Of a stretch of 64,000 nucleotides of DNA, positions 1-64,000 are shown piece after piece. Positions within the stretch are counted from its first letter, which is position 1; every line of letters starts with the position of its first letter. Made by a program: the position numbers and the translations under genes. The stretch spans positions 1 through 64,000 of the forward strand of contig NZ_FRFF01000053.1 in NCBI RefSeq assembly GCF_900143625.1. The letters run 5' to 3'. Below the pieces are notes generated by a model. That model made no database searches. It was not told where the DNA came from and worked only from the letters and a program-made list of their open reading frames with translations. The DNA comes from Nocardiopsis sp. JB363. GTDB taxonomy: Bacteria > Actinomycetota > Actinomycetes > Streptosporangiales > Streptosporangiaceae.

Positions 1-279
1 TCGCCTTGACGCGTGCGGTGCGGGCGGCAACAATCACGCGGCGGGGAAGGAGGGAAATCCACCGCAACCCCGCCCAACAACCCCAAGGAACCCGACCTCA
101 GGCGCCCCACCAACACACCCATAGAACGCCCGAGAACCTCAATCAACCCCCACCCCATGCGCACCACACACCCGTGAGACGCCCGGCTACCAGTAGGGCT
201 CCGGCTTGAGACGTTCCACCTGAGGCCGAGACCTCCCACCCGAAGCGCACCATGCACCAACCTCACCTACACACCAACC
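1..279. other. Gene-free edge with CA-rich direct repeats
   Basis: No convincing gene is seen here. The short reading frame at 6-209 has the Arg/Pro/His-rich composition of out-of-frame high-GC DNA. The 13-bp sequence CACCAACCTCACC occurs twice, at 255-267 and 272-284, within a tract of CACCCA-type repeats that continues into the 3' end of the acyltransferase gene. Confidence 0.5.
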
Positions 280-2397
280 TCACCCACGCGCCCGCACACC
301 CACACACCCACGCACCCACGCCCCCGCTCGCCACTCAGTAGCGACGAGGAGACGCAACCCCAATTCGGCGGCCATAGTGCGCATGTAGGTGGCGGTGATG
401 TGGCCCGCGTCCCAATAGACCAGCACGTTGCCGACGACCGGGTTGCACAGGTCGGGTTCGCAGATGAGGTCGGTGAGGTCGAGGGTGACGACGTTGTCCG
501 GGAGCTCGACGTCGCTGAACGGCGACTCCTCGGCCACCGAGTCACTGAGGGGCGCCGCGCATTCCTCGGGGGAGGCACCGGCCAGGCATTCGGGGGCGTC
601 GAAGCCCAGGCGTGGGGTGTCACGGATCGCGACGACCTCGATGCCCAAGTCCTCCAGCTCGCGCCAGCGCTCGACGTAGCCCTCCACCAGGACCTCTTCG
701 CCGAACCCGGCGGTGGTGTCCAGGCTGGTGGTGGTGCCGGTGGTGAACACCGCGTCCGGCCGCGATTCGGCGAGCTCGGCCATCACTTCGCGATTCCACT
801 CGGCGCACTCGGTGTACGGCTCGCCCTTGTAGAGCTGGGGCGTGTCGGTGAACAGGCAGGCTCCCTTGACGATGTTGACGAGCCGCCAGTTCCGCTCCTG
901 CGCGATGACTTCGAGGGCGGGAAACCAGTGCGCGGCGTGGGAGCCGCCGACGAGGGCGATGGTGCGGTCGGCGTCCTCGGGCTCGGCACCGTACTCACAG
1001 ACGAGTGCCTCGGTCCCGGCGATGGTCTGGTTGCAGCCGTCCTCGTAGGTGACGGGGGTGTCCTGGGTGGCGGAGGCGGGTGCGGGGTGGACGGGGTCGG
1101 GGTACTCGCCGTGCTCGGCGCCGAGCGCGGCGGCGCCCGGATAGCGCTGGGGGTCGGCGAGGAGCTCCTCCATGCGGCGCTGTTCGGCGTCCATGTGCGT
1201 CGTCCACACGGTCGTCGTCAAGAGGAGTGGCAGGAGGCAGGCTAGGGCGAGGGCCGGGCCACGGACCTGCGAGGCGCGGACCTGCGAGACACGGACCTGC
1301 GAGGCGCGGGCGTACGTGGCGACGCGGTCGGCCAGAGGGGTGGTCGCGGCGGCCAGGGCCACGGACGCCGCGAGGACCGCCGCGCCGCCGAGAGGGCTCG
1401 CCAGGGTGCGGCCGGTGAACTCCAGGTAGAACGCCAGGACCGGCCAGTGCCACAGGTACAGGGCGTAGGAGATCGAGCCGAAGTAGCGCACCGGTCGTGG
1501 GGTGAGCAGCCGGTCCGCTCCCCAGCGTGAACCGGTGGTCCCGGCGACGACGATGGCGGCCGCCGCGAGGGTCGGCCACAGCGCCGCGTAGCCGGGGAAG
1601 ACGGTGGACACCTGGAGCAGGACGCCGCAGAGGACGAGGGCGGCCAGGCCGGCCCAGCCGAGGAGGATTCGGAGGGTCTTCGGCGGCTTCAGGTACGGCA
1701 GGAGCAGCGCGAGCAGGCCGCCCAGGGCGAGTTCCCACAGCCGGGCACCGGTGTCGAAGTAGGCCCACGTCTGGTCGGCTCGGGTGATGTACACCGAGTA
1801 CGCCAGGGAGACCGTGAACACGGTGCCCAGGGCGACAAAGAGGCTCCGTCGCGGGGCCGTTCCTCGCCGGGTCGCCCACCAGACGGCCAGGCCGATCACC
1901 GGCGGCCACAGGAGGTAGAACTGTCCCTGGATCGACAGCGACCAGAAGTGTTGGAAGGGGCTGGTGCCGTCGTCGCGGGCCAGGTAGTCGACCGACCCGA
2001 GCGCCAGGTGCCAGTTCTCGTGGTAGAGCGCCGAGGCGACGCCTTCGGCGACCGTGTCGCGCCACCGTGTCTCCGGGAGAAGGAACCGGGTGGCGACCAG
2101 GGTCACCGCGATCACCAGGACGGCGGTGGGGACCAGCCGGGTGGCCAGACGCGCGAGGAAGGCCCCGTAGCGGATCCGGTCGCGTCCGGCCGCCCGCACC
2201 AGGGAACCGGTGATGAGGAAGCCGGTGATCAGCAGGAAGACGTCCACGCCGCCGGAGACCCGGCCGAACCAGATGTGGTAGGCGGCGACGAGGAGGACGG
2301 CGATCGCGCGGAGCCCGTCGATCTCCGGCCGGTGGCCTTCGGTGGGCACGGGAGAACGCACGGACGACCTTCGGACAGGGGACGGGGAGGTCGCCAT
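280..2397 (-). CDS. Acyltransferase 3 family membrane protein with C-terminal SGNH domain (OafA/YrhL-like)
   Basis: Predicted integral-membrane O-acyltransferase that modifies surface glycans or other cell-envelope molecules (family knowledge; substrate unknown). The 705-residue protein opens with the family signature RPEIDGLRAIAVLLV, followed by about ten hydrophobic segments to about residue 370. A soluble part follows, with an SGNH-like start (IALVGGSHAAHWFP) and a late Asp/His region (DAGHITATY). This order matches OafA-type AT3-SGNH fusions. The linker contains a three-unit repeat of the pentad (A/V)SQVR. The last 20 or so residues (WRAGAWVRGCVGVRARG) are encoded by CA-repeat DNA and look like a drifted stop. 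The ATG at 2397 is kept, but a 10-bp hairpin occupies its ribosome-binding region, so a start slightly downstream is possible. A SUFU gene lies 75 bp upstream on the same strand. Confidence 0.9.
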   Translation of the reverse strand: MATSPSPVRRSSVRSPVPTEGHRPEIDGLRAIAVLLVAAYHIWFGRVSGGVDVFLLITGFLITGSLVRAAGRDRIRYGAFLARLATRLVPTAVLVIAVTLVATRFLLPETRWRDTVAEGVASALYHENWHLALGSVDYLARDDGTSPFQHFWSLSIQGQFYLLWPPVIGLAVWWATRRGTAPRRSLFVALGTVFTVSLAYSVYITRADQTWAYFDTGARLWELALGGLLALLLPYLKPPKTLRILLGWAGLAALVLCGVLLQVSTVFPGYAALWPTLAAAAIVVAGTTGSRWGADRLLTPRPVRYFGSISYALYLWHWPVLAFYLEFTGRTLASPLGGAAVLAASVALAAATTPLADRVATYARASQVRVSQVRASQVRGPALALACLLPLLLTTTVWTTHMDAEQRRMEELLADPQRYPGAAALGAEHGEYPDPVHPAPASATQDTPVTYEDGCNQTIAGTEALVCEYGAEPEDADRTIALVGGSHAAHWFPALEVIAQERNWRLVNIVKGACLFTDTPQLYKGEPYTECAEWNREVMAELAESRPDAVFTTGTTTSLDTTAGFGEEVLVEGYVERWRELEDLGIEVVAIRDTPRLGFDAPECLAGASPEECAAPLSDSVAEESPFSDVELPDNVVTLDLTDLICEPDLCNPVVGNVLVYWDAGHITATYMRTMAAELGLRLLVATEWRAGAWVRGCVGVRARG
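1263..1307 (-). repeat. 15-bp coding minisatellite, three units
   Basis: Three tandem copies of a 15-bp unit (GGACCTGCGAGGCGC on the plus strand, the middle copy with two changes) lie inside the acyltransferase gene. They encode SQVR-containing pentads in the cytoplasmic or linker stretch between the membrane domain and the SGNH domain. The length stays in frame, so changes in copy number would be tolerated. Confidence 0.85.
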
Positions 2398-2400
2398 GAT

Positions 2401-2425
2401 CGCCCGCCCGGGTGACGGGCGGGCG
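2401..2425 (-). promoter_or_regulatory. Perfect 10-bp hairpin just before the acyltransferase start
   Basis: CGCCCGCCCG and CGGGCGGGCG flank a 5-nt loop, and the base of the stem is 3 nt from the ATG at 2397. It lies in the 75-bp gap after the SUFU gene. It may act as a terminator for that gene, or it may occlude ribosome binding. No U-run follows it. Confidence 0.6.
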
Positions 2426-2472
2426 TACGCGGGTCGACCTCCCGGTCTCGCCCGGAAGAACCCCGTCGAAGG

Positions 2473-3075
2473 TCAGAGGCGGATGGTCTCGCGGTTCGGG
2501 TCGGTGAGCATCTTCGGGTCGCGGTCGCGCAGCAGGGCGATGATCGGCGCGACGGTGTCGGCTTCCTGGGCGTACTCCGCTTCCTCCGCCTTGAGCCCCA
2601 CGACCTGGAAGAACAGCACCAGACCGTTGTCGGTGTCCAGGATCCTCATGTCGGCGTCGGGCACGATCGCGAGCGAGGTCATGTCGCCGTTGGACTCCTC
2701 GCCGCCGAGCGGGGAGCGGGTGATGATCCAGTGGCCGACGTCCAGCTGCGCTCCGGCGACGTACTGCTCGGCCAGGGCGTGCAGGACACGGAGGGCCCAC
2801 GCGGGTACGGTCTCGTCGCCGCCCTCGCGCGGGATGCGGCAGGAGAACTCGAACCCGGCGCCGGAGACCCGCTTCTCCTCGCTGGTCTTCTCCCCCAGCT
2901 CGGTGAGACCGAAGGTCACCAGCAGCCAGTGCCCTTCCATCGGGTAGGCGAGCACGCCGTCGATCCCCAGGTCGGACCCGCCCCCGGGGAACTGGACCGT
3001 CAGCGGACGCACGTCCGGGTAGTGCTGCGCCCACCCTTCGTAGATCTGGGTGAGTCCGGGCAGCATCTCCAGCAT
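2473..3075 (-). CDS. Suppressor-of-fused (SUFU) domain protein
   Basis: A 200-residue protein resembling the bacterial SUFU-like family. The features seen are a central GVLAYPMEGHWLLVTFGLTE segment, the FEFSCRIPRE strand, and the VGHWIITRSPLGG and LAIVPDADM motifs that typify this fold. In bacteria these proteins are often immunity or toxin-associated scaffold proteins (family knowledge), but no toxin gene is adjacent, so its role is open. No signal peptide or membrane segment is visible. The start at 3075 has a good ribosome-binding site (TGGAGA, 7-8 nt upstream). It is co-directional with, and 75 bp upstream of, the acyltransferase. Confidence 0.8.
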   Translation of the reverse strand: MLEMLPGLTQIYEGWAQHYPDVRPLTVQFPGGGSDLGIDGVLAYPMEGHWLLVTFGLTELGEKTSEEKRVSGAGFEFSCRIPREGGDETVPAWALRVLHALAEQYVAGAQLDVGHWIITRSPLGGEESNGDMTSLAIVPDADMRILDTDNGLVLFFQVVGLKAEEAEYAQEADTVAPIIALLRDRDPKMLTDPNRETIRL

Positions 3076-3292
3076 CGTGCGTTCTCCAGGGTCCGGGGTC
3101 GGTGCACTTCAGAGGATAGGAGTCTCCCGGAGGCAGACCGACCGCTCAGAAGGGACGCGGCGAGGGGTCTTGTCCGAACGCCGGAACCGATGTAACTTTC
3201 CTGCGAAATAGACAATCAAATAGAAACTTACTGACAGTGACCCGTCGGTAGCCAACCGCTCCCCTCATCCCCGCTCCAGAGGTGGACTCCCT

Positions 3293-4291
3293 ATGAACTC
3301 CCCCTTGTTCAGACGTGCCCTGAGCGGCCTGGCCGCAGTGGCGCTCCTCGCGCTCACGCCCCAGGTCGCCATGGCCGACACCGAATTCGTTCCCACACCC
3401 GCGGACACCCCCGCCGAACGCGAAGCCGCCGACCGGCAGGCTTTGGAAGACAAGCTCGACGCCGTGTCCGTCCCTTCCGGCCCGCTGACCTTCGGCGCCG
3501 AGCCCCTGGCCGCGGCCCAGAGCGCCGCCGAGAGCGCGGCGGCCGGTGCGTCCTGCGCCATCTCCACCCAAGAGGCCACCGCGTTGGCGTTGGCGCCGGT
3601 CTGGCCCGAGGTCTCCGGCGGTTCCTCGTCGCCGCCCTCACCGATGACCCTCTCCCGATACGACAACCAGTCCGGCCTGTACGACCCGGCCGGGCGTGAC
3701 GGCCTGTTCTTCAACCCGGGTGTGGGCCTGTGGCAGATGGACTCGGCCGGGCTGGGCACCGACAACACCGCCGGTGAGGCCATCGACTCGGTGTGGGTGT
3801 CCGACTTCGTGGTGCCCTACATCGTGGACAAGTACTGCGGCGCCATCAACGGCGGGTCGGCCGCGCCGGCCGCGCGGGCGACGGCGTGGTCCGACTGGAA
3901 CGCCTGTTCCGCCGGAGACTGCGACACCGTCTACTGGCGCGCGTACAACGACGGGATCGGCGCGGAGCCGACGGTGGACCGGTACGGCGGCGGCGAGGCG
4001 CGGACCTGCTCCTATGAGGGCTCTTCGTACGACTGCCTGTTCGTGAACGTGGCCAACGCGCAGGGCGCGGATTGGTGGGCGAACCCGGGCAGCGGGCAAT
4101 CCCCGGTCCCGCACCCGTTCTACGTGCTCAGGGCCGGCGACAACGAGGTCCGGGTGTGGTTGGCGCAGGACTCGGGGCACGGGGTGGACGTGACGGTCAC
4201 CCGCCCGTTCGGCGGCAACGCCCGCGACGCCCTTTCGTGGACCGACGGCCGGGGCCTGTGCGACACGACCGAGGGCCGAGGCGCCTGCTGA
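3293..4291 (+). CDS. Secreted Cys-containing protein of unknown function
   Basis: A 332-residue protein with a clear Sec signal peptide (about residues 1-28; basic MNSPLFRR, hydrophobic core, cleavage near AMA-DTE). The mature part starts with an Ala/Glu-rich helical stretch. A region with GVGLWQMDSAGLG and LYDPAGRDGLFFNPG follows, vaguely recalling lysozyme-like or transglycosylase folds. Several Cys residues could form disulfides (GASC, KYCG, NACSAGDC, RTCSYEGSSYDC, GLCDTTEGRGAC). No catalytic residue can be assigned with confidence. The AGAGGTGG ribosome-binding site precedes the ATG, and a strong terminator follows the stop directly. It stands alone, divergent from the SUFU gene. Confidence 0.7.
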   Translation: MNSPLFRRALSGLAAVALLALTPQVAMADTEFVPTPADTPAEREAADRQALEDKLDAVSVPSGPLTFGAEPLAAAQSAAESAAAGASCAISTQEATALALAPVWPEVSGGSSSPPSPMTLSRYDNQSGLYDPAGRDGLFFNPGVGLWQMDSAGLGTDNTAGEAIDSVWVSDFVVPYIVDKYCGAINGGSAAPAARATAWSDWNACSAGDCDTVYWRAYNDGIGAEPTVDRYGGGEARTCSYEGSSYDCLFVNVANAQGADWWANPGSGQSPVPHPFYVLRAGDNEVRVWLAQDSGHGVDVTVTRPFGGNARDALSWTDGRGLCDTTEGRGAC

Positions 4292-4298
4292 CGGACCT

Positions 4299-4333
4299 TC
4301 GGGGGCGGGGCGACTCAGCCGCTCCGCCCCCGA
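4299..4333 (+). terminator. Intrinsic-type terminator hairpin after the secreted protein gene
   Basis: A 13-bp GC-rich stem (TCGGGGGCGGGGC with GCTCCGCCCCCGA, one G-U pair) and a 9-nt loop start 7 nt after the stop codon. There is no long U-tract, as is common in actinomycetes. Confidence 0.75.
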
Positions 4334-4725
4334 GTCGTACCCAAAGGAAAGCGAAAGCGAAAGCGAATACCTTCACACTCAAAATCACACACCGTCACAG
4401 AAAAGGCACCCAGGACTATTTCCAAAGGAGATCCACCTCGATCCCATGACGAGCGCCCCATCCGGAGATACAAGGTTAAAAATGGGCAGAGTGGATAAGA
4501 TCCCCGGTGCCCCACCAGCGCGATCGATCCTTTCCACAGCCCACGAGGGGCACACGGAAAGTAACCGAAACTTACAATAAACTGAACACCCGAAAAAATC
4601 TGTATTCGACAGGCGCGAGCCTGGCGATGGTTTCCTCTTGATGCCATCCACACAACAAATTTCTGTGCGCACGGGAAGCGAAGACAGGAATCCCCCACAC
4701 TCACAAGGCACGGTGCCACCTCAGA
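4334..4725. other. AT-richer intergenic region upstream of the SARP regulator
   Basis: This 392-bp stretch has visibly lower GC than the genes around it. At 4348-4368 it carries three direct copies of a hexamer (AAAGCG). A -10-like TACAAT lies at 4573-4578 without a recognisable -35. No gene is supported. It presumably holds the promoter of the SARP gene that begins at 4726. Confidence 0.45.
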
Positions 4726-6603
4726 ATGAAGTACAGATTCGAGATACTCGGTCCCGCCACCATCGTCTCGGACGGCGAGGACACCGTTCTTCCCTCTACC
4801 AAGCCGAGTGCGATCCTCGTCAGCCTCCTCCTCAAGTGCAATTCCTTCGTGTCCCTGGAGTACTTGAAGTACGCACTGTGGGGTGAGCATCCTCCGCCCA
4901 ACGCCGACGTGACCCTGCCGACGTACATCCTCCGGCTACGGCGACTGCTCCGTAAGTACGATGACGAGGCCGATCCGATCGACACCATGTCGCGTGGGTA
5001 CCGCGTCAGCTTCCCTCCCAACAGCGACGCCCTCGACCTCCTGATGTTCCGGCGCCTCCTCGACAAGGCCGCCCACCACCGTTCCTCCGGGGCGTTGGAG
5101 AACGAACGCTCGGCCCTTCAACGGGCGGAGAAGCTGTGGAAGGGCCCCGCGCTGTCCAACATTCCGTCGGACATGCTGCACCGGGAGGAGACCCCCAGGC
5201 TGAACGACCAGTGGTTCGACGTGTTGGAGCGCCGTTTCAGCATCGACCTCTCATTGGGAGACGTCGATGGTCTGGCCCCCCAGATCCGTCAGGCCATCAC
5301 GCACCGACCCGAACGTGAGCGCTACTGGGAGCAGCTCATCGAGACGCTCCATCGGATCGGTCGAACCACTGAGGCCCTGAACGAGTACCGCAAGGTCCAC
5401 ACCTACCTGGCGGACGAACTCGGGATCGAGCCCCGCGCGAGCCTGCAGCGCCTCCACATGGAGGTGCTCGGACAAGCCGAGTTCGAACCGGAGCGGAACG
5501 GTCTCGTCCGCGGGGCTCGACTCGCCCCTCCCGCCATCGGCCCCGGCAAGGAACCTCCGTACGGACCGAAGGCCTACCGGGCGACACCTCACCTGCCGTT
5601 GTCCCAGGACTTCCTCGGCAGGGGCGAGATCACCGAGGCCTTGGTGGACGGGATCAAGGACTCCGACACTCCGATCGTGGTCGTCTCCGGCCCGCCCACG
5701 GCGGGGAAGTCGGAGATCGCGTTCCAGGCCGCGAAGCAGTGCAAGGACGAATTCGCCGGGGGCGTCCACGTCGTACACCTCCTCCGCCCCGACGGCGCTC
5801 CCCGGTGCGGGGAGGAGGTCCTGCACGATCTCCTCCTCCAGGCCGGGGTGGAACCGCCCGTCCGAACCGATGCGGGGGACCAGGAGGCACGACTCCTGCG
5901 TTCTTGGCGGTCCACCCTGGTGGACCGGCCGTGCCTCGTCGTCGTCGACGGTGCCAGAAACTCCGTCGAATGCCTCCCCTACCTCCCCCGCTCCCCCGAA
6001 TCGCGCGTGATCGTCACGAGTCGCAACGCCCTTCCCCGACTGCTCGCCTTCCACGGGGCCCGCTCGCACGTCGTCCCCCCACTGAGTCGGCACCATTCGG
6101 TACAGCTGCTCACCCGGATCATCGGGGAGGACGCGGAGGGGGAGTCGCACGAGGTCCTGCAACGGATCTGTGACGTCTGCGGCGGCCTGCCCGGAGCGCT
6201 TCGTCTGGCCGGTGCGAAGTACCTGTCCACTCCGCACCTGTCCCTGTCGCAGTTCGCCACCCTGTTGGAGTCCTCTCCCCTCGACCAGCTCTCGGCCGCG
6301 TCGGAGTCGGAGTTCTCCCTGCGTGAGCAGCTGTACCGGTGCTACGAGGACGTGAGCGAGTCGGCTCGGCGGATCTTCCTGGAACTGGCGTCGACGAACC
6401 CCCCGGGCCGGCCGGTGGCGGAACTGTTCGCGGATTTCTCGGGGACACCGCACGAATTCGACCGGGCGTTGGGGGAGCTGTACAACGCCTCCCTGATATA
6501 CCACTGCGGGAACGGGCGCCTCGGAGTGCTCCGCCTGTTGAAGGGTATAGCCGCCCATACTGTGGACAGACTCACCGAAGTATCGGTGACCAATGGAAAA
6601 TGA
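4726..6603 (+). CDS. AfsR/SARP-family transcriptional activator with NB-ARC-like ATPase domain
   Basis: Likely pathway-specific activator of the adjacent RiPP cluster. Residues 1-95 form an OmpR-type winged helix (MKYRFEILGPATI, ending in MSRGYRVSF). Residues 100-245 are a bacterial transcriptional activation (BTAD) domain (ERYWEQLIETLHRIGRTTEA, ELGIEPRASLQRLH). Residues 295-600 form an STAND/NB-ARC-type nucleotide-binding region with Walker A SGPPTAGKS at about 321-329 and a Walker B-like LVVVDGA. There are no C-terminal TPRs, so it is a mid-size SARP (625 aa) rather than full-length AfsR. It is the only regulator beside the cluster. It is separated from the cluster by a small DUF1707-type gene and transcribed towards it. 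The choice of ATG follows the conserved SARP N-terminus. Confidence 0.93.
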   Translation: MKYRFEILGPATIVSDGEDTVLPSTKPSAILVSLLLKCNSFVSLEYLKYALWGEHPPPNADVTLPTYILRLRRLLRKYDDEADPIDTMSRGYRVSFPPNSDALDLLMFRRLLDKAAHHRSSGALENERSALQRAEKLWKGPALSNIPSDMLHREETPRLNDQWFDVLERRFSIDLSLGDVDGLAPQIRQAITHRPERERYWEQLIETLHRIGRTTEALNEYRKVHTYLADELGIEPRASLQRLHMEVLGQAEFEPERNGLVRGARLAPPAIGPGKEPPYGPKAYRATPHLPLSQDFLGRGEITEALVDGIKDSDTPIVVVSGPPTAGKSEIAFQAAKQCKDEFAGGVHVVHLLRPDGAPRCGEEVLHDLLLQAGVEPPVRTDAGDQEARLLRSWRSTLVDRPCLVVVDGARNSVECLPYLPRSPESRVIVTSRNALPRLLAFHGARSHVVPPLSRHHSVQLLTRIIGEDAEGESHEVLQRICDVCGGLPGALRLAGAKYLSTPHLSLSQFATLLESSPLDQLSAASESEFSLREQLYRCYEDVSESARRIFLELASTNPPGRPVAELFADFSGTPHEFDRALGELYNASLIYHCGNGRLGVLRLLKGIAAHTVDRLTEVSVTNGK

Positions 6604-6618
6604 AAAGGGGGATGATAC

Positions 6619-7026
6619 GTGCCAAAGAACATTCCGGACCAGCGGCAGCGTGCCTCGGACCAGGACCGGGAGGAGACCGCGGTCTCTCTGCGCACCGCCT
6701 TCGCGGAAGGACGACTGGACCAGGAGGAACATGAGAGGAGAGTCGGCGCCGCCTTCAGCGCCAAGACTCACGGGGAGCTGCGAACCCTGATCGACGATCT
6801 TCCCGCCCCCGTGGAACGGACAGGGGAAGTCCCCGTTTCGGCCCAGGAGAAATCCGGCATCAATCCGATCGCCATCTGGGGGATATTCGCCGCGGTCACG
6901 TTCGTCATCTGGGGCGTCCCCGCGCTGGTCATGGGCTACCCTCTGGGGCTGCTCGGCTGGGCGGCGTTCTGTGGTTTCTGGGGGATCCCCGCTTTCGTCG
7001 TGACGGCGACACGTCGCCGGAAATAG
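6619..7026 (+). CDS. DUF1707 (SHOCT-like) domain membrane protein
   Basis: A 135-residue protein. Residues 15-65 match the DUF1707 pattern (DREETAVSLRTAFAEGRLDQEEHERRVGAAFSAKT in part, then GELRTLIDDLP). Two closely spaced hydrophobic segments (about 78-100 and 105-128) and a basic tail follow. Such proteins are small actinobacterial membrane proteins of unknown function. The GTG start at 6619 follows a GGGGG ribosome-binding site and lies 15 nt after the SARP stop, so the two are probably co-transcribed. It ends only 10 bp from the convergent D-protein gene, leaving no room for a separate terminator. A part in the RiPP pathway (for example in immunity) is possible but unsupported. Confidence 0.8.
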   Translation: MPKNIPDQRQRASDQDREETAVSLRTAFAEGRLDQEEHERRVGAAFSAKTHGELRTLIDDLPAPVERTGEVPVSAQEKSGINPIAIWGIFAAVTFVIWGVPALVMGYPLGLLGWAAFCGFWGIPAFVVTATRRRK

Positions 7027-7036
7027 TGTCCACGGA

Positions 7037-8935
7037 TCAGGGGAAGGGGTGCGGAACGGGGTTGGGCGCCCCGGCCCGTCCCCGCCTCACCTCGCGCTCC
7101 AGGAGATCGTGGAATCGCGGCATCGTCAGGACCCGCTGCTTGCCCCATCCGAAGTCGATGGGGGCCAGACCGGGGGCGATCACACAGACGTTGGAGAGAC
7201 CGACGGATTCCTGTTCCGGCGACGTCTGGTCGACGGCGATCACGTCGAAACCCGCCTTCTCCATCACCGACACGCAGAATCGCAGGTCCTCCAGCAGGTC
7301 CATGGTGCGCGGACGCTCTACCTCCCACTCGCGGTACAGGTCCTCGATGGGCTCGGGACGAGCGTTCGCGAGCAGGAAGTCCGCCGCGGGAGCCATCTCG
7401 GGGAGCGCGAACAACAAGGGGTGGTCCTTGAGTTCCCGCACCAGGCGGTGGTCGTCCGCCATCGCCCGCAGTTCCCCAGCGCGTTTGTCGGCGCGCATGG
7501 CCAGTGAGGGGATGTAGGTCGCGATCTCCGACAGGGCGGAGTGGACGGCGCCTTCGGGGTCCATGGCCGATCCTGCGGCGAAGCAGAGGTTTCCCAGCCC
7601 ACCGTCCCGTCGGACACCCACCGCGTTGACCACCGGGAACGGCAGGTCGATCCTGTTGTCGAAGAGTCGGACGTCGTATCCGTGCAGGCGGATGCGGTCC
7701 ACCATGTGACGTGTCCGTGGTGAACGCAGCGAGTCGACGTCGATCTCCCGCAGCGGCACGGCCCCGTACCAACCGAGTACGAAGGCGTCCCTCTCCATCA
7801 GTTCGAGGAGGGCGTGCAGGATCGCTTCCTCCGGGACACCGCCGACCGCGCAACCGTTGGAGCACTCGTCCACGAACGCTCCGGGGGAACCGTCCCGGAC
7901 GTAGTAGACGAGCTGCTCGGGGACCAGGATCGGACGGTCGTCACGGAGGGACCTGCCCCAGACCCAGGTCATCTCCCGGTCGGGGTCGAAGGGGATCAAA
8001 CGATCGGATCCGGCGTAGAGGGCGTCTTCGTAGGTCCCGCACTCTCGCGGGTCCAGCACGTGCGTCCCCTGCTCGGTGAACTCTCGGTAGCTCCCGACCA
8101 CCAGTTCCCGGTGCCGTCTCTGCTGGGTACCCGCGTGCCGTTCGAGGCCTTCGAAGGCCGCGGAGAAGCGACTCTTCCGGTAGGAGTCGGTCTGCCCCGA
8201 CCAACCCACCTCAAGGAGTCGCCCTCCGGCGGAGACCCGCATGTTCCCGGTCGCGGGCGCCATCGTCGGGGAGGTGAGGTCGAGGTGTACGCCGTCTCCC
8301 AGGACCCCGCACACGGGGTTGGCGAAGACGGCGGTGTCCGTGTCGTGGTCCTCCGCGGAACGGAGTCGAAAGCCGTCGGGATCCGGCTTGCGGCGCGGGA
8401 CCAGGGGGGCGAGCCCGTACTCGGCCGTGGCCGGCACGGGACGCGCGCAACGCGGACATCCGGAGTCGGCGAGCAGGGGGAAGGACCGCACGGCGAGGGA
8501 GGCCAGGGAGAGTTCGACCACCTCGGCGCTCCGGGGGTTTCCGACGGTGGGCCGTTCCCCGCCGATCACCTTCGTGTACAGGTGGTGGACGGCGTCGATC
8601 ATGAAGTCGGTGAGGTAGGGCGCGGAGAAACCTCCGAAGAAGCTTCCTCCGGATTCCAGGACCTCCCGCTCCGCGGGAGGCCGGATCCTCTGCCAACGGG
8701 AGGCGAGACAGTTCACGCAAGGTCCGTGCTCTCCGGCGCCCACCGGACCGATCAGGGCGGAACGGGGGGTGAGGAAGATCCCGGGGCCGTCGCTCCCGAT
8801 GCCCGCCTCCGTCGCGTCGACCATTCCGAGCAGACGGACCCTCGGACGCAGGGCCTCGGGACGCCCCTCCGCGGACCAATACCGGTTCAGTCCGTCCTGA
8901 AGCAGTGTCCCGCTCTCGTGCGCGGCCGATCCCAT
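7037..8935 (-). CDS. YcaO-domain cyclodehydratase (D protein 1) of the RiPP cluster
   Basis: A 632-residue fused C-D type azoline synthetase. The N-terminal E1-like remnant carries a zinc tetrathiolate pair, CVNC (73-76) and CPRC (160-163), but no leader-binding RRE. The YcaO domain runs from about residue 205 (NPVCGVLG) and includes EGLERHAG, VVGSYREF, TWVWGRSL, ECSNGCAVGG and EEAILHALLELMERDAF. It ends in VPHPFP, a PxPxP tail typical of azoline-forming YcaOs. In characterised thiopeptide and LAP systems, a separate F protein presents the precursor and the D protein uses ATP to cyclodehydrate Cys/Ser/Thr. The gene lies directly downstream of the two precursor genes. A paralogue is at 17912-19858. 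The ATG at 8935 is preceded by GGAGTAGG. Confidence 0.93.
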   Translation of the reverse strand: MGSAAHESGTLLQDGLNRYWSAEGRPEALRPRVRLLGMVDATEAGIGSDGPGIFLTPRSALIGPVGAGEHGPCVNCLASRWQRIRPPAEREVLESGGSFFGGFSAPYLTDFMIDAVHHLYTKVIGGERPTVGNPRSAEVVELSLASLAVRSFPLLADSGCPRCARPVPATAEYGLAPLVPRRKPDPDGFRLRSAEDHDTDTAVFANPVCGVLGDGVHLDLTSPTMAPATGNMRVSAGGRLLEVGWSGQTDSYRKSRFSAAFEGLERHAGTQQRRHRELVVGSYREFTEQGTHVLDPRECGTYEDALYAGSDRLIPFDPDREMTWVWGRSLRDDRPILVPEQLVYYVRDGSPGAFVDECSNGCAVGGVPEEAILHALLELMERDAFVLGWYGAVPLREIDVDSLRSPRTRHMVDRIRLHGYDVRLFDNRIDLPFPVVNAVGVRRDGGLGNLCFAAGSAMDPEGAVHSALSEIATYIPSLAMRADKRAGELRAMADDHRLVRELKDHPLLFALPEMAPAADFLLANARPEPIEDLYREWEVERPRTMDLLEDLRFCVSVMEKAGFDVIAVDQTSPEQESVGLSNVCVIAPGLAPIDFGWGKQRVLTMPRFHDLLEREVRRGRAGAPNPVPHPFP

Positions 8936-8965
8936 GTGTGCACCTACTCCTCGTGTGGCCGGTGT

Positions 8966-8985
8966 CCCGCGTCGGCCGACGCGGG
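8966..8985 (-). promoter_or_regulatory. 20-bp perfect palindrome between precursor 1 and D protein 1
   Basis: CCCGCGTCGGCCGACGCGGG is self-complementary over all 20 bases and would form an RNA hairpin (8-bp stem, GGCC loop). It sits in the 84-bp gap between the precursor stop and the D-protein start. It is probably a partial terminator or 3' stabiliser that makes precursor mRNA more abundant than enzyme mRNA. A protein-binding site is also possible. Confidence 0.6.
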
Positions 8986-9019
8986 GCGCCGGCCGACCGA
9001 AGGCATCCGAGAACGGTCC

Positions 9020-9199
9020 CTAGGCGCAGCTGCTCGCCGTGCTGGTGCAGCTGGTGCAGCTGCTGCAGGTGCTGGTGCTGCTGGTGGAGGTGGTGCCCGA
9101 GAGCATCTCTTCGGGGGAGTCCGCGAAGTCGAGGACCTCGAAGGTCTCCGACTCCAGCTGCTCCAGCTCGTGACGCAGGGAGGTGAACGTGTTGTTCAT
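9020..9199 (-). CDS. RiPP precursor peptide 1 (Cys/Ser/Thr-rich core)
   Basis: A 59-residue precursor. The leader, about residues 1-35, contains the recognition-like block LESETFEVLD and ends with SPEEMLSG. The C-terminal core begins TTSTSSTSTC and ends TSTASSCA. From the last leader Gly to the end, 22 of 25 residues are Cys (4), Ser (10) or Thr (8), so nearly every position can be cyclised or dehydrated. The acidic FEVLD-type leader is characteristic of thiopeptide and LAP precursors recognised by F-protein RREs. The start is set at 9199 (MNNTF) with AGAGAAGAG upstream; an in-frame ATG at 9217 is less well placed. It is the second of two paralogous precursor genes, 66 bp apart. Confidence 0.9.
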   Translation of the reverse strand: MNNTFTSLRHELEQLESETFEVLDFADSPEEMLSGTTSTSSTSTCSSCTSCTSTASSCA

Positions 9200-9403
9200 G
9201 GTCGCTCTTCTCTTCATTCTCTGTGGGGGGTCGAAAAGGGGTGGATCATGGACTGCTTTTCCGGGTCAGCCGCCCGCGCAGCTGGTGCTGGAGCAGCTGC
9301 TGCTGGAGCAGCTGGAGCAGCAACTCGTGGTGGACGTGGTGCTGCCCAACATCTCCTCGCGGGCCTCCACCAGGTCGAGGACCTCGAAGGTCTCCGACTC
9401 CAG
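9128..9403 (-). repeat. 30-bp identical repeat shared by the two precursor leaders
   Basis: Thirty identical bases occur at 9128-9157 and 9374-9403, encoding LESETFEVLD in both precursors. The flanking leader and core codons have diverged. This is consistent with gene duplication plus constraint, or gene conversion, on the enzyme-recognition block. Confidence 0.9.
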
Positions 9404-9451
9404 GAGTTCGAGTTCTCCCTGGAGGTTGGACAACGCGGTGGTTCTGCTCAT
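9266..9451 (-). CDS. RiPP precursor peptide 2 (Cys/Ser/Thr-rich core)
   Basis: A 61-residue paralogue of precursor 1. The leader carries LESETFEVLDLVE and ends AREEMLGS. The core begins TTSTTSCCSSC and ends SSTSCAGG. From the last leader Gly onward, 22 of 26 residues are Cys (5), Ser (12) or Thr (5), including one Cys-Cys pair. Blocks identical to precursor 1 are LESETFEVLD, EEML and TTST, which suggests cleavage near EEML-x-x and a core of about 24 residues. AGAGGAGAAG precedes the ATG at 9451, making this the better-initiated of the two. A hairpin lies just upstream, after the transporter genes. It is presumably modified by the LanB pair, the F/D cyclodehydratase and the dehydrogenase encoded upstream. 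Confidence 0.92.
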   Translation of the reverse strand: MSRTTALSNLQGELELLESETFEVLDLVEAREEMLGSTTSTTSCCSSCSSSSCSSTSCAGG

Positions 9452-9474
9452 AGAGCGCTTCTCCTCTGCTCGTC

Positions 9475-9495
9475 GTCCGTGGCGGAGTCACGGAC
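9475..9495 (-). promoter_or_regulatory. 7-bp hairpin upstream of the precursor genes
   Basis: GTCCGTG and CACGGAC pair perfectly around a 7-nt loop, 24 nt before the ATG of precursor 2. It lies in the 111-bp gap after the ABC permease gene and immediately before the ribosome-binding site. It could mark an RNA processing or stabilising site, or an attenuator, between the enzyme genes and the precursors. No clear promoter hexamers were found in the gap. Confidence 0.5.
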
Positions 9496-9562
9496 CCACT
9501 GACGAGCATGGCGATCGGTGCTTGCACTCTCCTGGCAGCGGTATTGCCTCGTCATCGGGCGC

Positions 9563-10315
9563 TCACTTCTCCCCCTTGCTGAAGAAGAAACCCGCGAGAC
9601 CCGCCGTCACCACCGTGAACAACAGGAGCGCGGCGCAAGGGCCGAGGAGCGCCTCCGGCCCCTCCCCGCGGACCAGGAGCGCCAGCATTCCGTCGTTCAT
9701 GTGTCTCAAGGGGCTGGCCAGCGACAGCGTGTCCATCCAGGAAGGCGCGAAGTCCAGGGGGAAGAAGGTCCCGGAGAGGAAGCCGAGCGGAAGTACCACC
9801 AGGTTGCAGGCCGCGGAGGCCGCCTGCTCGGTGCGGAAGACCGCACCGATGAGGATGCCCAGGGAGAAGAAGGAGAGCACGCCGAGGAGGAAGAGCGGTG
9901 TGGCCATCCACCAGCCGCTCTCCAGGCGCAGTCCGAAGAACGGCAGGAACGCCACGGCGAGGAAGAGGGCCGCCTGGATGACGGCCACGACCACCGTCAC
10001 CGCGAACCGCGACATCAGGATGGATTGCGGGTTCACGGGAGCCAACTGGAGACGCCGGAGCAGGCCGTTCTGCCGCCAGTTGACCAGGGTCAGCGCGGAG
10101 GCGAAGACCGCGGACATGGCGATACCGAAGGAGAGGATGCCCGGCGCGATGTACTGAATCGGCTCCAGGGTGCCCTGTCCGCCCTCCATGTCCCTGAAGA
10201 GGACGCCGAACAGCACCAGGAAGAAGAGGGGCAGGACGAACGCGAAGAAGAGGGACGCGCGGTCCCTGACGAAGCCCTTGGTGACGGCCAAGGAGATCTG
10301 CTGGAAGGCGATCAT
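9563..10315 (-). CDS. ABC-2 type transporter permease
   Basis: A 250-residue membrane protein with about six hydrophobic segments. It has the ABC-2 exporter pattern: a short cytoplasmic N-terminus (MIAFQQISLAVTKGFVRDR), a first segment FAFVLPLFFLVLFG, and later FLSGTFFPLDFAPSW followed by LASPLRHMNDG. It probably exports the mature peptide or gives self-protection together with the ATPase encoded upstream, whose stop overlaps this start (ATGA). It is the last of the tightly packed run before the precursor genes. Confidence 0.9.
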   Translation of the reverse strand: MIAFQQISLAVTKGFVRDRASLFFAFVLPLFFLVLFGVLFRDMEGGQGTLEPIQYIAPGILSFGIAMSAVFASALTLVNWRQNGLLRRLQLAPVNPQSILMSRFAVTVVVAVIQAALFLAVAFLPFFGLRLESGWWMATPLFLLGVLSFFSLGILIGAVFRTEQAASAACNLVVLPLGFLSGTFFPLDFAPSWMDTLSLASPLRHMNDGMLALLVRGEGPEALLGPCAALLLFTVVTAGLAGFFFSKGEK

Positions 10316-11235
10316 GACCGGTACTCCCTTCCGGTGAGTTCGAGGAAGACGTCTTCCAATGAGGCGGCACGGATTTGGAGGGATCCGGCGATCCCCCTCT
10401 CGGTGAGGGCCCGCATGAGGGGCCCCGGGTCAGCGGCGCTGAAACGCACTCGGCCGTCCTCCTCCGTCACCTCCTCGACACCGGGGAGCCCCCGGACGTC
10501 GTCGGGACCGATCACGCTCACGGGCAGTTCCATGCTCGTCGGCCGTCCCAGGGCGCTGACGAGTTCGGACGGTGTGTCCATCGCGATCACACGACCGCCG
10601 TCGAGGATCGCGATCCTGTCGCACAGGCGCTCGGCTTCCTCGATGTAGTGGGTGGTGTAGACGATCGTCTTGCCTTGTTCCTTGATCCCGCGCAGGACGT
10701 CCCACAGGTTGCGCCGCGCTTGGGGATCCAGGGAGGCCGTCGGTTCGTCCAGGAACAGGACCTCGGGGTCGTGCACCAGGGCGCAGGCGATCGACAGCCT
10801 CTGTCGCTGGCCACCGGAGAGCTTGTCCTCCCGGACCCCCGCGTGATCGGTGAGCCCGACGAGGGCGAGCAGCTCGTCGGTCCGGCCCACCCCGGCCCCG
10901 TAGAGGGCTCCGAAGGTGGACAGTTGCTCACGTGCCGTCAGACGTTCGAAGAAGGCCGAGGACTGGAGCTGCACGCCGATCCTCGTCAGCAGCGCGGTGT
11001 TCCTCGGCCAGGGGGACGACCCCAGGAGCGACACCGAACCACTGTCGGACCGACGCAGGCCCTCGATCATCTCCAGCGTCGTGGTCTTGCCCGCGCCGTT
11101 GGGGCCGAGAAGTCCGAAGAACTCCCCCTCGTGGACGGTGAACGACACGTCGTCCACGACCTTCTTGCCCCCGTAGGCCTTGGAAAGCCCTTGTACGGCC
11201 ACGGCGACCGCTGCGTCGCCGGTCTCTTCCATCAT
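10312..11235 (-). CDS. ABC transporter ATP-binding protein
   Basis: A 307-residue DrrA/CcmA-type ATPase. Walker A GPNGAGKTT is at 44-52, the Q-loop region VQLQSSAFFERLT near 88-100, the signature LSGGQRQRLS at 139-148, and Walker B VLFLDEPTASLD at 159-170, followed by the H-loop in YTTHYIEEAERL. The C-terminal 70 residues form the accessory region of DrrA-like exporters. The ATG at 11235 overlaps the upstream protease stop (ATGA) and has AAGGAGAG before it. It pairs with the permease downstream for export or immunity. Confidence 0.94.
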   Translation of the reverse strand: MMEETGDAAVAVAVQGLSKAYGGKKVVDDVSFTVHEGEFFGLLGPNGAGKTTTLEMIEGLRRSDSGSVSLLGSSPWPRNTALLTRIGVQLQSSAFFERLTAREQLSTFGALYGAGVGRTDELLALVGLTDHAGVREDKLSGGQRQRLSIACALVHDPEVLFLDEPTASLDPQARRNLWDVLRGIKEQGKTIVYTTHYIEEAERLCDRIAILDGGRVIAMDTPSELVSALGRPTSMELPVSVIGPDDVRGLPGVEEVTEEDGRVRFSAADPGPLMRALTERGIAGSLQIRAASLEDVFLELTGREYRS

Positions 11236-12464
11236 GTTCTCTCCTTGTTCGCGATCCGATTCCGCCGTCGTACCGCGACGATTCGGTAGACGACGGTGAC
11301 CAGCACGGCCGTGACGATGAGGATCAGTGCCGCCGCCACCGCCCCATAGAGGTGCTCCAACAGCGCGAACCACCACCACAGCACCAGCGACGCCAGTGCC
11401 GTGTAGAAGATCGCCGCGAGCACGGCGTAGGCGGTGTAGACGTTTCGGGCCCATCGGGGCGGCCGGGGCGCCGGGGTCCCGCGACTCAGGAAGTCCCTCA
11501 GCGAAGCGGCCACGTGGGCGGCGGAATCCCGTGCGAGGTTCTCCGTGCCCAGGGCGTGGTTCAACATCGCGTAGCCGTCCAGGCGCAGGAACGGTACGAA
11601 GTTGGCCAGTGCCGCGGCGGTCCCGAAGAGCAACAGCATCGAAGTGAGCGTGTGCGCGGCGCCGCCCTCGGGAGCCGCCAGCCAGAAGGGCACCACCAGT
11701 GGCAGTGTGAGGAGGCTGACGAAGACCCCCGCGAAGGCGATGTGGACCCGATGCCTACCGGGCAGGAGTTGGATCTCCTCGACCGAGCAGTAGGGGGCGA
11801 TGAGCGGGAACCGCCATTGGATCCCGATCTCTCCCACCCTGGCCCCGAAGTGCTTCGCGGTGAGGCCGTGTCCCACCTCGTGCAGGGCGACGACACCCCA
11901 CAGGATCAGCAGCGCGACGACGCCCGTCCACGGACGTTCCCACACCCCGGCGGCGGCCCCCACCAGCGACGGCAGGTTCCACACGATCACCACCAGGGTG
12001 GCGGTGACCAGGACCATCGCGGTGAGGGTGAACCCCGGCGAGAACACCGGGGACACCCGTTCGGCCAGCCTCCCCAACCGCTCGTCGGGACGGAAGAGGG
12101 GCAGCCGAACCCGCAACAGCGAGGCCGGCTCCCGAGTGATGGCGGACGGGGTCCGCTCGTCGGGGGCCATGCCCTCCAGGAAACGCCGCCCGGCCAGCGT
12201 CCCCATGATGCCGCCCCACGCCCGGTCATCGAGTACGCGACCGAACTCGGCCCTGTACTCGGAGGAGATGTCGGCGATGCTGTGATCGCCGTCCAGCCGG
12301 GAGATGATGAAGTGTTCACGCTCGCCCACCGTCATCAACCGCCCCGACAGCGGGTCCTTGATGACGTGCGCGTATCCGGCCCCTCGCAGCAGGGCGGGCC
12401 CCACCACGAGGTCGTCGCGGATGCGCGGGCGCGCGGCGGCGGCGTCCGTCTCGGAGAAGCTCAC
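11232..12464 (-). CDS. RRE (PqqD-like)-M50 metalloprotease membrane fusion
   Basis: Candidate leader peptidase of the cluster. Residues 20-98 form a PqqD/RRE-like winged-helix domain (MTVGEREHFIISRLDGDHSI). Hydrophobic segments then enclose the zinc motif HEVGH (195-199), and NFVPFLRLDGYAML provides the second M50 motif (N-x-x-P, LDG). About six further membrane segments follow; total 410 residues. M50 proteins occur in other peptide-maturation clusters (YydH-type), but the RRE fusion suggests direct leader recognition (inference). The GTG start overlaps the TGA of the upstream LanB elimination gene (GTGA), so translation is probably coupled. Only this start brings the RRE into frame without a long unrelated extension. 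Confidence 0.88.
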   Translation of the reverse strand: MSFSETDAAAARPRIRDDLVVGPALLRGAGYAHVIKDPLSGRLMTVGEREHFIISRLDGDHSIADISSEYRAEFGRVLDDRAWGGIMGTLAGRRFLEGMAPDERTPSAITREPASLLRVRLPLFRPDERLGRLAERVSPVFSPGFTLTAMVLVTATLVVIVWNLPSLVGAAAGVWERPWTGVVALLILWGVVALHEVGHGLTAKHFGARVGEIGIQWRFPLIAPYCSVEEIQLLPGRHRVHIAFAGVFVSLLTLPLVVPFWLAAPEGGAAHTLTSMLLLFGTAAALANFVPFLRLDGYAMLNHALGTENLARDSAAHVAASLRDFLSRGTPAPRPPRWARNVYTAYAVLAAIFYTALASLVLWWWFALLEHLYGAVAAALILIVTAVLVTVVYRIVAVRRRNRIANKERT

Positions 12465-13537
12465 GGTGTCGACTCCGCGGTGCTCTCCCGGTCCGCGACC
12501 ACCCGTTCGAGCAGGTAGGACAGGTAGGCCTCGTCGACGATGGTCGCGCCCAGTCGGTTGTTGGTCATGTGCATATAGGGCGAAAGCAGGATGCGCAGCG
12601 CCACGTCGGGGTCGGTCACCGGCTCGAAGCGCTCGTCCGTGCGCGAGTGGCGGAGCCGTTCGGGGTCCCACGTGGGGAAGAGCAGGTCGCCCTTCTTCGC
12701 GAGGTCGACGACGCGTGCGCGCAGTTCCCGGCAGTGCTCCGCCCACGCCCGGGCGAAGGAACTCAGCCGGGCGGAGTCGTCTCCGCTCACCGCGGCCTCG
12801 ATGTCGAAGAAGCGCTGGGACAGCCGCTCCGACATGTGGCCGAAGTTCTCCTCGTATTTGTCGACGCTCGCCAGGTCGGTGATCTTGAAGGCGTGCTGCC
12901 AGAACTCGTGGTAGCCGCGGTAGAAGGACCGCAGGTCCGTGTGGTCGGGCAGGAACGCGGTCCCCATGACCATCATCAACTGGGAGGAGATACCGAGCAG
13001 GACCGTGCGCAAGTGTGTGTTCGCCTGGTCCAGGATGCTCAACACCAGGTCGCTCGAATGCTCGAAGTGCCACTCGGCGAGCTCGATGCCCCGCGGCCCC
13101 CCGTACTTGGCGTACTCCGGCTCGTAGGGAAGGTAGGCGTAGGAGTTGTTCTCTCGGAGCGGCATGGGGCCGTCGCTGCCGTAGCGTTCGACCCGCTCCT
13201 CCTCGGAGTACTCCAGCCGGAACATGTCCTCGTACATTTCGAGCAGGAACTCGGAGTCGTAGTCGTAGAGCGCCGGCCGTCGTTTCAGGTAGGCCGTGAT
13301 GGCCTCCTCCACGGTGCGACGCACCTCCTCGGCCAGCTCGGGCCTGCGGGGTTTGACGCGGAACCGTACGTGCTGCCCTTCCAGCCAGTAGTTGATGAAG
13401 AAGAAGCGTTCCAGGAGGTCGCGCTCACGAAGGTCGTGGATCAAGGGGCGGACGCACTCCGTCAGAACGGGACGGGAGTCCGCCGCGTAGAAGATGTGGA
13501 TGGCCATCCAGTCGGCGCCACCGTCGGTCGGTCTCAT
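12461..13537 (-). CDS. Split LanB elimination protein (SpaB_C / thiopeptide-type biosynthesis domain)
   Basis: A roughly 358-residue stand-alone domain that removes glutamate from glutamylated Ser/Thr to give dehydroamino acids. Family marks are the N-terminal MAIHIFYAADSRPVL, FFFINYWLEGQHVRFRV, YEPEYAKYGGPRGIELAEWHFEHSS and the C-terminal HMTNNRLGATIVDEAYL. It follows the glutamylation gene with no gap, so the two are the split halves of a class I lanthipeptide-type dehydratase. Related SpaB_C proteins also perform the [4+2] pyridine-forming step in thiopeptides. The conserved YGG and H-x-x-x-N-R elements, plus the position beside LanB, favour elimination. Starts GTG 13540, ATG 13537 and ATG 13507 are all possible; ATG 13537 is used. 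Confidence 0.88.
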   Translation of the reverse strand: MRPTDGGADWMAIHIFYAADSRPVLTECVRPLIHDLRERDLLERFFFINYWLEGQHVRFRVKPRRPELAEEVRRTVEEAITAYLKRRPALYDYDSEFLLEMYEDMFRLEYSEEERVERYGSDGPMPLRENNSYAYLPYEPEYAKYGGPRGIELAEWHFEHSSDLVLSILDQANTHLRTVLLGISSQLMMVMGTAFLPDHTDLRSFYRGYHEFWQHAFKITDLASVDKYEENFGHMSERLSQRFFDIEAAVSGDDSARLSSFARAWAEHCRELRARVVDLAKKGDLLFPTWDPERLRHSRTDERFEPVTDPDVALRILLSPYMHMTNNRLGATIVDEAYLSYLLERVVADRESTAESTP

Positions 13538-13540
13538 CAC

Positions 13541-16315
13541 TCACGCCTCGCCTTCTCGTCGGTCGGACCCGGCCCTGGGGGTCCTGGTGATCTCCACCGT
13601 CTGCTCGGTGACGTACGCGCCGTCCTCCCCTTGGAGCCACAGCTCGTCGGGGGCGGGAAGCATCTCCGTCATCACCACGCGCCGCTCCGCCCTGGTCGCC
13701 ATGTGGTCCAGCGACTGCAACGAGAAGTAGTTGTCGAAGTCCACGTACTGGGGTTTGGTCGGATGGGTCGCCCCGGCCTCCTCCGCGCCGTCCTTCCGGT
13801 CGCCCAGCAGCGTGTCGACGGCGGCGAACACTCTCCGGGGAAGCCCGTTCTCCCGGCGCCAGCGCTGCCAGGACAGGAACCAGTCGGCCTCGTCCTGGCC
13901 CTTCTCCCTGCGAGGCAGGTGCGAGGGCGTCATCTTCCAGGTGTGCCTCGCCAACACGAGGTCGCGGTAGCGCACTCGGGGATGGCCGCCGATCGGCGAG
14001 TCCCCCAGCGGTTTGTCGGTGCCCTGCCACAGGTCCAGCGGAGCCATCGCCGTGGGAGAGAACAGCAGCAGTGCCCTCTGCACCTCGGGGAGGGCCAAGG
14101 GCATGAGGAAGCCCAGGTAGACCGGGATCACGGTGCGATCGATCCGGGGGCAGTACAGGTGCAGCCCCTTATCGGGACTGTGTCGGATCTGGAGTTCCTC
14201 GACCCGGATGCACTCCGCCTCGGGGCGTGAACTGGACTCGCCGGGGCAGACGATCTCGAACTCGGTGACGGCCGGGTGCAGGTTGAGGTTGGTGCTGTCG
14301 TACCCGCCCGTCAGTTCGGCGAGGACGGCGTCCTCGGGGCACACCCGCAGCAGGGTCTCGCGGAGTTCGTCGACCAGGGCCGGTTCCCGCGTGTGCTGGA
14401 AGCAGTGCAGGAAGCGCGAGTACAGCAGGGTCAGGCCGCTGTAGGAACGGTTGACCACTCCCAGCGCCCGGTCACCCTGCTGGGCGACCTGGAGGAAGAA
14501 ACTGCGCGAGTCGAGCTGTTGGACCGCCGGGGGCAGCTTCTCGGCCACGGCCGTCATGAAGTCGTCTCCGAGTACGAGCTCTTCCTCGGGGTCGGGAAGC
14601 GCCGAGTACGCCTCGCGCATACGGCCGATCAGCTCGACCCGGGCATCGTTGAGGGCGTCGATCTCCGGCATGCGCAGCCAGTTGTCCAGGGGGACGTACT
14701 CACCCTGCTCGTCGAAGTCCTTGCGCCGGCCGCCGGCCTGGAGGTACTGGTCGTAGATGTCCAGGTGGAACTCGTGGACGAACTTCAGGACGTCGTCACA
14801 GGTCCCGCTCTCGCCGTAGCGGGCGCGGAAGAAGCCCAACAGGATGAGTCGGTGCGGGAGCAGCATGTCGAACAGCGGCAGGATCCCCGTCAGCCCTTGG
14901 AGATCGTGCAGGAGTGTGTCGTCCCAGAGTTCCTTGTCCGCGCGGACGTCCAGGTCGGGCAGGGAGACGTCCTCGTAGAGGACCCCCGGGGGAAGCTCCG
15001 CCGCTTCCGGGACGAGCGACTTCAACGCCCTGTTCAGGGTGGCGTGGACGGCGTCGCGCAGTTCGCGGCGCTCGGTGGTCCCCGCTTCGGGGTAGGTGTC
15101 GGCGAGCGTGGCGGTCCGGTCGAGTTCCGTCACGAGGGTGTCCGACCAGGGACGGTCGAGTACGGCCAGGCCGTCGCGGAAGGTCCGAAGCGGGTCATCG
15201 CTGTGGATGTCGATGTCCAGGCTCGGCAGGGTCAGCAGGCTCAGCCTGATCAGGGCCCGCAGGTAGGTCCGTAGTTCCTCGGGCTCTCGTCCCCCGACGT
15301 CGGCCAGCCTGTCCTGGAGTTCACCCAGCCTCATACCGGGTTCGTCCGCCAAAAGGGCCATGATCTCGTTGAGCAGCCCGCTGTTGGAGATGAAGAAGAG
15401 CTCTTCGCGCAGCGACTCGAAGACGGCGGGGTCCTCGGCGTCACCGCTGAGCTTGGTCCTGCGCACGTAACGGATGCGTTCGCGGTCCAGGCTGTGTCCC
15501 GAGGACAGGGCCACGGGCAGGTCGGTGAGGCGTTCCCAGTCCTCGGCGATGGAGGAGGCGATCCTGCCGAGCGCGGCCATGTTCACCCTGACGTGGCTGT
15601 GTCCGGCCAGTCCGCGCGGGTCCGCACCCAGCGGTACGCCCGCCAGGGGTTCGAACGTTCCTGTCGCCACTGTGGTCAGGGTGCTGAAGGGGCTGGTCTT
15701 GCAGGCCGTACGGAACACGTACTCCAGGAGTGAACGCTCGATCTTGCGCGCACGTTTGGAGAGGGCTCCGGGAGCGGCGTCGAGGTAGGCCGGCAGGTAC
15801 CGCTCCAACGAGGGGGAGGCGAGCAGGAGCCCGTGGCGGAGCCTGGGGTCGTCCGCGAGCTCTCGCAGATAGGAACGTTGTTCCGCCAGTTCGTTCGAGA
15901 GGAGGGTCCTCCCCTCGGCCCGCCGCCGTTCCAGTTCCTCCCGTTCCTCGATCCAGTCGCCGACCGCCCGTCGCACGTCCTCGGGCAGACGCTCCATGAC
16001 CGGGGTGAGCCGGGCCCGCCCCCGGGGCACCCGAAAGTTGAAGATGTCCCTGCGAAGGGACAGCAGGACCCGGCGTGTCTCGTTGTCGTACTCGGTCACC
16101 AGGGGTTCGAGCGTGTCGCTGATCCCCCGGGCACGGTCCTTCAGCCCGGACTCCCGTGCCAGGATCGCGTCCGCCCACTCGGCGGTCGTGTCACAGGCGA
16201 GCGGCCGCACCGCCGACCACGGCAGCCCGCCGACCCTGAGCATGAACACGTCCGTACTGATCCAGCCGTCGTCGGGCAGGGGACGTGCCGGCGCCACCGT
16301 CGCATTCTCGGTCAT
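13541..16315 (-). CDS. LanB-like glutamyl-tRNA-dependent dehydratase (glutamylation domain)
   Basis: A 924-residue Lant_dehydr_N protein that transfers glutamate from Glu-tRNA to Ser/Thr of the precursor (established for NisB- and TbtB-type enzymes). Visible family segments are DVFMLRVGGLPWSAVRPL at the N-terminus, LLASPSLERYLPAYLDAAP, SLLEYVFRTACKTSPFSTLTTVATG and SHVRVNMAALGRIASSI. LNLHPAVTEFEIVCPGES and HTWKMTPSHLPR mark the C-terminal half. The elimination module is not present and is encoded next door. Start ATG 16315 is chosen because GGTGGAGA lies 7 nt upstream; longer alternatives at 16345 and 16381 overlap the dehydrogenase gene. Confidence 0.92.
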   Translation of the reverse strand: MTENATVAPARPLPDDGWISTDVFMLRVGGLPWSAVRPLACDTTAEWADAILARESGLKDRARGISDTLEPLVTEYDNETRRVLLSLRRDIFNFRVPRGRARLTPVMERLPEDVRRAVGDWIEEREELERRRAEGRTLLSNELAEQRSYLRELADDPRLRHGLLLASPSLERYLPAYLDAAPGALSKRARKIERSLLEYVFRTACKTSPFSTLTTVATGTFEPLAGVPLGADPRGLAGHSHVRVNMAALGRIASSIAEDWERLTDLPVALSSGHSLDRERIRYVRRTKLSGDAEDPAVFESLREELFFISNSGLLNEIMALLADEPGMRLGELQDRLADVGGREPEELRTYLRALIRLSLLTLPSLDIDIHSDDPLRTFRDGLAVLDRPWSDTLVTELDRTATLADTYPEAGTTERRELRDAVHATLNRALKSLVPEAAELPPGVLYEDVSLPDLDVRADKELWDDTLLHDLQGLTGILPLFDMLLPHRLILLGFFRARYGESGTCDDVLKFVHEFHLDIYDQYLQAGGRRKDFDEQGEYVPLDNWLRMPEIDALNDARVELIGRMREAYSALPDPEEELVLGDDFMTAVAEKLPPAVQQLDSRSFFLQVAQQGDRALGVVNRSYSGLTLLYSRFLHCFQHTREPALVDELRETLLRVCPEDAVLAELTGGYDSTNLNLHPAVTEFEIVCPGESSSRPEAECIRVEELQIRHSPDKGLHLYCPRIDRTVIPVYLGFLMPLALPEVQRALLLFSPTAMAPLDLWQGTDKPLGDSPIGGHPRVRYRDLVLARHTWKMTPSHLPRREKGQDEADWFLSWQRWRRENGLPRRVFAAVDTLLGDRKDGAEEAGATHPTKPQYVDFDNYFSLQSLDHMATRAERRVVMTEMLPAPDELWLQGEDGAYVTEQTVEITRTPRAGSDRREGEA

Positions 16316-16337
16316 CGTGTCTCCACCGTCGGTTGCT

Positions 16338-17891
16338 TCAGACATTTCGGTACACGAACTCGGGTTGCCCACCGCGTTCATGGCCGATCATGAGGATCAG
16401 CAGGGGCCACTCCGTCTCGTCGGTGATCCGCAATTCCTCCCGGTACGAGACGTTGTCGAAACCGAGGGCGGCGCCGCAGCCGACGCCGAGCGCGGCGCAC
16501 GCCAGGTACACGCTCTGTGTGACCGCGCCGACCTCGGCGTTGACCAGGCGATAGCCCCGGGGACCGACCACTCCGGTCACCGCCGCGGGGCGGGCGACCA
16601 CCGTGACCACGGCGGCGCACTGCTCAAGGTTGTAGTTGTTCAGGAAGTAGTTGCGCTGGAGGAACTCGGCCACGCTGTGCTCCTGCACGGACCGCAGTTC
16701 GCCCTCCCCCATGGCGAAGTCGTAGCTCCCCGCGGGCAGGTCGGCGACATGGTTGGCGAACACCGAGACCCGGGTGAGGCCCGTGTCGTTGAGCAGTGTC
16801 GACGCGTCGCCCGCCGCCGTCAGGATCGCCGAGAGGTCCCGCTGGGCCAGCGGCCGCTCCGCGCTGAACCTCCCGAAACCGCTGCGCCGTTCCCGCAGCG
16901 TGGTCGTGACGGGAACGTCGAGCGGGGCCGGAGGAGGCAGGCGGCGGGACGTCGCGGCGGGGGCCGGGAGGGCGCGGGCTTTCGCGAGACCGGCCTCGTC
17001 GGGTTCCTCCCGGGAGGAACCGAGGATCTCCCGGTGGACATCGAGCACCTGGGAGAACCGGACGACCTCGCGTGAGCGTTCCGACTCGGTGATCTTCACC
17101 GTGGGCCGGCCCACGGGCTCCGCCGCGGGTCGCGGGTCGCTCCCCGGCCAGGACAGGGGGACGACGGCGAGCACGCTCTCGTCGCCGGAGTCCAACCCCA
17201 AGAGTTCGTTCAAGGCGGGCTCGTCGAACCAGAAACGGGGCTTGAGGGAGAGACCGGCGGCCCGGGCCGCGATGCTCCACGTACCGAGCAACGTACCCAC
17301 GTCCATGGTGACCGCGTGATAGCAGAAGCTGTTGTACTTGAAGGAGTTCTTCCAGAACTTGACGCTGATCAACAGGTACTGGTCCGTGTCCTGGGCGTCC
17401 CGGGGCAGCGCCGCACGCACGTGGGGGGTGACGTCGCCCGCGAGGAGCCTCTGCATGGAGTGGTGCGACGTGCTGTAGTTGTGGATCCCGGGCGGCAGCG
17501 GTCCGGAGGGCCCGCTGACCCAGTAGACCTCCAGCGGATAGAGGCCTCCCCCCGAGGCCACCCCCCGCGACCAGGTGGCCGATGGGAACCACGGCATCCC
17601 GCGCAGATCGGGGTTGCCGTGCACGGCGAGGCGTCTTCCGGTCAGGCCGTAGGAGTCACGGAGCAGGGAGGAGAGCCGGGGCAGCGTCCACTCCCCTTCG
17701 CCCTCGGAGCCGAGGCCCTGGCCCAGGTCCCCCGGCAGGGGGGAGGACGGGGGCAGGGGAAGCCGCACCGCCCCGGGGTAGTACTTGTGCCGGCGGGGCT
17801 GGTCGCCCCAGTCGGGTTCGAACCCCCGTGGCTCCATCGGTTCCCTCGCTCGACGCACGATGGCGTCGATGTAGGTGTCCACGGCTGTCAT
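16338..17891 (-). CDS. SagB-type azoline dehydrogenase with two nitroreductase-like domains
   Basis: FMN-dependent oxidase that converts azolines to aromatic azoles. The 517-residue protein shows two nitroreductase-like halves. The first is about residues 60-300 (SRGVASGGGLYPLEVYWV, then YNSFCYHAVTMDVGTLLGTW). The second is about 330-517 (LRERRSGFGRFSAERPL, VNAEVGAVTQSVYLACAALGVGCGA). The first carries the SGG-LYP motif of SagB enzymes, and the double layout is common in thiopeptide clusters. Start ATG 17891 has a strong GGAGGAG site. The gene begins 20 bp after D protein 2 and ends 22 bp before the chosen LanB start, so it belongs to the same operon. Confidence 0.93.
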   Translation of the reverse strand: MTAVDTYIDAIVRRAREPMEPRGFEPDWGDQPRRHKYYPGAVRLPLPPSSPLPGDLGQGLGSEGEGEWTLPRLSSLLRDSYGLTGRRLAVHGNPDLRGMPWFPSATWSRGVASGGGLYPLEVYWVSGPSGPLPPGIHNYSTSHHSMQRLLAGDVTPHVRAALPRDAQDTDQYLLISVKFWKNSFKYNSFCYHAVTMDVGTLLGTWSIAARAAGLSLKPRFWFDEPALNELLGLDSGDESVLAVVPLSWPGSDPRPAAEPVGRPTVKITESERSREVVRFSQVLDVHREILGSSREEPDEAGLAKARALPAPAATSRRLPPPAPLDVPVTTTLRERRSGFGRFSAERPLAQRDLSAILTAAGDASTLLNDTGLTRVSVFANHVADLPAGSYDFAMGEGELRSVQEHSVAEFLQRNYFLNNYNLEQCAAVVTVVARPAAVTGVVGPRGYRLVNAEVGAVTQSVYLACAALGVGCGAALGFDNVSYREELRITDETEWPLLILMIGHERGGQPEFVYRNV

Positions 17892-17911
17892 GGCAGGCTC
17901 CTCCGGGCGGT

Positions 17912-19858
17912 TCACGGGAACGGATGGGGGACGGCGGCGGCCAAGACCTCGTCGACCCGGGATCGACTCCAACCGAGATCGTGTGCGACCCGGCCGATCC
18001 TCGGCATGAGGAGCGCGCGCTGTCGGTCCCAGCCGAAGTCGATGGGCAAAAGTCCGGGCGTCAGCACACAGAACGTGTGCACACCGCTCCGAAGTTGTTC
18101 GGGGGAGGTCTGGTCCACCACCACGCAGTCGACGCCCGACCGGGCGAGTTCGCTCCGGCAGTAGCGCAGGTCGTCGGTGAGATCGTCGTTACGCGGACGG
18201 TCCCGGTACCACTTCCGGTAGACCTGATCCGCGGGCACGGTCGGCCCGGGCTCTTCGCCATGGGGTCCCAGGAGGTGATCGGCGTGGGCCCGCATCTCGG
18301 GGAGTCCGTACAGCCTCGGATGGTCCGCCAGTTCCCGTACGAGCCTGAAGTCGGCGGCCATGTCGAGCAGCCGTTCCCGGGAGTGCGTGGCGTAGGCCTC
18401 GGCGTTGGGAACCTCGAAGGCCACCTCACGTAGCGCCGAGTTCGCCGCCGATTCCGGGTCCAGGCTCGCCCCGGCACCGAAGCAGAGGGTTCCCGGTCCG
18501 CCGTCCGCACGCTCGGCGACGACGATCACGACGGGGATCGCGAAGACCGTTCGGGCGTCGAAGAACCGTGCCCGGTACCCGTACAACGCCAGGCGGCGCA
18601 CCATCCACCGGATGTCCGGGGACCGCCAACTGTCCGCCGCGATCTCGGTCGCCGGGAACCGCCCGTACCAGGTGAGGAGGAACGCGTCCCGTTCGACGCG
18701 TTCGAAGAGCCCGTGCAGGATCGCCTCCTCCTCGCTACCGCCGGTGGCGCATCCGTTGGAGCACTCCTGGACGATCTTCCGGTCCTCCCCGAGCCCGTGG
18801 TAGTAGACCGAGACCTCGGGGACGAGTACCGGACGCCGTTCGCCCAAGGAACGACCCCAGACCCAGGTCAGCGGCGTGTCCTCGGTGAAGGACCGGTACT
18901 CGGGGTTGTGCTCGTAGAAGACGGGGTCGTAGGTGCCCAGCTCACGTGGGTCGAGCGCGTCCGCCGCGAACTCCCGATAGGTGCCCCTGACCGAGGGCCG
19001 GTACCTTCTCGGCGCCAGACCCGCCGACCGCTCCAATCCCTCCAGCAGCCCGAAGCGGAGGCTGTCGCGGTAGGTGTCGGCGTGACCGCCCCAGTAGGAG
19101 GGGTGCAGGTAACCCGGTCCCCGCACGGACACGTATCCGACCGCCGGAGCCGTGGTGGTGTTCTCCAAACGCAGCACCCCCTTGGCCGAGAGCGCTCCGC
19201 ACACGGGGTTGACCAGGGCGGTCTCCGACATCCGGTACTCGGACACGGACCGCACCCGCATCGCGTCGGTGGAGCTCTTGGCGCGCGGCCGCAGTTCCGC
19301 CACGGTGTGCTCGGGACCATCGGGGAGCCGGGTCGCGCAGGCCGGGCATTGCGAGTCGGGGACCAACGGGTGACGGTCGATCCGCAGGTCCGCCAGGTCC
19401 AGGCGGTAGACATACCGGTTACCGCTGTCGTCGGTCTCGTCCAGGAAGGGAGCGGACGTCAACGTCCGAGCGAGGGAGCACACGGTGTCGATCGCGAACC
19501 CGGTCAGGTAGGGCGACGGGCTGTGCGCCCGCATCCTGGACCCCTTCTCCAACGTGTCCCGGTACTCGTCCGGGCGCAGCTGCTGCCAACGGCGAGCCAG
19601 GCACACGAGGCATCCGGGGGCCAGGGCCGGATCCCGCCGGACCGGTCCGATGAGCACGTATCGGTCGTTCAGGAGAAGGGGGAGCAGGGGGGAATCCGGG
19701 TCGAGGCCTTCCCACCAACGCGCGGACGGGTTCCACAGCAGGTCCTGTTCACCCAGCGTGCGCACGGCGATGGCGAGCGACCCCTGCCCTCCCAGGGCCT
19801 CCTCCAGCCGGACCCGTGCCTGTTCCAACGGCTCCGCTCCGGCCCTTTCCCCGTTCAT
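17912..19858 (-). CDS. YcaO-domain cyclodehydratase (D protein 2)
   Basis: A 648-residue paralogue of D protein 1 with the same plan: zinc cysteines CLVC (83-86) and CPAC (171-174), a YcaO domain from NPVCGALS with EGLERSAG, TWVWGRSLG, QECSNGCATGG and EEAILHGLFERVERDAF, and the PxPxP tail VPHPFP. All visible catalytic segments are intact, so neither copy looks like a pseudo-enzyme. Its ATG overlaps the F-protein stop (ATGA), implying coupled translation and a stable F-D2 complex. It may differ from D1 in residue choice (Cys versus Ser/Thr) or in preferred precursor; this is inference. Confidence 0.93.
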   Translation of the reverse strand: MNGERAGAEPLEQARVRLEEALGGQGSLAIAVRTLGEQDLLWNPSARWWEGLDPDSPLLPLLLNDRYVLIGPVRRDPALAPGCLVCLARRWQQLRPDEYRDTLEKGSRMRAHSPSPYLTGFAIDTVCSLARTLTSAPFLDETDDSGNRYVYRLDLADLRIDRHPLVPDSQCPACATRLPDGPEHTVAELRPRAKSSTDAMRVRSVSEYRMSETALVNPVCGALSAKGVLRLENTTTAPAVGYVSVRGPGYLHPSYWGGHADTYRDSLRFGLLEGLERSAGLAPRRYRPSVRGTYREFAADALDPRELGTYDPVFYEHNPEYRSFTEDTPLTWVWGRSLGERRPVLVPEVSVYYHGLGEDRKIVQECSNGCATGGSEEEAILHGLFERVERDAFLLTWYGRFPATEIAADSWRSPDIRWMVRRLALYGYRARFFDARTVFAIPVVIVVAERADGGPGTLCFGAGASLDPESAANSALREVAFEVPNAEAYATHSRERLLDMAADFRLVRELADHPRLYGLPEMRAHADHLLGPHGEEPGPTVPADQVYRKWYRDRPRNDDLTDDLRYCRSELARSGVDCVVVDQTSPEQLRSGVHTFCVLTPGLLPIDFGWDRQRALLMPRIGRVAHDLGWSRSRVDEVLAAAVPHPFP

Positions 19859-22029
19859 GCGTTCCCGTCAGGCTCGGTGAACAACACCTTGGCCGTGTGG
19901 ACACCGCAGCGCGCCAGGTCCGAGGTGCCGGTCTGGACGGCGACGGCCTTCCGTCCGTCCCCGGCGAGGTCTTCGCGTACCTGGTCGGCCGTGGTGCGGA
20001 CGTCGTCCGGCCGTTCCGTCGAGGCGTCGGAGCCGGGGTCGGAGTCGAGGACGAGGGAGCGCGGGTCGAAGCCCTCCAGCCACGTGTCGGTCGCCTCCTC
20101 CGCCGGAACACCGTTCTCCGTCAGTTGTTCGAGGGCGACCAGGTCGCGCAGCGCGGCGGTCACGGCCTCGGTCGTGGAGACGCCGAAGCCCAGGGCCCAG
20201 TCCGCACTGTCCACACGGCGGGCGACGACGGTGGGAACGGAGCCTGTCAGCCGGAGCAGCTCCACCTCCGTTCCCATCGTCGCGGCGACGCCGGTCAGGA
20301 ACTCCAGCTCGCTTCCGACAGGTGGATCGGACGGGTCGATCCGCGTGACCGGGCGGCCCGAGGCCGCCTCCCGCAGAGCGTCGAAGGCACCCGCGCTGAA
20401 CAGGGCGGCGTTGATCGCGTATGCGGCCGTGGAGCCCGCTCCCTCACCCGCGACCGTCCGCTCGAAGAGTCCTTCGGAGTTGAACGCGGAGAAGGGGTGG
20501 ACCGCGGCCAGGGGGACCTCCCGGACCACACCGTCGATCAGGCAATGACCGCGCGCGAGCGGCCCCTCGGCCTTCGATCCGGGCACACCGGTCGCCGTGC
20601 CGATCCGGCCCACGTCCGGTCGGCCCGGGTCCCCGGTGACGGTGGCGTTGGTCCTGACGTATCTCAGGGCGGCGGCGCGCATCGTCCGCAGCCGGGCCCG
20701 CAGGGTGGTGTGAACGTCCGCGCGCGCGATCCTCGAACCGTTCCCCTCCTGCCCGACGAAGCCGAGCCTGCTCACCTTCAGGGGGGACTGCGTCAGATCC
20801 AGGTCCAGGTACTCCTGGATGATGCCCAGGCGTGCGCCGACCAAGGCCTCGGCGGCCTGGTACGCCTCGCTCACGGAATCGTCGTCCTCCGGTTCGGCGT
20901 CGAGACCGATCGGCGGGGCGACGGCCGGGGGACCGGCCTCGTGAGGGGCGGGGCAGGACGGGTGCGGCAACACTCTTTCCGAGGCGCTGTCGAGGGTGCG
21001 CAGGTCCTGGACCAGGGCCGCTTCGAGCGTTTCGCCCGCCAGGACCCCCGTCGCCCAGCGGAAGGCCTCGAAGGCCAGCGCGTTACCGATCATCGCCGTC
21101 TGTGGCTCGTGGATCCGGGTACTCGCGGGCTGTCCACCGTCGACCTGGAAACGGCGCCAGATCCGTGCCGACACCTCGGCGTCCGCCGCTTCGGTGTACC
21201 GAAGGAGGAAGCAGTTCCAGCAGGAGTCCGTTCCGTGCGCGTTGAGCGGGCCGACCACCGCGTGCTCGCCGAGCAGTACCGCGGGAAGCAGGGGCGGCGC
21301 GTCGGCGTCCGCGCACAGGCGCCACACGTGTGCCAGGGATCGCTCGTCCGCGGTCACGAGGACCAGGTCGTATTCGGACAGATTCGCACCGGTCACCGTG
21401 GCCAGGGACAGGTCCGCGTCACGCAGCTCGACCGGACAGCCGTCCCCCTTCAGACGGTCGGCCTCGTCGAGGAGCTCGTCTGTGATCCCGCCGCCATCGG
21501 CCATGTCCACGCTCGCCGCACCATTGCGGAGCAGCCCGAGTGCGGCCCAACCGGTGAGCGGACCGTCCCCCGCCACGAGGACGCGCAGATCGCGGAATCG
21601 GGCGAACCGCTCGACCGCCCCGTCGACGTAGTGCTCGACGTAGTCGATCTGACGCTGGAACCCGGCCTGGATCTCCGGGGCGAGCGCCCCCTCGGGAGAG
21701 AGCCGGGAATCACGGGCGAAACCGCGTTCGAGCAGGGTGCCGACGAGGCTGAGCAGCATCGGTCGCTGCTGTTCCGGGATCGCCTCGGCCAACTCCTCGA
21801 CGGTGACCTTCCCCGTGAAGTAGGGGGCCAGCGCCGAGAAGAACCGGTACGCCCCTCGTCCCTTGACGACGAAGCTGGCGTCGGCGTGCCGAAGTAGCAC
21901 CCCCGAACCGGTGTCGGCGAACAGAACGTCGTGCCGAAGGCGGGGTCGACTGCCCCACACCGGGTCTCTTCCCCCGTCCGGGCCGGAAGCGTCCGGCTTC
22001 TCCTGGTCCCTGGGCTCTGCCTGCTGCAT
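19855..22029 (-). CDS. Ocin-ThiF-like F protein with RRE, leader-binding partner of the cyclodehydratase
   Basis: First gene of the biosynthetic operon. Residues about 30-105 form a PqqD-like RRE (HDVLFADTGSGVLLRHADAS, AYRFFSALAPYFTGKVTVEEL) that should bind the FEVLD leader block. An E1/ThiF-like domain follows (LRVLVAGDGPLTGWAALGLL), with the CWNC cysteine pair near 270-273. The last 300 residues resemble the C-terminal part of a YcaO fold (FGVSTTEAVTAALRDLVALE, then QTGTSDLARCGVHTAKVLF) but lack the PxPxP tail. F proteins of thiopeptide and heterocycloanthracin systems deliver precursor to the D protein. Start ATG 22029 is preferred over a TTG at 22050; the choice is uncertain. Confidence 0.88.
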   Translation of the reverse strand: MQQAEPRDQEKPDASGPDGGRDPVWGSRPRLRHDVLFADTGSGVLLRHADASFVVKGRGAYRFFSALAPYFTGKVTVEELAEAIPEQQRPMLLSLVGTLLERGFARDSRLSPEGALAPEIQAGFQRQIDYVEHYVDGAVERFARFRDLRVLVAGDGPLTGWAALGLLRNGAASVDMADGGGITDELLDEADRLKGDGCPVELRDADLSLATVTGANLSEYDLVLVTADERSLAHVWRLCADADAPPLLPAVLLGEHAVVGPLNAHGTDSCWNCFLLRYTEAADAEVSARIWRRFQVDGGQPASTRIHEPQTAMIGNALAFEAFRWATGVLAGETLEAALVQDLRTLDSASERVLPHPSCPAPHEAGPPAVAPPIGLDAEPEDDDSVSEAYQAAEALVGARLGIIQEYLDLDLTQSPLKVSRLGFVGQEGNGSRIARADVHTTLRARLRTMRAAALRYVRTNATVTGDPGRPDVGRIGTATGVPGSKAEGPLARGHCLIDGVVREVPLAAVHPFSAFNSEGLFERTVAGEGAGSTAAYAINAALFSAGAFDALREAASGRPVTRIDPSDPPVGSELEFLTGVAATMGTEVELLRLTGSVPTVVARRVDSADWALGFGVSTTEAVTAALRDLVALEQLTENGVPAEEATDTWLEGFDPRSLVLDSDPGSDASTERPDDVRTTADQVREDLAGDGRKAVAVQTGTSDLARCGVHTAKVLFTEPDGNA

Positions 22030-22685
22030 GGCTGCCGTCCCTGATCGCAAGACTCGGTGTCCTCGGCGGCGCGGCGGATCCGCGTGCCCCGCCCCTTGAT
22101 GCGGACCCCACCGGGGTGGAACGCGCTCACATCATCCGAGGGGGACATTGCACATCGATGGCGTCGGGATAGCAGGCCGCGGAGGCCGCGGGAGAGGCGT
22201 GTCCGGAAGCGATCCCTGGTGGGGCCGGGGGAAGCAGGACGTTCCTTGCTTCCCTCTCGCGCCACGGGGACGGGTCGGGGACCACCCGGCCACCGACGTC
22301 ACCCGTCGACGTGCCGGGGATCCGAAAAAATAGAATTAATTCGCGAACCCAGAGAACCACAAAGACTTGATCATCATCTAAGGGCGATCATGAATGGTCG
22401 CCTTATGTCGCCGATCGATCCTCGCATAATCATCCCTTGCATGGGGAAATTTCGACTTGATCTGCTTTTCTGACAGAGAACTTAACCCGCGCCGGCGAGC
22501 ATGGACCACGTCCATCGAACGCCCGGGCGGTTCACGAACGAGGACCTACAGCCCAACAGGGATCGACCTTCGGGGACAGGGGGGCCGGGGAACCCCGAGG
22601 GCCGACACGTTCACACAACACCCGAGAACCGCGCACGGAACGCCACGGCGTATACCGATATCTCTCGAACCCAGAAACGGACATC
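22030..22685. other. Long divergent intergenic region with an AT-rich core
   Basis: This region separates the RiPP operon (minus strand) from a secreted-protein gene (plus strand). No gene is supported; the reading frame at 22057-22473 lacks coding composition and a ribosome-binding site. The part at about 22321-22480 is strikingly AT-rich for this genome. It holds a 7-bp hairpin, GGCGATC with GGTCGCC, at 22383-22402. The promoters of both flanking genes must lie here, but no convincing -10/-35 pair was recognised. Confidence 0.5.
22174..22191. repeat. Tandem 9-bp repeat upstream of the RiPP operon
   Basis: Two perfect adjacent copies of AGGCCGCGG lie about 150 bp upstream of the F-protein start. 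SARP proteins bind direct repeats near promoters, usually spaced 11 or 22 bp apart. The 9-bp period does not fit well, so a role as SARP box is only a possibility. Confidence 0.35.
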
Positions 22686-23075
22686 ATGAAGAACACATTC
22701 CGCTCCACCGCCCTGGTCCTTCTCTCCTCCGGCCTTCTCGTCACCGGCATGGCATCCCAGGCATTCGCGGACACGGCGAGCGACTCCGCGGACGTCGTCG
22801 CCGAGTCCGCCGGCTTCACCGGCACCCTCTCCGGGGAGGTGGAGTACCTGGCCCCCGGCAAGTACATCGTCGACGGCCAGGCGTTCTTCGTCAGCACGGA
22901 GACCGAGATCCTCGGCGGTCTCTACACCTGCGCCTCCGAGTCGGCCGGCGACGTCGGGAACGTGGAGTGCCCCTTCGACGAGTTCGACGAGGCGCTCGCC
23001 GAGGGGATGGTCGTCCTCGCGGGGGTCGAGGTCGAGGACGGCATCGCCGAGAGCATCACCGAGTTCCAGGCCTGA
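22686..23075 (+). CDS. Small secreted protein of unknown function
   Basis: A 129-residue protein with a signal peptide (MKNTFRSTALVLLSSGLLV, cleavage near AFA-DTA). The acidic mature domain of about 100 residues has alternating strand-like segments (FTGTLSGEVEYLAPGKYIVD, QAFFVSTETEILGG) and a single Cys pair (YTCASE, VECPFDEF). The strand pattern is reminiscent of DUF5666-like small beta-barrels, but the match is weak. The function is not recognised. It lies beyond the divergent control region of the RiPP cluster, and a link to it is not shown. A terminator-like hairpin follows. Confidence 0.75.
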   Translation: MKNTFRSTALVLLSSGLLVTGMASQAFADTASDSADVVAESAGFTGTLSGEVEYLAPGKYIVDGQAFFVSTETEILGGLYTCASESAGDVGNVECPFDEFDEALAEGMVVLAGVEVEDGIAESITEFQA

Positions 23076-23097
23076 TCCGGGTCCGATCCACGCCTCC

Positions 23098-23136
23098 CGG
23101 GCCGCTCCGATCCGCGCTTCGCGGGCGGGCGGCCCG
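23098..23136 (+). terminator. Nested hairpin terminator after the small secreted protein gene
   Basis: The outer stem CGGGCCGC/GCGGCCCG (8 bp) encloses an inner CCGCG-CTT-CGCGG hairpin. It begins 22 nt after the stop codon. Confidence 0.6.
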
Positions 23137-23236
23137 ATGGCGTGTGCCTGGTGTCCGATAAGCACCCATGGCCTGCCTTTCAAGACACTTGACACACTCC
23201 TGGGGGACACAAGTACCTAACAAGACTGGCATCTGG

Positions 23237-23278
23237 ATCTACTCGGTAGTAACATTGACTTGTTACTAGTCGGTAGAT
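23237..23278. promoter_or_regulatory. 42-bp dyad operator upstream of the FadE5-like gene
   Basis: Two arms of the form ATCTAC-4 nt-TAGTAACA are arranged as an inverted repeat around the 6-nt centre TTGACT, with all 14 specified positions matching on both sides. Each arm also contains a smaller near-palindrome (CTACTCGGTAG or CTAGTCGGTAG). This is typical of a TetR-family operator bound by two dimers. The centre equals a -35-like hexamer, so binding would block transcription. The gene starts 45 bp downstream. The regulator is not in the window. Confidence 0.7.
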
Positions 23279-23322
23279 CCGCGTGTACAGACACCGCGGC
23301 CAGGGAGACAGCGGAGCTGTTC

Positions 23323-25140
23323 ATGACGCATTACAAGAGCAACCTGCGCGACATCGAGTTCAACCTCTTCGAACTCTTCAAGCGCCAGGACATCCTGGGC
23401 CAGGGCCCCTTCGAGGAACTCGACGAGGAGACCGCGCGCACCATCCTGGAGGAGATCAACCGTCTCGCCACCGGTGTCGTCGCGGAGTCGTTCGAGGACG
23501 CGGACCGCAACCCGCCCGTCTTCGACCCCAAGACCAACACCGTCGCCATCCCCGAGAGCCTGAAGAAGTCCTACCAGGCCTACATGGACGCCGGCTGGTA
23601 CAACCTCGACCTTCCCCAGGAGCTCGGCGGCCTCGGCGCGCCCCGCTCCCTGGTGTGGTCCGCGGCCGAGCTCATCCTGGGCTCCAACCCCGCCGTCCAC
23701 ATGTACTCGGCGGGCCCCGGCTTCGCCGGCATCCTGCACTCCGAGGGCAACGAGGCGCAGAAGAAGTTCGCCCAGCAGGCCATCGAGAACGGCTGGGGCG
23801 CCACCATGGTGCTGACCGAGCCGGACGCCGGTTCCGACGTCGGCGCCGGCCGCACCAAGGCCACCGACCAGGGTGACGGCATCTGGCACATCGAGGGCGT
23901 CAAGCGCTTCATCACCTCGGCCGAGCACGACATGTCCGAGAACATCTTCCACCTGGTGCTGGCCCGCCCCGAGGGCGCCGGCCCCGGCACCAAGGGTCTC
24001 TCCCTCTACCTGGTGCCCAAGTTCCTGGTCAACGAGGACGGCTCCCTCGGCGAGCGCAACGGCGCCTACGTGACCAACGTCGAGCACAAGATGGGCCTCA
24101 AGGCCTCCACCACCTGTGAGCTGACCTTCGGCGACAAGCACCCCGCCATCGGTTACCTCGTCGGTGACAAGCACGACGGCATCCGTCAGATGTTCCTCGT
24201 CATCGAGTACGCCCGCATGATGGTCGGCACGAAGGCGATCGCGACCCTGTCCACGGGTTACCTGAACGCTCTGGAGTACGCCAAGAACCGCGTGCAGGGC
24301 AACGACCTCGCCGGGGCGAAGAACTCCCCGAAGGTCACCATCACCCACCACCCGGACGTGCGTCGCAGCCTCATGACGCAGAAGGCGTACGTGGAGGCCA
24401 TGCGTTCGCTGGTCATCTACACCGCCACCCAGCAGGACGAGATCCAGATCGCCCAGGCCAAGGGCGAGGACGCTTCCGAGCTGGAGGCCATGAACGACCT
24501 CCTGCTGCCGATCGTCAAGGGCGTGGGTTCGGAGCGTTCCTACGCGCTACTGGCCGAGTCCCTGCAGACCCTGGGCGGTTCCGGGTTCCTGCAGGAGTAC
24601 CCGATCGAGCAGTACATCCGCGACGCCAAGATCGACACCCTTTACGAGGGCACCACCGCGATCCAGGCACAGGACTTCTTCTTCCGCAAGATCGTGAAGA
24701 ACGGTGGCAAGTCCATCGGCAAGCTGTCCGCCGAGATCAAGGCCTTCGCCGAGAGCGACGCCGGCAACGGTCAGCTCAAGGAGGAGCGCGCGCTCCTGCT
24801 CGGCGCCCTCGGCCAGGTCGAGAAGTTGGTCGAGCTCATGGTCGGCCACGCGATGGGCTCCGCCGAGGACTCCCGCGAGCTGTACAAGGTCGGCCTGAAC
24901 TCCGTCCGCCTGCTGTTCGCCTTCGGTGACGTCGTCCTGGCCTGGCTGCTGCTCCGCCAGGCCGAGATCGCGCTGAACAGCGTCGACGGCGCGAGCGAAG
25001 AGGACAAGAGCTTCTACACCGGGAAGATCGCCGCCGCGCGTTACTTCTCCGAGCAGTTCCTGCCCCGCGTGGAGTCCGAGCTGAAGATCGCCCGGACCGT
25101 GAACCTGGGCATCATGGAGGTCCCCGAAGAGGCCTTCTAG
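23323..25140 (+). CDS. FadE5-like acyl-CoA dehydrogenase
   Basis: A 605-residue flavoprotein that oxidises acyl-CoA to trans-2-enoyl-CoA in fatty-acid beta-oxidation. It follows the long ACAD layout of mycobacterial FadE5: N-terminal [19 protein letters not shown], the FAD/substrate segment [49 protein letters not shown], and the C-terminal [20 protein letters not shown] with [16 protein letters not shown]. This last segment carries the usual catalytic-loop neighbourhood. A C-terminal helical extension of about 120 residues is present. The ATG at 23323 has a GGAG site. A large dyad operator upstream suggests control by a fatty-acid-responsive TetR repressor. It is convergent with the MFS gene, with a shared terminator between them. 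Confidence 0.95.
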
Positions 25141-25164
25141 GCTCCGACGGGATACCGAACACCG

Positions 25165-25204
25165 CCGAGGGGCGGGGTGGTCGCACGACCGCCCCGCCCC
25201 TCGG
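25165..25204. terminator. Bidirectional 19-bp terminator
   Basis: A 19-bp stem (one T-G wobble) with a 2-nt apex separates the convergent acyl-CoA dehydrogenase and MFS genes. The arms run from CCGAGGGGCGGGG outward to the matching CCCCGCCCCTCGG. Confidence 0.9.
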
Positions 25205-25209
25205 GCGTT

Positions 25210-26496
25210 CTACACCCGTCGACGGTGGGCGCGGAGGATGAACAGGGTCAGCACCAGGGTCGCCGCCGCCGTGCAGGCGGCCAACGGCGCGAACGCGGCC
25301 TGGTAGGCGCCCGGTAGGGCCTGGAGGATCACACCGGCGGCGACGGTACAGACGACGGCGGTGGTGAACCCGCTCATGTTCACCAGCCCGGACGCCACGC
25401 CGGTGCGGCTCGCGGGGATGCCGTCGCGGGCGAAGTCGAAGGAGACCGTGGGGGCCAGGGTCTGTCCGATCCCGCTCACCGCCATGACCGCCACCCCCAA
25501 CGGCACCGGGACGCCACCGGGCCACGTCACCAACAGGATCCACCCGAGGCTCAGGAGACCGCCCAGGACGAGCGCCATGTACACGCGCACGCCCGGCCAC
25601 CGACCGACGAGCAGCCCGGCGACGGGCGCCAACCACAGGGCTCCCGCGGCCAGCCCCGTGAGGGAGAGCGCCGCGGCGCTCTCGGACAGTCCCAGACCGT
25701 TCACGAGGAACGGGTAACCCCACAGCACCATCATCATCGTGAACGGCGCCATGACGGCCGCGTGGTGCGCCATACCGATCCGGGGCCCGTCGGCCCGCAG
25801 CGCCTCTTTGAGGGCCGCCCAGGCGGAGATGGGGTCGGCTACGGTGGAACGTCCGGCGGCCCCGGCGGGCCGGTCGCGGACCACCAGCAGCATCAGGAGC
25901 GCCATGAGCACGGTGAGGACGCCGGTGGTGAGGAAGGCCGCCACCCAACCGATTCCGTCCAGCGCCCAGGCCAGGGGGGCGGCGCTGGCCACCTGTCCGG
26001 TACCGCCGACCACACCGGTCAGGCCGCTCACCAGCGCGTAGCGCGCGCGAGGGAACCACAGCGCGGCCAGTCTGATGACGTTGAGGAAGACGAGCGCGTC
26101 GCCCAGACCGATGAGGAAGCGACCGACGACCGCCATCTCGATCCCCGGGGCGAGGGCGAACATGCAGGATCCGGCGGCCATCGCGATCATGCCCATGACC
26201 AGCGTGTACCGCGGGCCGAGCCGGTCGGCGAGCAGGCCGGCGGGCACTTGCAGGATCACGTACACCAGCAGCTGCAACATGGGCAGCATGGAGAGCAGCG
26301 CGGGTCCGACGTCGAAACGGCTCTGCGCCTCCAGGGCGGCCACACCGAGTCCGTTGCGGTGCAGCATGGCGAGGAAGTAACCGCCTACGGCCATGCCCCA
26401 CACCAGCCAGGCGCGGGCACCGCCCCTCGGTTCGTCGGGGGACGCGCCGTTCACTGTCGTCCGGTCACCGGATGTATCGGATCTGGTCTGGGTCAC
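25210..26496 (-). CDS. MFS transporter
   Basis: A 428-residue, 12-segment major facilitator. The first segment is AWLVWGMAVGGYFLAMLHR. The loop 2-3 motif ADRLGPRYTLVMG matches the MFS consensus GxLaDrxGrrx. A second half begins after a cytoplasmic loop near residue 205 (GAAGRSTVADPISAWAALKEAL). The substrate is unknown. The GTG at 26496 is taken as start because AAGGAGAG lies about 10 nt upstream and the downstream N-terminus is Ser/Thr/Asp-rich and cytoplasmic. The mRNA leader may be long and structured (see the inverted repeat at 26619-26659). Confidence 0.88.
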   Translation of the reverse strand: MTQTRSDTSGDRTTVNGASPDEPRGGARAWLVWGMAVGGYFLAMLHRNGLGVAALEAQSRFDVGPALLSMLPMLQLLVYVILQVPAGLLADRLGPRYTLVMGMIAMAAGSCMFALAPGIEMAVVGRFLIGLGDALVFLNVIRLAALWFPRARYALVSGLTGVVGGTGQVASAAPLAWALDGIGWVAAFLTTGVLTVLMALLMLLVVRDRPAGAAGRSTVADPISAWAALKEALRADGPRIGMAHHAAVMAPFTMMMVLWGYPFLVNGLGLSESAAALSLTGLAAGALWLAPVAGLLVGRWPGVRVYMALVLGGLLSLGWILLVTWPGGVPVPLGVAVMAVSGIGQTLAPTVSFDFARDGIPASRTGVASGLVNMSGFTTAVVCTVAAGVILQALPGAYQAAFAPLAACTAAATLVLTLFILRAHRRRV

Positions 26497-26618
26497 TTCG
26501 CCGCTTCTCTCCTTGTTTCCTGCCGCTCCCCAGTGTCCTCCACGTCGGCGAGGGCCCCTTACCCCGGGGTGACCAGCAGCGCAAAACGGACGGGAATGCG
26601 CGATGACGCGGCGGGTGT

Positions 26619-26659
26619 GGAAAGGGCAAAGCGTCACCGCCGGCAGGCAAACCCTTTCC
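26619..26659 (-). promoter_or_regulatory. Inverted repeat in the presumed leader of the MFS gene
   Basis: GGAAAGGG and CCCTTTCC (8 bp, perfect) enclose 25 nt that contain the self-complementary GCCGGC. It lies about 125-165 nt upstream of the GTG start. A structured leader, or an operator, for the transporter is possible; no known riboswitch class was recognised. Confidence 0.35.
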
Positions 26660-26871
26660 CACCTGTACAAAATCACTGTAAGCGACAGTTTCGCCGCAGT
26701 ATGTGGCGAAAGCGGGTGACCCTGACGACAGTCGAATCGGGACCAGAGTCCTTTTATTTCAGTCCGATAACTCGAATACACGTTCGAATATACCGATTGC
26801 ACCTGCGAGTTCTTTGGATAAACAGGTCGATACGCACTTGTTAGGTGTGGCATGGGTCACACGTCTAAGCC

Positions 26872-26902
26872 TCGACTGTCGGGGGCCGGTTACTGCTAGC
26901 AT
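26872..26902 (+). promoter_or_regulatory. Candidate promoter with extended -10
   Basis: TCGACT (-35-like) at 26872-26877 and TGCTAGCAT (extended -10, hexamer TAGCAT at 26897-26902) are 19 bp apart. This would give a leader of about 155 nt before the TTG start at 27063. Confidence 0.35.
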
Positions 26903-27062
26903 CCGGAGCGCGAAGGATAACTGCGAGGTAACGACAGAGTTCACATCGCGCCAACTTCGTTCGAGGAAGCCATCCGGTGGCCCCTCGATACCGCGGCGAC
27001 GTGGCCGCACCAAGCACACACGGTCAGCACCCGCGGTTCCTCGACACACACTGGAGACGACC

Positions 27063-27437
27063 TTGAGTCACTGGCGCCTGAACAACCCCCGGGCCTCCCG
27101 GGCGAAGTCGGTACTCGCCAGCCGGGTCAAGCACAAGCCCCGCCACGCCTTCTGCGCCCAGCAGGCGATCACGGCGCTTCTGAACGAACTCTCCTCCGTG
27201 GCCACCCGGCCCCTCTACTGGTCCGGTAGCTCCGAGATGGCCGTCGCCTCCGTCATGCGCGACGTGAACGTCTGGTGCCGCGACGGCCGCTTCTTCTGGA
27301 ACGACCTCTTCCAGGGCGGCAGCATGTCGCACCCCGCGAACGACCCCACCGGCGCCGCCGCCCTGCTCAACCCGTTCGCCCAGATCCCCGAGCCGGCGCA
27401 CTACTACACGCACCGCCGCCCGGTGGCCGCCGCCTGA
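27063..27437 (+). CDS. Small basic protein of unknown function
   Basis: A 124-residue soluble protein that is not recognised. It is basic at the N-terminus (SHWRLNNPRASRAKSVLASRVKHKPRH in part), then helical (HAFCAQQAITALLNELSSVA). A Trp/Phe-containing middle follows (VNVWCRDGRFFWNDLF), with a Pro/His-rich end (FAQIPEPAHYYTHRRPV). There is no signal peptide. The TTG at 27063 has GGAG 7 nt upstream and is preferred over longer in-frame starts whose translation looks non-coding. It lies 25 bp before the oxidase gene, so the two may share a transcript. Confidence 0.6.
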   Translation: MSHWRLNNPRASRAKSVLASRVKHKPRHAFCAQQAITALLNELSSVATRPLYWSGSSEMAVASVMRDVNVWCRDGRFFWNDLFQGGSMSHPANDPTGAAALLNPFAQIPEPAHYYTHRRPVAAA

Positions 27438-27462
27438 CCCGCTCCCGTTAGCCTTCTGCCCC

Positions 27463-28677
27463 ATGAGCAGACCCTTGGACACCGACACCGTCGTGGTCGG
27501 CCTGGGCGCGATGGGGTCCCAGACCCTGTGGCGGCTGGCCCGTGAAGGCGTCGACGCGATCGGTGTCGAACAGTTCTCCCCCGGGCACGACCGGGGTTCC
27601 AGTCACGGCGAATCCCGCATCATCCGGACCGCCTACCTCGAAGGCGCCGAGTACGTCCCCTTCGTGCGTGCCTCTTGGCGCGCCTGGGACGAACTCCAGG
27701 CGGCCGCGGAGGCGCGTCTGGTCATCCGATCCGGCTCCCTGATGCTCGGGCGCCCCGGTTCGGCGGCCATCGCCGGATCCACCCTGGCCGCCGAGAAACA
27801 CGGTCTGGCCCACGAATACCTCTCCGCGTCGGCGCTCGCCGAACGGCACCCCCGCCATCTCATGCATCCCGACGAGGTCGGCGTGTTCGAGGAGGACGCC
27901 GGGGTCGTCCTGCCCGAACCCGCGATCCTCGCCGCCGTCCGTCTGGCCCGACAGGCCGGGGCGCGGGTGCTCACGCACCGGGCCGTCACCCGCATCGAAC
28001 CCGACCCCGACCATCCACGTGTGTGGGTCGGCGACACCGAGATCCGTGCCCGCCGCGTGGTCGTGACCACGGGTGCCTGGCTGACCCGATTGCTCCCCGG
28101 CCTCAGCGACCTGGGCGGCGGCATCCGGGTGGAACGGCGTGTGCTCGGTTGGTTCCCCATCACCGAGCCCCTGCCCAGTACGGCCGGCCCCGAGCCGGTC
28201 TTCGCGCGCGACGAACCCGACGGCACTCTCTGGTTCGGGTTCCCCAGCATGGACGACGGACGCACCCTGAAGATCGGGATCCACGCCGAGTCCGAGACGG
28301 TGCGCGACGCCGCCGGTCGACGCCCGGGCTCCCAGTGGGGTGAACCCGTCGACCCGGACGTCGGCCCCCGTCCCCCGGACGAGGACGACGCACGCCGTCT
28401 GGGCGACCTCGCCGCGGGACTGCGCGGGGTGGGTCCACTGCCCGAACACATGGTGGCCTGTATGTACACGATGACGTCCGACGAACACTTCCTCATCGGC
28501 CGTCGGGACGAGCTGCCGGGGTTGGTCCTGGCCGGTGGTTTCTCCGGCCACGGGTTCAAGTTCGCCTCCGCCGTGGGCGTGGCCCTGGCGGACCTGGCCC
28601 GCACCGGACACACGGATCTACCGATCGGTATGTTCGATCCGCACCGCTGGGACACCGACGGGCGTCGTCCTCGCTGA
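27463..28677 (+). CDS. solA: N-methyl-L-tryptophan oxidase / monomeric sarcosine oxidase family FAD enzyme
   Basis: A 404-residue FAD-dependent amine oxidase. The dinucleotide-binding start TVVVGLGAMGSQTLWRLAREG is followed by the family-specific FSPGHDRGSSHGESRIIRTAY. The C-terminal VACMYTMTSDEHFLIG contains the Cys that carries covalent FAD in this family, and GGFSGHGFKFASAVG closes the active site. It demethylates N-methyl amino acids, releasing formaldehyde and H2O2. Whether the substrate is N-methyltryptophan, sarcosine or another secondary amine cannot be read from the sequence. It starts 25 bp after the small basic protein gene. Confidence 0.9.
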   Translation: MSRPLDTDTVVVGLGAMGSQTLWRLAREGVDAIGVEQFSPGHDRGSSHGESRIIRTAYLEGAEYVPFVRASWRAWDELQAAAEARLVIRSGSLMLGRPGSAAIAGSTLAAEKHGLAHEYLSASALAERHPRHLMHPDEVGVFEEDAGVVLPEPAILAAVRLARQAGARVLTHRAVTRIEPDPDHPRVWVGDTEIRARRVVVTTGAWLTRLLPGLSDLGGGIRVERRVLGWFPITEPLPSTAGPEPVFARDEPDGTLWFGFPSMDDGRTLKIGIHAESETVRDAAGRRPGSQWGEPVDPDVGPRPPDEDDARRLGDLAAGLRGVGPLPEHMVACMYTMTSDEHFLIGRRDELPGLVLAGGFSGHGFKFASAVGVALADLARTGHTDLPIGMFDPHRWDTDGRRPR

Positions 28678-28833
28678 CTCCCTCGACGGCCCCACCAGGC
28701 GGAACTCCGGGCCGGATGAGGACAGCGCCCTGGGTGGTTTGTCGCCAAGCCGCTACATTGGCCCAGTACACGTCCTCTTCGTGAACCCTCCGGAAACACC
28801 GCCGCCTCGCGTGCAGTAAGGATCCCTGCAGTC

Positions 28834-30900
28834 ATGCAACCCCTCACCGCCGACGATCCCCCCGCCATCGGCCCTCACCGGCTCCTCGCCCGGCTGGGCG
28901 CCGGCGGGATGGGCAAGGTGTACCTCGCACGTACCCCCGACGGTCACCTGTGCGCTCTGAAGGTGGTCAAGGAGGACCTGGCGCACGACAGCGAGTTCCG
29001 GGCGCGGTTCGCCCGTGAGGTGCGCACGGCGCAACGCGTGCGCGGCCCCTTCACCCCGGCGGTCGTGGACGCCGACCCCGAGGCCCCCGAGCCGTGGATG
29101 GCCACCGAGTACGTGCCCGGCCCCACCCTCAAGGAGGCCGTCAGGGAGGTCGGGCACTTCCCCGCCGAATCCCTGTTGGTGCTCACCTTGGGGTTGGCCC
29201 AGGCGTTGGCGACCATCCACACCGCCGGGCTGATGCACCGCGACCTCAAACCCAGCAACATCCTGCTGTCCCCACGGGGTCCACAGGTCATCGACTTCGG
29301 TATCGCCCGCGCCGTCGAGGGCACCGTCCTCACCAGGACCGGCCAGACCTTCGGTACCCCCTCGTACACGTCTCCGGAACAGATCACCGGTAAGAACGTC
29401 ACTTCGCGCGCCGACGTGTTCTCGTTGGGCGGTGCGGTGATCTTCGCCGCCAGTGGGATGCCGCCCTTCGGTGCGGGCAGTCCGGTCAACACCCTCGCCA
29501 AGGTGCTGAAGGCCGAACCGAACCTGGAGGCCCTCCCGGAGGGACCGCTGCGGGACCTGATCGCCCGATGCATGGCAAAGGAGCCCGAGCAACGCCCCGA
29601 CACCGACTCCATCCTGCGTGATCTGTCCGGTCTCCCGTTGCCCTCGGCCGCGCACGGTTGGCTTCCCACCCAGGTGAACCGGCAGATCGACGCCAAGGCG
29701 GGTGAGACGGAGCAGGCCAGGGCCGCCGAACGCACCACCGTGCCCATGAACGGCGGCGCGGGACGGAGCGGTGGAACCTCCTGGTGGCGCCGCCGGTCGG
29801 TGGTGGTCGCGGCGGCAGCGGCCACCGCCTTGGTCCTGCTCGGTGGTGGGGCGCTGGCGTGGACCGCGCTCCCCCTCGGTTCCGGGGACGAACAGGAACC
29901 GACCGCCGACGCCTCCGACGAGGCCTCCCAGGGGGCAGACGACGGGTCCGGTGGCGAAGGTGACCCGGGCGCGGAGGAGCCCGACGGCTTCGGCGGGTTC
30001 ATGTACTCCCTCACCTTCTCCGAGGACGGCGACCTCCTGCACGTCTTCGGCGGGAGCACCCTCAGCACGTGGGACTGGCGAAGCGGGGAGATGGTCGACG
30101 AGTACCCGAACGCCCTCGGCGCCGACTTCACCGACAGCGGTTACGTCGCGACCGCCGTCAACTCCTACATCCGGGTCTGGGAGGGCGGCAGCGACAACCG
30201 GATCGCGGTCCTGGGGCAGGACGAGGAATTCGGCATGTTCGACATGGCGGCCCTCACCGAGGACGCCTCCACGTTGGCGGCCGAGGCCTCCGACGACGGA
30301 ACCGAGGACGGGAACCCGATCCTTCAGACGTGGGACATGGAGAGCGAGGAGGTCGTCTCCGACTTCCCCCTCGACGGGTTCCTGCACGCCCTGGACTACA
30401 CCCCGGACGGGTCGATGCTGGTGGGTGCGAGCTACAGCGCGGAGGAGGGCGACGCCACCTTCACGGCCGTGTGGGACGCGGAGAGCGGCGAAGAAATCCA
30501 CCGGTTCGACGGGACGGAGAGCTCCGACTTCGCGCTGTCCGCGGACGGGAACACCATGGTGGTCCTGACCGACTACACCGACGTCCGCACGGTCGACCTG
30601 ACCGACGGTTCCACCCGGGAAATGGACATGCCGGACGTCGGCGAGGACAACGTGTACAACGTCGCGCTGTCCGCGGACGGTTCCATCGCCTACTCCGGGG
30701 CGAGCTTCCCGAGCTCGGACACCCTCGCCTGGGACACGGCCACCGGTGAGGTCCTACCGATCGAGGGCCTGCGCCTCTCGGAGGTCATCGGGGTCAGCCC
30801 CGACGGCGAGCACATCGCCACCACCGTGACCGAGGACGGCTACGCCACCGTCCGTGTCCTGGACACCACCGACTACGAAGTCGTCGCCGAGTTCTCCTGA
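28834..30900 (+). CDS. Transmembrane Ser/Thr protein kinase with extracellular WD40-like propeller (kinase 1)
   Basis: A 688-residue receptor kinase, first of three tandem paralogues. The kinase domain (about 12-265) is complete: glycine loop LGAGGMGKVYLA, ATP-anchoring Lys43, catalytic HRDLKPSN with Asp137, DFG at 154-156, and TSPE in the activation segment. A membrane segment (about 321-343) follows a linker. The outside part (about 390-688) has WD40-like repeats (AVWDAESGEEIHRFDGTE, TLAWDTATGEVLPIEG), probably a ligand- or protein-sensing propeller. Its stop and the next start are 20 bp apart, forming an operon. Confidence 0.93.
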   Translation: MQPLTADDPPAIGPHRLLARLGAGGMGKVYLARTPDGHLCALKVVKEDLAHDSEFRARFAREVRTAQRVRGPFTPAVVDADPEAPEPWMATEYVPGPTLKEAVREVGHFPAESLLVLTLGLAQALATIHTAGLMHRDLKPSNILLSPRGPQVIDFGIARAVEGTVLTRTGQTFGTPSYTSPEQITGKNVTSRADVFSLGGAVIFAASGMPPFGAGSPVNTLAKVLKAEPNLEALPEGPLRDLIARCMAKEPEQRPDTDSILRDLSGLPLPSAAHGWLPTQVNRQIDAKAGETEQARAAERTTVPMNGGAGRSGGTSWWRRRSVVVAAAAATALVLLGGGALAWTALPLGSGDEQEPTADASDEASQGADDGSGGEGDPGAEEPDGFGGFMYSLTFSEDGDLLHVFGGSTLSTWDWRSGEMVDEYPNALGADFTDSGYVATAVNSYIRVWEGGSDNRIAVLGQDEEFGMFDMAALTEDASTLAAEASDDGTEDGNPILQTWDMESEEVVSDFPLDGFLHALDYTPDGSMLVGASYSAEEGDATFTAVWDAESGEEIHRFDGTESSDFALSADGNTMVVLTDYTDVRTVDLTDGSTREMDMPDVGEDNVYNVALSADGSIAYSGASFPSSDTLAWDTATGEVLPIEGLRLSEVIGVSPDGEHIATTVTEDGYATVRVLDTTDYEVVAEFS

Positions 30901-30919
30901 ACACCCCCGAAAGGGCACC

Positions 30920-32992
30920 ATGCAGCAACCCGCTCCACACGACCCGCGCGAGGTAGGCCCCTACCGTGTCATCGCCCTGCTGGGCTCCGGTGGCATGGGC
31001 CGCGTGTACCTCGGGATGGACTCCGACGGCAGACCCGCCGCGGTCAAGGTCGTACGCGCCGAATACGCCTACGATCCCGGGTTCCGTGCACGGTTCGCCC
31101 GGGAGCTGGAACTCGCCCAGCGGGTCCACGGCAACTACACGCCCCGCGTGCTGGCCGCCGACACCTCCGGGCAGACCCCCTGGTTGGCCACCGAGTACGT
31201 GATGGGCCCCTCCCTGCAAGACCTGGTGTCCGACACCGGGCCGCTCCCCGAACAGTCGGTGCGTTTCATGGCCCGCGGCATCGCCCAGGCCCTGGAGCGC
31301 GTCCACGCGACCGGGCTGGTCCACCGCGACCTCAAACCCGGAAACGTGATGGTGGCGGCCGAGGGCCCCCAGGTGATCGACTTCGGCATCGCCCACGCGT
31401 TGGGGGACGCCCAGGAGGCAGGGGAAACCGGGGAGGCCGGGGAGGAGCGACGCTTCGTCGGTACCCCCGCGTTCATGTCGCCGGAGGCCGTCGACGCCGG
31501 ACACGGCCCGGGGTCGGCCGCCGACGTCTTCGCGCTCGGCGGCGTCATGGCCTACGCCCTCACCGGGCAGGGGCCGTTCGGCGACGGTCACCCCTCCACC
31601 GTCCTGTACCGCATCGCCAACCTCGACCCCGACCTCGATCGGGTCCCCCCGTCCATGCGCGGCATCATCACGGCCTGCCTGGAGAAGGACCCCGCTTCGC
31701 GGCCCAACGCCGCGCAGGTGCTGCACGCCCTCGGCGGTCCGGTGGCACCCGCTCCGGCCTCCGCCGCGTGGTTGCCCCCGAACGCCGCCGCGCGGATCGA
31801 CGGTGTCGCGCACGAATACCACTCCGCCGTGGCCGCCAACCCCGATCCCGGGGCCAAGGGCGGCCTGGGCGGGCGGCTGCTCATCGTCGGCGCGGCCACC
31901 GTCGCCCTCGCGATGGTCGCCGGGCTCGGTGTGTGGACCGCGGGTCAGGCCGGTCTGGTCGGCGGGTCCACCCCCGACCCCGGGGAGGAGCAGGGCGTGG
32001 CCCAGCGCGAGACGTGCGACGCCACCGAACACCTCGCACCCGAGTTCACCGAGGCCGCCAAGGAGGAACCCACGGCGCCCAACGACGACGAAGGCGTCTT
32101 CTACACGGAGTTCTCCGGCGACGGCGAGGTCCTGGCCGTGGCCGGCACCGGCGGCGTGGCGTTGTGGAGCTGGCGGGAGGACACCGAGGTCGCGCGGATC
32201 GAGACGCAGATCCCCATGCTGTACGGGCATCCGAGCTTCAGCCCGAACGACTGCCTGCTGGCCTATGCCTCCGACGACGGCGCGCACGTCTACGACCTGG
32301 AGAGCGGCGAGCACAAGGTCTACTCGGAGGGCTTCGACATCGGCTCCATCGCCTTCACCGACGACGGCACCCGTTTGGTGGTCGGCTCGGGAGGCGGTAC
32401 CGACTCGGCGGTGATGATCTACGACCTGGAGACCGACGAGCTGACCGACACGCTCTCCGGCCCCTACAGCCTGCGCTCGGTCGACGTCTCTCCCGACGGC
32501 GCCCACGTGGTCGGTCAGGACTACTCGGAGCAGCTGCACCTGTGGGAGGTGGAGAGCGGTGAGGTCGTCGGACAGAGCACCGAAAGTCCCCTCTTGGGCC
32601 CCCAAGGCGTCTCCATGGTGGACGACTCCACCATCCTGCATCCCCTCTCCAACGGCGCCCACCGGATCAACCTCGACGACCCTTCCGACTCCACCGATTT
32701 CGTCGACGAGGACATGGACGCGGAGGAGTTCGAGGTCCACGACGTGCAGTACAGCGTGGCGGCGGACCGCGTCTACGTCACCTACGTTCCCAAGGACTAC
32801 GAGTTCGAGGACGCGTACATGAAGGTGTGGGAGTACTCCACGGGGGAGGACCTGACCGCCGACGAGAACGAGGGGTACCTGCACGAGATCGCCGTGCACC
32901 CCGAGGGCGAGGTCATCGCGGGCGTGCCCGGGCACGGCAGCGGCATGTGGTTCGTGGACGCGGCCGACCTGCGTCTGGTCGAACAGATGTGA
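30920..32992 (+). CDS. Transmembrane Ser/Thr protein kinase with extracellular WD40-like propeller (kinase 2)
   Basis: A 690-residue paralogue of kinase 1 with the same intact catalytic set at matching positions: LGSGGMGRVYLG, Lys43, HRDLKPGN with Asp137, DFG 154-156, and FMSPE. A hydrophobic segment (LLIVGAATVALAMVAGLGVWT) precedes the propeller, whose repeats include VALWSWREDTEVARIETQ, VMIYDLETDELTDTLSGP and LHLWEVESGEVVGQS. The first propeller strand region carries Cys residues (ETCDATEH, NDCLLAY) absent from kinase 1. The start is ATG 30920 with GAAAGGG upstream; an in-frame upstream extension would overlap kinase 1. Confidence 0.93.
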   Translation: MQQPAPHDPREVGPYRVIALLGSGGMGRVYLGMDSDGRPAAVKVVRAEYAYDPGFRARFARELELAQRVHGNYTPRVLAADTSGQTPWLATEYVMGPSLQDLVSDTGPLPEQSVRFMARGIAQALERVHATGLVHRDLKPGNVMVAAEGPQVIDFGIAHALGDAQEAGETGEAGEERRFVGTPAFMSPEAVDAGHGPGSAADVFALGGVMAYALTGQGPFGDGHPSTVLYRIANLDPDLDRVPPSMRGIITACLEKDPASRPNAAQVLHALGGPVAPAPASAAWLPPNAAARIDGVAHEYHSAVAANPDPGAKGGLGGRLLIVGAATVALAMVAGLGVWTAGQAGLVGGSTPDPGEEQGVAQRETCDATEHLAPEFTEAAKEEPTAPNDDEGVFYTEFSGDGEVLAVAGTGGVALWSWREDTEVARIETQIPMLYGHPSFSPNDCLLAYASDDGAHVYDLESGEHKVYSEGFDIGSIAFTDDGTRLVVGSGGGTDSAVMIYDLETDELTDTLSGPYSLRSVDVSPDGAHVVGQDYSEQLHLWEVESGEVVGQSTESPLLGPQGVSMVDDSTILHPLSNGAHRINLDDPSDSTDFVDEDMDAEEFEVHDVQYSVAADRVYVTYVPKDYEFEDAYMKVWEYSTGEDLTADENEGYLHEIAVHPEGEVIAGVPGHGSGMWFVDAADLRLVEQM

Positions 32993-33035
32993 CCTCCGCC
33001 CCACGTCCCCTCCCTCCCCGACCTCGGTAAGGCCC

Positions 33036-35054
33036 ATGTTCCCTCTCCACCCGCACGACCCGCCCGCCATCGGCCCCTACCGGCTGCGCGCTCGCCTGGG
33101 CGAGGACGCCTACGCCCGCGTCTACCTGGGGGTACCCGACGACGGTTCGTCGGTGGCGGTGAAGGTCGTACGTCCGGAGTACGCCACCGACCCCACCTTC
33201 CGCGCCGCCTTCGCCCGCCAGGTGGAGGGGGCGCGAGGGCTGTCCGGGGCGCACGTGTGCGCGGTCCGGGACGCCGACCTGAACGGCGCGGTGCCGTGGG
33301 TCGTCGTCGGCCGTCCCCTCGGGCCGACGCTGGCCGAGCTCCTGCGCGCACACGGCCCGCTCCCCGTGGACGCGGTGCGCCCCTTGGCGTTGGCCCTGGC
33401 CCAGGCACTGGCCGACCTGCACGGCGCCGGTCTGGCGCACGGTTCGCTGTGGCCGGACGGCGTCCTCATGGCGGGTCACGGCGCCGCGTTGGCCGACCCC
33501 GGCCTGGAGCGGGCGGTCTCCGACACCGAACGGCGGGCGCCGCATCCGGCGTTCGCCGCACCGGAGGGTGGAGCGAGCCCGGCCACGGACGTGTTCTCGT
33601 GGGCGGCGACGCTCTGTTACGCGGTCTCCGGGGTGGCCGGACCCGAGGGTCTGTCCGCCGTGCCGCTGCAACTGCGCGGCCTGGTGGACGCCTGTCTCAA
33701 GCGGGACCCCAGGCTGCGTCCCAGCTCCTCCGACCTGGTGAGCATGCTCGGTGGACCCACCGAACCACCTCCGTGGTCACCGCCGGTGCGCGCGACGATC
33801 GACGCGGTCGCCGCACGTCAGAGGGAGGTGCTGGCCGCTCGACCAGAGGCCGGGCGTGGTGGGCCCCGGAGGCGCGGACGGCTGCTCGCCCTGGGCGCCG
33901 GGGCACTGGTCCTGGTCGTGCTCGCGGCCGGGGGCGCGGTGTTCGCCCATGACCGGCTGTCCGATGATCCGGCGGACGCGGCCGGTCCGGAAGAGGGCGC
34001 GGAGTCGCTGGTCAGCGAGGGCCGTTGCCTGGACAGCACCGCCTACCCACCGCCGGAGGAACCTCCCGCTCCGGAGACCACCGTCTCCCACCTGGAGTTC
34101 TCCGGGGACGGCGACGTCCTGGCGGTGACGTCCGAGGTGGGACCGATGGTCTGGGACTGGCGGGAGGGCCGGGAGATCGCCCGCCCCACCACGACGGGTT
34201 CGGCCGTCTTCCCGGAGTTGGCGTTCTCCCCGGTCGGCTGCACCCTGGTCGCCGCGGAGCCCGTCGAGTACGAGGGACGAGAGGAACCCGTCCACCTCGC
34301 GCACACCTACGACCTGATCTCCGGCGAGACCGTCCAACACCTGGGGGCGCAGGAGGGCCCGGACGACCAGGAACGCTGGTTGGCCAGCCCGAACGACGTC
34401 CGAGGTTTCGCGTTCTCCCCCGAAGGCACCCGACTGGCCGTCACCCTGGACCAGGGTTCCGACGACGGTCCGGGCACCAACGTCGTCGACACCGCGACCG
34501 GCGAGGCCGGCGAACCCCTGGCCGAGGGGCTCCAGTACGAGACACGATTCGTGGACGAGGACCACTTCGTCACCAACGACTACGGCACCGTCCACGTCTG
34601 GGACGCCGGCACCGGTGAAGAGGTCGGCACGGTGGAGGGGACCTCGGACAGCTCGCTGGCGGTACGGCCGGGAACCACCCAGGTCGCCTACGCCGAGGAC
34701 CCCGCGATCCACGTCGAGGACTACGAGGACGGAACCGAGGTCGCCTCGTTCACCCGCGAGGAGTTCGAGTCCGACGACGAGCCCATCCTCATCCAGCTCC
34801 TGTTCGACCCCGCCGGGGAGAGGCTGTACGCGACGTGGTCGGCGAGCACAGGCCCCGGTTCCCGGGAGTACCACCCCTACGTCTGGGACCTGGAGTCCGG
34901 CGAGAACCTGGTGGAGGCGGCCGAGGAGGACGTCTCCTACCGAAGGATCGCGATCCACCCCGACGGCGAGGTCATCGCGGCCGTGGGCGAGGACGGCGCA
35001 CCCCCGGCCCTGCTCGACCCGGACACCTTCGAACAGGTCGACACCCTCTACTGA
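33036..35054 (+). CDS. Pseudokinase receptor with extracellular WD40-like propeller (kinase 3, degenerate)
   Basis: A 672-residue paralogue of kinases 1 and 2 that has lost catalysis. The glycine loop is LGEDAYARVYLG, the HRDLKPSN motif is replaced by HGSLWPDG (Asp137 to Ser, Lys139 to Trp, Asn142 to Gly), and DFG is DPG. Lys43 and the APE segment survive, and the reading frame and propeller are intact, so it is a maintained pseudokinase rather than a decaying gene. The membrane segment is LALGAGALVLVVLAAGGAVFA. The propeller repeats include MVWDWREGREIARPTTT and VHVWDAGTGEEVGTVEG. It follows kinase 2 by 43 bp and ends 9 bp from convergent eccD. It may allosterically regulate its two active neighbours. 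Confidence 0.92.
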   Translation: MFPLHPHDPPAIGPYRLRARLGEDAYARVYLGVPDDGSSVAVKVVRPEYATDPTFRAAFARQVEGARGLSGAHVCAVRDADLNGAVPWVVVGRPLGPTLAELLRAHGPLPVDAVRPLALALAQALADLHGAGLAHGSLWPDGVLMAGHGAALADPGLERAVSDTERRAPHPAFAAPEGGASPATDVFSWAATLCYAVSGVAGPEGLSAVPLQLRGLVDACLKRDPRLRPSSSDLVSMLGGPTEPPPWSPPVRATIDAVAARQREVLAARPEAGRGGPRRRGRLLALGAGALVLVVLAAGGAVFAHDRLSDDPADAAGPEEGAESLVSEGRCLDSTAYPPPEEPPAPETTVSHLEFSGDGDVLAVTSEVGPMVWDWREGREIARPTTTGSAVFPELAFSPVGCTLVAAEPVEYEGREEPVHLAHTYDLISGETVQHLGAQEGPDDQERWLASPNDVRGFAFSPEGTRLAVTLDQGSDDGPGTNVVDTATGEAGEPLAEGLQYETRFVDEDHFVTNDYGTVHVWDAGTGEEVGTVEGTSDSSLAVRPGTTQVAYAEDPAIHVEDYEDGTEVASFTREEFESDDEPILIQLLFDPAGERLYATWSASTGPGSREYHPYVWDLESGENLVEAAEEDVSYRRIAIHPDGEVIAAVGEDGAPPALLDPDTFEQVDTLY

Positions 35055-35063
35055 GCACCCGCG

Positions 35064-36404
35064 TCACGTGGCGCTGGTCATCCTCTCCACGAAGGCGAAC
35101 AGGCCCATGCCCCAGGCGAACATGACGCACATCGTCATGATGATGATGATCTCGACCCAGTTCAGGGCCCTTCGGAGCGAGGCACGAGGGACGTCGTTCA
35201 GCTTCACCCAGCTCAGGACGCTCAGGAGTGTCCCGGCGAGCAGGACGGCGACCGGAAGCCACGGGCCGAAGACCGGGTACTGCGTCGTGACCGCGACACC
35301 CGCGGCGCCCAGACCCACGACTCCCGCGAGACGCAGGGGCAACACGTGACGGATGCGGTCGAACAGGCGCGAACGCATGACCAACAGCACCCCGAGAAGA
35401 CCGCACAGCAGCAGGTCGGGGAGTCCGGTGCCGAAATAGGCGAGCAGGACCGCGAAGATCCCGCCGGAGAGGGCCGTGCCCATGGCGATGCCCAGCAGCA
35501 GACGGTCGGTGTTGGCGAAGGTCTCCTCGAACCGATCCGTGGCCACCTGACCCGATCGGCCTACCTCGTAGTCCAGCCCGGACAGACCGCCCATCACCAT
35601 CGCCACGCGCGGCAGCGCCCCCACGCACAGGGCCAGCGCGATGCCCATCGCGCGCACACCCTGGACCGGTTCCGCGAAGATCCCGACCACGACCAGCACG
35701 CCCCCGGTGAGGGCCACCACCGTGAGGCCGGCGATGTAGGGGAGACCGGTCTCGTGCATGGACCAGCCGATCACCGCCACCAGCAGACCACCACAGAGCG
35801 CGATGGCCCCCATCACCAACGGGGTCGGACTGAACAGGAACCCGGCCGCGAGGACCGCGGTGGCGCCACCCCACATACAGGCCGCCGCGAAGAGGACATG
35901 GGCGACGACCGGCAACGGGCGGCGGGCCGCGAGCAGCATCGTTCCCACCGTCAACAGCGTGCCGAACGCCGCCACCGCGAGGTGCCCCGGGGACGGTCGC
36001 AACCACATCATGAGGAACAGCATCAGCAACGGACCGATGCCGCCCACGAGCAGGCCGAACGACAACGTGGTCGTCGGGTTCCAGATCCACGCGGTTTCAT
36101 CGACGCTGTCCTCGACCGCGCCGCGTACGTCGTCGACGTGTTCGGGACGGCTCGGGGCGACCACACGGTCGAGCAGGAGCAGGTCCCCGTCGTAGATTCC
36201 GGAGCTCTCCAGAGGTTCTTCGGGCCGGACGGGTTGACCGTCGACCGTGGTCAATGTCCAGGACGCCGGTTCGGAGCTCTCCCCCTCGTCCACGCACACC
36301 TCGATGATGCGCGGCATGAGCGTGGCGACCGGCACACTTCCCGGTAGCGCCAAATCAGCCCAGCGCTGGGGGCCGGTGACCGTGACCCTGCAGTATCCGC
36401 TCAC
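35064..36404 (-). CDS. eccD: Type VII secretion integral membrane protein EccD
   Basis: A 446-residue channel component of ESX-like secretion. Residues 1-80 form the YukD/ubiquitin-like domain (VTVTGPQRWADLALPGSVPV, then TLTTVDGQPVRPEEPLESSG, IYDGDLLLLD). About eleven membrane segments follow (TTTLSFGLLVGGIGPLLMLF onward), ending with a cytoplasmic VKLNDVPRASLRRALNWVE helix before the last segment. Start GTG 36404 has AGAGGG 6 nt upstream and places the ubiquitin-like domain at the N-terminus. It is divergent from eccC across a 150-bp control region and convergent with the kinase operon. Confidence 0.92.
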   Translation of the reverse strand: MSGYCRVTVTGPQRWADLALPGSVPVATLMPRIIEVCVDEGESSEPASWTLTTVDGQPVRPEEPLESSGIYDGDLLLLDRVVAPSRPEHVDDVRGAVEDSVDETAWIWNPTTTLSFGLLVGGIGPLLMLFLMMWLRPSPGHLAVAAFGTLLTVGTMLLAARRPLPVVAHVLFAAACMWGGATAVLAAGFLFSPTPLVMGAIALCGGLLVAVIGWSMHETGLPYIAGLTVVALTGGVLVVVGIFAEPVQGVRAMGIALALCVGALPRVAMVMGGLSGLDYEVGRSGQVATDRFEETFANTDRLLLGIAMGTALSGGIFAVLLAYFGTGLPDLLLCGLLGVLLVMRSRLFDRIRHVLPLRLAGVVGLGAAGVAVTTQYPVFGPWLPVAVLLAGTLLSVLSWVKLNDVPRASLRRALNWVEIIIIMTMCVMFAWGMGLFAFVERMTSAT

Positions 36405-36554
36405 CCAAGACCCTCTTTGTCGACTCGTGCGGTGATTACCATGCTTAAGGGGTGCCAACCGATGTTAATTAGGCGATTCGTGGTGTTCACGAGATCATCT
36501 ATAGCGTAGTCACCCATACACGAAACCTTGTAGGTGGACGGAGAAGGGACCCCC

Positions 36555-39500
36555 GTGGCGACGAGACCTGTTCCCCGACCAGCTCGTGACATCCCATCGG
36601 CCCCCGGGACATCTCCGCTGGTCATCGCGACACCGCCGCAGATGCCGGAGAACGCGCCCGCCGGTAGTTCCGGCGCGATGATCATCATGCCGATCATCAC
36701 CGGTTCCGGTTCCCTCCTGATGTCCATCACCATGGGTCACCGTCCATTGATGATGGTGGCGGGCGTGATGATCATGCTCGCGAGCGTCATCGTCGGAATC
36801 ATCATGTTCGTTGCCCAGCACAACGGCCCGCGCAAGCGCATTCGTGAGCAACGAGAGCGCTACGTCGACTACCTCGACCAGTTGCGCGAGATCGTTCGTG
36901 ACGTCGCCGCCAGTCAGCGCTCGGACAACGCCTTCCGCCATCCGAAACCGAGCCTGCTCACGGAACCGGCTCGCTCCCGAGCACGAAGATGGGAGCGCAG
37001 GGCGTCCGACCCCGACTTCCTCGACGTGCGGGTCGGATACGGCACACGGCCGCTGGCTCGCAGACTGAAGCTCAAGGTGGACACCTCCTCTCCCCTCATC
37101 GTCTACGACCCCGTCTGCCAAGGCGCCGCCGACCAGATCATCGAGCTCTACGGCGACGTCCCCGAGATGCCCTTGGTCGTGCCGCTCCGACGGCACGGCG
37201 TAATCTCGATCAACGGAGACCGGGAGGCGGGACGCGGTCTCGTCCGAGCGATGATCTCCCAGCTCTCGGTCTTCCATTCCCCACACGACCTGCGCATCGG
37301 TGTGGTCCGCGATCAGAAGCTCCGTGAGCGGTGGGAGTGGACGAAGTGGTTGCCGCACAACACCTTCGACGACGCCACGGACGGGCCGATGCCCGCCCGC
37401 TTCGTCTCGGACAACACCGTGCAGGTCGCGGAACTCCTCACGGACGAGATCGAACGGCGCACCGTCGACCTGCAACGTCGCCGCGGTAAGCCCCCCGGCC
37501 CCGGAACGCAGCGGCTCGTGGTCGTCTTGGACGGCGAATACCAGTCCACCCTCTCCGGCCTCCAGGCCGAACCCCCCGTCACCAACCTGGCCGACCTCGG
37601 GATCCACGTCATCATCCTGTCCTCGGAGCGACGCGAGGAACCCGACTCCGTGGAACTGCGGCTCCTGATCGAGGCCGACGGCACCCTTCGTGAGGACACC
37701 GAGGGCATCAAGCCCGACCCGGCCTCCGCCTACGTGCCCCTCGACGGCAAGGCCGACAACGCCGGTGTCGCCCAACTGACCACCCTGTCCCGCCTTCTGG
37801 CTCCCTACGGCATCGCGGTGACCGACGGCGACGACGCCATGCACGAGACCGTCGGGCTGCCGGAGATCCTCGGGGTTCCCGACGTCGCCGCGCTGGACAC
37901 CCGGCGTACCTGGCGCAAACGCTCCACCGGCGACTACCTGCGCGTTCCCATCGGTGTGGGCCCGAGCGGCAACACCGTCCTGCTGGACCTGAAGGAATCG
38001 GCCTTCGGCGGCATGGGCCCGCACGGCCTGGTCGTCGGTGCCACCGGTTCCGGTAAGTCGGAGATGCTGCGCACCATGGTGGCCTCTTTGGTCATCAACC
38101 ACTCACCGGAGAACCTGGCCCTGCTGCTGGTCGACTTCAAGGGCGGCGCGACCTTCGCCGACACCGACCGGTTGCCGCACAGCGCCGGGCTGATCACCAA
38201 CCTCGCCGACGATGACGGGCTGGTCATCCGGTTCCGTGAGGCGACCTTCGGTGAACTGGTACGACGGCAGCAGATCCTGAAGAACGCCGGCAACCTGCCC
38301 AACCTGCACGCCTACGAAGCGGCTCGGGAGAACGATCCCGACCTGGAACCGCTGCCGCACCTGCTCATCATCATCGACGAGTTCTCCGAGCTGCTGACCG
38401 CCCACCCCGACTTCGCCGAGTTGTTCGTCGCGATCGGACGGATCGGACGGTCCATCGGCGTGCACCTCCTGCTCGCCACCCAGCGCCTGGAGTCGGGCAA
38501 GATCAAGGGGCTGGAATCCCACCTGTCCTACCGGGTGGGTCTGCGGACGTTCTCCGAGGCGGAGAGCCGTGAGGCGATCGGTGTCGGCGACGCCTACCAC
38601 CTGCCCCCGGAACCCGGTTCGGGTTACCTGAAGGTCGACACCTCCGTCTTCGAACGGTTCAAGGCCGCCATGGTGTCCCAGCCCTACGAGCCACCGGCCA
38701 AGGAGGAGAAGACCGAGCACGACCCGGTCCTGCCGTTGCTGTCCTACAACGGCCTGAACAAGGTGACGGGCGCGGGATCGCTGGTGGAGTCACTGGTGGA
38801 CTCGATCAAGGCGAAGGCCGACGAGAAGCCCAAGCAGGCCAAGCGCACCACCCTGCAGGTGACCGTGGACCGGTTGGTGGCCTCGGGCGCCGACCCCGTA
38901 CGCCCCGTCTGGCTGCCTCCCCTCCCGGAGATGCTGACGTTCGACACCGTCCTGGCCGACCTCGGCGAAGGGGACGACATCGAGGGCGCGGGAACCGAGC
39001 CGGACGCGGCCGAGGCCAAGGCCGTCTTCGGACTGACCGACATCCCGCGCGAACAACGCGTGGTGCCCGCCGAACTGGACTTCACCGGTGGAGAGGGCAA
39101 CATCGTCGTCCTGGGCGGGCCCCAGTCCGGTAAGTCCACCCTGCTGCGGACCATCATCACCAGTCTGGCCTGGCGGTACCCGCCGGGCCGTGTGGCGGTC
39201 TACGCGATCGACTTCGGCGGCGGCGCGCTCCAGGCGATGGACGAGCTGCCGCACGTCGCGGGTGTCGCCGGTCGCGCCGACCCGGAGAAGGTCCAGCGGG
39301 TCCTCACCGACGTGTCCGGGCACCTCGACCGCCGGCAACGCCTGTTCCGCAAGCACAAGCTCGACTCCCCCGCGGCCCTGCGTCAGGCCCGCGCGGAGGG
39401 CAAGGTGCCGGCCGGTATCGCGGGTGACCTGTTCCTGATGATCGACGGCTGGTCGGCCGTTCGGGACACCTTCGACGCCGCCGACGACTACCTCATGGAC

Positions 39501-40586
39501 ATCGCGACGCGTGGTCCGTCCCTGGGGGTGCACACCATCCTGACGGGCGCGGCGTCCTCCCAGGTCCGTTCCCGGTTGCAGGCGCTCTTCGGCGGCAGGT
39601 TCGAGCTGCGCCTGAGCGACCCCATGGACTCCGGTATCGGCCGCAAGATCGCCGAGGACATCCCGAAGGACACCCCGGGCCGTGGCCTGTCCTCGGAGGA
39701 ACACCACACCCACGTGGCGCTCCCCCGCGTGGATGGTTCCGCGAACGACGAGGACCTGACCGACGGCATCCAGGATCTGATCAAACGGATCCGGGAACGC
39801 TGGCCGCAGAAGGCGGTCCAGGGCGTCCGTACCCTCCCCGAGCGCGTGGAGCTGGACGACCTGCTCAAGGGCCGCAGGACGGGCCGGAGCAGGTCCCGGG
39901 AACTGGTGCTGGGCATGGGCGAGAGCTCTCTGGCCCCGGCCGTCATGAACCTGGACCGGGACCCGCACCTGCTGGTGTTCGGAGACCCGCAGACCGGGAA
40001 GTCCACCCTGGTGCGCGGGCTGGTCAAGCAGATCGTCCAGCGCCCGGCCAAGGAACTGGGCATCGTGATGGTCGACTTCCGCCGCTCGCACCTGGAACTG
40101 GTTCCGGAAGAGCACCTGTTGGCCTACTGCACGACCGCGGAACAGACCAAGGCGGTCGCCGACAACCTCGCCGGTTCCCTCCAGGAACGCCTTCCGGGCC
40201 CGGACGTGACCCCCAAGCAGCTACGGGAACGCAGCTGGTGGCAGGGGCTCGACCTGTACATCATCGTGGACGACATGGACATGATCGCCTCGCGCAGCAA
40301 CCCGCTGGCACCCCTGGCCAAGTTCATCCCGCAGGGCGCCGACCTGGGCCTGCACGTCATCGCCGCCCGCCGGACCGGCGGTACGGCACGCGCGATGTTC
40401 GAGCCGGTCTTGCAATCGCTGAGCGACATGGCGACCCCGGGTGTGCTGTTCTCCGGCGACCGTATGGAGGGACGCCTGGCCAACGGTGTGGCCTCCAAGC
40501 AGCTTCCGCAGGGCCGAGCGCAGCTGGCCCTACGCGGCAAGCGCCCCGACCTCGTCCAGGTCGGCTGGAGCGAACCCCCCGCGTAA
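36555..40586 (+). CDS. eccC: Type VII secretion ATPase EccC (three FtsK/SpoIIIE domains)
   Basis: A 1343-residue motor of ESX secretion in the single-chain EccCab form. Two N-terminal membrane segments (about 35-90) are followed by a DUF domain and three P-loop modules with Walker A motifs GATGSGKSE (about 494), GGPQSGKST (about 854) and GDPQTGKST (about 1143). Walker B is canonical in module 1 (HLLIIIDEFSEL), weaker in module 2 (LFLMIDGWS, no Glu) and IIVDDMDM in module 3. This is the usual pattern, with module 1 as the main ATPase and modules 2-3 binding WXG100 signals. The GTG at 36555 has AGAAGGGA upstream; a GTG at 36534 is an alternative. EccB, EccE and mycosin genes are absent nearby. 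Confidence 0.96.
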   Translation: MATRPVPRPARDIPSAPGTSPLVIATPPQMPENAPAGSSGAMIIMPIITGSGSLLMSITMGHRPLMMVAGVMIMLASVIVGIIMFVAQHNGPRKRIREQRERYVDYLDQLREIVRDVAASQRSDNAFRHPKPSLLTEPARSRARRWERRASDPDFLDVRVGYGTRPLARRLKLKVDTSSPLIVYDPVCQGAADQIIELYGDVPEMPLVVPLRRHGVISINGDREAGRGLVRAMISQLSVFHSPHDLRIGVVRDQKLRERWEWTKWLPHNTFDDATDGPMPARFVSDNTVQVAELLTDEIERRTVDLQRRRGKPPGPGTQRLVVVLDGEYQSTLSGLQAEPPVTNLADLGIHVIILSSERREEPDSVELRLLIEADGTLREDTEGIKPDPASAYVPLDGKADNAGVAQLTTLSRLLAPYGIAVTDGDDAMHETVGLPEILGVPDVAALDTRRTWRKRSTGDYLRVPIGVGPSGNTVLLDLKESAFGGMGPHGLVVGATGSGKSEMLRTMVASLVINHSPENLALLLVDFKGGATFADTDRLPHSAGLITNLADDDGLVIRFREATFGELVRRQQILKNAGNLPNLHAYEAARENDPDLEPLPHLLIIIDEFSELLTAHPDFAELFVAIGRIGRSIGVHLLLATQRLESGKIKGLESHLSYRVGLRTFSEAESREAIGVGDAYHLPPEPGSGYLKVDTSVFERFKAAMVSQPYEPPAKEEKTEHDPVLPLLSYNGLNKVTGAGSLVESLVDSIKAKADEKPKQAKRTTLQVTVDRLVASGADPVRPVWLPPLPEMLTFDTVLADLGEGDDIEGAGTEPDAAEAKAVFGLTDIPREQRVVPAELDFTGGEGNIVVLGGPQSGKSTLLRTIITSLAWRYPPGRVAVYAIDFGGGALQAMDELPHVAGVAGRADPEKVQRVLTDVSGHLDRRQRLFRKHKLDSPAALRQARAEGKVPAGIAGDLFLMIDGWSAVRDTFDAADDYLMDIATRGPSLGVHTILTGAASSQVRSRLQALFGGRFELRLSDPMDSGIGRKIAEDIPKDTPGRGLSSEEHHTHVALPRVDGSANDEDLTDGIQDLIKRIRERWPQKAVQGVRTLPERVELDDLLKGRRTGRSRSRELVLGMGESSLAPAVMNLDRDPHLLVFGDPQTGKSTLVRGLVKQIVQRPAKELGIVMVDFRRSHLELVPEEHLLAYCTTAEQTKAVADNLAGSLQERLPGPDVTPKQLRERSWWQGLDLYIIVDDMDMIASRSNPLAPLAKFIPQGADLGLHVIAARRTGGTARAMFEPVLQSLSDMATPGVLFSGDRMEGRLANGVASKQLPQGRAQLALRGKRPDLVQVGWSEPPA

Positions 40587-40694
40587 CCACACCCGCGCGG
40601 AAGAGGAACCGTTCATCGAGCAATGGCCGCACGCGGCCACCTCGGAACTCGGTCGGGTCGAGCCTTGGAAACCCGTCGTGACACGGGCGAGAGC

Positions 40695-42479
40695 TCACCT
40701 GACCGTTACGGCGGACGTGACCAGGTTCGACTCGACCGAGTAGACGACGACTGCACCCGGGACCACGCGAATACCGGCCCCTTCGTCCTCGGCGAGAGGC
40801 CGATCCAACACATCCTCGATGGTGTGCGGAGTGGACCCGTCCCAGGGGTACACCATCAGGTCGACCGACCGTTCACCGCTCTCGGGCCATTCGACCGAGT
40901 AGAGCACCTCGTCCGTGGTGACGATCCGCCGGTGCCCGTCCGTCGGGGGGAGCTCCAGCGTGTGCTCAGGCGACCCGTAGGCGTCGGTGAGCGTGAGGGC
41001 CTGATCCGACCCCAGAAGCGCACCATTGCCGAGCACACTCTTCCAAAGTTCCCCTTCCCCCGGCTCGCCGCTCAGACGGAAATCTCCCCAGTCCCCCGAA
41101 GCGACCTCCTCACCCGTCGCGGCGTCGATGGTGGAATACCGCCGTGGAGAACGATCTCCCTGGTCCTCCCGATAGGCCACGAGTACGTAGAGCAGGGAAC
41201 CATCCGTGGACGCGGTGACCTCACCACCCAGGTAGCCATCCGCCGGGATCTCGTGGGTCCACATCAGCTCACCCGTCACCGAGGCGAACGCGAACACCTG
41301 GGGAACGCGCCGTCGCGAATCGCCGCTCCCTTCGAAACAGCTCATCTGAACGAACACGTGATCGCCGGTCACCTCGCGATCCACCACGATGTTCGACGCG
41401 GACTCATCGAGCGTGCACTCAGAGGAATCGGCGAGGGACCAAAGGAGGGCCCCGGAAGAGGCCCCGTACACCTCCAACGGCACGTCCTCCTCGTTCCGCA
41501 CCACGACGCTCTCCCCATCGAGGGGCTCCGCTGCGTCGGCGTCGTGGCTATCGGGGGATGCCTCGCTCTTCAAGAGCCCCTGCCTGTCCTTCGTCCGGTG
41601 AAGGATCCGCCCGGTCCCCACGTCAAGCGTGACCCGGGCCGTATCGGGAGAGGGATCGTCATCGCGCGAAGGCATGTACGCCTCCATCACGATGGAGCCC
41701 ATGTCCGGCGTGATCACGGACCGCGTGACCGAACCGGGAAGGCGGTAGCGCCACAACTCGTTCCCGGTGACCGGATCCACCACCATCACGCCGTCGTCGA
41801 GCTTCAGCAGAACCCCGGACGCGACCGCCTGCAATCCGATCACCGAGCCGTCGGGGAGGTCCAGAGTCCGGTCGATGTCCTCGACGAACGCAGGAATCTC
41901 AAGATCAGGATGCTCTACTTCCGTGGTGAGATGCTCTGCCGCTGGTTGAGGAGAGCGGACCACGTCCTCGGCCACCGCACCCGCCCCGGCAGAGAACACC
42001 AGGATGATCGCCAGCCCCAAGGACAACGCCGGCCCCGACCCGGGGACACCGTTCTCTCTGTGGTCGAGCACGATCATGACCACCGCGACGATCCCCTGGA
42101 GACCACTCACCACGACGGTGACCACAGCGGTCGCCAGTAGAAAGTAGCGCTCCCCAGGGAAGAGTTCGACCTCGGAGTACCCGCTCACGAAGGAGAACGC
42201 CATGGCCGCGACCAGGACACCCGCTCCGGTGGCTGCCCAAAGGAACACCGACCTCACCGTCGAGGCCTCGTTTTCCTTGGCCCGCACATCCCAGGACCAG
42301 TGGACCAAGAGCAGAACCGTCGCCGTCAAGGGCCCGTAGAGCACATACGAAGGAACCGACGACTGAGGTGTCCCAGACCAGGCGAGAACGGCCTGTGAGA
42401 GAAGGGGCAGGAAGCCGATCAGGCCTCCGACCAGCAGCAGATGCCTTCGCAGCGCCTTCATGGTGCCGACGAGTGACAT
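40695..42479 (-). CDS. Membrane protein with PQQ-like beta-propeller domain
   Basis: A 594-residue protein. About four membrane segments lie in the first 190 residues (LLLVGGLIGFLPLLSQAVLAW, SYVLYGPLTATVLLLVHWSW in part, FLLATAVVTVVVSGLQGIVAVV, LSLGLAIILVFSAGAGAVA). An extracellular propeller of PQQ-like repeats follows (VMVVDPVTGNELWRYRLPG, FAFASVTGELMWTHEIPA, STIDAATGEEVASGDWG). No enzyme residues can be assigned, so a scaffold or sensor role at the cell surface is likely. It lies inside the secretion locus on the opposite strand, convergent with eccC. A GAGAGG site precedes the ATG, and a -10-like TATAGT lies at 42509-42514 (minus strand). Confidence 0.75.
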   Translation of the reverse strand: MSLVGTMKALRRHLLLVGGLIGFLPLLSQAVLAWSGTPQSSVPSYVLYGPLTATVLLLVHWSWDVRAKENEASTVRSVFLWAATGAGVLVAAMAFSFVSGYSEVELFPGERYFLLATAVVTVVVSGLQGIVAVVMIVLDHRENGVPGSGPALSLGLAIILVFSAGAGAVAEDVVRSPQPAAEHLTTEVEHPDLEIPAFVEDIDRTLDLPDGSVIGLQAVASGVLLKLDDGVMVVDPVTGNELWRYRLPGSVTRSVITPDMGSIVMEAYMPSRDDDPSPDTARVTLDVGTGRILHRTKDRQGLLKSEASPDSHDADAAEPLDGESVVVRNEEDVPLEVYGASSGALLWSLADSSECTLDESASNIVVDREVTGDHVFVQMSCFEGSGDSRRRVPQVFAFASVTGELMWTHEIPADGYLGGEVTASTDGSLLYVLVAYREDQGDRSPRRYSTIDAATGEEVASGDWGDFRLSGEPGEGELWKSVLGNGALLGSDQALTLTDAYGSPEHTLELPPTDGHRRIVTTDEVLYSVEWPESGERSVDLMVYPWDGSTPHTIEDVLDRPLAEDEGAGIRVVPGAVVVYSVESNLVTSAVTVR

Positions 42480-43008
42480 GCATAAAGCCTCTCTGCAACA
42501 GGAGATTCACTATACGTCTGCGCAAATCTTTGACTCATCAGGATTCAGCCGAGTTCCCCAGTACCACAGTCAACGTATTCGGCAATACTCTCCTCGTACT
42601 GCTCATTTGCCTCGAACAACTCCTCGTGCAATTCCATATAGTTCCGAACAAAGGAGACCACGTCCCGTTGAGCCACGGTCTCTGCGTCTTCCATCTCGGC
42701 GAATGTCCGCTAAGGCGCCGGGAAACGGGAAACCATCGCGACCATATCCGGACACCGTCCGATACTTCTCCGCGAGGTGTATCACCGCCACCGCACCCAC
42801 AGCCCTCCGCGCATGCGCTCTCACCCTGTGTACGGACGCCTCAGGAAGTACAGAACTCGTTACCCTTCTGTTCCCTTTGGTATGAAACCCTCGTTCCTTT
42901 GCTGTCGTCGCACCAGGCGACCCTGACCTCGTCACTCCCCCCGAAGCGGCGTTAGCGGACACCGGTACCCGTCACCGGTGCGCACCCTCATGCGAAAGGA
43001 GTGCCCTC
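42480..43008. other. Divergent intergenic region within the secretion locus
   Basis: This 529-bp region has no supported gene; its short reading frames lack coding composition. On the minus strand, TATAGT at 42509-42514 could be the -10 of the propeller-protein gene. A good ribosome-binding site (AAGGAG) near 43000 serves the gene at 43009. No convincing plus-strand promoter was identified. Confidence 0.45.
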
Positions 43009-43335
43009 ATGACCAACGAGTCGGGCGCCAACCCGATCGAGGCGATGGAGGGCGGCGAGTACGCCGAGACCCTCGCCGCGGCGATGGCCGGGCTGGCCGA
43101 CGCGTTCGACCTCCTCCTCGGAGACGCCGTGGGCGCCTGCGGCCACGACGACGTCAGGTCCGGGTTCAACAAGTTCCGAGAAGAGGCCGACCAGGCCCTC
43201 ATCGACCTCCAGGAACACGGGCTCGCCCTGGCCAACAACATCCAGGCCGGCGCCGGTGAGGTCGCCCGGAACGACCTGGACAGTTCGGAAGGCTTCCACC
43301 CTTGGGAGTCCCACCGCGACCTCAACTTCGACTGA
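43009..43335 (+). CDS. Small helical protein, putative ESX-associated partner
   Basis: A 108-residue acidic, mostly helical protein with an Ala-rich first half (YAETLAAAMAGLADAFDLLLG) and a second helix (FNKFREEADQALIDLQEHGLALANNIQ), ending in HPWESHRDLNFD. Its size and helix-turn-helix layout resemble WXG100-superfamily partners, but there is no W-x-G at the turn (GACGHDDV). It starts the gene run that contains the large putative effector and lies 64 bp upstream of it, so it may be the co-secreted partner or chaperone. Assignment by context only. Confidence 0.65.
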   Translation: MTNESGANPIEAMEGGEYAETLAAAMAGLADAFDLLLGDAVGACGHDDVRSGFNKFREEADQALIDLQEHGLALANNIQAGAGEVARNDLDSSEGFHPWESHRDLNFD

Positions 43336-43399
43336 ACCCCGTGGCCCCGCCCCAGCCCGAGTCCCCGTCCCGTACCCCGCTAGTTCTTCGCCTCTGAGG

Positions 43400-46012
43400 A
43401 TGACCGTGGCCACCATCGCCCTCGTTTTCTACCCCCGTGATTTCTACGGACGCTCGGACGATCTGTACGAATGCGCGACGGATCTGGAGATCCTCAACGC
43501 CCGTGTGCTCGGTCGTGCCGACGACCTCGGGGGGAGCTACGACTCCGCCTCGCACCAGTTCACCGACCTCATCGCCTGGAACATCCAAGGGCATTCCGAG
43601 GAGGACATCCAGAAGTGGCGGGACGCCGCGGTCTCGGTCAGTTACGCCGCTTCGGTCGCCGAGAAGTGGGCGGACACCGTCAAGTCCTTCGATGACGAGC
43701 GCGAGGCCCAGCTCACCACCTGGCAGACCAGCAAGGGTGAGAAGGAGGGCGCCATCCCCTCCAAGTACCAGGGCGACCGGATCACCGAGTCCCACCCCCA
43801 GGCCGACGGGTTCCTCTGGACGGACTGGGGCGCCGGCGACGAGAAGAAGTGTCGCGACCTGTACGACGAGCTCTCCACCGTGCGTGAGGGCCTCATCGAG
43901 CGCGAGCAGACCAACTGGAACACCCTCCAGGACACCGCCGAAGACGTCCGGAGCATGCTCGAAGAGGGGCCGACCCCGGAGAACGTCTCCAAACTCATCG
44001 AGTCCGGCAACGCCGGCTTCGGGTTCCTCAGCCTCGATCCGTCGCGTTACTCCGACCTTCTCGAAAACGTCGAGCTCACCCCGGAGAACGCCGAGGAGTA
44101 CGCCGAGGAGCTCCAGGCCTACTGGTCCGGCGACAAGCCCCTGGACGACCGTTACAACGAGCTCATGCTCGTGATGGCGATGATGGGGTCGAACGCCCGC
44201 AGTCACCAACAGAACGGGACCCAGTTCGAGTCGGAGGAGATCGAGTTCCTGGAGGAGTTCTACCGGCAGTTGGAGGAGCCCTACGTCCGTGACGGCGCGG
44301 GCGCGGGCATCATGGCCTACCCCGATGTCATGGCGGAGTCCGGTATGAGCGCCGAGGAGCGTGAGCAGGCCCTCGGCGCACTCGGCGACGGCCTACTCGC
44401 GCTGTCGGATCCGCGTATCGGCGGTGGCTACGAGAACCTGCCGCAGAGCTTCCGGTACGCGGTCGAGGGTCCGTGGATCAACCCCGACGCGGAGGGCAAG
44501 ATCTCCGCCGGCCCCGCCGGGCTGGGCATGGACATGAAGGCGCTCTCCGCCTTCATGGAGCACACCGACGAGAATCTGGAGGCCGGTTACGGCCTGTCCA
44601 CCAACCTCCACCTGAGCACCGGCGCCTTCCTCGACGCCTGGGGCGGCGAGGTCCACGACTCCGACGGCGTGCTGCCCGACTCCGAGCAGGTCTCGCACAT
44701 GGTCGACGTGGCCTCCCGGAACAAGGACTCCAACTACTACATCCTCACCGGGGATCACCTCAACGAGGAGCCGGGCGTCCCCTACGGCGACGAAGAGCTG
44801 CGCACGCAGGCCCTAGAAGGCACCCTCACCTTCGAGTGGCACGACGACGGGCACACCGCGCGACAGCTCACGGACTGGTTGGCGGAGGACGTGCACAGCG
44901 AGGACCCGGAGGTGAGCGGGCGCGCGGGCGACGCCTTCACCGGGTTCATGGAGACCATCACCGACCCGGACATGCACGACGCCCTCGTCAACACCGGGGT
45001 CAGTGTCACCGAGGGGGACAACGAATACTCCGACGCCTCCTTCACCCAGTTCAACGGTGGGCTCGCCGACAGCCTCGCCGACATCTTCGACGCGCACATC
45101 TACAGCTTCGCCGACAGCGACGTCTTCGATGGGAAAGAACCGGTCACTGGTATCGGGGACTTCGACCCGGAAACGAACTTCGTGCGTATGGGGCCGGAGG
45201 AGCGGGCCATGTACATGCAGTTGCTCTCCGGCAACGATGAGAGCGCCGGACGCGTGGCCAACTCCATCGACATCTATCAGCAGATCGAATCCGCCGCGTA
45301 CTTCGAGCACGGCCAGGACGAAGAGGCGTCACGAGGTTCCGGCCAGCTCCAGGCCCTCTTCGAGGAGGGGCTGAAGAGGGACTCGGCCGACCGGTCGGCC
45401 GACCTCGACGAGCAGATCGAGCGACAGGAACAGATCACCGAGTTCGTGGTGTCCGAGGCCGGGAGCCTGTCCGAGAAGATCCCCGTCATCGGCCTGGGAA
45501 TTTCGAAGGGGATGGAACTGGCCTCGGACGACATCGTGGGCGCGATCATCGACGGTGAGTATGACGTGTCCCCACGCCACCCGACCTTCACCGGGGCCGA
45601 GTTCATCGAACGCAACTATCGAGTCGAGGGCTTGGACTACCTCGCGCAACACTCTCCCGAGACCCTCAACAGTGTCGTCAGGCCCGACGACATCCAGACC
45701 TTGGTCGATGGTGGAGCGATCACCATCGAGCGGGACGGCGAACCGGTCACCTCCGAGGACTTGGGCGACGACTTCGTCTTCGACGACGGCATCACTATCG
45801 ACGTCCAGAAGAACCCCGCTGAATGGACTGACAACCAAGACCGCGCTCTCGACGGTATGGACACCGCGATCAGCAACATCATGGACGACGTGGAGATCAC
45901 CACCACCGACGGTCGTACCCACACCGGGGACAAACGTGTTCAGGACATCGTCGGCCAGTACGAGAACGCGTACAACGACACTCGTGGCTACTTCGACGAC
46001 CAGGGGGAGTGA
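43400..46012 (+). CDS. Large putative type VII-secreted protein (TPR-region/DUF6571-like)
   Basis: An 870-residue protein without signal peptide or membrane segment. The first 170 residues form a long helical region (YECATDLEILNARVLGRADD, then WRDAAVSVSYAASVAEKWADT) like the N-terminal targeting regions of ESX substrates. The rest is acidic and repeat-poor, with helical segments such as MDMKALSAFMEHTDENLEAG and VDVASRNKDSNYYILTGDH. This resembles the actinobacterial family often annotated as TPR-repeat-region or DUF6571 proteins found beside WXG100 genes; their activity is unknown. No toxin catalytic motif was recognised at the C-terminus. GTG at 43406 is an alternative start because TGAGGA lies 5-6 nt before it. 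Confidence 0.7.
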   Translation: MTVATIALVFYPRDFYGRSDDLYECATDLEILNARVLGRADDLGGSYDSASHQFTDLIAWNIQGHSEEDIQKWRDAAVSVSYAASVAEKWADTVKSFDDEREAQLTTWQTSKGEKEGAIPSKYQGDRITESHPQADGFLWTDWGAGDEKKCRDLYDELSTVREGLIEREQTNWNTLQDTAEDVRSMLEEGPTPENVSKLIESGNAGFGFLSLDPSRYSDLLENVELTPENAEEYAEELQAYWSGDKPLDDRYNELMLVMAMMGSNARSHQQNGTQFESEEIEFLEEFYRQLEEPYVRDGAGAGIMAYPDVMAESGMSAEEREQALGALGDGLLALSDPRIGGGYENLPQSFRYAVEGPWINPDAEGKISAGPAGLGMDMKALSAFMEHTDENLEAGYGLSTNLHLSTGAFLDAWGGEVHDSDGVLPDSEQVSHMVDVASRNKDSNYYILTGDHLNEEPGVPYGDEELRTQALEGTLTFEWHDDGHTARQLTDWLAEDVHSEDPEVSGRAGDAFTGFMETITDPDMHDALVNTGVSVTEGDNEYSDASFTQFNGGLADSLADIFDAHIYSFADSDVFDGKEPVTGIGDFDPETNFVRMGPEERAMYMQLLSGNDESAGRVANSIDIYQQIESAAYFEHGQDEEASRGSGQLQALFEEGLKRDSADRSADLDEQIERQEQITEFVVSEAGSLSEKIPVIGLGISKGMELASDDIVGAIIDGEYDVSPRHPTFTGAEFIERNYRVEGLDYLAQHSPETLNSVVRPDDIQTLVDGGAITIERDGEPVTSEDLGDDFVFDDGITIDVQKNPAEWTDNQDRALDGMDTAISNIMDDVEITTTDGRTHTGDKRVQDIVGQYENAYNDTRGYFDDQGE

Positions 46013-46062
46013 CCGACGGCCTCCCCTGTGAACGACCGCCTCGACAGCACCTGGAGAATCCG

Positions 46063-46572
46063 TTGATCCGTCGTGAGGGCCGTGCGCCCGCCTTCCTCAG
46101 CATCGCCGTGTCGGCGAGTCTGGCCCTGACCGGCTGCTCGGCCTCCCAGTCCGAGGCCGGGCCGGACACCGATGACACCTCTGAGCACATCTCGGCGTTC
46201 TGGGTCGAACGCCAGGTGCGGGTACTCACCCTGGATCGGATGTTCACCGAAGGCGACTCAGGCGAGGTCGTCGAGAACATCGGTGACGAACGGGATCGGT
46301 TGTTCGAGTCCCGGGTCGTCCAGGAGGAGGGCGACGGGTACACCGTCGAACTCGACGAGGACGAGTGGGACACCACGATCAACCTCAGCCGGATCGACAG
46401 TGCGTTGAACGACGCCATGTACCACAACGAGGTCACCTGGTGCGGGGACGTCGTGACCGGTGAGGAGTTCGTCGACGCCTACATCGACGAGTACGAGGGA
46501 ACCCTCGACGCCCACGACGCCTACGAGGCGAGCGTCGCCGACTACGTCGACTGCGGGACCGGCGAACCGTGA
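46063..46572 (+). CDS. Lipoprotein of the secretion locus
   Basis: A 169-residue predicted lipoprotein. The TTG start at 46063 has GGAG upstream. The signal peptide (IRREGRAPAFLSIAVSASLA) ends in the lipobox LTGC. The mature part is acidic, with two further Cys (VTWCGDVV, YVDCGTGEP) that could pair. There is no family match. It lies 50 bp after the large putative effector, and the pair could be effector and surface immunity or partner (inference). Confidence 0.7.
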   Translation: MIRREGRAPAFLSIAVSASLALTGCSASQSEAGPDTDDTSEHISAFWVERQVRVLTLDRMFTEGDSGEVVENIGDERDRLFESRVVQEEGDGYTVELDEDEWDTTINLSRIDSALNDAMYHNEVTWCGDVVTGEEFVDAYIDEYEGTLDAHDAYEASVADYVDCGTGEP

Positions 46573-46702
46573 ACATCCCCGAAGGCCCGGTGATCGGAAC
46601 ACGCCCCGAGTGGTCGGGGACGCCCACCGGAGGCCACCGGTTCGAACAGGGAAAGGAGGTAATTCCCACTCGATCACCAAAGTCACGAAACGCACATATA
46701 CA

Positions 46703-46732
46703 TTGACCGACAGGTCATACCCTGACTAATGT
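46703..46732 (+). promoter_or_regulatory. Sigma70-type promoter upstream of the WXG100 operon
   Basis: TTGACC (46703-46708) and TAATGT (46727-46732) are spaced by 18 bp, about 100 nt before the first WXG100 start at 46835. They sit in an AT-richer patch of a 262-bp gap. Confidence 0.5.
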
Positions 46733-46834
46733 CCCTACTCGCCGTACCTCCCCTGATCCCGAGCCCCGGGCGAACACCCTGCTCATGGAGGACGGGACGC
46801 ACACTTCCCCATCAGCGATTTCGAAAGGGTTCGG

Positions 46835-47176
46835 ATGTCCTCCCAGCACGCCGGTCTTGAAAATGTCAATAGTCTGTCGCAGGGCGGTGAACAGCTCGGA
46901 CAGGAGTCCGACGGTCTCCGCACCCAGATGAACCAGCTCATCGACGACATGACCAGTGACGCCGACTCCCTCCAGGGGCAGGCCCTCCACGACTTCCGTG
47001 AGGCGCGCAACAGCCTCACGGAACGCTTCGACGAGCTCATGAGCTGGTGCAGCCAGAACGGCATCAAGCTGAACGAGGGTCAGCAGCAGTTCAACCTGAC
47101 CGACGACGAGGCCAGCGACGACTACGCGCAGTCCACCAGCGAGCTCGGCTCCATGTCCCGTCCGGTCAACGCCTGA
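46835..47176 (+). CDS. WXG100-family protein 1 (EsxB-like)
   Basis: A 113-residue two-helix protein of the WXG100 superfamily. Helix 1 includes NSLSQGGEQLGQESDGLRTQ and helix 2 FREARNSLTERFDELMSWCS. The turn reads SLQGQAL instead of W-x-G, as in many CFP-10-like partners. The C-terminal DDEASDDYAQSTSELG could carry the YxxxD/E-like export signal (Y-A-Q-S-T). It pairs with the canonical WXG100 gene 43 bp downstream and would be secreted as a heterodimer by the EccC/EccD machine. AAGGG lies 6 nt before the ATG. Confidence 0.85.
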   Translation: MSSQHAGLENVNSLSQGGEQLGQESDGLRTQMNQLIDDMTSDADSLQGQALHDFREARNSLTERFDELMSWCSQNGIKLNEGQQQFNLTDDEASDDYAQSTSELGSMSRPVNA

Positions 47177-47219
47177 CCCCTTCACCGCTTTCGTCACGGC
47201 TTTCGAGAAAGGCACCTTC

Positions 47220-47513
47220 ATGGGTAGTAACTTCGACGTTTACGGCAATGTCGGTGGGCTGCAGAACCTGGCCTCCGACCAGCAGGCGCACTTGGGCCGT
47301 TTCACGGCCATCATGAGCACGATCAACGAGCAGTCCGAAAGCACGGTCAGCCAGTGGGAGGGTTCCGGGAGCTCGCAGTTCCAGGCCAAGGCCCAGGAGT
47401 TCGACACCCACTTCTCCGAGGTCAACTCCGCGTTCGCGAAGATGATCGACGCGACCGATGAAACCGCGAACAAGTACGACAAGCTCACCCGGCACCTCGA
47501 CGGTCTGTTCTAG
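47220..47513 (+). CDS. WXG100-family protein 2 (EsxA-like)
   Basis: A 97-residue protein with the canonical W-E-G turn in STVSQWEGSGSSQFQAKAQE, between helices ASDQQAHLGRFTAIMSTIN and FSEVNSAFAKMIDATDE. Length and layout are standard for ESAT-6-like proteins. It would form a heterodimer with the preceding gene product and bind the last ATPase module of EccC. Confidence 0.93.
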   Translation: MGSNFDVYGNVGGLQNLASDQQAHLGRFTAIMSTINEQSESTVSQWEGSGSSQFQAKAQEFDTHFSEVNSAFAKMIDATDETANKYDKLTRHLDGLF

Positions 47514-47527
47514 TAACCTGGATCCCG

Positions 47528-47893
47528 ATGTCCTCCCCACCCTCGCCTCCTGCGACCGATCCGGATCCGCAGCTTCCCGAGGCGTTCCACTACACGCCCG
47601 ACGAGGAGAAGTACGTCCTCGAAGCGGACGCTCTCCGGCATCGGCAACTTCGATCCGCTCTGCTGTACGGCTCCAGTCGGTACTGGCGCCGTCGCCAGCG
47701 GGTGTGGCCCGCCGTGATCGGCGGCGCCATCCTCATCGCGCTCATCTGCGGGGTCATCGCCCTCATGGGCGCCTTCGGCAAGCAGCAGGAGATCAATGAG
47801 GAGCGAGGGTGGGGAGCCAACAACAACAACCTTCGCAACCAGATGATCGAGAGCCCCATGCTCGATCATCCGGTGTTCCAGGGCCGTCCCTGA
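47528..47893 (+). CDS. Single-pass membrane protein of the secretion locus
   Basis: A 121-residue protein: Pro-rich N-terminus (SSPPSPPATDPDPQLPEAF), a basic helix (RHRQLRSALLYGSSRYWRRR) and one membrane segment (VWPAVIGGAILIALICGVIALMG, split here by family-neutral composition). A short outside tail with Asn repeats follows. It is not recognised. It starts 14 bp after the WXG100 gene and is probably co-transcribed. Confidence 0.65.
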   Translation: MSSPPSPPATDPDPQLPEAFHYTPDEEKYVLEADALRHRQLRSALLYGSSRYWRRRQRVWPAVIGGAILIALICGVIALMGAFGKQQEINEERGWGANNNNLRNQMIESPMLDHPVFQGRP

Positions 47894-47961
47894 CTCGGCC
47901 CGGCGCACACGCCCCGTTCACCTGAGCGGGTATCCCACCACCAACAGGGGGTCGATCTCTC

Positions 47962-49947
47962 ATGTCCGGCTCCGCTCCCGGGCCCGTGTGGGCCCCGGGG
48001 TACGACACCTCGGCGCAACTCCGCCAAGGGCGCCGCGCCCGGATCATCCGCGCGACCCGGGCGACCAGTGGTGCCGAGGTCGTGCTCAAGGTACTTCCCG
48101 TCGAGGCCGGCCAGGTCGAACTCGGTCACCTGCGCACGCTCAACGGCGTACCCGGTGTGGTCCCCCTGTTGGACGCGGGCGCCACCGCGGACGGGGGCTT
48201 CTTCATCGCCATGCCCTTCTACCCGGACGGTTCGTTCGGGGAGATGTTGGCGAAGAAGGGCCCCGCTCCCCTACAGGAGGCGGCGGCGATCTCGCGAAGC
48301 GTCGCCGGCGCCCTGGGCGCCCTGCACGGTCGTGGCCGGCTGCACAACGACGTCTGTCCGGGAAACATCCTGCGGGCCGGACGCACTCCGGTGCTCACCG
48401 GTTTCGGCGCGGTGTCCACCTCCGGAGAACCGCTCCCGCCTCCATCCCCCCAGATGGAGTCCTTCCTCCACTCGGCCCCCGAGTCCCTCCGAGGAGAGCC
48501 GCGTACGCCGGCGTCGGACGTCTACCAGCTCGCCTCCACGATCTGGACGTTGCTCATGGGCCGGGCACCGTTCTCATCCACGGACGGTTCCCCCTTCGAC
48601 CCCCAGACCTACGCTCGGCGCGTGCTCAGCGAAGAGCCCGCGCCGGTGCCGCGTCCGGACGTGTCCCGTTCCCTGCGCCGGGTCCTCACTCGTGGCCTGG
48701 CGAAGGATCCCGCGAACCGGTTCGAGAGCCCCTCCGAGTTCGCCGCGGCCTTCGAGAAGGCACGTTCCGGACGAACGGCGGCGGCCCCCAGCGGCGCCCA
48801 GCCCTCGATGAGCGGGAACGCCCCGGCAAGCGCCCCCTCCGGGCCGCAGACCCCACCCGTACCCACGGGCCCGCAGGCGCCCCCGACCGCCCCCCCTCAA
48901 GCTCCCCCGGTCGTCCCACCGGCGCCCCCTTGGCCCGGGTCGGCCGGTCACCCGTCCGGCCCCCAGGTTCCGCAGCCGCCCGTTCCTTCCGGGCCGCAGC
49001 GGCCTCCGCACGTCCCGGCCGAGGGCCCGGCCCAGGGGCTTCCCCCCGGCGGGTTCCCTCCGGCCGGTGGAGAGGACCGGAACCGGCTGCAGAGCGCCGC
49101 GATGCTGCGTCCACCTCAGCGATCGCTGCCCACCCCCGAGGAACGGGAACTCCACGGCGCCGTTCCCGAGGACTCTCCCCACAGCACCGCCGACCTCATG
49201 ATGGCGAAGCTGCGCGGGGAGGAGGTCTCCACCCTGCGCGCCTGGTCACGGCTGGAAGGGTGGAGTGGTGACGCCGAATCCGCGTACCTGCCCGTGGACG
49301 AGGCCGACGAGGAATCCTCGGACCCGGAGTGGGACTCCCTGTCCGCGATTCAGGAACCACCGAGATGGCGCAAGCAGATGCACATCGCGGTGACGGTCTG
49401 CGGTGTTCTCATGGCCACCATCGTGGCGAGTGCGTTCGCGGCGACGAACACTCCCGAGCCGGTGGTCGCAGCTGCCGCCGAGGAGACCGAGGAGGAACCG
49501 GTCGAGGAGGACGCACCGGCCGAGCCGGTGGCCGAACCTTCCGCTCCGCCGGAGGTGTCCGCTCCCTCCGACGTCACGCTGGAGGACACCCTCAGCGCGG
49601 TCACCCTGAACTGGGTGGACAACACCGGAGGCACGGGCTCCTACTTCGTGGTCGGCGGGGCCCAGGACCACGACCCTCGGACCCTGGCACGAACCGGTCC
49701 CGGAGCGGTCACCGCACAGGTCCCCACCGAGAACACGCAGGTGGAGTACTGCTTCACCCTGGTCGCCGTCGACCAAGGGTCGGCCCCCGCCGAGGAGGTC
49801 TGCACCACGCGAGGCGCGGACCGGGCCGCCGAAGCCGAACGCCAAGCCGAGGAAGAGGCCGAGCGGGAAGCGGAGGAAGAGGAAGAGGAGGAGGAAGAAG
49901 CCGAGGCCAGCCCCGCGCCGTCCCCCTCCCCCAACGCCGATGACTGA
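47962..49947 (+). CDS. Kinase-like membrane protein with fibronectin type III-like extracellular domain
   Basis: A 661-residue protein. A divergent protein-kinase fold spans about 15-270: Lys43 is kept (VVLKVLP), HRDLKPSN reads HNDVCPGN (Asp130 kept, Lys to Cys), but DFG reads GFG (T146-G147-F148-G149), so the Mg-binding Asp is lost and the glycine loop is weak. A Pro-rich linker (about 275-370), one membrane segment (about 475-495), an FnIII-like domain (SDVTLEDTLSAVTLNWVDNT, then VEYCFTLVAVDQGSAP) and a Glu/Ala-rich charged tail follow. It is probably a pseudokinase or weak kinase acting as a scaffold of the secretion system. It is located directly after the WXG100 genes. Confidence 0.85.
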   Translation: MSGSAPGPVWAPGYDTSAQLRQGRRARIIRATRATSGAEVVLKVLPVEAGQVELGHLRTLNGVPGVVPLLDAGATADGGFFIAMPFYPDGSFGEMLAKKGPAPLQEAAAISRSVAGALGALHGRGRLHNDVCPGNILRAGRTPVLTGFGAVSTSGEPLPPPSPQMESFLHSAPESLRGEPRTPASDVYQLASTIWTLLMGRAPFSSTDGSPFDPQTYARRVLSEEPAPVPRPDVSRSLRRVLTRGLAKDPANRFESPSEFAAAFEKARSGRTAAAPSGAQPSMSGNAPASAPSGPQTPPVPTGPQAPPTAPPQAPPVVPPAPPWPGSAGHPSGPQVPQPPVPSGPQRPPHVPAEGPAQGLPPGGFPPAGGEDRNRLQSAAMLRPPQRSLPTPEERELHGAVPEDSPHSTADLMMAKLRGEEVSTLRAWSRLEGWSGDAESAYLPVDEADEESSDPEWDSLSAIQEPPRWRKQMHIAVTVCGVLMATIVASAFAATNTPEPVVAAAAEETEEEPVEEDAPAEPVAEPSAPPEVSAPSDVTLEDTLSAVTLNWVDNTGGTGSYFVVGGAQDHDPRTLARTGPGAVTAQVPTENTQVEYCFTLVAVDQGSAPAEEVCTTRGADRAAEAERQAEEEAEREAEEEEEEEEEAEASPAPSPSPNADD

Positions 49948-50090
49948 GAGCCGGTAACGACCCCGGCACACCCGTGTCGATAACGTGAGGAACCAGGAGA
50001 ACCATCGTGTGCCTCCGGTGATCCCACCTCCCGGACAGGTTCTTCAGCCCCACTCTTCCCGAGTCCCACTCTTCCCGGAAAGGCGACCCG

Positions 50091-51206
50091 ATGCGGCGTT
50101 CCCTCGCCCTGGCCTCGGCCGTGTGCCTGCTCGCCGTGACGGCCTGTGACTCCTCCTCCGATTCCTCCGACGGCTCCCCCGAGACCGTGGAGGAACTCAC
50201 CGAGGAGGGGATGGTCGGACTGGCGCTGATCCACCGGGGGTTCGAGGGCGGCGACCCCGAGACCGACCAGGTCCTGGTCTTCCACGACCCCGACACCGGT
50301 GCGCCGCTCCAGCGGATCGAGCTGCCCGACGGCGCCGTGGACCCGATGGCCTCCGAGGTCCCGGTACACGGACGGTTCTCCCAGGACTGGCAGCATTTCG
50401 CCTTCGTCACCGACGAGCCCAGCGCCGTGCACCTGGCGACCCTCACCGACCCCGAGGACGCGGAGGGCGACGAGGTCGAGGGGTTCTCCTATCAACCGGT
50501 CGAGTCGATCGCCGCGCCGCAGAACGAGACCCTGTCGGATCCACTGATCCACGAGGGTCGCCTGTGGTACGTCTCCGATAGCGGCGACGGGCAGCCCCCT
50601 CAGGCTCTGTCGGTGCCGATGGAGGCGCCGAACGGCACCCCCAACCAGGAGGGCAGCCTGGCCCTGGGCGAAGGACAGCGGCCCAGCGACTGGGCGATCA
50701 CCCCGGACGGTTCCCTGCACATCCGCAACAGCGTGCCCACCCAGCAGGTGGCCGGCGGGGAGGGCCAGTTGGTGGTGCGGTCGACCAACGGCACCACCGT
50801 CAACGCGACCCTCACCACCGGCGGGCAGCAGTGGCAGACCTTCGACGACGCGACGGTGTGGGGCGGGGAAAGCGCCCTGCTGCGCCCCGACGAGGGCGAC
50901 AACGCGCCCGGCGGCGTCCTTCTGCTGACACTGGAGGGCCAGGGTTTCTCGACGGCGGAGCTGTTGGCCGACGAGGGCTCCCCGGTCGTGCAGTTCGCCC
51001 CTTCCGCGGAACGTGATGCGGTCCTGCTCCAGACCGAACAGGCATGGTTCCGCGTCGGTCTGGAGGACGGGGAGGTCGGTGAGGCCGAGGAACTCTTCCC
51101 GCGTTACCACGACGCTTCCATGGACGGTTGGCCCTTGATCGTGCGTTGGGCCCAGGAACCGCCCACCGACCCGAGCGAGGAACCCTCGGAGAGCCCCACC
51201 GGCTGA
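50091..51206 (+). CDS. Lipoprotein with propeller-like strands
   Basis: A 371-residue predicted lipoprotein: signal MRRSLALASAVCLLAVTAC with lipobox VTAC, then a Ser/Asp linker (DSSSDSSDGS). The mature region has regularly spaced beta strands that suggest a beta-propeller (VLVFHDPDTGAPLQRIELP, RLWYVSDSGDGQPPQALSV, SDWAITPDGSLHIRN). A Pro/Ser/Glu tail ends the protein. No catalytic function is recognised. It follows the kinase-like gene by 143 bp and may be part of the same surface assembly. Confidence 0.75.
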   Translation: MRRSLALASAVCLLAVTACDSSSDSSDGSPETVEELTEEGMVGLALIHRGFEGGDPETDQVLVFHDPDTGAPLQRIELPDGAVDPMASEVPVHGRFSQDWQHFAFVTDEPSAVHLATLTDPEDAEGDEVEGFSYQPVESIAAPQNETLSDPLIHEGRLWYVSDSGDGQPPQALSVPMEAPNGTPNQEGSLALGEGQRPSDWAITPDGSLHIRNSVPTQQVAGGEGQLVVRSTNGTTVNATLTTGGQQWQTFDDATVWGGESALLRPDEGDNAPGGVLLLTLEGQGFSTAELLADEGSPVVQFAPSAERDAVLLQTEQAWFRVGLEDGEVGEAEELFPRYHDASMDGWPLIVRWAQEPPTDPSEEPSESPTG

Positions 51207-51322
51207 TCCCCTCGGTTCACCTTGGGCGCTGGACACTCCGGGTCCGTCGGCTTTCACATGACCCTCGGACGGCCCCTATAGCGTGATATCCCACGACCGA
51301 GTCCGAGGAGAGGACCCCGAAC

Positions 51323-51763
51323 ATGGCGAAGCAGGACGTGCGGCGCGGAACGATGGCCGCCATCACCTCGCTGATCGACAGCACGCGCTCACTGGCCCGG
51401 GCCGCCACGGTGTTCGGCGACCCGGTGACCTCCGGAACGACCACCGTGGTGCCGGTGGCGCGGATCAGCGTGTTGAGCACCATCGGCGGCGGCACCGGGA
51501 AGATACCCCTGTCCGGTGGCGACGGAGCCGCGGGTATGGGGCTGGTGCGGGCGCGGCCCGCCGGGTTCCTGGTCGTCTCCCCCGAGGGCGCCGCCTTCCG
51601 GGCCATCCGTCAGCCGGCCGCGAGGTTGGTCCTGCCGCTGGCCACGATCACCGCGGTGGCGGCGACGCGCATCGTCTCGGTGTCGGTGAAGGAGGCCCGT
51701 CGGCGCAAGCGGTTGGAACTCGAACGCACACGAAACCAGGAGCGCTCACAGCACTCGGTGTGA
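51323..51763 (+). CDS. GerW (YtfJ)-family sporulation-type protein
   Basis: A 146-residue protein. It matches the spore-protein YtfJ/GerW family: N-terminal SLIDSTRSLARAATVFGDPV, a strand pair TTTVVPVARISVLSTIGGG, the Gly-rich GDGAAGMGLVRARPAGFLVV, then PAARLVLPLATITAVAATRIV. The C-terminal helix is highly basic (KEARRRKRLELERTRNQE). In Firmicutes GerW is needed for germination in some conditions; in actinomycetes the role is unclear. GAGGAGAGG precedes the ATG. Confidence 0.82.
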   Translation: MAKQDVRRGTMAAITSLIDSTRSLARAATVFGDPVTSGTTTVVPVARISVLSTIGGGTGKIPLSGGDGAAGMGLVRARPAGFLVVSPEGAAFRAIRQPAARLVLPLATITAVAATRIVSVSVKEARRRKRLELERTRNQERSQHSV

Positions 51764-51841
51764 CCCGCGCCGTAGTCGCCGTGCGCCGCCTCGGATAGCG
51801 TTTCCCGGTCTTTAACCACATGCTTGTTCGGGGGGCGCCCC

Positions 51842-52774
51842 TTGTCCGGGGTCATCGTCGGGTTCGGAGTCATCGCCAGTGTCGTCGCCATCGGCTACAT
51901 GCTGGGCCGGATCCCGCTTCTGGGCCCCGGGGCCAGGGAGGTCCTCAACCGGCTGGCGTTCTACGTGGCCAGCCCGGCGCTGCTGTTCACGATCCTCTCC
52001 CGCACGGACCTGTCCGTCCTGCTGTCGCCGCCGGTGCTGGTGAGCGTCCTCAGCGTGGTGGTCGTCGCCGGGATCTTCCTCGTCGTCGGAGTCATCCGAC
52101 GATGGGGCGTCGGGCGCACGACCGTGGGCACCCTCGGGTCCTCCTACGTCAACGCGGGCAACCTCGGTATCCCGATCTCCGCGTACGTCCTCGGTGACGC
52201 CTCCCTCGTCGCCCCCATCCTGCTGTTCCAACTGCTGGTGTTGGCGCCGGTGTCGTTGACCGTGCTGGATCTGGGCAACGGGCGCGTGCGGGGGTTCTGG
52301 CCGGTGCTGCGCCGTTCCCTGGGCACCCCGGTGCGCAACCCCGTGGTGATCGCGTCCTTGGCCGGAGTCGCGGTGTCCGCGTCCGGCTGGGTGCCGCCGG
52401 GTCCCTTGATGGAACCCTTCGACCTGGTCGGTGGGATGGCGGTGCCGGCGATGCTGCTGGCGTTCGGAATCTCCCTGCACGGCAGTGCCTTGCCCGGGCG
52501 GAGCGGTCCCGACCAGGTGCCGGTGCTGTTGGCGGTGGCGTTGAAGTCGGTGGGGCAGCCGCTGGCCGCTTGGGCGTTGGGCACTCTGGTGTTCGGCTTG
52601 GAGGGCGCCGCCCTGTTCGCGGTGGTGGTCCTGGCCGCGCTGCCGACCGCGCAGAACGTGTTCAACTACGCCACCCTCTACCAGACGGGTGAGGTGCTCA
52701 CCCGCGAGGTGGTCATGCTGACCACGTTCCTCACCGTCCCGGCCCTGTTCACCATCACCCTGCTCCTGGGCTGA
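51842..52774 (+). CDS. AEC-family (auxin efflux carrier-like) transporter
   Basis: A 310-residue, ten-segment transporter of the bile/arsenite/riboflavin superfamily. The N-terminus SGVIVGFGVIASVVAIGYMLG is typical, and the conserved NAGNLGIPISAYVLGD and LPTAQNVFNYATLYQTG segments mark the two symmetrical halves. Substrates of bacterial AEC proteins are usually small organic or amino acids; none can be named here. TTG 51842 is chosen because GGGGGGCG lies 5-6 nt before it; a TTG at 51824 is possible. It is convergent with the OmpA-domain gene. Confidence 0.9.
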   Translation: MSGVIVGFGVIASVVAIGYMLGRIPLLGPGAREVLNRLAFYVASPALLFTILSRTDLSVLLSPPVLVSVLSVVVVAGIFLVVGVIRRWGVGRTTVGTLGSSYVNAGNLGIPISAYVLGDASLVAPILLFQLLVLAPVSLTVLDLGNGRVRGFWPVLRRSLGTPVRNPVVIASLAGVAVSASGWVPPGPLMEPFDLVGGMAVPAMLLAFGISLHGSALPGRSGPDQVPVLLAVALKSVGQPLAAWALGTLVFGLEGAALFAVVVLAALPTAQNVFNYATLYQTGEVLTREVVMLTTFLTVPALFTITLLLG

Positions 52775-52829
52775 TCCCCGACCACCCGGGGAAACGCACC
52801 ACCCGGGGGCCGGGGCCAGCGGCCAGGGG

Positions 52830-54545
52830 TCATTCGGCGAAGTACACGCCCTCGATCTCACCGAACGGGCCGGCGCGCAGGGTCAGCTCCTCCACCTCCG
52901 CGGATGGGGCGGGGAAAACCGCGATGAGCTGGTACTGGTTGTCCGGTTGCATCTCGTGGACCTCTTCGGCGAACCCGGCGTAGCTCTCCTCCATGCCGAA
53001 GTTCAGCTGGGTGACGTACCGGACCAGGTCGGTGTCGGGCTCCAGCAGCTGGAAGCCGCCCAGGGCACCCTGGCTGAAGTCGGCCGGCCCGCCGGGGGAG
53101 ACGGCGTCCTCGCCGCCCATGTCGGGCAGGACGGGCTCATCGCCGTTGTTGGTGAGGGTGACCGTGCTGATGACGTAGGCACCGTCGCGGCGCAGCGGGT
53201 GCACGTCCAGTTGGACGTCGTCGTCGGTCACGCTCTCGACGATCTCGGTGGTGTCGTCCTCGACGAAGGCCGCGGGCGGGTGGACGTGGCGTTCGCTGGA
53301 GCCGAGCGCCCCGTCCTCTCCTCCGCCCTCGCCGCCTTCGCCGTTCTCCTCGCTGGACCGGTCGACCCGGTAGGAGAACTCGACGCGTCGGTTGCGGGCC
53401 TCGGCCTCCTCGGTGTCCGAACCACCCTCCTCCGCGACGGGCTCGTCGGCGCCGCGACCCTCCACACTGAAGGACAGGTCGTCGGCCTCCCCCTCCAGGA
53501 TGTCGCGCACGGTCTCGGCGCGTTCCACGGACAGGTCCTGGTTGTAGTCGTCGCTCCCGGTGCCGTCGGTGTGCCCGATGACGGTGACCTCGGGGTCGTC
53601 GGGGTCGATGTTGCTTCGCAGGGTGGCCGCGGCCTCGCGAACGACCTCTTCGGCGTCCGAGGTGAGTTCGGCGGAGTCGAAGTCGAACATGACGTCGGAC
53701 TTGAGGGCGACGGTCTCGGTGTCGCCGTCTCGGGTGGTGGAGGCGACCTCGGAGTCGACGAAGCTCTCCATCTCCCCCACATACTCCTCCCAGCCGGGTT
53801 CGGGGCGTTGGTTCTCGAACTCGACGGTCTCGCCCGCGTCCGGGCCGTCGGCCACGGTCATGTCGGCGCCGTTGGGGTCGGCCGGATCGGGCTGTTCCTC
53901 GTCGACGTCGACCACCGGAATGCCGGTCATGGCGCCGAGGCCGCTGCCGACGAAGGTGATCTGTTCGACCTCCTCGGGCAGGCGGGGGAAGTAGCTCCGG
54001 TACTGGTTGGTGGCGTCCACCCGGACGGGGAAGACACCGTCGTCGGGCGGCACGGAACCGAAGGCATAACCTTCTTCGTCGGTGAGTGCCCAGAACGCCT
54101 GGCCGCTGACCGGGTCGATGAGGGTGTTGGGCATGGACAGGCTGCTGTCGATGCCTTGGAAGTGATCGACGAAGGTGTTGTCGTAGTACAGGACGGTGTA
54201 CTCGTCGGTGCGTTCCAGGCCGGTGATGGCGAAGCGCAGGGTGGAGTCCTGGCCGGACTCCTGGAAGATCCGGCCCTCACGGGTGTAGGGGAAGTCGGCC
54301 TCGACCTCGGGGCGCGGGTCCTCCTCGCCCGACTGTTCCTCGGCTGCTTGTTCCTCGGTCGTGGGCTCCGCCTGTTCGGGGTCCTCACCCTGGATGTCCC
54401 GGACGATACCGCAGCTCGACAGGGCGAGGGCGGCGATGGCCACCAACGCGGTGGTGGCCAGGAACCTGGCGCCGCCGGTTCGGGAACCGTCGTCTCGGCC
54501 GGTGGTGGCCCTGGCGGAGGGCTGGGAGTGCGGGGTGGGCGGCAT
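52830..54545 (-). CDS. OmpA-family domain lipoprotein
   Basis: A 571-residue surface lipoprotein. After a cytoplasmic basic stretch and a hydrophobic core, the lipobox LSSC lies near residue 45. An acidic Glu-rich linker follows. A domain of beta character occupies about 80-290, and an OmpA-like peptidoglycan-binding domain about 295-405 (DVMFDFDSAELTSDAEEVV, VIGHTDGTGSDDYNQDLSVE, ARNRRVEFSYR). A final Asp-rich domain of about 150 residues is of unknown fold. It probably tethers the membrane to peptidoglycan. In Gram-positives such proteins are found in actinobacteria. The start ATG has AAGGG upstream. Confidence 0.88.
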   Translation of the reverse strand: MPPTPHSQPSARATTGRDDGSRTGGARFLATTALVAIAALALSSCGIVRDIQGEDPEQAEPTTEEQAAEEQSGEEDPRPEVEADFPYTREGRIFQESGQDSTLRFAITGLERTDEYTVLYYDNTFVDHFQGIDSSLSMPNTLIDPVSGQAFWALTDEEGYAFGSVPPDDGVFPVRVDATNQYRSYFPRLPEEVEQITFVGSGLGAMTGIPVVDVDEEQPDPADPNGADMTVADGPDAGETVEFENQRPEPGWEEYVGEMESFVDSEVASTTRDGDTETVALKSDVMFDFDSAELTSDAEEVVREAAATLRSNIDPDDPEVTVIGHTDGTGSDDYNQDLSVERAETVRDILEGEADDLSFSVEGRGADEPVAEEGGSDTEEAEARNRRVEFSYRVDRSSEENGEGGEGGGEDGALGSSERHVHPPAAFVEDDTTEIVESVTDDDVQLDVHPLRRDGAYVISTVTLTNNGDEPVLPDMGGEDAVSPGGPADFSQGALGGFQLLEPDTDLVRYVTQLNFGMEESYAGFAEEVHEMQPDNQYQLIAVFPAPSAEVEELTLRAGPFGEIEGVYFAE

Positions 54546-54754
54546 GGAGGGTGCCCTTCTGTGTCTCTTTTGATCAACGCTGATTGAGACTCCGCCAACA
54601 CTGTGTTGGTTCAGGTCGGTTTCAGTTTTTCGTCAGAACGGCACCCGCCCGGGAGACCGCTTCTCTCTAGGTGTTGACTGTGGGGAACCGAATCGTCGGT
54701 CCCGCTCGCCGACACCCGTCCGTGCCCTCACACGGCATCCCCCGAGGAGCGCAG

Positions 54755-56740
54755 TTGCCGACCGCCCCCGACCGAAGACTCCCTGCCCGGACCTCCGCAC
54801 TGGTCCTGAGTCTGACCGCCCTCCCCCTGGCCGCGACCCTGTTGTTCGCCGCACCCGGCTCGGCGGCCCAAGCCTCCCCCGTGTCCCCTACGACCCAGGC
54901 GCCCGTCGCGGCACCGAGCGCCCCCACCCCCGAGGACCTCCAAGGCTTCCTGGACACCCGGGTCCCCGAACTGTTGGCGCGGTACGACGTGCCGGGTGCC
55001 GCGGCGGCCGTCGTCGCCGACGGCGCCCCGGTCGCGTCGGGCACCTACGGGTACGCCGACCCCTCCGATGAGACCCCCTACACCGAAGAGCACCTGCTCC
55101 CCACCGGTTCGGTCGCCAAGTCCTTCACCGCCGTCGCCGTCCTCCAGCTCGTCGACGAGGGCGTCCTCGACCTGGACGAGGACGTCAACGCCTACCTTCC
55201 CGAACAGGCACGGCTCCCCGACACCTTCGACGAACCCGTCACCCTCCACCACCTGCTCACGCACACCGCGGGGTTCGAGGACCGGCTCGGCGGCACCGCG
55301 GTGACCGACCCCGACGACCTGCTCGCCCTGGACGAGTACGTCCTCGATACCGACGTGGAGCGGGTCCACCCGCCGGGCCGGTACTCCCTGTACTCCAACC
55401 ACGGGGTCACCCTGGCCGGGTACATCGTGCAGCAACAGACCGGCATCCCCTTCGCCGACGGTCTCCGGGAAACCCTCTTCGACCCTCTCGGGATGACCGA
55501 CACCGCTTTCGTGCAGCTCTCGGAGGTGGACCCGGAACGGCTGCCCACGCCCCACCACCCCGACGGAAGCCGGGCGGCCGACCTGTACCTGCACCAGACC
55601 CCGGCGGGCGCGGCGGTCACGACCACCGCCGACATGGCCCGTTTCATGACGGCACTGCTCTCGCAGGGTGAACTGGACGGAACGCGCGTACTTTCGGCGT
55701 CCTCGGTCGACGCCATGTTCGAATCGCAGTGGGCCCTCACCTCGGCGGCGAGCGGAGTGGGCTACGGCACCTGGGAGTACCGCCAGGAGTCCCCGCGCGT
55801 GGTCGGACACTCCGGCGACCTCCCCGGGCACCACGCCGAGTACTTCCTCGTCCCCGAAACGGGCCTGGGGTTGTTCCTCAGCAGCAACGCGATCGTCGGA
55901 CCCGACAGCGAGGTCACCGATCACCTCATCGAGTTCCGGGGCGACCTGCGTCGCACCTTCCTCGACGCGTTCGCGCCGCCGAACACCTCGGTGCCGGCCG
56001 ACCCCGACGCCGAGGTGGACCTGAACCGGTACACCGGCACGTTCCTGAATCTGCGTCTGTCGGAGTCCGAGGCCTCCCGGTTGCGCGCGCTCAGCACGTT
56101 CGTCCTGGTGGACAGCGCCCCCGGAGGCGGGTTGACGGTGGCCTCCGGACCGGGGGCCCCGTTGACCATGCGTCCGGCGGGCAACGGGGTGTTCGTCAGT
56201 GAGGACGGGCTCCACCGGGTGGTGTTCGGCGAGGGCTCCGAGGAGGCCTCGTCCCTGATGTTCACCGGGAGCGCGATCACCACCTACGAGCGGGTCGGTC
56301 CACTGAGCAACCCCCTCGTGCACCAGAGTGTTCTGTCCGTGTCCCTGTTGGTCCTGGCCACCTGTCTGGTGTGGCCGCTCACCGCGCTGGTCCGCCGGCT
56401 CAGGAAGCGACCGCCCCACGCCCCCCGTCGAGCGCTCTGGGCCCGCCTCACCGCGTTCGCCGCACTGCTCGGGTCCGGCGTGACGTTCGGGGCCGTGGGC
56501 TACGTCAGTGTCGACATGGACGCCTCCTACCGGTGGTTGTTCGAGGGCTCGCCCATGCTGGGCCTGCCGTTGCTGCTGACCGCGCCGTTCCTGCTGGGGA
56601 TGGTGGTGTGGGCGGTCATGGCCTGGGCCGGCCGTTGGTGGAGCGTCGTCGGTCGGATCCACTACTCGTTCATCGCCCTGACCGGGCCGGCGCTCCTGGC
56701 GTTCGGTGTGTACTACCGGCTGCTGTGGCCCCTGAACTGA
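54755..56740 (+). CDS. Serine hydrolase (beta-lactamase/PBP class C family) with C-terminal membrane segments
   Basis: A 661-residue secreted or membrane serine hydrolase. A signal peptide is followed by the catalytic S-x-x-K in PTGSVAKSF (Ser119, Lys122), the second motif YSN (about Tyr213, in RYSLYSNHG) and an HSG-type third motif in VVGHSGDLPGH. A small beta domain then leads to about four membrane segments near the end (VSLLVLATCLVWPLTALVRR, LTAFAALLGSGVTFGAVGYV and others). The layout resembles FmtA/EstB-like peptidases or esterases that act on cell-wall components. TTG 54755 is the likely start because GAGGAG lies 5 nt upstream. A short paralogous fragment lies 210 bp downstream. Confidence 0.9.
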   Translation: MPTAPDRRLPARTSALVLSLTALPLAATLLFAAPGSAAQASPVSPTTQAPVAAPSAPTPEDLQGFLDTRVPELLARYDVPGAAAAVVADGAPVASGTYGYADPSDETPYTEEHLLPTGSVAKSFTAVAVLQLVDEGVLDLDEDVNAYLPEQARLPDTFDEPVTLHHLLTHTAGFEDRLGGTAVTDPDDLLALDEYVLDTDVERVHPPGRYSLYSNHGVTLAGYIVQQQTGIPFADGLRETLFDPLGMTDTAFVQLSEVDPERLPTPHHPDGSRAADLYLHQTPAGAAVTTTADMARFMTALLSQGELDGTRVLSASSVDAMFESQWALTSAASGVGYGTWEYRQESPRVVGHSGDLPGHHAEYFLVPETGLGLFLSSNAIVGPDSEVTDHLIEFRGDLRRTFLDAFAPPNTSVPADPDAEVDLNRYTGTFLNLRLSESEASRLRALSTFVLVDSAPGGGLTVASGPGAPLTMRPAGNGVFVSEDGLHRVVFGEGSEEASSLMFTGSAITTYERVGPLSNPLVHQSVLSVSLLVLATCLVWPLTALVRRLRKRPPHAPRRALWARLTAFAALLGSGVTFGAVGYVSVDMDASYRWLFEGSPMLGLPLLLTAPFLLGMVVWAVMAWAGRWWSVVGRIHYSFIALTGPALLAFGVYYRLLWPLN

Positions 56741-56953
56741 CGTAAGCGGATCGCCACTCGCGACCGGGGGTCGTACGTCTCCTACGTGCGCGCCCTCGGT
56801 CGGGCACTACAGCACGTCCCACCCCCGGAACGGGCACGTGCGCCAGTGACCCGTCGGGGCCCGCTTCCCTAACCTTGTGGGAAGTTCAGTGCCACCACGT
56901 CATGGAGCCCTCCCGATGCGTCCACACCCCCGCGCGCTCAGCGCCTGCCTGGC

Positions 56954-57070
56954 CGGTACTCCGCCTACTCCAACTACGGAACCGGGCCGGCCGGGTTCGT
57001 GGTCCGGGAGATGAGCAGGGTGCCGTTCGAGGAGTACGTGGAGCGGAACGTGTTCGCGCCGCTGGGCTGA
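56954..57070 (+). pseudogene. Remnant of a serine hydrolase gene
   Basis: Thirty-eight codons plus a stop read RYSAYSNYGTGPAGFVVREM and then PFEEYVERNVFAPLG. This corresponds to the YSN-motif segment of the intact hydrolase just upstream (RYSLYSNHG, then PFADGLRETLFDPLG). Nothing of the catalytic S-x-x-K region precedes it. A short ATG-led piece at 56916 (MRPHPRALSACLAG) in another frame looks like the start of a signal peptide. The two pieces suggest internal deletion of a paralogue. Confidence 0.75.
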
Positions 57071-57162
57071 ACCGGCCTTCGTGAATCGGCCTTCGTGAAT
57101 CGATCGACAAAAACGCCGACCAAAGGTTGGTCAAGACCTCATCACGGGAACACTGGACGGTA

Positions 57163-57195
57163 GGGCCCGCCCCCACCCCCTTGGGGGACGGGCCC
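57163..57195. terminator. Hairpin downstream of the dehydrogenase operon (distal)
   Basis: The outer arms GGGCCCG and CGGGCCC (7 bp) enclose an inner CCCCC/GGGGG pairing. It is the second of two stacked hairpins in the gap between the hydrolase remnant and the E2 gene. Confidence 0.5.
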
Positions 57196-57222
57196 GTCCA
57201 CGTGTTCGACGGGCGAACGTGA

Positions 57223-57255
57223 AGGGGCCGGCGCACCCACGGTGCGCCGGCCCCT
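57223..57255 (-). terminator. 15-bp terminator of the 2-oxoacid dehydrogenase operon
   Basis: A perfect 15-bp stem (arms AGGGGCCGGCGCACC and its complement) with a 3-nt loop lies 38 bp past the E2 stop. Confidence 0.85.
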
Positions 57256-57292
57256 CGCTCTTCCAGGGTCGAAAATTCGACTCCTACAGGGT

Positions 57293-58732
57293 CTAACCCC
57301 AAGCCAGAGCGGTCAGCTCCGGGTCCTCCAGCGCGGTGCCGATGTCCCGCAGCACCTTGGATCCCAGCTCACCGTCGACCAACCTGTGGTCGAAGGAGAG
57401 CGACAGGGTGGTGACCTTGCGGATCTTCAGCTCGCCCTTGTGCACCCAGGGCATGTCGCGGATCTGACCGAAGGCGAGGATGGCGGCCTCGCCCGGGTTG
57501 ATGATCGGTGTCCCGGCGTCCACCCCGAACACACCGACGTTGGTGATGGTGATCGTGCCCTGGGACATGTCGGCCGGGGTGGTCTTGCCCGAGCGCGCCG
57601 TGTCCGTGAGCTCCTTCAGGGACGCCGCCAGTTCCGGAAGGGTCTTGGCGTCGGCGTCCTTGACGTTGGGCACCACCAGTCCGCGCTCGGTGGCGGCCGC
57701 GATCCCCAGGTTCACGTAGTTCTTCACCACGATCTCCTGGTTCTCCTCGTCCCAGGACGCGTTGACGTCCGGGTGCCGTCGGATGGCCATGAGCAGGGCC
57801 TTGGCCACCAGCAGCAGCGGTGACACCTTGACGTCGGCGAAGTCCGGGCGCTCGCGCAGGCGGGCGACGGCCTTCATCGTCTTGGTGACGTCCACCTGAA
57901 GGAACTCGGTGACGTGCGGGGCGGTGAACGCGCTGTTCACCATGGCCGCGGCGGTGTGCTTGCGCACGCCCTTGATCGGCACCCGGCGTTCACGCGCGCT
58001 GCGGTCCGACGCGGGCGTGGCCTCCGGCGCCGAGGTGGCAGCGGGCTCCTCGGTCGCGGGGACCTGGGGCGCCTCGGCCGCGGTACGCACGTCCTCGCGG
58101 GTGACGACGCCGCCCTTACCGGTGGGCGTCACCGTCGCCAGGTCCAGACCGAGGTCCTTGGCGAGCTTGCGCACCGGTGGTTTGGCCAGCGGGCGACCCA
58201 CCGGACCCGAAGCGGGCGCCGGACCGGCGGGAGCGGCCATCACGCCGGGGGTGCCCGCCGGAGCGGGCTCGCTGAGCTTGGGCGGTGGTGCGGACACCGG
58301 CGCCGTGGGGGTGGGGCGACGGCGGGCGCGGCGCTGGGTGGAAGCCGCCTTCTCGCCGTAGCCGACCAGCGGCTTCTCCCGCTCCTCGGTCACCTCGGCG
58401 GCGCCGTCGGCACCACCATGGGCACCACCGTCGGCGGCACCGGAGGCACCCGTGCCGCCGGTTCCGTCGTCCACGGTGATGATGACCGAACCGACCTCGA
58501 CCGTCTCGCCCTCGGCGGCCATCAGCTCCTTGACCGTCCCGGAGAACGGGCAGGGCAGCTCGACGACGGCCTTGGCGGTCTCGATCTCGCAGATCATCTG
58601 ACCATCGGTGACCTTGTCGCCCGGTTGGACGTACCAGGTGAGAAGCTCGGCCTCGATCAGGCCTTCACCGACGTCGGGCAGTTTGAACGCGTGCACGCCG
58701 TCGACCGCGGGCGTGCTCTTCTGAATCGCCAT
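57293..58732 (-). CDS. 2-oxoacid dehydrogenase E2 (dihydrolipoyl acyltransferase)
   Basis: A 479-residue E2. The lipoyl domain spans 1-90 with the lipoylated Lys in EIETAKAVVEL. A Pro/Ala linker leads to an E1/E3-binding domain near 175-215 (VRKLAKDLGLDLATVTPTGK). The catalytic domain ends with the HxxxDG motif in SFDHRLVDGELG. A single lipoyl domain and the PFSGTVKELMAAEGETVEVG layout are close to the actinobacterial branched-chain/pyruvate-type E2 (BkdC). It transfers acyl groups to CoA. It is the last gene of the E1alpha-E1beta-E2 operon, 19 bp after E1beta. No E3 gene is present. Confidence 0.94.
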   Translation of the reverse strand: MAIQKSTPAVDGVHAFKLPDVGEGLIEAELLTWYVQPGDKVTDGQMICEIETAKAVVELPCPFSGTVKELMAAEGETVEVGSVIITVDDGTGGTGASGAADGGAHGGADGAAEVTEEREKPLVGYGEKAASTQRRARRRPTPTAPVSAPPPKLSEPAPAGTPGVMAAPAGPAPASGPVGRPLAKPPVRKLAKDLGLDLATVTPTGKGGVVTREDVRTAAEAPQVPATEEPAATSAPEATPASDRSARERRVPIKGVRKHTAAAMVNSAFTAPHVTEFLQVDVTKTMKAVARLRERPDFADVKVSPLLLVAKALLMAIRRHPDVNASWDEENQEIVVKNYVNLGIAAATERGLVVPNVKDADAKTLPELAASLKELTDTARSGKTTPADMSQGTITITNVGVFGVDAGTPIINPGEAAILAFGQIRDMPWVHKGELKIRKVTTLSLSFDHRLVDGELGSKVLRDIGTALEDPELTALAWG

Positions 58733-58751
58733 GTCTTGCGGTTTCCCCGAT

Positions 58752-59732
58752 CTAGTACGCGAACGCCCGGTCGACCCCGTCCAGGACGCGGTCCAGGTCC
58801 GGCAGGTAGTGCTCCTCCAGCCTGGACTGCGGGTAGGGGGTGTCGAACGCGGCCACGCGGATGACCGGCGATTCGAGGTGGTAGAAACACTCCTCGGTGA
58901 CCCGCGCGGCGATCTCCGCGCCGGGGCCGCCGGTGAGGGTGGCCTCGTGCGCGACCACCAGGCGACCGGTGCGCTTCACGGACTCGGTGATGGTGGCGTA
59001 GTCGATCGGTGAGAGCGAGCGCACGTCGATGACCTCGATCGAGTGGTCGACGTCGGCCTCGGCGGCCTGCAGGGCGGTCTTGATCATCGGACCGTAGGCG
59101 AGCAGCGTGCAGTCGGTGCCCGGGCGGGCGATACGCGCCGCGCCCATCGGGGTGACCGCGTCGATCGAGACTCCGGTGTCGACCTCGGCCTTCTCGTAGT
59201 AGCGCCGCTTGGGCTCCAGGAAGATCACCGGGTCGTCGGATCGAACGGCCTGCTGGATCATCCAGTAGGCGTCCTCCGGGTTGGCGACGCTGACCACGCG
59301 CAGACCGGCGGTGTGCTGGAAGTACGCCTCGGGCGACTCGCTGTGGTGCTCGACCGCGCCGATGCCGCCGCCGTAGGGGATGCGCATGACCACGGGCATG
59401 CTGAGCTTGCCCGCCGAACGACGGCGCATCTTCGCCAACTGGGTGAAGGTCTGGTTCGCGGCGGGGAAGAAGAAGCCGTCGAACTGGATCTCCACCACGG
59501 GGCGGTAGCCCCGCATCGCCATACCGATGGCGGTGCCGACGATGCCGGACTCGGCCAGCGGGGTGTCGATGACCCGGTCGGCGCCGAAGTCCTTGTGCAG
59601 TCCGTCGGTGACGCGGAAGACGCCGCCGAGCCTGCCGACGTCCTCGCCCATGACGAGGACCTTCGGGTCGTGTTCCATCGAGGCGCGCAGGCCCGCGTTG
59701 ATGGCCTTACCGATCGTGAGGTTGGTTCCCAT
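58752..59732 (-). CDS. 2-oxoacid dehydrogenase E1 component, beta subunit
   Basis: A 326-residue transketolase-like beta subunit. Family segments are the N-terminal LVMGEDVGRLGGVFRVTDGL, DTPLAESGIVGTAIGMAMRG, PVVEIQFDGFFFPAANQ, RIPYGGGIGAVEHHSESPEA and the C-terminal HEATLTGGPGAEIAARVTEE. It forms an alpha2beta2 heterotetramer with the alpha subunit encoded 3 bp upstream. The sequence is close to both pyruvate- and branched-chain-type enzymes; substrate choice is not resolved. Confidence 0.94.
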   Translation of the reverse strand: MGTNLTIGKAINAGLRASMEHDPKVLVMGEDVGRLGGVFRVTDGLHKDFGADRVIDTPLAESGIVGTAIGMAMRGYRPVVEIQFDGFFFPAANQTFTQLAKMRRRSAGKLSMPVVMRIPYGGGIGAVEHHSESPEAYFQHTAGLRVVSVANPEDAYWMIQQAVRSDDPVIFLEPKRRYYEKAEVDTGVSIDAVTPMGAARIARPGTDCTLLAYGPMIKTALQAAEADVDHSIEVIDVRSLSPIDYATITESVKRTGRLVVAHEATLTGGPGAEIAARVTEECFYHLESPVIRVAAFDTPYPQSRLEEHYLPDLDRVLDGVDRAFAY

Positions 59733-59735
59733 GGC

Positions 59736-60851
59736 CTAACGGCCCCCTTCCGCGCCGGCGCCTTCGAACGAGGCCAGGTAATCGGCGAACTCGGACCGCT
59801 GGTGGTCGATGTGGACGTTGGGTTCGGCGTAGACCTCGTGGAAGATGTCCAGCGGCTCGGGGTCGGCCATGGAGCGGCACTGGGTGCGCACCATCTCGCC
59901 GACCTTGTCGGCCTCTTCGTCGATCCGGGCGAAGAACGCCTCGTCCGCCAGCTCGTACAGTTCGAGGTGGTTGCGGACCCGCAGGATCGGGTCCTTGGCC
60001 TTCCACTCGTCGAGTTCGGCCGCGTCCCGGTAACGGGAGGGGTCGTCGTTGGTGGTGTGGGCGCCCATCCGGTAGGTGAACGCCTCGACCAGCGTGGGGC
60101 CTTGGCCGGTGCGCGCGTTGTCCATCGCGGCGCGGGTCACGGCCAGGCAGGCGAGGACGTCGTTGCCGTCCACCCGCACGCCCGGGAATCCGAAGCCGGC
60201 GGCGCGCTTGTAGATCGGCACGCGGGCCTGACGCTCCAGGGGCTCGGAGATGGCCCACTGGTTGTTCTGGCAGAAGAACACGACCGGGGCGTTGTTCACC
60301 GCGGCGAAGTTGAACGACTCGTTGGTGTCGCCCTGGCTGGTGGCTCCGTCGCCGAAGTAGGAGATGACGGCACTGCCGTCTTCGCCCACGGCACCGTCGC
60401 GCTGGATGCCCATGGCGTAGCCGGTGGCGTGCAGGGCCTGGCTGCCGATGACGATCGTGTACAGGTGGAAGCCGTACTCGTGCGGGTCCCAACCGCCGTT
60501 GGTGACCCCGCGGAACATGCCGAGGAGTTCCTTCGGCTCGATGCCGCGGCACCAGGCGACGCCGTGCTCACGGTAGGAGGGGAAGGCCATGTCGTCGGGG
60601 CGCAGGGCGCGGGCGGAGCCGATCTGCGCGGCTTCCTGGCCCAGGAGAGAGGCCCACAGGCCCAACTCGCCCTGGCGCTGGAGGGAGACGGCCTCACTGT
60701 CGACCCGGCGGACCAGAACCAGGTCGCGGTACAGGGCGCGGATCTCCTCCGCGCTGATGTCCAAGGGGTAGTCGGGGTGCTCCTTGAGCTCCCCCTCCGG
60801 TGTCAGGAGCTGGATAAGCTCCGGTTCCTCGTGCGCGGCGGTTTGCGACAC
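59736..60851 (-). CDS. pdhA: 2-oxoacid dehydrogenase E1 component, alpha subunit (pyruvate/branched-chain type)
   Basis: A 371-residue thiamine-diphosphate-binding subunit. The TPP motif GDGATSQGDTNESFNFAAV with NN after a hydrophobic strand is intact, and LGQEAAQIGSARAL, SYREHGVAW and the phosphorylation-loop-like MGAHTTNDDPSRYRD are present. It decarboxylates a 2-oxoacid and passes the acyl group to E2. The GTG at 60851 has GAGGAG 5 nt upstream, giving an N-terminus of SQTAAHEEPELIQLLTPEG. The name pdhA is by usual annotation; a branched-chain role (bkdA) is equally plausible in actinobacteria. Confidence 0.92.
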   Translation of the reverse strand: MSQTAAHEEPELIQLLTPEGELKEHPDYPLDISAEEIRALYRDLVLVRRVDSEAVSLQRQGELGLWASLLGQEAAQIGSARALRPDDMAFPSYREHGVAWCRGIEPKELLGMFRGVTNGGWDPHEYGFHLYTIVIGSQALHATGYAMGIQRDGAVGEDGSAVISYFGDGATSQGDTNESFNFAAVNNAPVVFFCQNNQWAISEPLERQARVPIYKRAAGFGFPGVRVDGNDVLACLAVTRAAMDNARTGQGPTLVEAFTYRMGAHTTNDDPSRYRDAAELDEWKAKDPILRVRNHLELYELADEAFFARIDEEADKVGEMVRTQCRSMADPEPLDIFHEVYAEPNVHIDHQRSEFADYLASFEGAGAEGGR

Positions 60852-60900
60852 GTCGCTCCTCGGGTTCTCGGGGCCGACTTCGCGTGGGTGAACGCTGGCC

Positions 60901-60915
60901 GACCGTTTAACGGTC
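60901..60915. promoter_or_regulatory. 15-bp dyad upstream of the dehydrogenase operon
   Basis: GACCGTT-T-AACGGTC is a perfect 7+1+7 inverted repeat, 50 bp before the E1alpha GTG. Its position in the leader or promoter makes it a candidate operator. The cognate regulator is unknown. Confidence 0.4.
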
Positions 60916-61428
60916 CATGCGCGCTCCCAGGGTGTCGGGAGGGTCATGGACAGTCCTGCCCACATCGTGACAGACCTCACCATGGTGTGCGCAAGCCCCC
61001 GGCGACACCTTTTACGCGGCGCGACCCATGTTCCCGGACCCGTGACCAGGATGATTAGCAGGGGTTCCTAGCATCTACAAGGACTTCCAACAACTTTTCG
61101 GGCACGCGGACACAACGAGTCGGGAACCCCTGCGCCGGATGCCGCTGACGCGGGCACGGGCACGGGCACCGATCCCGCCACGCGGCGAACGGACCTCCAC
61201 CCACACCTCGGGGGCGGCCCGTTGGAGTTCGCGCGCGCCCCGTCTTGGTGCGCGTGTGGAAGTGGTAGAGCGTGCGGCCGGTGATCAGGGTGAAGGGGTT
61301 ACTCCTCGCCGGGTTCCTCGTGCGGAGGCACGTACTCCACGGCCTTGATCATCGCCGGCCCCTCGGGGTTGGACGCGCGATGCTCCACCTCTTTCGAGGG
61401 CGCCCCCGCGACGAGGTCCTTTCACGGG

Positions 61429-61458
61429 TTGATAGGCAAGCATCTGCTTGCCTATAGT
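61429..61458 (+). promoter_or_regulatory. arsR promoter with embedded 24-bp palindromic operator
   Basis: TTGATA (61429-61434) and TATAGT (61453-61458), 18 bp apart, form a sigma70-type promoter. Between and over them lies a perfect inverted repeat with arms ATAGGCAAGCA and TGCTTGCCTAT around TC (61432-61455). The -10 ends 6 nt before the ATG at 61465 and no ribosome-binding site is present, so the transcript should be leaderless. The ArsR protein encoded next would block RNA polymerase directly. Confidence 0.8.
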
Positions 61459-61464
61459 GTTCGC

Positions 61465-61758
61465 ATGGCCGATGACATCTTCAAGGCCTTGGCCGACCCC
61501 ACGCGACGGACGATCCTCGACGAACTCACCGAACGATCCGGGCAGACCCTGTTCGAGCTCTGCGGACGGCTGACCATGAAGCACCAGCTCACCATGTCCC
61601 GGCAGGCCGTTTCCCAGCACCTGTCGGTACTGGAGGAAGCCGGGCTCGTCGAGAGCCGACGCGAGGGGCGTTACAAGTTCCACGACATCGATCCGGAGCC
61701 GCTGCGACACATCACCGCGCGGTGGATCCGGCCCGACACGGGAGAAGGCACATCATGA
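61465..61758 (+). CDS. ArsR-family transcriptional repressor
   Basis: A 97-residue winged-helix protein of the SdpR/ArsR type: MADDIFKALADPTRRTILDEL, recognition helix TMSRQAVSQHLSVLEEAGLV, wing SRREGRYKFHDI. It lacks the Cys-rich metal site (ELCVCDL) of arsenic sensors, having only FELCGRL, so metal sensing is doubtful. It is autoregulated through the palindrome that overlaps its promoter (inference). The stop overlaps the VOC start (ATGA), so the two are coupled. Confidence 0.92.
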   Translation: MADDIFKALADPTRRTILDELTERSGQTLFELCGRLTMKHQLTMSRQAVSQHLSVLEEAGLVESRREGRYKFHDIDPEPLRHITARWIRPDTGEGTS

Positions 61759-62153
61759 GGATCCACCTGAACAGCGTCTTCGTCGACAGCCAGGTCAAGG
61801 CCCTGGACTTCTACACCGACAAGCTCGGCTTCGTGAAGAAGCACGACATTCCGCTGGGCGAACCCGTGGACGAGCACCGGTGGCTGACCGTGGTCTCGCC
61901 CGAGGACCCCGAGGGCACCGAGCTCGTGCTCGAACCCTCCGGACACCCCGCGGTGGGTCCCTACAAGGAGGCGCTCGTCGAGGACGGCATCCCCGCCACC
62001 GCCTTCGCCGTGGAGGACGTTCACGCCGAGTACGAACGCCTGCGGAAGCTGGGGGTGCGCTTCACCCAGGAGCCTCTGGAGATGGGCCCGGTCACCACCG
62101 CGGTCCTGGACGACACGTGCGGCAACCTCATCCAGCTCCAGCAACTCCAGTGA
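61755..62153 (+). CDS. VOC-family (glyoxalase/bleomycin resistance-like) protein
   Basis: A 132-residue two-module VOC protein: HLNSVFVDSQVKALDFYTDK, LGFVKKHDIPLG, TELVLEPSGHP and the second module FAVEDVHAEYERLRKLGVRF, ending LDDTCGNLIQLQQL. Such proteins act as metal-dependent lyases, dioxygenases or drug-binding resistance proteins; the activity here is unknown. The arsR-VOC pair is a common actinobacterial operon. GGAGAAGG precedes the ATG. Confidence 0.93.
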   Translation: MRIHLNSVFVDSQVKALDFYTDKLGFVKKHDIPLGEPVDEHRWLTVVSPEDPEGTELVLEPSGHPAVGPYKEALVEDGIPATAFAVEDVHAEYERLRKLGVRFTQEPLEMGPVTTAVLDDTCGNLIQLQQLQ

Positions 62154-62276
62154 CTCCGTCCCCATCACGGCGACCGGCGCATGACATCCGTCATGTGTCG
62201 GTCTCCGCGAATCGCAGCGGGAACCGATGATTCCAGGGACTGCCGAGTGCACACCTCGCGGATTTAGGTTCGAGAC

Positions 62277-63374
62277 ATGAACCGCGACGACGAACACCTC
62301 GGCTCCGCCCCGCCGTCACCCGACGCACCTCCCCCGCACCCGGACGCGCACACGGCCGAAGGCGCCGCCGCGGTCACACCATCGACGCCACCCACACCGC
62401 CCGGGCCGACCAAGCGGCGTCGCGGCCCACGGCCGGTCCCGCCGGGCGTCCCCTACCACCGGGTCCTCGCCCGCGAGAAGCGCGGGATCTGGCGGGGCAT
62501 CGCCGCGCTCACGCTCCTCATGGGCGGCCTGCTCGTCTTCGCCTTCGGGTTCATGTTCCTCGGCGTGGCCATCGACATGGCGATCGGCCGCGACAGCATC
62601 CTGACCGGCGGCACCGACTTCACCCCCGCGACCCACGCCACCAGCATGCTCGGGCTCGCGGCGCTCCTTCCGTGGAGCATGCTGATCCAGCGGTGGCTCT
62701 ACGGAGTGAAGGGCGCGTCGCTGCACTCGATCCTGTCGCGGTTCCGACCCGCCGTGTTCGGTCGGTCCCTGCTGGTGATCCTGCCGATCTGGACGATCTA
62801 CCTGACCACCTTCTCGGTGTTCACGCCCTACCCGACGACCTCGTGGACGACCACCGATCTCGTCCTCATGCTCGGACTCGTCGTCCTGATCACGCCGTTG
62901 CAGTCGGCCGGTGAGGAGTACGGCTTCCGCGGTCTGGCCTTCCGGGTCGCCGCGAGTTGGGGGCGCGGACCGCGTACGGCGCTCGTGATCGGCGTGGTCG
63001 TCTCCAGCCTGCTGTTCATGGTGGCGCACTTCGCGTTCGACCCGTGGCTGAACCTCTATTACTTCACGTTCGGTGCCACTCTCGCCCTGATCACCTGGCG
63101 CACCGGTGGTCTGGAACTCGCGGTGGTCATCCACGCGGTCAACAACACGATCGCCTTCCTCTTCAGCCTCGTCACGCACACCGACTTCACCGAGGGCATG
63201 GACCGGTCGACGGGCGCCGGGTCACCGATCATGCTGGTGCCCTGTGTGCTGCTCGCCGTGATCACGGCCGTGGTGTGGATGCGCTCGCGACGGACCGGGC
63301 CTCCACTGACGCCGACCGTCCCGGAGCCGGGACCGGAGCCGGGGCCGGTCACGACGGTGGAACACCAGAGCTGA
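62277..63374 (+). CDS. CPBP-family intramembrane metalloprotease
   Basis: A 365-residue membrane protein with a 60-residue Pro-rich cytoplasmic N-terminus and about eight hydrophobic segments. Motif 1 EExxxR is present as EEYGFRG. Motif 2 contains the His in FMVAHFAF, and motif 3 HAVNNT provides the last His/Asn. These are the residues of Abi/CAAX-type (Rce1-like) proteases, often linked to bacteriocin self-immunity or prenyl-protein processing. No bacteriocin gene is near this end of the window. It stands alone after the VOC gene. Confidence 0.9.
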   Translation: MNRDDEHLGSAPPSPDAPPPHPDAHTAEGAAAVTPSTPPTPPGPTKRRRGPRPVPPGVPYHRVLAREKRGIWRGIAALTLLMGGLLVFAFGFMFLGVAIDMAIGRDSILTGGTDFTPATHATSMLGLAALLPWSMLIQRWLYGVKGASLHSILSRFRPAVFGRSLLVILPIWTIYLTTFSVFTPYPTTSWTTTDLVLMLGLVVLITPLQSAGEEYGFRGLAFRVAASWGRGPRTALVIGVVVSSLLFMVAHFAFDPWLNLYYFTFGATLALITWRTGGLELAVVIHAVNNTIAFLFSLVTHTDFTEGMDRSTGAGSPIMLVPCVLLAVITAVVWMRSRRTGPPLTPTVPEPGPEPGPVTTVEHQS

Positions 63375-63771
63375 GGTTCACCGGGGCCGAAGGGGCGTCC
63401 CGGACCCGACGGAGGGTTCGGGGCGTGCCGTTCTCGGGCAGGGGTTCGGAACCGATGTCGACCGTGAGTCACCATCGGTGTGGTTTTTGTGCGGCCTCGG
63501 TGAGAAACGTCGGCGGATTCGCCCGAAACGCTTTCCACGAGTGCGTGAACCGCCCGATCCCCGAAAGTCGGGAAGAGCGTTGCGCGACCTGCGCCACTTC
63601 TTCGGGCGCCTTACTTCGCGTTACGTCGAGTTACTCCGGGTGGATAAGCGGCCACCCGGCCTGAGGGAACTCCGTCATCCCCGCACCACCGTCGATACGG
63701 GGTGGGGACGCTCGGCCCGATACGAATTCCGGGCCGTACACGGCCCCGTTTCGGGGCCTTCCCACCACCGG
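63375..63771. other. Gene-free region before the sigma factor gene end
   Basis: A 397-bp region between two convergent genes. Apart from the hairpin at 63742-63758 nothing was recognised; short reading frames here lack coding composition. Confidence 0.45.
63742..63758 (-). terminator. Hairpin terminator of the sigma factor gene
   Basis: GGCCCCG-TTT-CGGGGCC, a perfect 7-bp stem, lies 13 bp past the sigma factor stop codon. Confidence 0.65.
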
Positions 63772-64000
63772 TTATTCGGCGGCCGCACGAGCCTTGGGCG
63801 CGGGTACCTTCATGCCGCGCTCACGGCCGTAGTCGGCGAGCATCTCGCGCAGCTGGCGGCGTGCGCGGTGCAGCCGTGACATCACCGTGCCCAGGGGCGT
63901 GCCCATGCGCGCGGCGACCTCCTTGTAGGCGTAGCCCTCGATGTCCACGAGGTAGATGACCTCCTGGAACTCCTCCGGGAGTCGGGCCAGTGCCTGCTTG
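63772..64000 (-). CDS. ECF sigma factor, C-terminal part (SigR/SigH-like), truncated by window edge
   Basis: Only the last 75 residues are in the window. They contain the sigma-4 region: [40 protein letters not shown], then [16 protein letters not shown] and a basic Ala-rich tail. The [17 protein letters not shown] recognition helix is characteristic of SigR-type redox-stress sigma factors. The zinc anti-sigma gene usually follows sigR, but downstream here lies a terminator and a convergent gene, so either it is absent or this is another ECF subgroup. Confidence 0.88.

Follow-up and report, generated by a model that had tools for sequence, protein, structure and literature searches.

The locus considered here raises the question of which peptide is made by a gene set that could readily be taken for that of a thiopeptide antibiotic. 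The window, meaning the whole stretch of DNA that was analysed, comprises 64,000 nucleotides of Nocardiopsis sp. JB363, and its cluster is best read as a goadsporin-like system for a linear azole/dehydroalanine peptide and not as a thiopeptide one. Eleven minus-strand genes encode an F protein, the cyclodehydratase D2, a SagB-type protein, the LanB glutamylation and elimination enzymes, an RRE-M50 protease, an ABC pair, two precursors and the second cyclodehydratase D1 (Table 1). This is the gene count given in the initial annotation, and all the activities named there were recovered at the same place and on the same strand by profile matches for each gene. The flanking SARP regulator which it mentioned is also real; the left edge of the interval delimited at that time (7037) leaves this gene outside. 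Frame overlaps of the ATGA/GTGA type, derived from coordinates and translations, occur at the F/D2, LanBc/M50, M50/ATPase, and ATPase/permease junctions. In agreement with the annotation no P450, methyltransferase, or amidotransferase was matched by domain profiles among the cluster proteins scanned, and the proposed formation of azoles and dehydroamino acids, with core chemistry alone defining the product, is supported at the sequence level by the enzyme families. The Rfam scan gave no match.

Table 1. Genes of the cluster and the divergent regulator, with positions in the window and profile matches.
Feature	Positions	Strand	Evidence
F protein (ocin-ThiF-like, presumed leader-binding partner of cyclodehydratases)	19855..22029	-	TIGR03693, TIGR03882; ATG start
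D2, YcaO cyclodehydratase at F-B position	17912..19858	-	PF02624 256 bits, TIGR03604 281.5 bits
B, double-domain SagB-type azoline dehydrogenase	16338..17891	-	TIGR03605 139 bits, PF00881, two stretches each
LanB glutamylation enzyme (presumed tRNA-Glu dependence)	13541..16381, start codon unsure	-	PF04738 135.6 bits
LanB elimination enzyme, stand-alone (LanBc)	12461..13537	-	PF14028 149 bits
RRE/PqqD-like stretch fused to M50 intramembrane protease	11232..12464	-	NF041824, TIGR04248, PF02163
ABC transporter ATPase	10312..11235	-	PF00005 105 bits; TIGR01188 234 bits (below its cut-off)
ABC-2 permease	9563..10315	-	PF01061 98 bits
Precursor A2	9266..9451	-	NF033400 33.6 bits (cut-off 30); homologues in related loci
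Precursor A1	9020..9217 (start 9199 likelier)	-	NF033400 50.8 bits, TIGR03892 35.5 bits
D1, second YcaO cyclodehydratase, own clade	7037..8935	-	PF02624 274 bits, TIGR03604 300.5 bits
SARP regulator, divergent from operon	4726..6603	+	PF03704 114 bits

Scanning for relatives of the glutamylation enzyme gave 354, the best 80 of which formed the locus survey; 62 of these 80 loci are longer than 22 kb. Among the long loci the order F-D-B-LanBn-LanBc-M50 was kept in 60 of 62 for the mapped genes, between which precursors may lie, while the window's full gene order was found in 41 and a SARP match in 42. The complete gene set recurs across many actinobacteria, in dozens of species, including 48 of 295 sampled Streptomyces genomes (about one in six) and, within the window's genus, 7 of 40, its own genome among them. 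Since the same gene order is found in dozens of species, the grouping of these genes is not due to chance. Initially this order was reported as unrecognised, and indeed no characterised cluster with such an order was seen; however, it is in fact widespread in actinobacteria. The earlier interpretation is supported only in part: its chemistry agrees with the sequence, whereas the wide distribution and the fact that the precursors match thiopeptide models lay outside its view. An amidohydrolase-like ORF recurs in 40 of the 80 loci and is absent from the window's cluster.

The F protein, present in the operon and in all 62 long loci, scored 60.7 bits against TIGR03693, far under the cut-off of 561.9, and 46.9 bits against TIGR03882, which is above the cut-off. 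Both D proteins exceed the TIGR03604 cut-off of 219.25 bits, match the C-domain model TIGR03882 above its cut-off, align end to end, and keep the conserved columns and the C-terminal VPHPFP. In a tree of 56 of the 123 extracted D rows D1 and D2 fall into separate clades across genera, the D1-position clade being complete (21/21) with SH-aLRT of 99. In this tree loci L059 and L060 are labelled as single-D because the second D was lost to the length filter (the gene map contains two D in both), and L104 is so labelled because its contig ends. The TIGR03605 score of the SagB protein is above the cut-off, the paired matches of both models justify the term “double” used for it in the initial annotation, and its ATG start is preceded by GGAGGAG.

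Both precursors pass the cut-off of NF033400 and A1 also passes that of TIGR03892, the NCBI models being named “thiazolylpeptide-type bacteriocin”. They possess the leader motif ELExxTFEV/I and, with an assumed cleavage site, cores of about TTSTSSTSTCSSCTSCTSTASSCA for A1 and STTSTTSCCSSCSSSSCSSTSCAGG for A2, and such cores are almost wholly composed of Ser, Thr, and Cys. Precursor-like ORFs were found in 71 of the 80 loci, the remaining 9 being contigs shorter than 17 kb, and 124 of 127 such ORFs (70 loci) end in a stretch of S/T/C/A/G only, a tail of at most two other residues being tolerated. In the two-D lineage, to which the window belongs, serine recurs with a period of 3 (p=0.001, and p=0.004 when held-out cores are used; the window's A1/A2 pair gives p=0.02), so that the core can be read as a series of Ser-(Cys/Thr/Ser)-X units. 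Cores of the D1-bearing lineage are rich in Thr. A period of 2 in single-D cores was apparent in several individual cores and disappeared after thinning; this set comprised 19 loci, partly assigned by gene content as the tree covered only some of them, and included one (L087) with no D visible on its contig.

In the Streptomyces-type branch of the two-D lineage 39 of 45 precursor-bearing loci fit one 21-residue core pattern, 19 of 52 precursors contain one identical core, and 11 more differ from it by one residue, while all 41 pattern-fitting precursors are distinct at the DNA level. Near-identical cores despite distinct DNA hint at a physiological or signalling role that is conserved, and not at a drifting antibiotic. 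The simple pN/pS ratios of these precursors (core 0.66, leader 0.38) were discarded as uninformative, because switches between Ser codon blocks are scored as non-synonymous and the selecting pattern itself fixes 17 of the 21 positions.

Among solved chains searched with phmmer the glutamylation enzyme has two relatives, 6ec7 being the nearest (E 2e-35), followed by 9jhq, a goadsporin protein (E 1e-21). Its partner LanBc carries R, R, E, K, and H at the positions aligned to NisB 784, 786, 823, 826, and 961. At the columns of NisB R786, E823, and H961 the residues R, E, and H were found in 18/18 family LanBc proteins and in 11/11 thiopeptide elimination proteins (11 of 12, the L157 protein being left out since its match was shorter than 200 residues), whereas pyridine synthases have N or H (12/12), R (12/12), and Y (11, with one gap), respectively; R784 is common to all three groups. 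The family LanBc proteins, thiopeptide elimination proteins, and pyridine synthases also separate in the tree (SH-aLRT 98, 98, and 100). The six-frame scan detected exactly one LanBc-type protein and zero pyridine synthases in the window and in all of the 80 loci except L056 and L102, two short contigs which contained neither (78 of 80); neither the window nor the examined DNA of the 80 loci yielded a pyridine synthase. Both an elimination-type and a pyridine-synthase protein were detected in 12/12 thiopeptide control loci, which were picked for having a pyridine synthase and supplied the models, and so indicate only that the scan works. In the window's genome (99.96% complete, 210 contigs) no NF045556-type pyridine synthase was found at E 1e-40, and a pyridine-synthase model match above the cut-off was obtained in 60 of 338 related genomes, reaching 506 bits. 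LanBc thus resembles an elimination enzyme more than a pyridine synthase, and these elimination residues together with the lack of a detected pyridine synthase suggest that the product should be linear.

A thiopeptide cluster, in which LanBc or an unlinked enzyme would form a pyridine from two dehydroalanines to give a macrocyclic product, is nevertheless suggested by the precursor models already named and by LanBc itself, whose best NCBIfam match by E-value is the pyridine-synthase model, though at 110 bits against a cut-off of 325, and whose fold is closest to TbtD/PbtD. The fold comparison thus points toward pyridine synthases, opposite to the residues and the tree, and this reading was rejected on LanBc residues, tree, and gene content, as neither a second protein of this kind in the window and the examined DNA of the 80 loci nor an NF045556-type protein in the genome was detected at the thresholds given; it is considered very unlikely. 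The initial annotation had named as refuting evidence a high similarity to an already characterised thiopeptide or goadsporin cluster sharing these precursors; nothing of this kind was found in the profile and literature searches.

Thioether rings formed from core Cys and the Dha/Dhb residues produced by the split LanB would make the product lanthipeptide-like, and the full split LanB, as well as one core holding many Cys and Ser, agree with this. However, no LanC-type cyclase was found among the scanned cluster proteins, and F, the two D proteins, and B point to the use of Cys for azoles, and such a product is considered very unlikely. Somewhat greater, but still low, is the probability that the product belongs to an already published class and the gene family alone is undescribed. 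The example would be spongiicolazolicins A and B, azole peptides of linear form with 29 and 28 residues, respectively, from a marine Streptomyces (PMC8838263), which are said to have a pattern much like Dha/Dhb-azole-X and fewer dehydrated residues (PMC11583998). Several cores of the single-D lineage are of comparable length (26–30 residues), while those of the window's lineage are shorter (thinned mean 21.5 residues), this comparison covering the published peptide lengths and modification pattern.

The preferred reading, held with good confidence, is that the window contains a full RiPP gene set for making two linear peptides composed of azoles and dehydroamino acids. In this pathway F would take the leader via ELExxTFEV/I and hand it to D1 and D2, which would cyclise Cys, Thr, and Ser of the core; the double SagB protein would oxidise azolines to azoles, and the glutamylation and elimination enzymes would then convert the serine preceding an azole to dehydroalanine, so that Ser-(Cys/Thr/Ser)-X repeats may become Dha-azole-X. 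At the membrane the leader would be cut off by the RRE-M50 protease, and the product would leave through the ABC pair. With the assumed cleavage sites this triplet model predicts 7 azoles and 7 dehydrations in each core, and [M+H]+ values of about 1985.57 for A1 (core from TTST) and 2002.51 for A2 (core from STTS), compared with 2251.83 and 2268.77 for the unmodified cores. The gene content and its conserved order, the elimination residues, the period-3 core, and the failure to find a pyridine synthase are observations, whereas the enzymatic steps and their sequence, the site of cleavage, the linearity of the product, and a D1/D2 division of labour (with the Thr-rich cores of the D1-bearing lineage in view) are inferred. 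More tentatively, and with rather less than even probability, the two-D lineage might be a distinct RiPP class, in which the two YcaO paralogues share F, divide the core between a Cys-directed and a Thr/Ser-directed enzyme, and follow a triplet grammar leading to (Dha-azole-X)n foldamers.

The RRE-M50 protein is probably the leader peptidase, HExxH and LDGY being invariant in 14 aligned M50 sequences, including the window's. It scored 20.5 bits against TIGR04248 and 29 bits against PF02163. Among the M50 proteases of daptide and epipeptide systems (NF041824, NF058609), the use of such a protease in an epipeptide pathway being described in PMC10885120, the daptide model NF041824 is its best match, but with 138 bits, below the cut-off of 300, it is outside that equivalog.

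The NCBI models file these precursors with thiopeptides although a pyridine synthase was not found. The family is widespread in Streptomyces and in the window's genus, yet no product or description of it was found in the open-access literature, which is weak evidence as subscription journals were mostly outside the search; an apparent match to core or leader letters in PMC11251773 proved to be a bridging code and not a sequence. The near-pure Ser/Thr/Cys cores are an extreme natural case of residue sharing between cyclodehydratase and dehydratase, an open question of RiPP research, and the basis of timing and selectivity is called unknown in the dehydrazole paper (PMC10676384). The D1/D2 split and the matching core pattern make this question testable.

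Among known systems the dehydrazoles (carnazolamide) share Dha ahead of azoles and many azoles and Dha per peptide, but have a dehydratase of the LanM type and a leader resembling nitrile hydratase (PMC10676384) instead of the window's split LanB and short leader. Coryneazolisins, a bioinformatic class, have two D proteins, LanB-like dehydratases, a mostly Cys/Ser/Thr core, and no [4+2] enzyme according to PMC4603692, which places them in Corynebacterium and pairs a discrete D with a D that is fused to a C protein; both window D proteins match the C-domain model and are outside this definition, the comparison being by description only. Thiopeptides of the thiomuracin type share the F protein, YcaO, SagB, split LanB, and TIGR03892/NF033400 precursors and differ in the TbtD/PbtD-type pyridine synthase, not found in the window, its genome (E 1e-40), or the 80 loci. 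From goadsporin the cluster is set apart by its F protein together with D1 and D2 (a goadsporin-type cyclodehydratase works without F, and those of the window may or may not require it), and by a stand-alone M50 protease and a two-part ABC exporter in place of the peptidase-ABC protein GodB; neither a peptidase-ABC fusion nor a GNAT N-acetyltransferase (GodH) was found among the scanned cluster proteins and near neighbours, and the window's cores, unlike that of goadsporin, are almost only S/T/C. Goadsporin is grouped as lacking a [4+2] enzyme in PMC4603692, and PMC5303826 gives its azoles at T2, T5, and C8 and its Dha at S4 and S14, which need azoles at 5 and 15. With this system the window's cluster shares a YcaO cyclodehydratase, an azoline oxidase, and a split LanB without pyridine synthase, and its period-3 serine matches the Dha-azole-X pattern of goadsporin, the azoles of the window being predicted from sequence alone.

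The cluster of the window is a member of a gene-cluster family, and its genes are listed below with the neighbouring features.

Features of the window and their positions
Feature	Position	Strand
F, D2, SagB, LanBn, LanBc, RRE-M50 protease, ABC ATPase, ABC permease, A2, A1, D1 (in this order)	22029 down to 7037	minus
SARP	4726-6603	divergent from cluster
EccD-like protein	35064-36458	minus
1350-aa ORF	36534-40586	
EspA-like TPR protein	43256-46012	plus
WXG100 protein	47220-47513	plus
Protein-kinase-domain protein	28834-30900	plus
Protein-kinase-domain protein	33036-35054	plus
Protein-kinase-domain protein	47962-49947	plus

According to coordinates and sequence, adjacent frames from F to the permease overlap or almost abut, a spacing as in one operon. 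Curated cut-offs were passed by both YcaO cyclodehydratases (D1 and D2), the SagB azoline dehydrogenase (B), the LanB elimination enzyme (LanBc; PF14028, TIGR03891) and the precursors A1 and A2; the ocin-ThiF-like F protein was over the TIGR03882 and under the TIGR03693 cut-off, and the M50 protein matched NF041824 under the cut-off of the model. Elsewhere in the window the EccD-like, EspA-like TPR and WXG100 proteins make up a type VII secretion-like locus with the 1350-aa ORF lying between its genes, and two of the three protein-kinase-domain proteins showed weak similarity to beta-propellers towards the C-terminus.

When the LanB glutamylation enzyme (LanBn) was searched against 341 same-family genomes, 53 contained a match at E 1e-20; in 24 of them, own genome counted, it was closely related, with 39-100% identity across a long stretch, and the remaining matches were mostly of 26-30% identity. 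A named-genome scan with a 16-sequence alignment as query resulted in 413 pattern matches and 354 relatives, the best 80 of which were kept and include Nocardiopsis, Actinomadura, Micromonospora, Stackebrandtia, Pseudonocardia, Nonomuraea, many Streptomyces, and others. Streptomyces spinoverrucosus (NZ_BJND01000045.1) is among the relatives with a match. With a LanBc profile match at E 1e-60 as the mark of the cluster, 19 of 394 genomes sampled from the class, 48 of 295 sampled Streptomyces genomes and 7 of 40 genomes of Nocardiopsis, the genus of the window, were positive. Five more PF14028 matches in the own genome (L135-L139, contigs C27 and C168), two of them in 1007- and 1064-aa frames with smaller ones close by, are other LanB-type loci.

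Among the best 80 loci 62 exceed 22 kb, and all 62 possess F, B, LanBn and LanBc. The order F-D-B-LanBn-LanBc-M50 (mapped genes, strand not considered) is kept in 60, the exceptions being L112, in which M50 was not matched, and L119, whose order differs. Two D genes are present in 46 of these long loci, and the full order of the window including ATPase-permease-D in 41 (strand again not considered), accompanied by SARP in 40 of the 41. F was matched by tblastn in two pieces in L097, L125 and L131, and B likewise in L101 and L131, which may reflect insertions, duplications or sequence errors. An amidohydrolase-like ORF (M20-type, named by eye) recurs in 40 of the 80 loci, close to the precursor and the second D and mostly 18.8-20.7 kb into the locus (L070, 19300-20670).

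In a tree of 56 of the 123 D rows the copies that adjoin the permease or are inverted group in a single clade (21 of 21, SH-aLRT 99), and the other side holds the copies between F and B together with the lineage possessing a single cyclodehydratase. Both D1 and D2 of the window retain the conserved columns and the PHPFP end. A third YcaO gene of the own genome (L003, C28:16638-17678, 114 bits) lies outside the cluster.

Small ORFs were chosen as precursor candidates by an S/T/C-rich tail or leader motif. A loose form of ELExxTFEV/I was found in 127 ORFs of 71 of the 80 loci; the nine loci without a precursor-like ORF are contigs <17 kb. Nearly all precursors (124 of 127, spread over 70 loci) finish in a stretch of S/T/C/A/G only, at most two final residues being exempt. 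The Streptomyces-type two-D branch contains 52 precursors in 45 loci, of which 19 end in STSCSSTSTCSSTTSTTSCSA and 11 more in a one-change version; one core pattern fits 39 of the 45 loci, and the 41 fitting precursors are each distinct in DNA.

At the assumed cleavage sites, two-D cores (30 unique, 8 after 70%-identity thinning) showed a serine period of 3 (0.260 vs 0.102 ± 0.035 shuffled, p=0.001), and none of the periods 2, 4, 5 and 6 tested for serine was significant. The period of 3 was also found in five cores that belong to none of the window, Nocardiopsis and Streptomyces types (p=0.004), and in the A1/A2 pair of the window (p=0.02). No period was seen in single-D cores (23 unique, 7 thinned). 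Read in threes, A2 is S-T-T S-T-T S-C-C S-S-C S-S-S S-C-S S-T-S followed by a tail, and A1 has S in 6 of 8 third positions. Compared with single-D cores, two-D cores contain more Thr (0.31 against 0.17) and less Cys (0.17 against 0.24), and they have fewer residues (21.5 against 32.3; label permutation p 0.0003 to 0.005). Because this contrast goes back to what is in essence a single split of the tree, with no independent events, the link of core composition and length to D1 stays a correlation.

The simplest reading of the cores is a predicted product of Dha-azole-X repeats, which the M50 protease would free and which would then be exported. The dehydrazole paper (PMC10676384) names two main classes of peptides that carry both azoles and dehydro-residues: thiopeptides on the one hand, and goadsporin and its spongiicolazolicin relatives on the other. 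Cox and co-workers (PMC4603692) found only two cases of an F protein in clusters of neither heterocycloanthracin nor thiopeptide type, and they described coryneazolisins, which have two D proteins together with LanB-like dehydratases. No description of the present family was found in the mainly open-access literature searched. A parallel is goadsporin, where azoles are formed at T2, T5 and C8, the glutamylation enzyme is active only on azole-bearing peptide, and Dha at S4 and S14 seems to require azoles at positions 5 and 15 (PMC5303826); A2 of the window has T2, T5 and C8 in the same register, with Ser before each.
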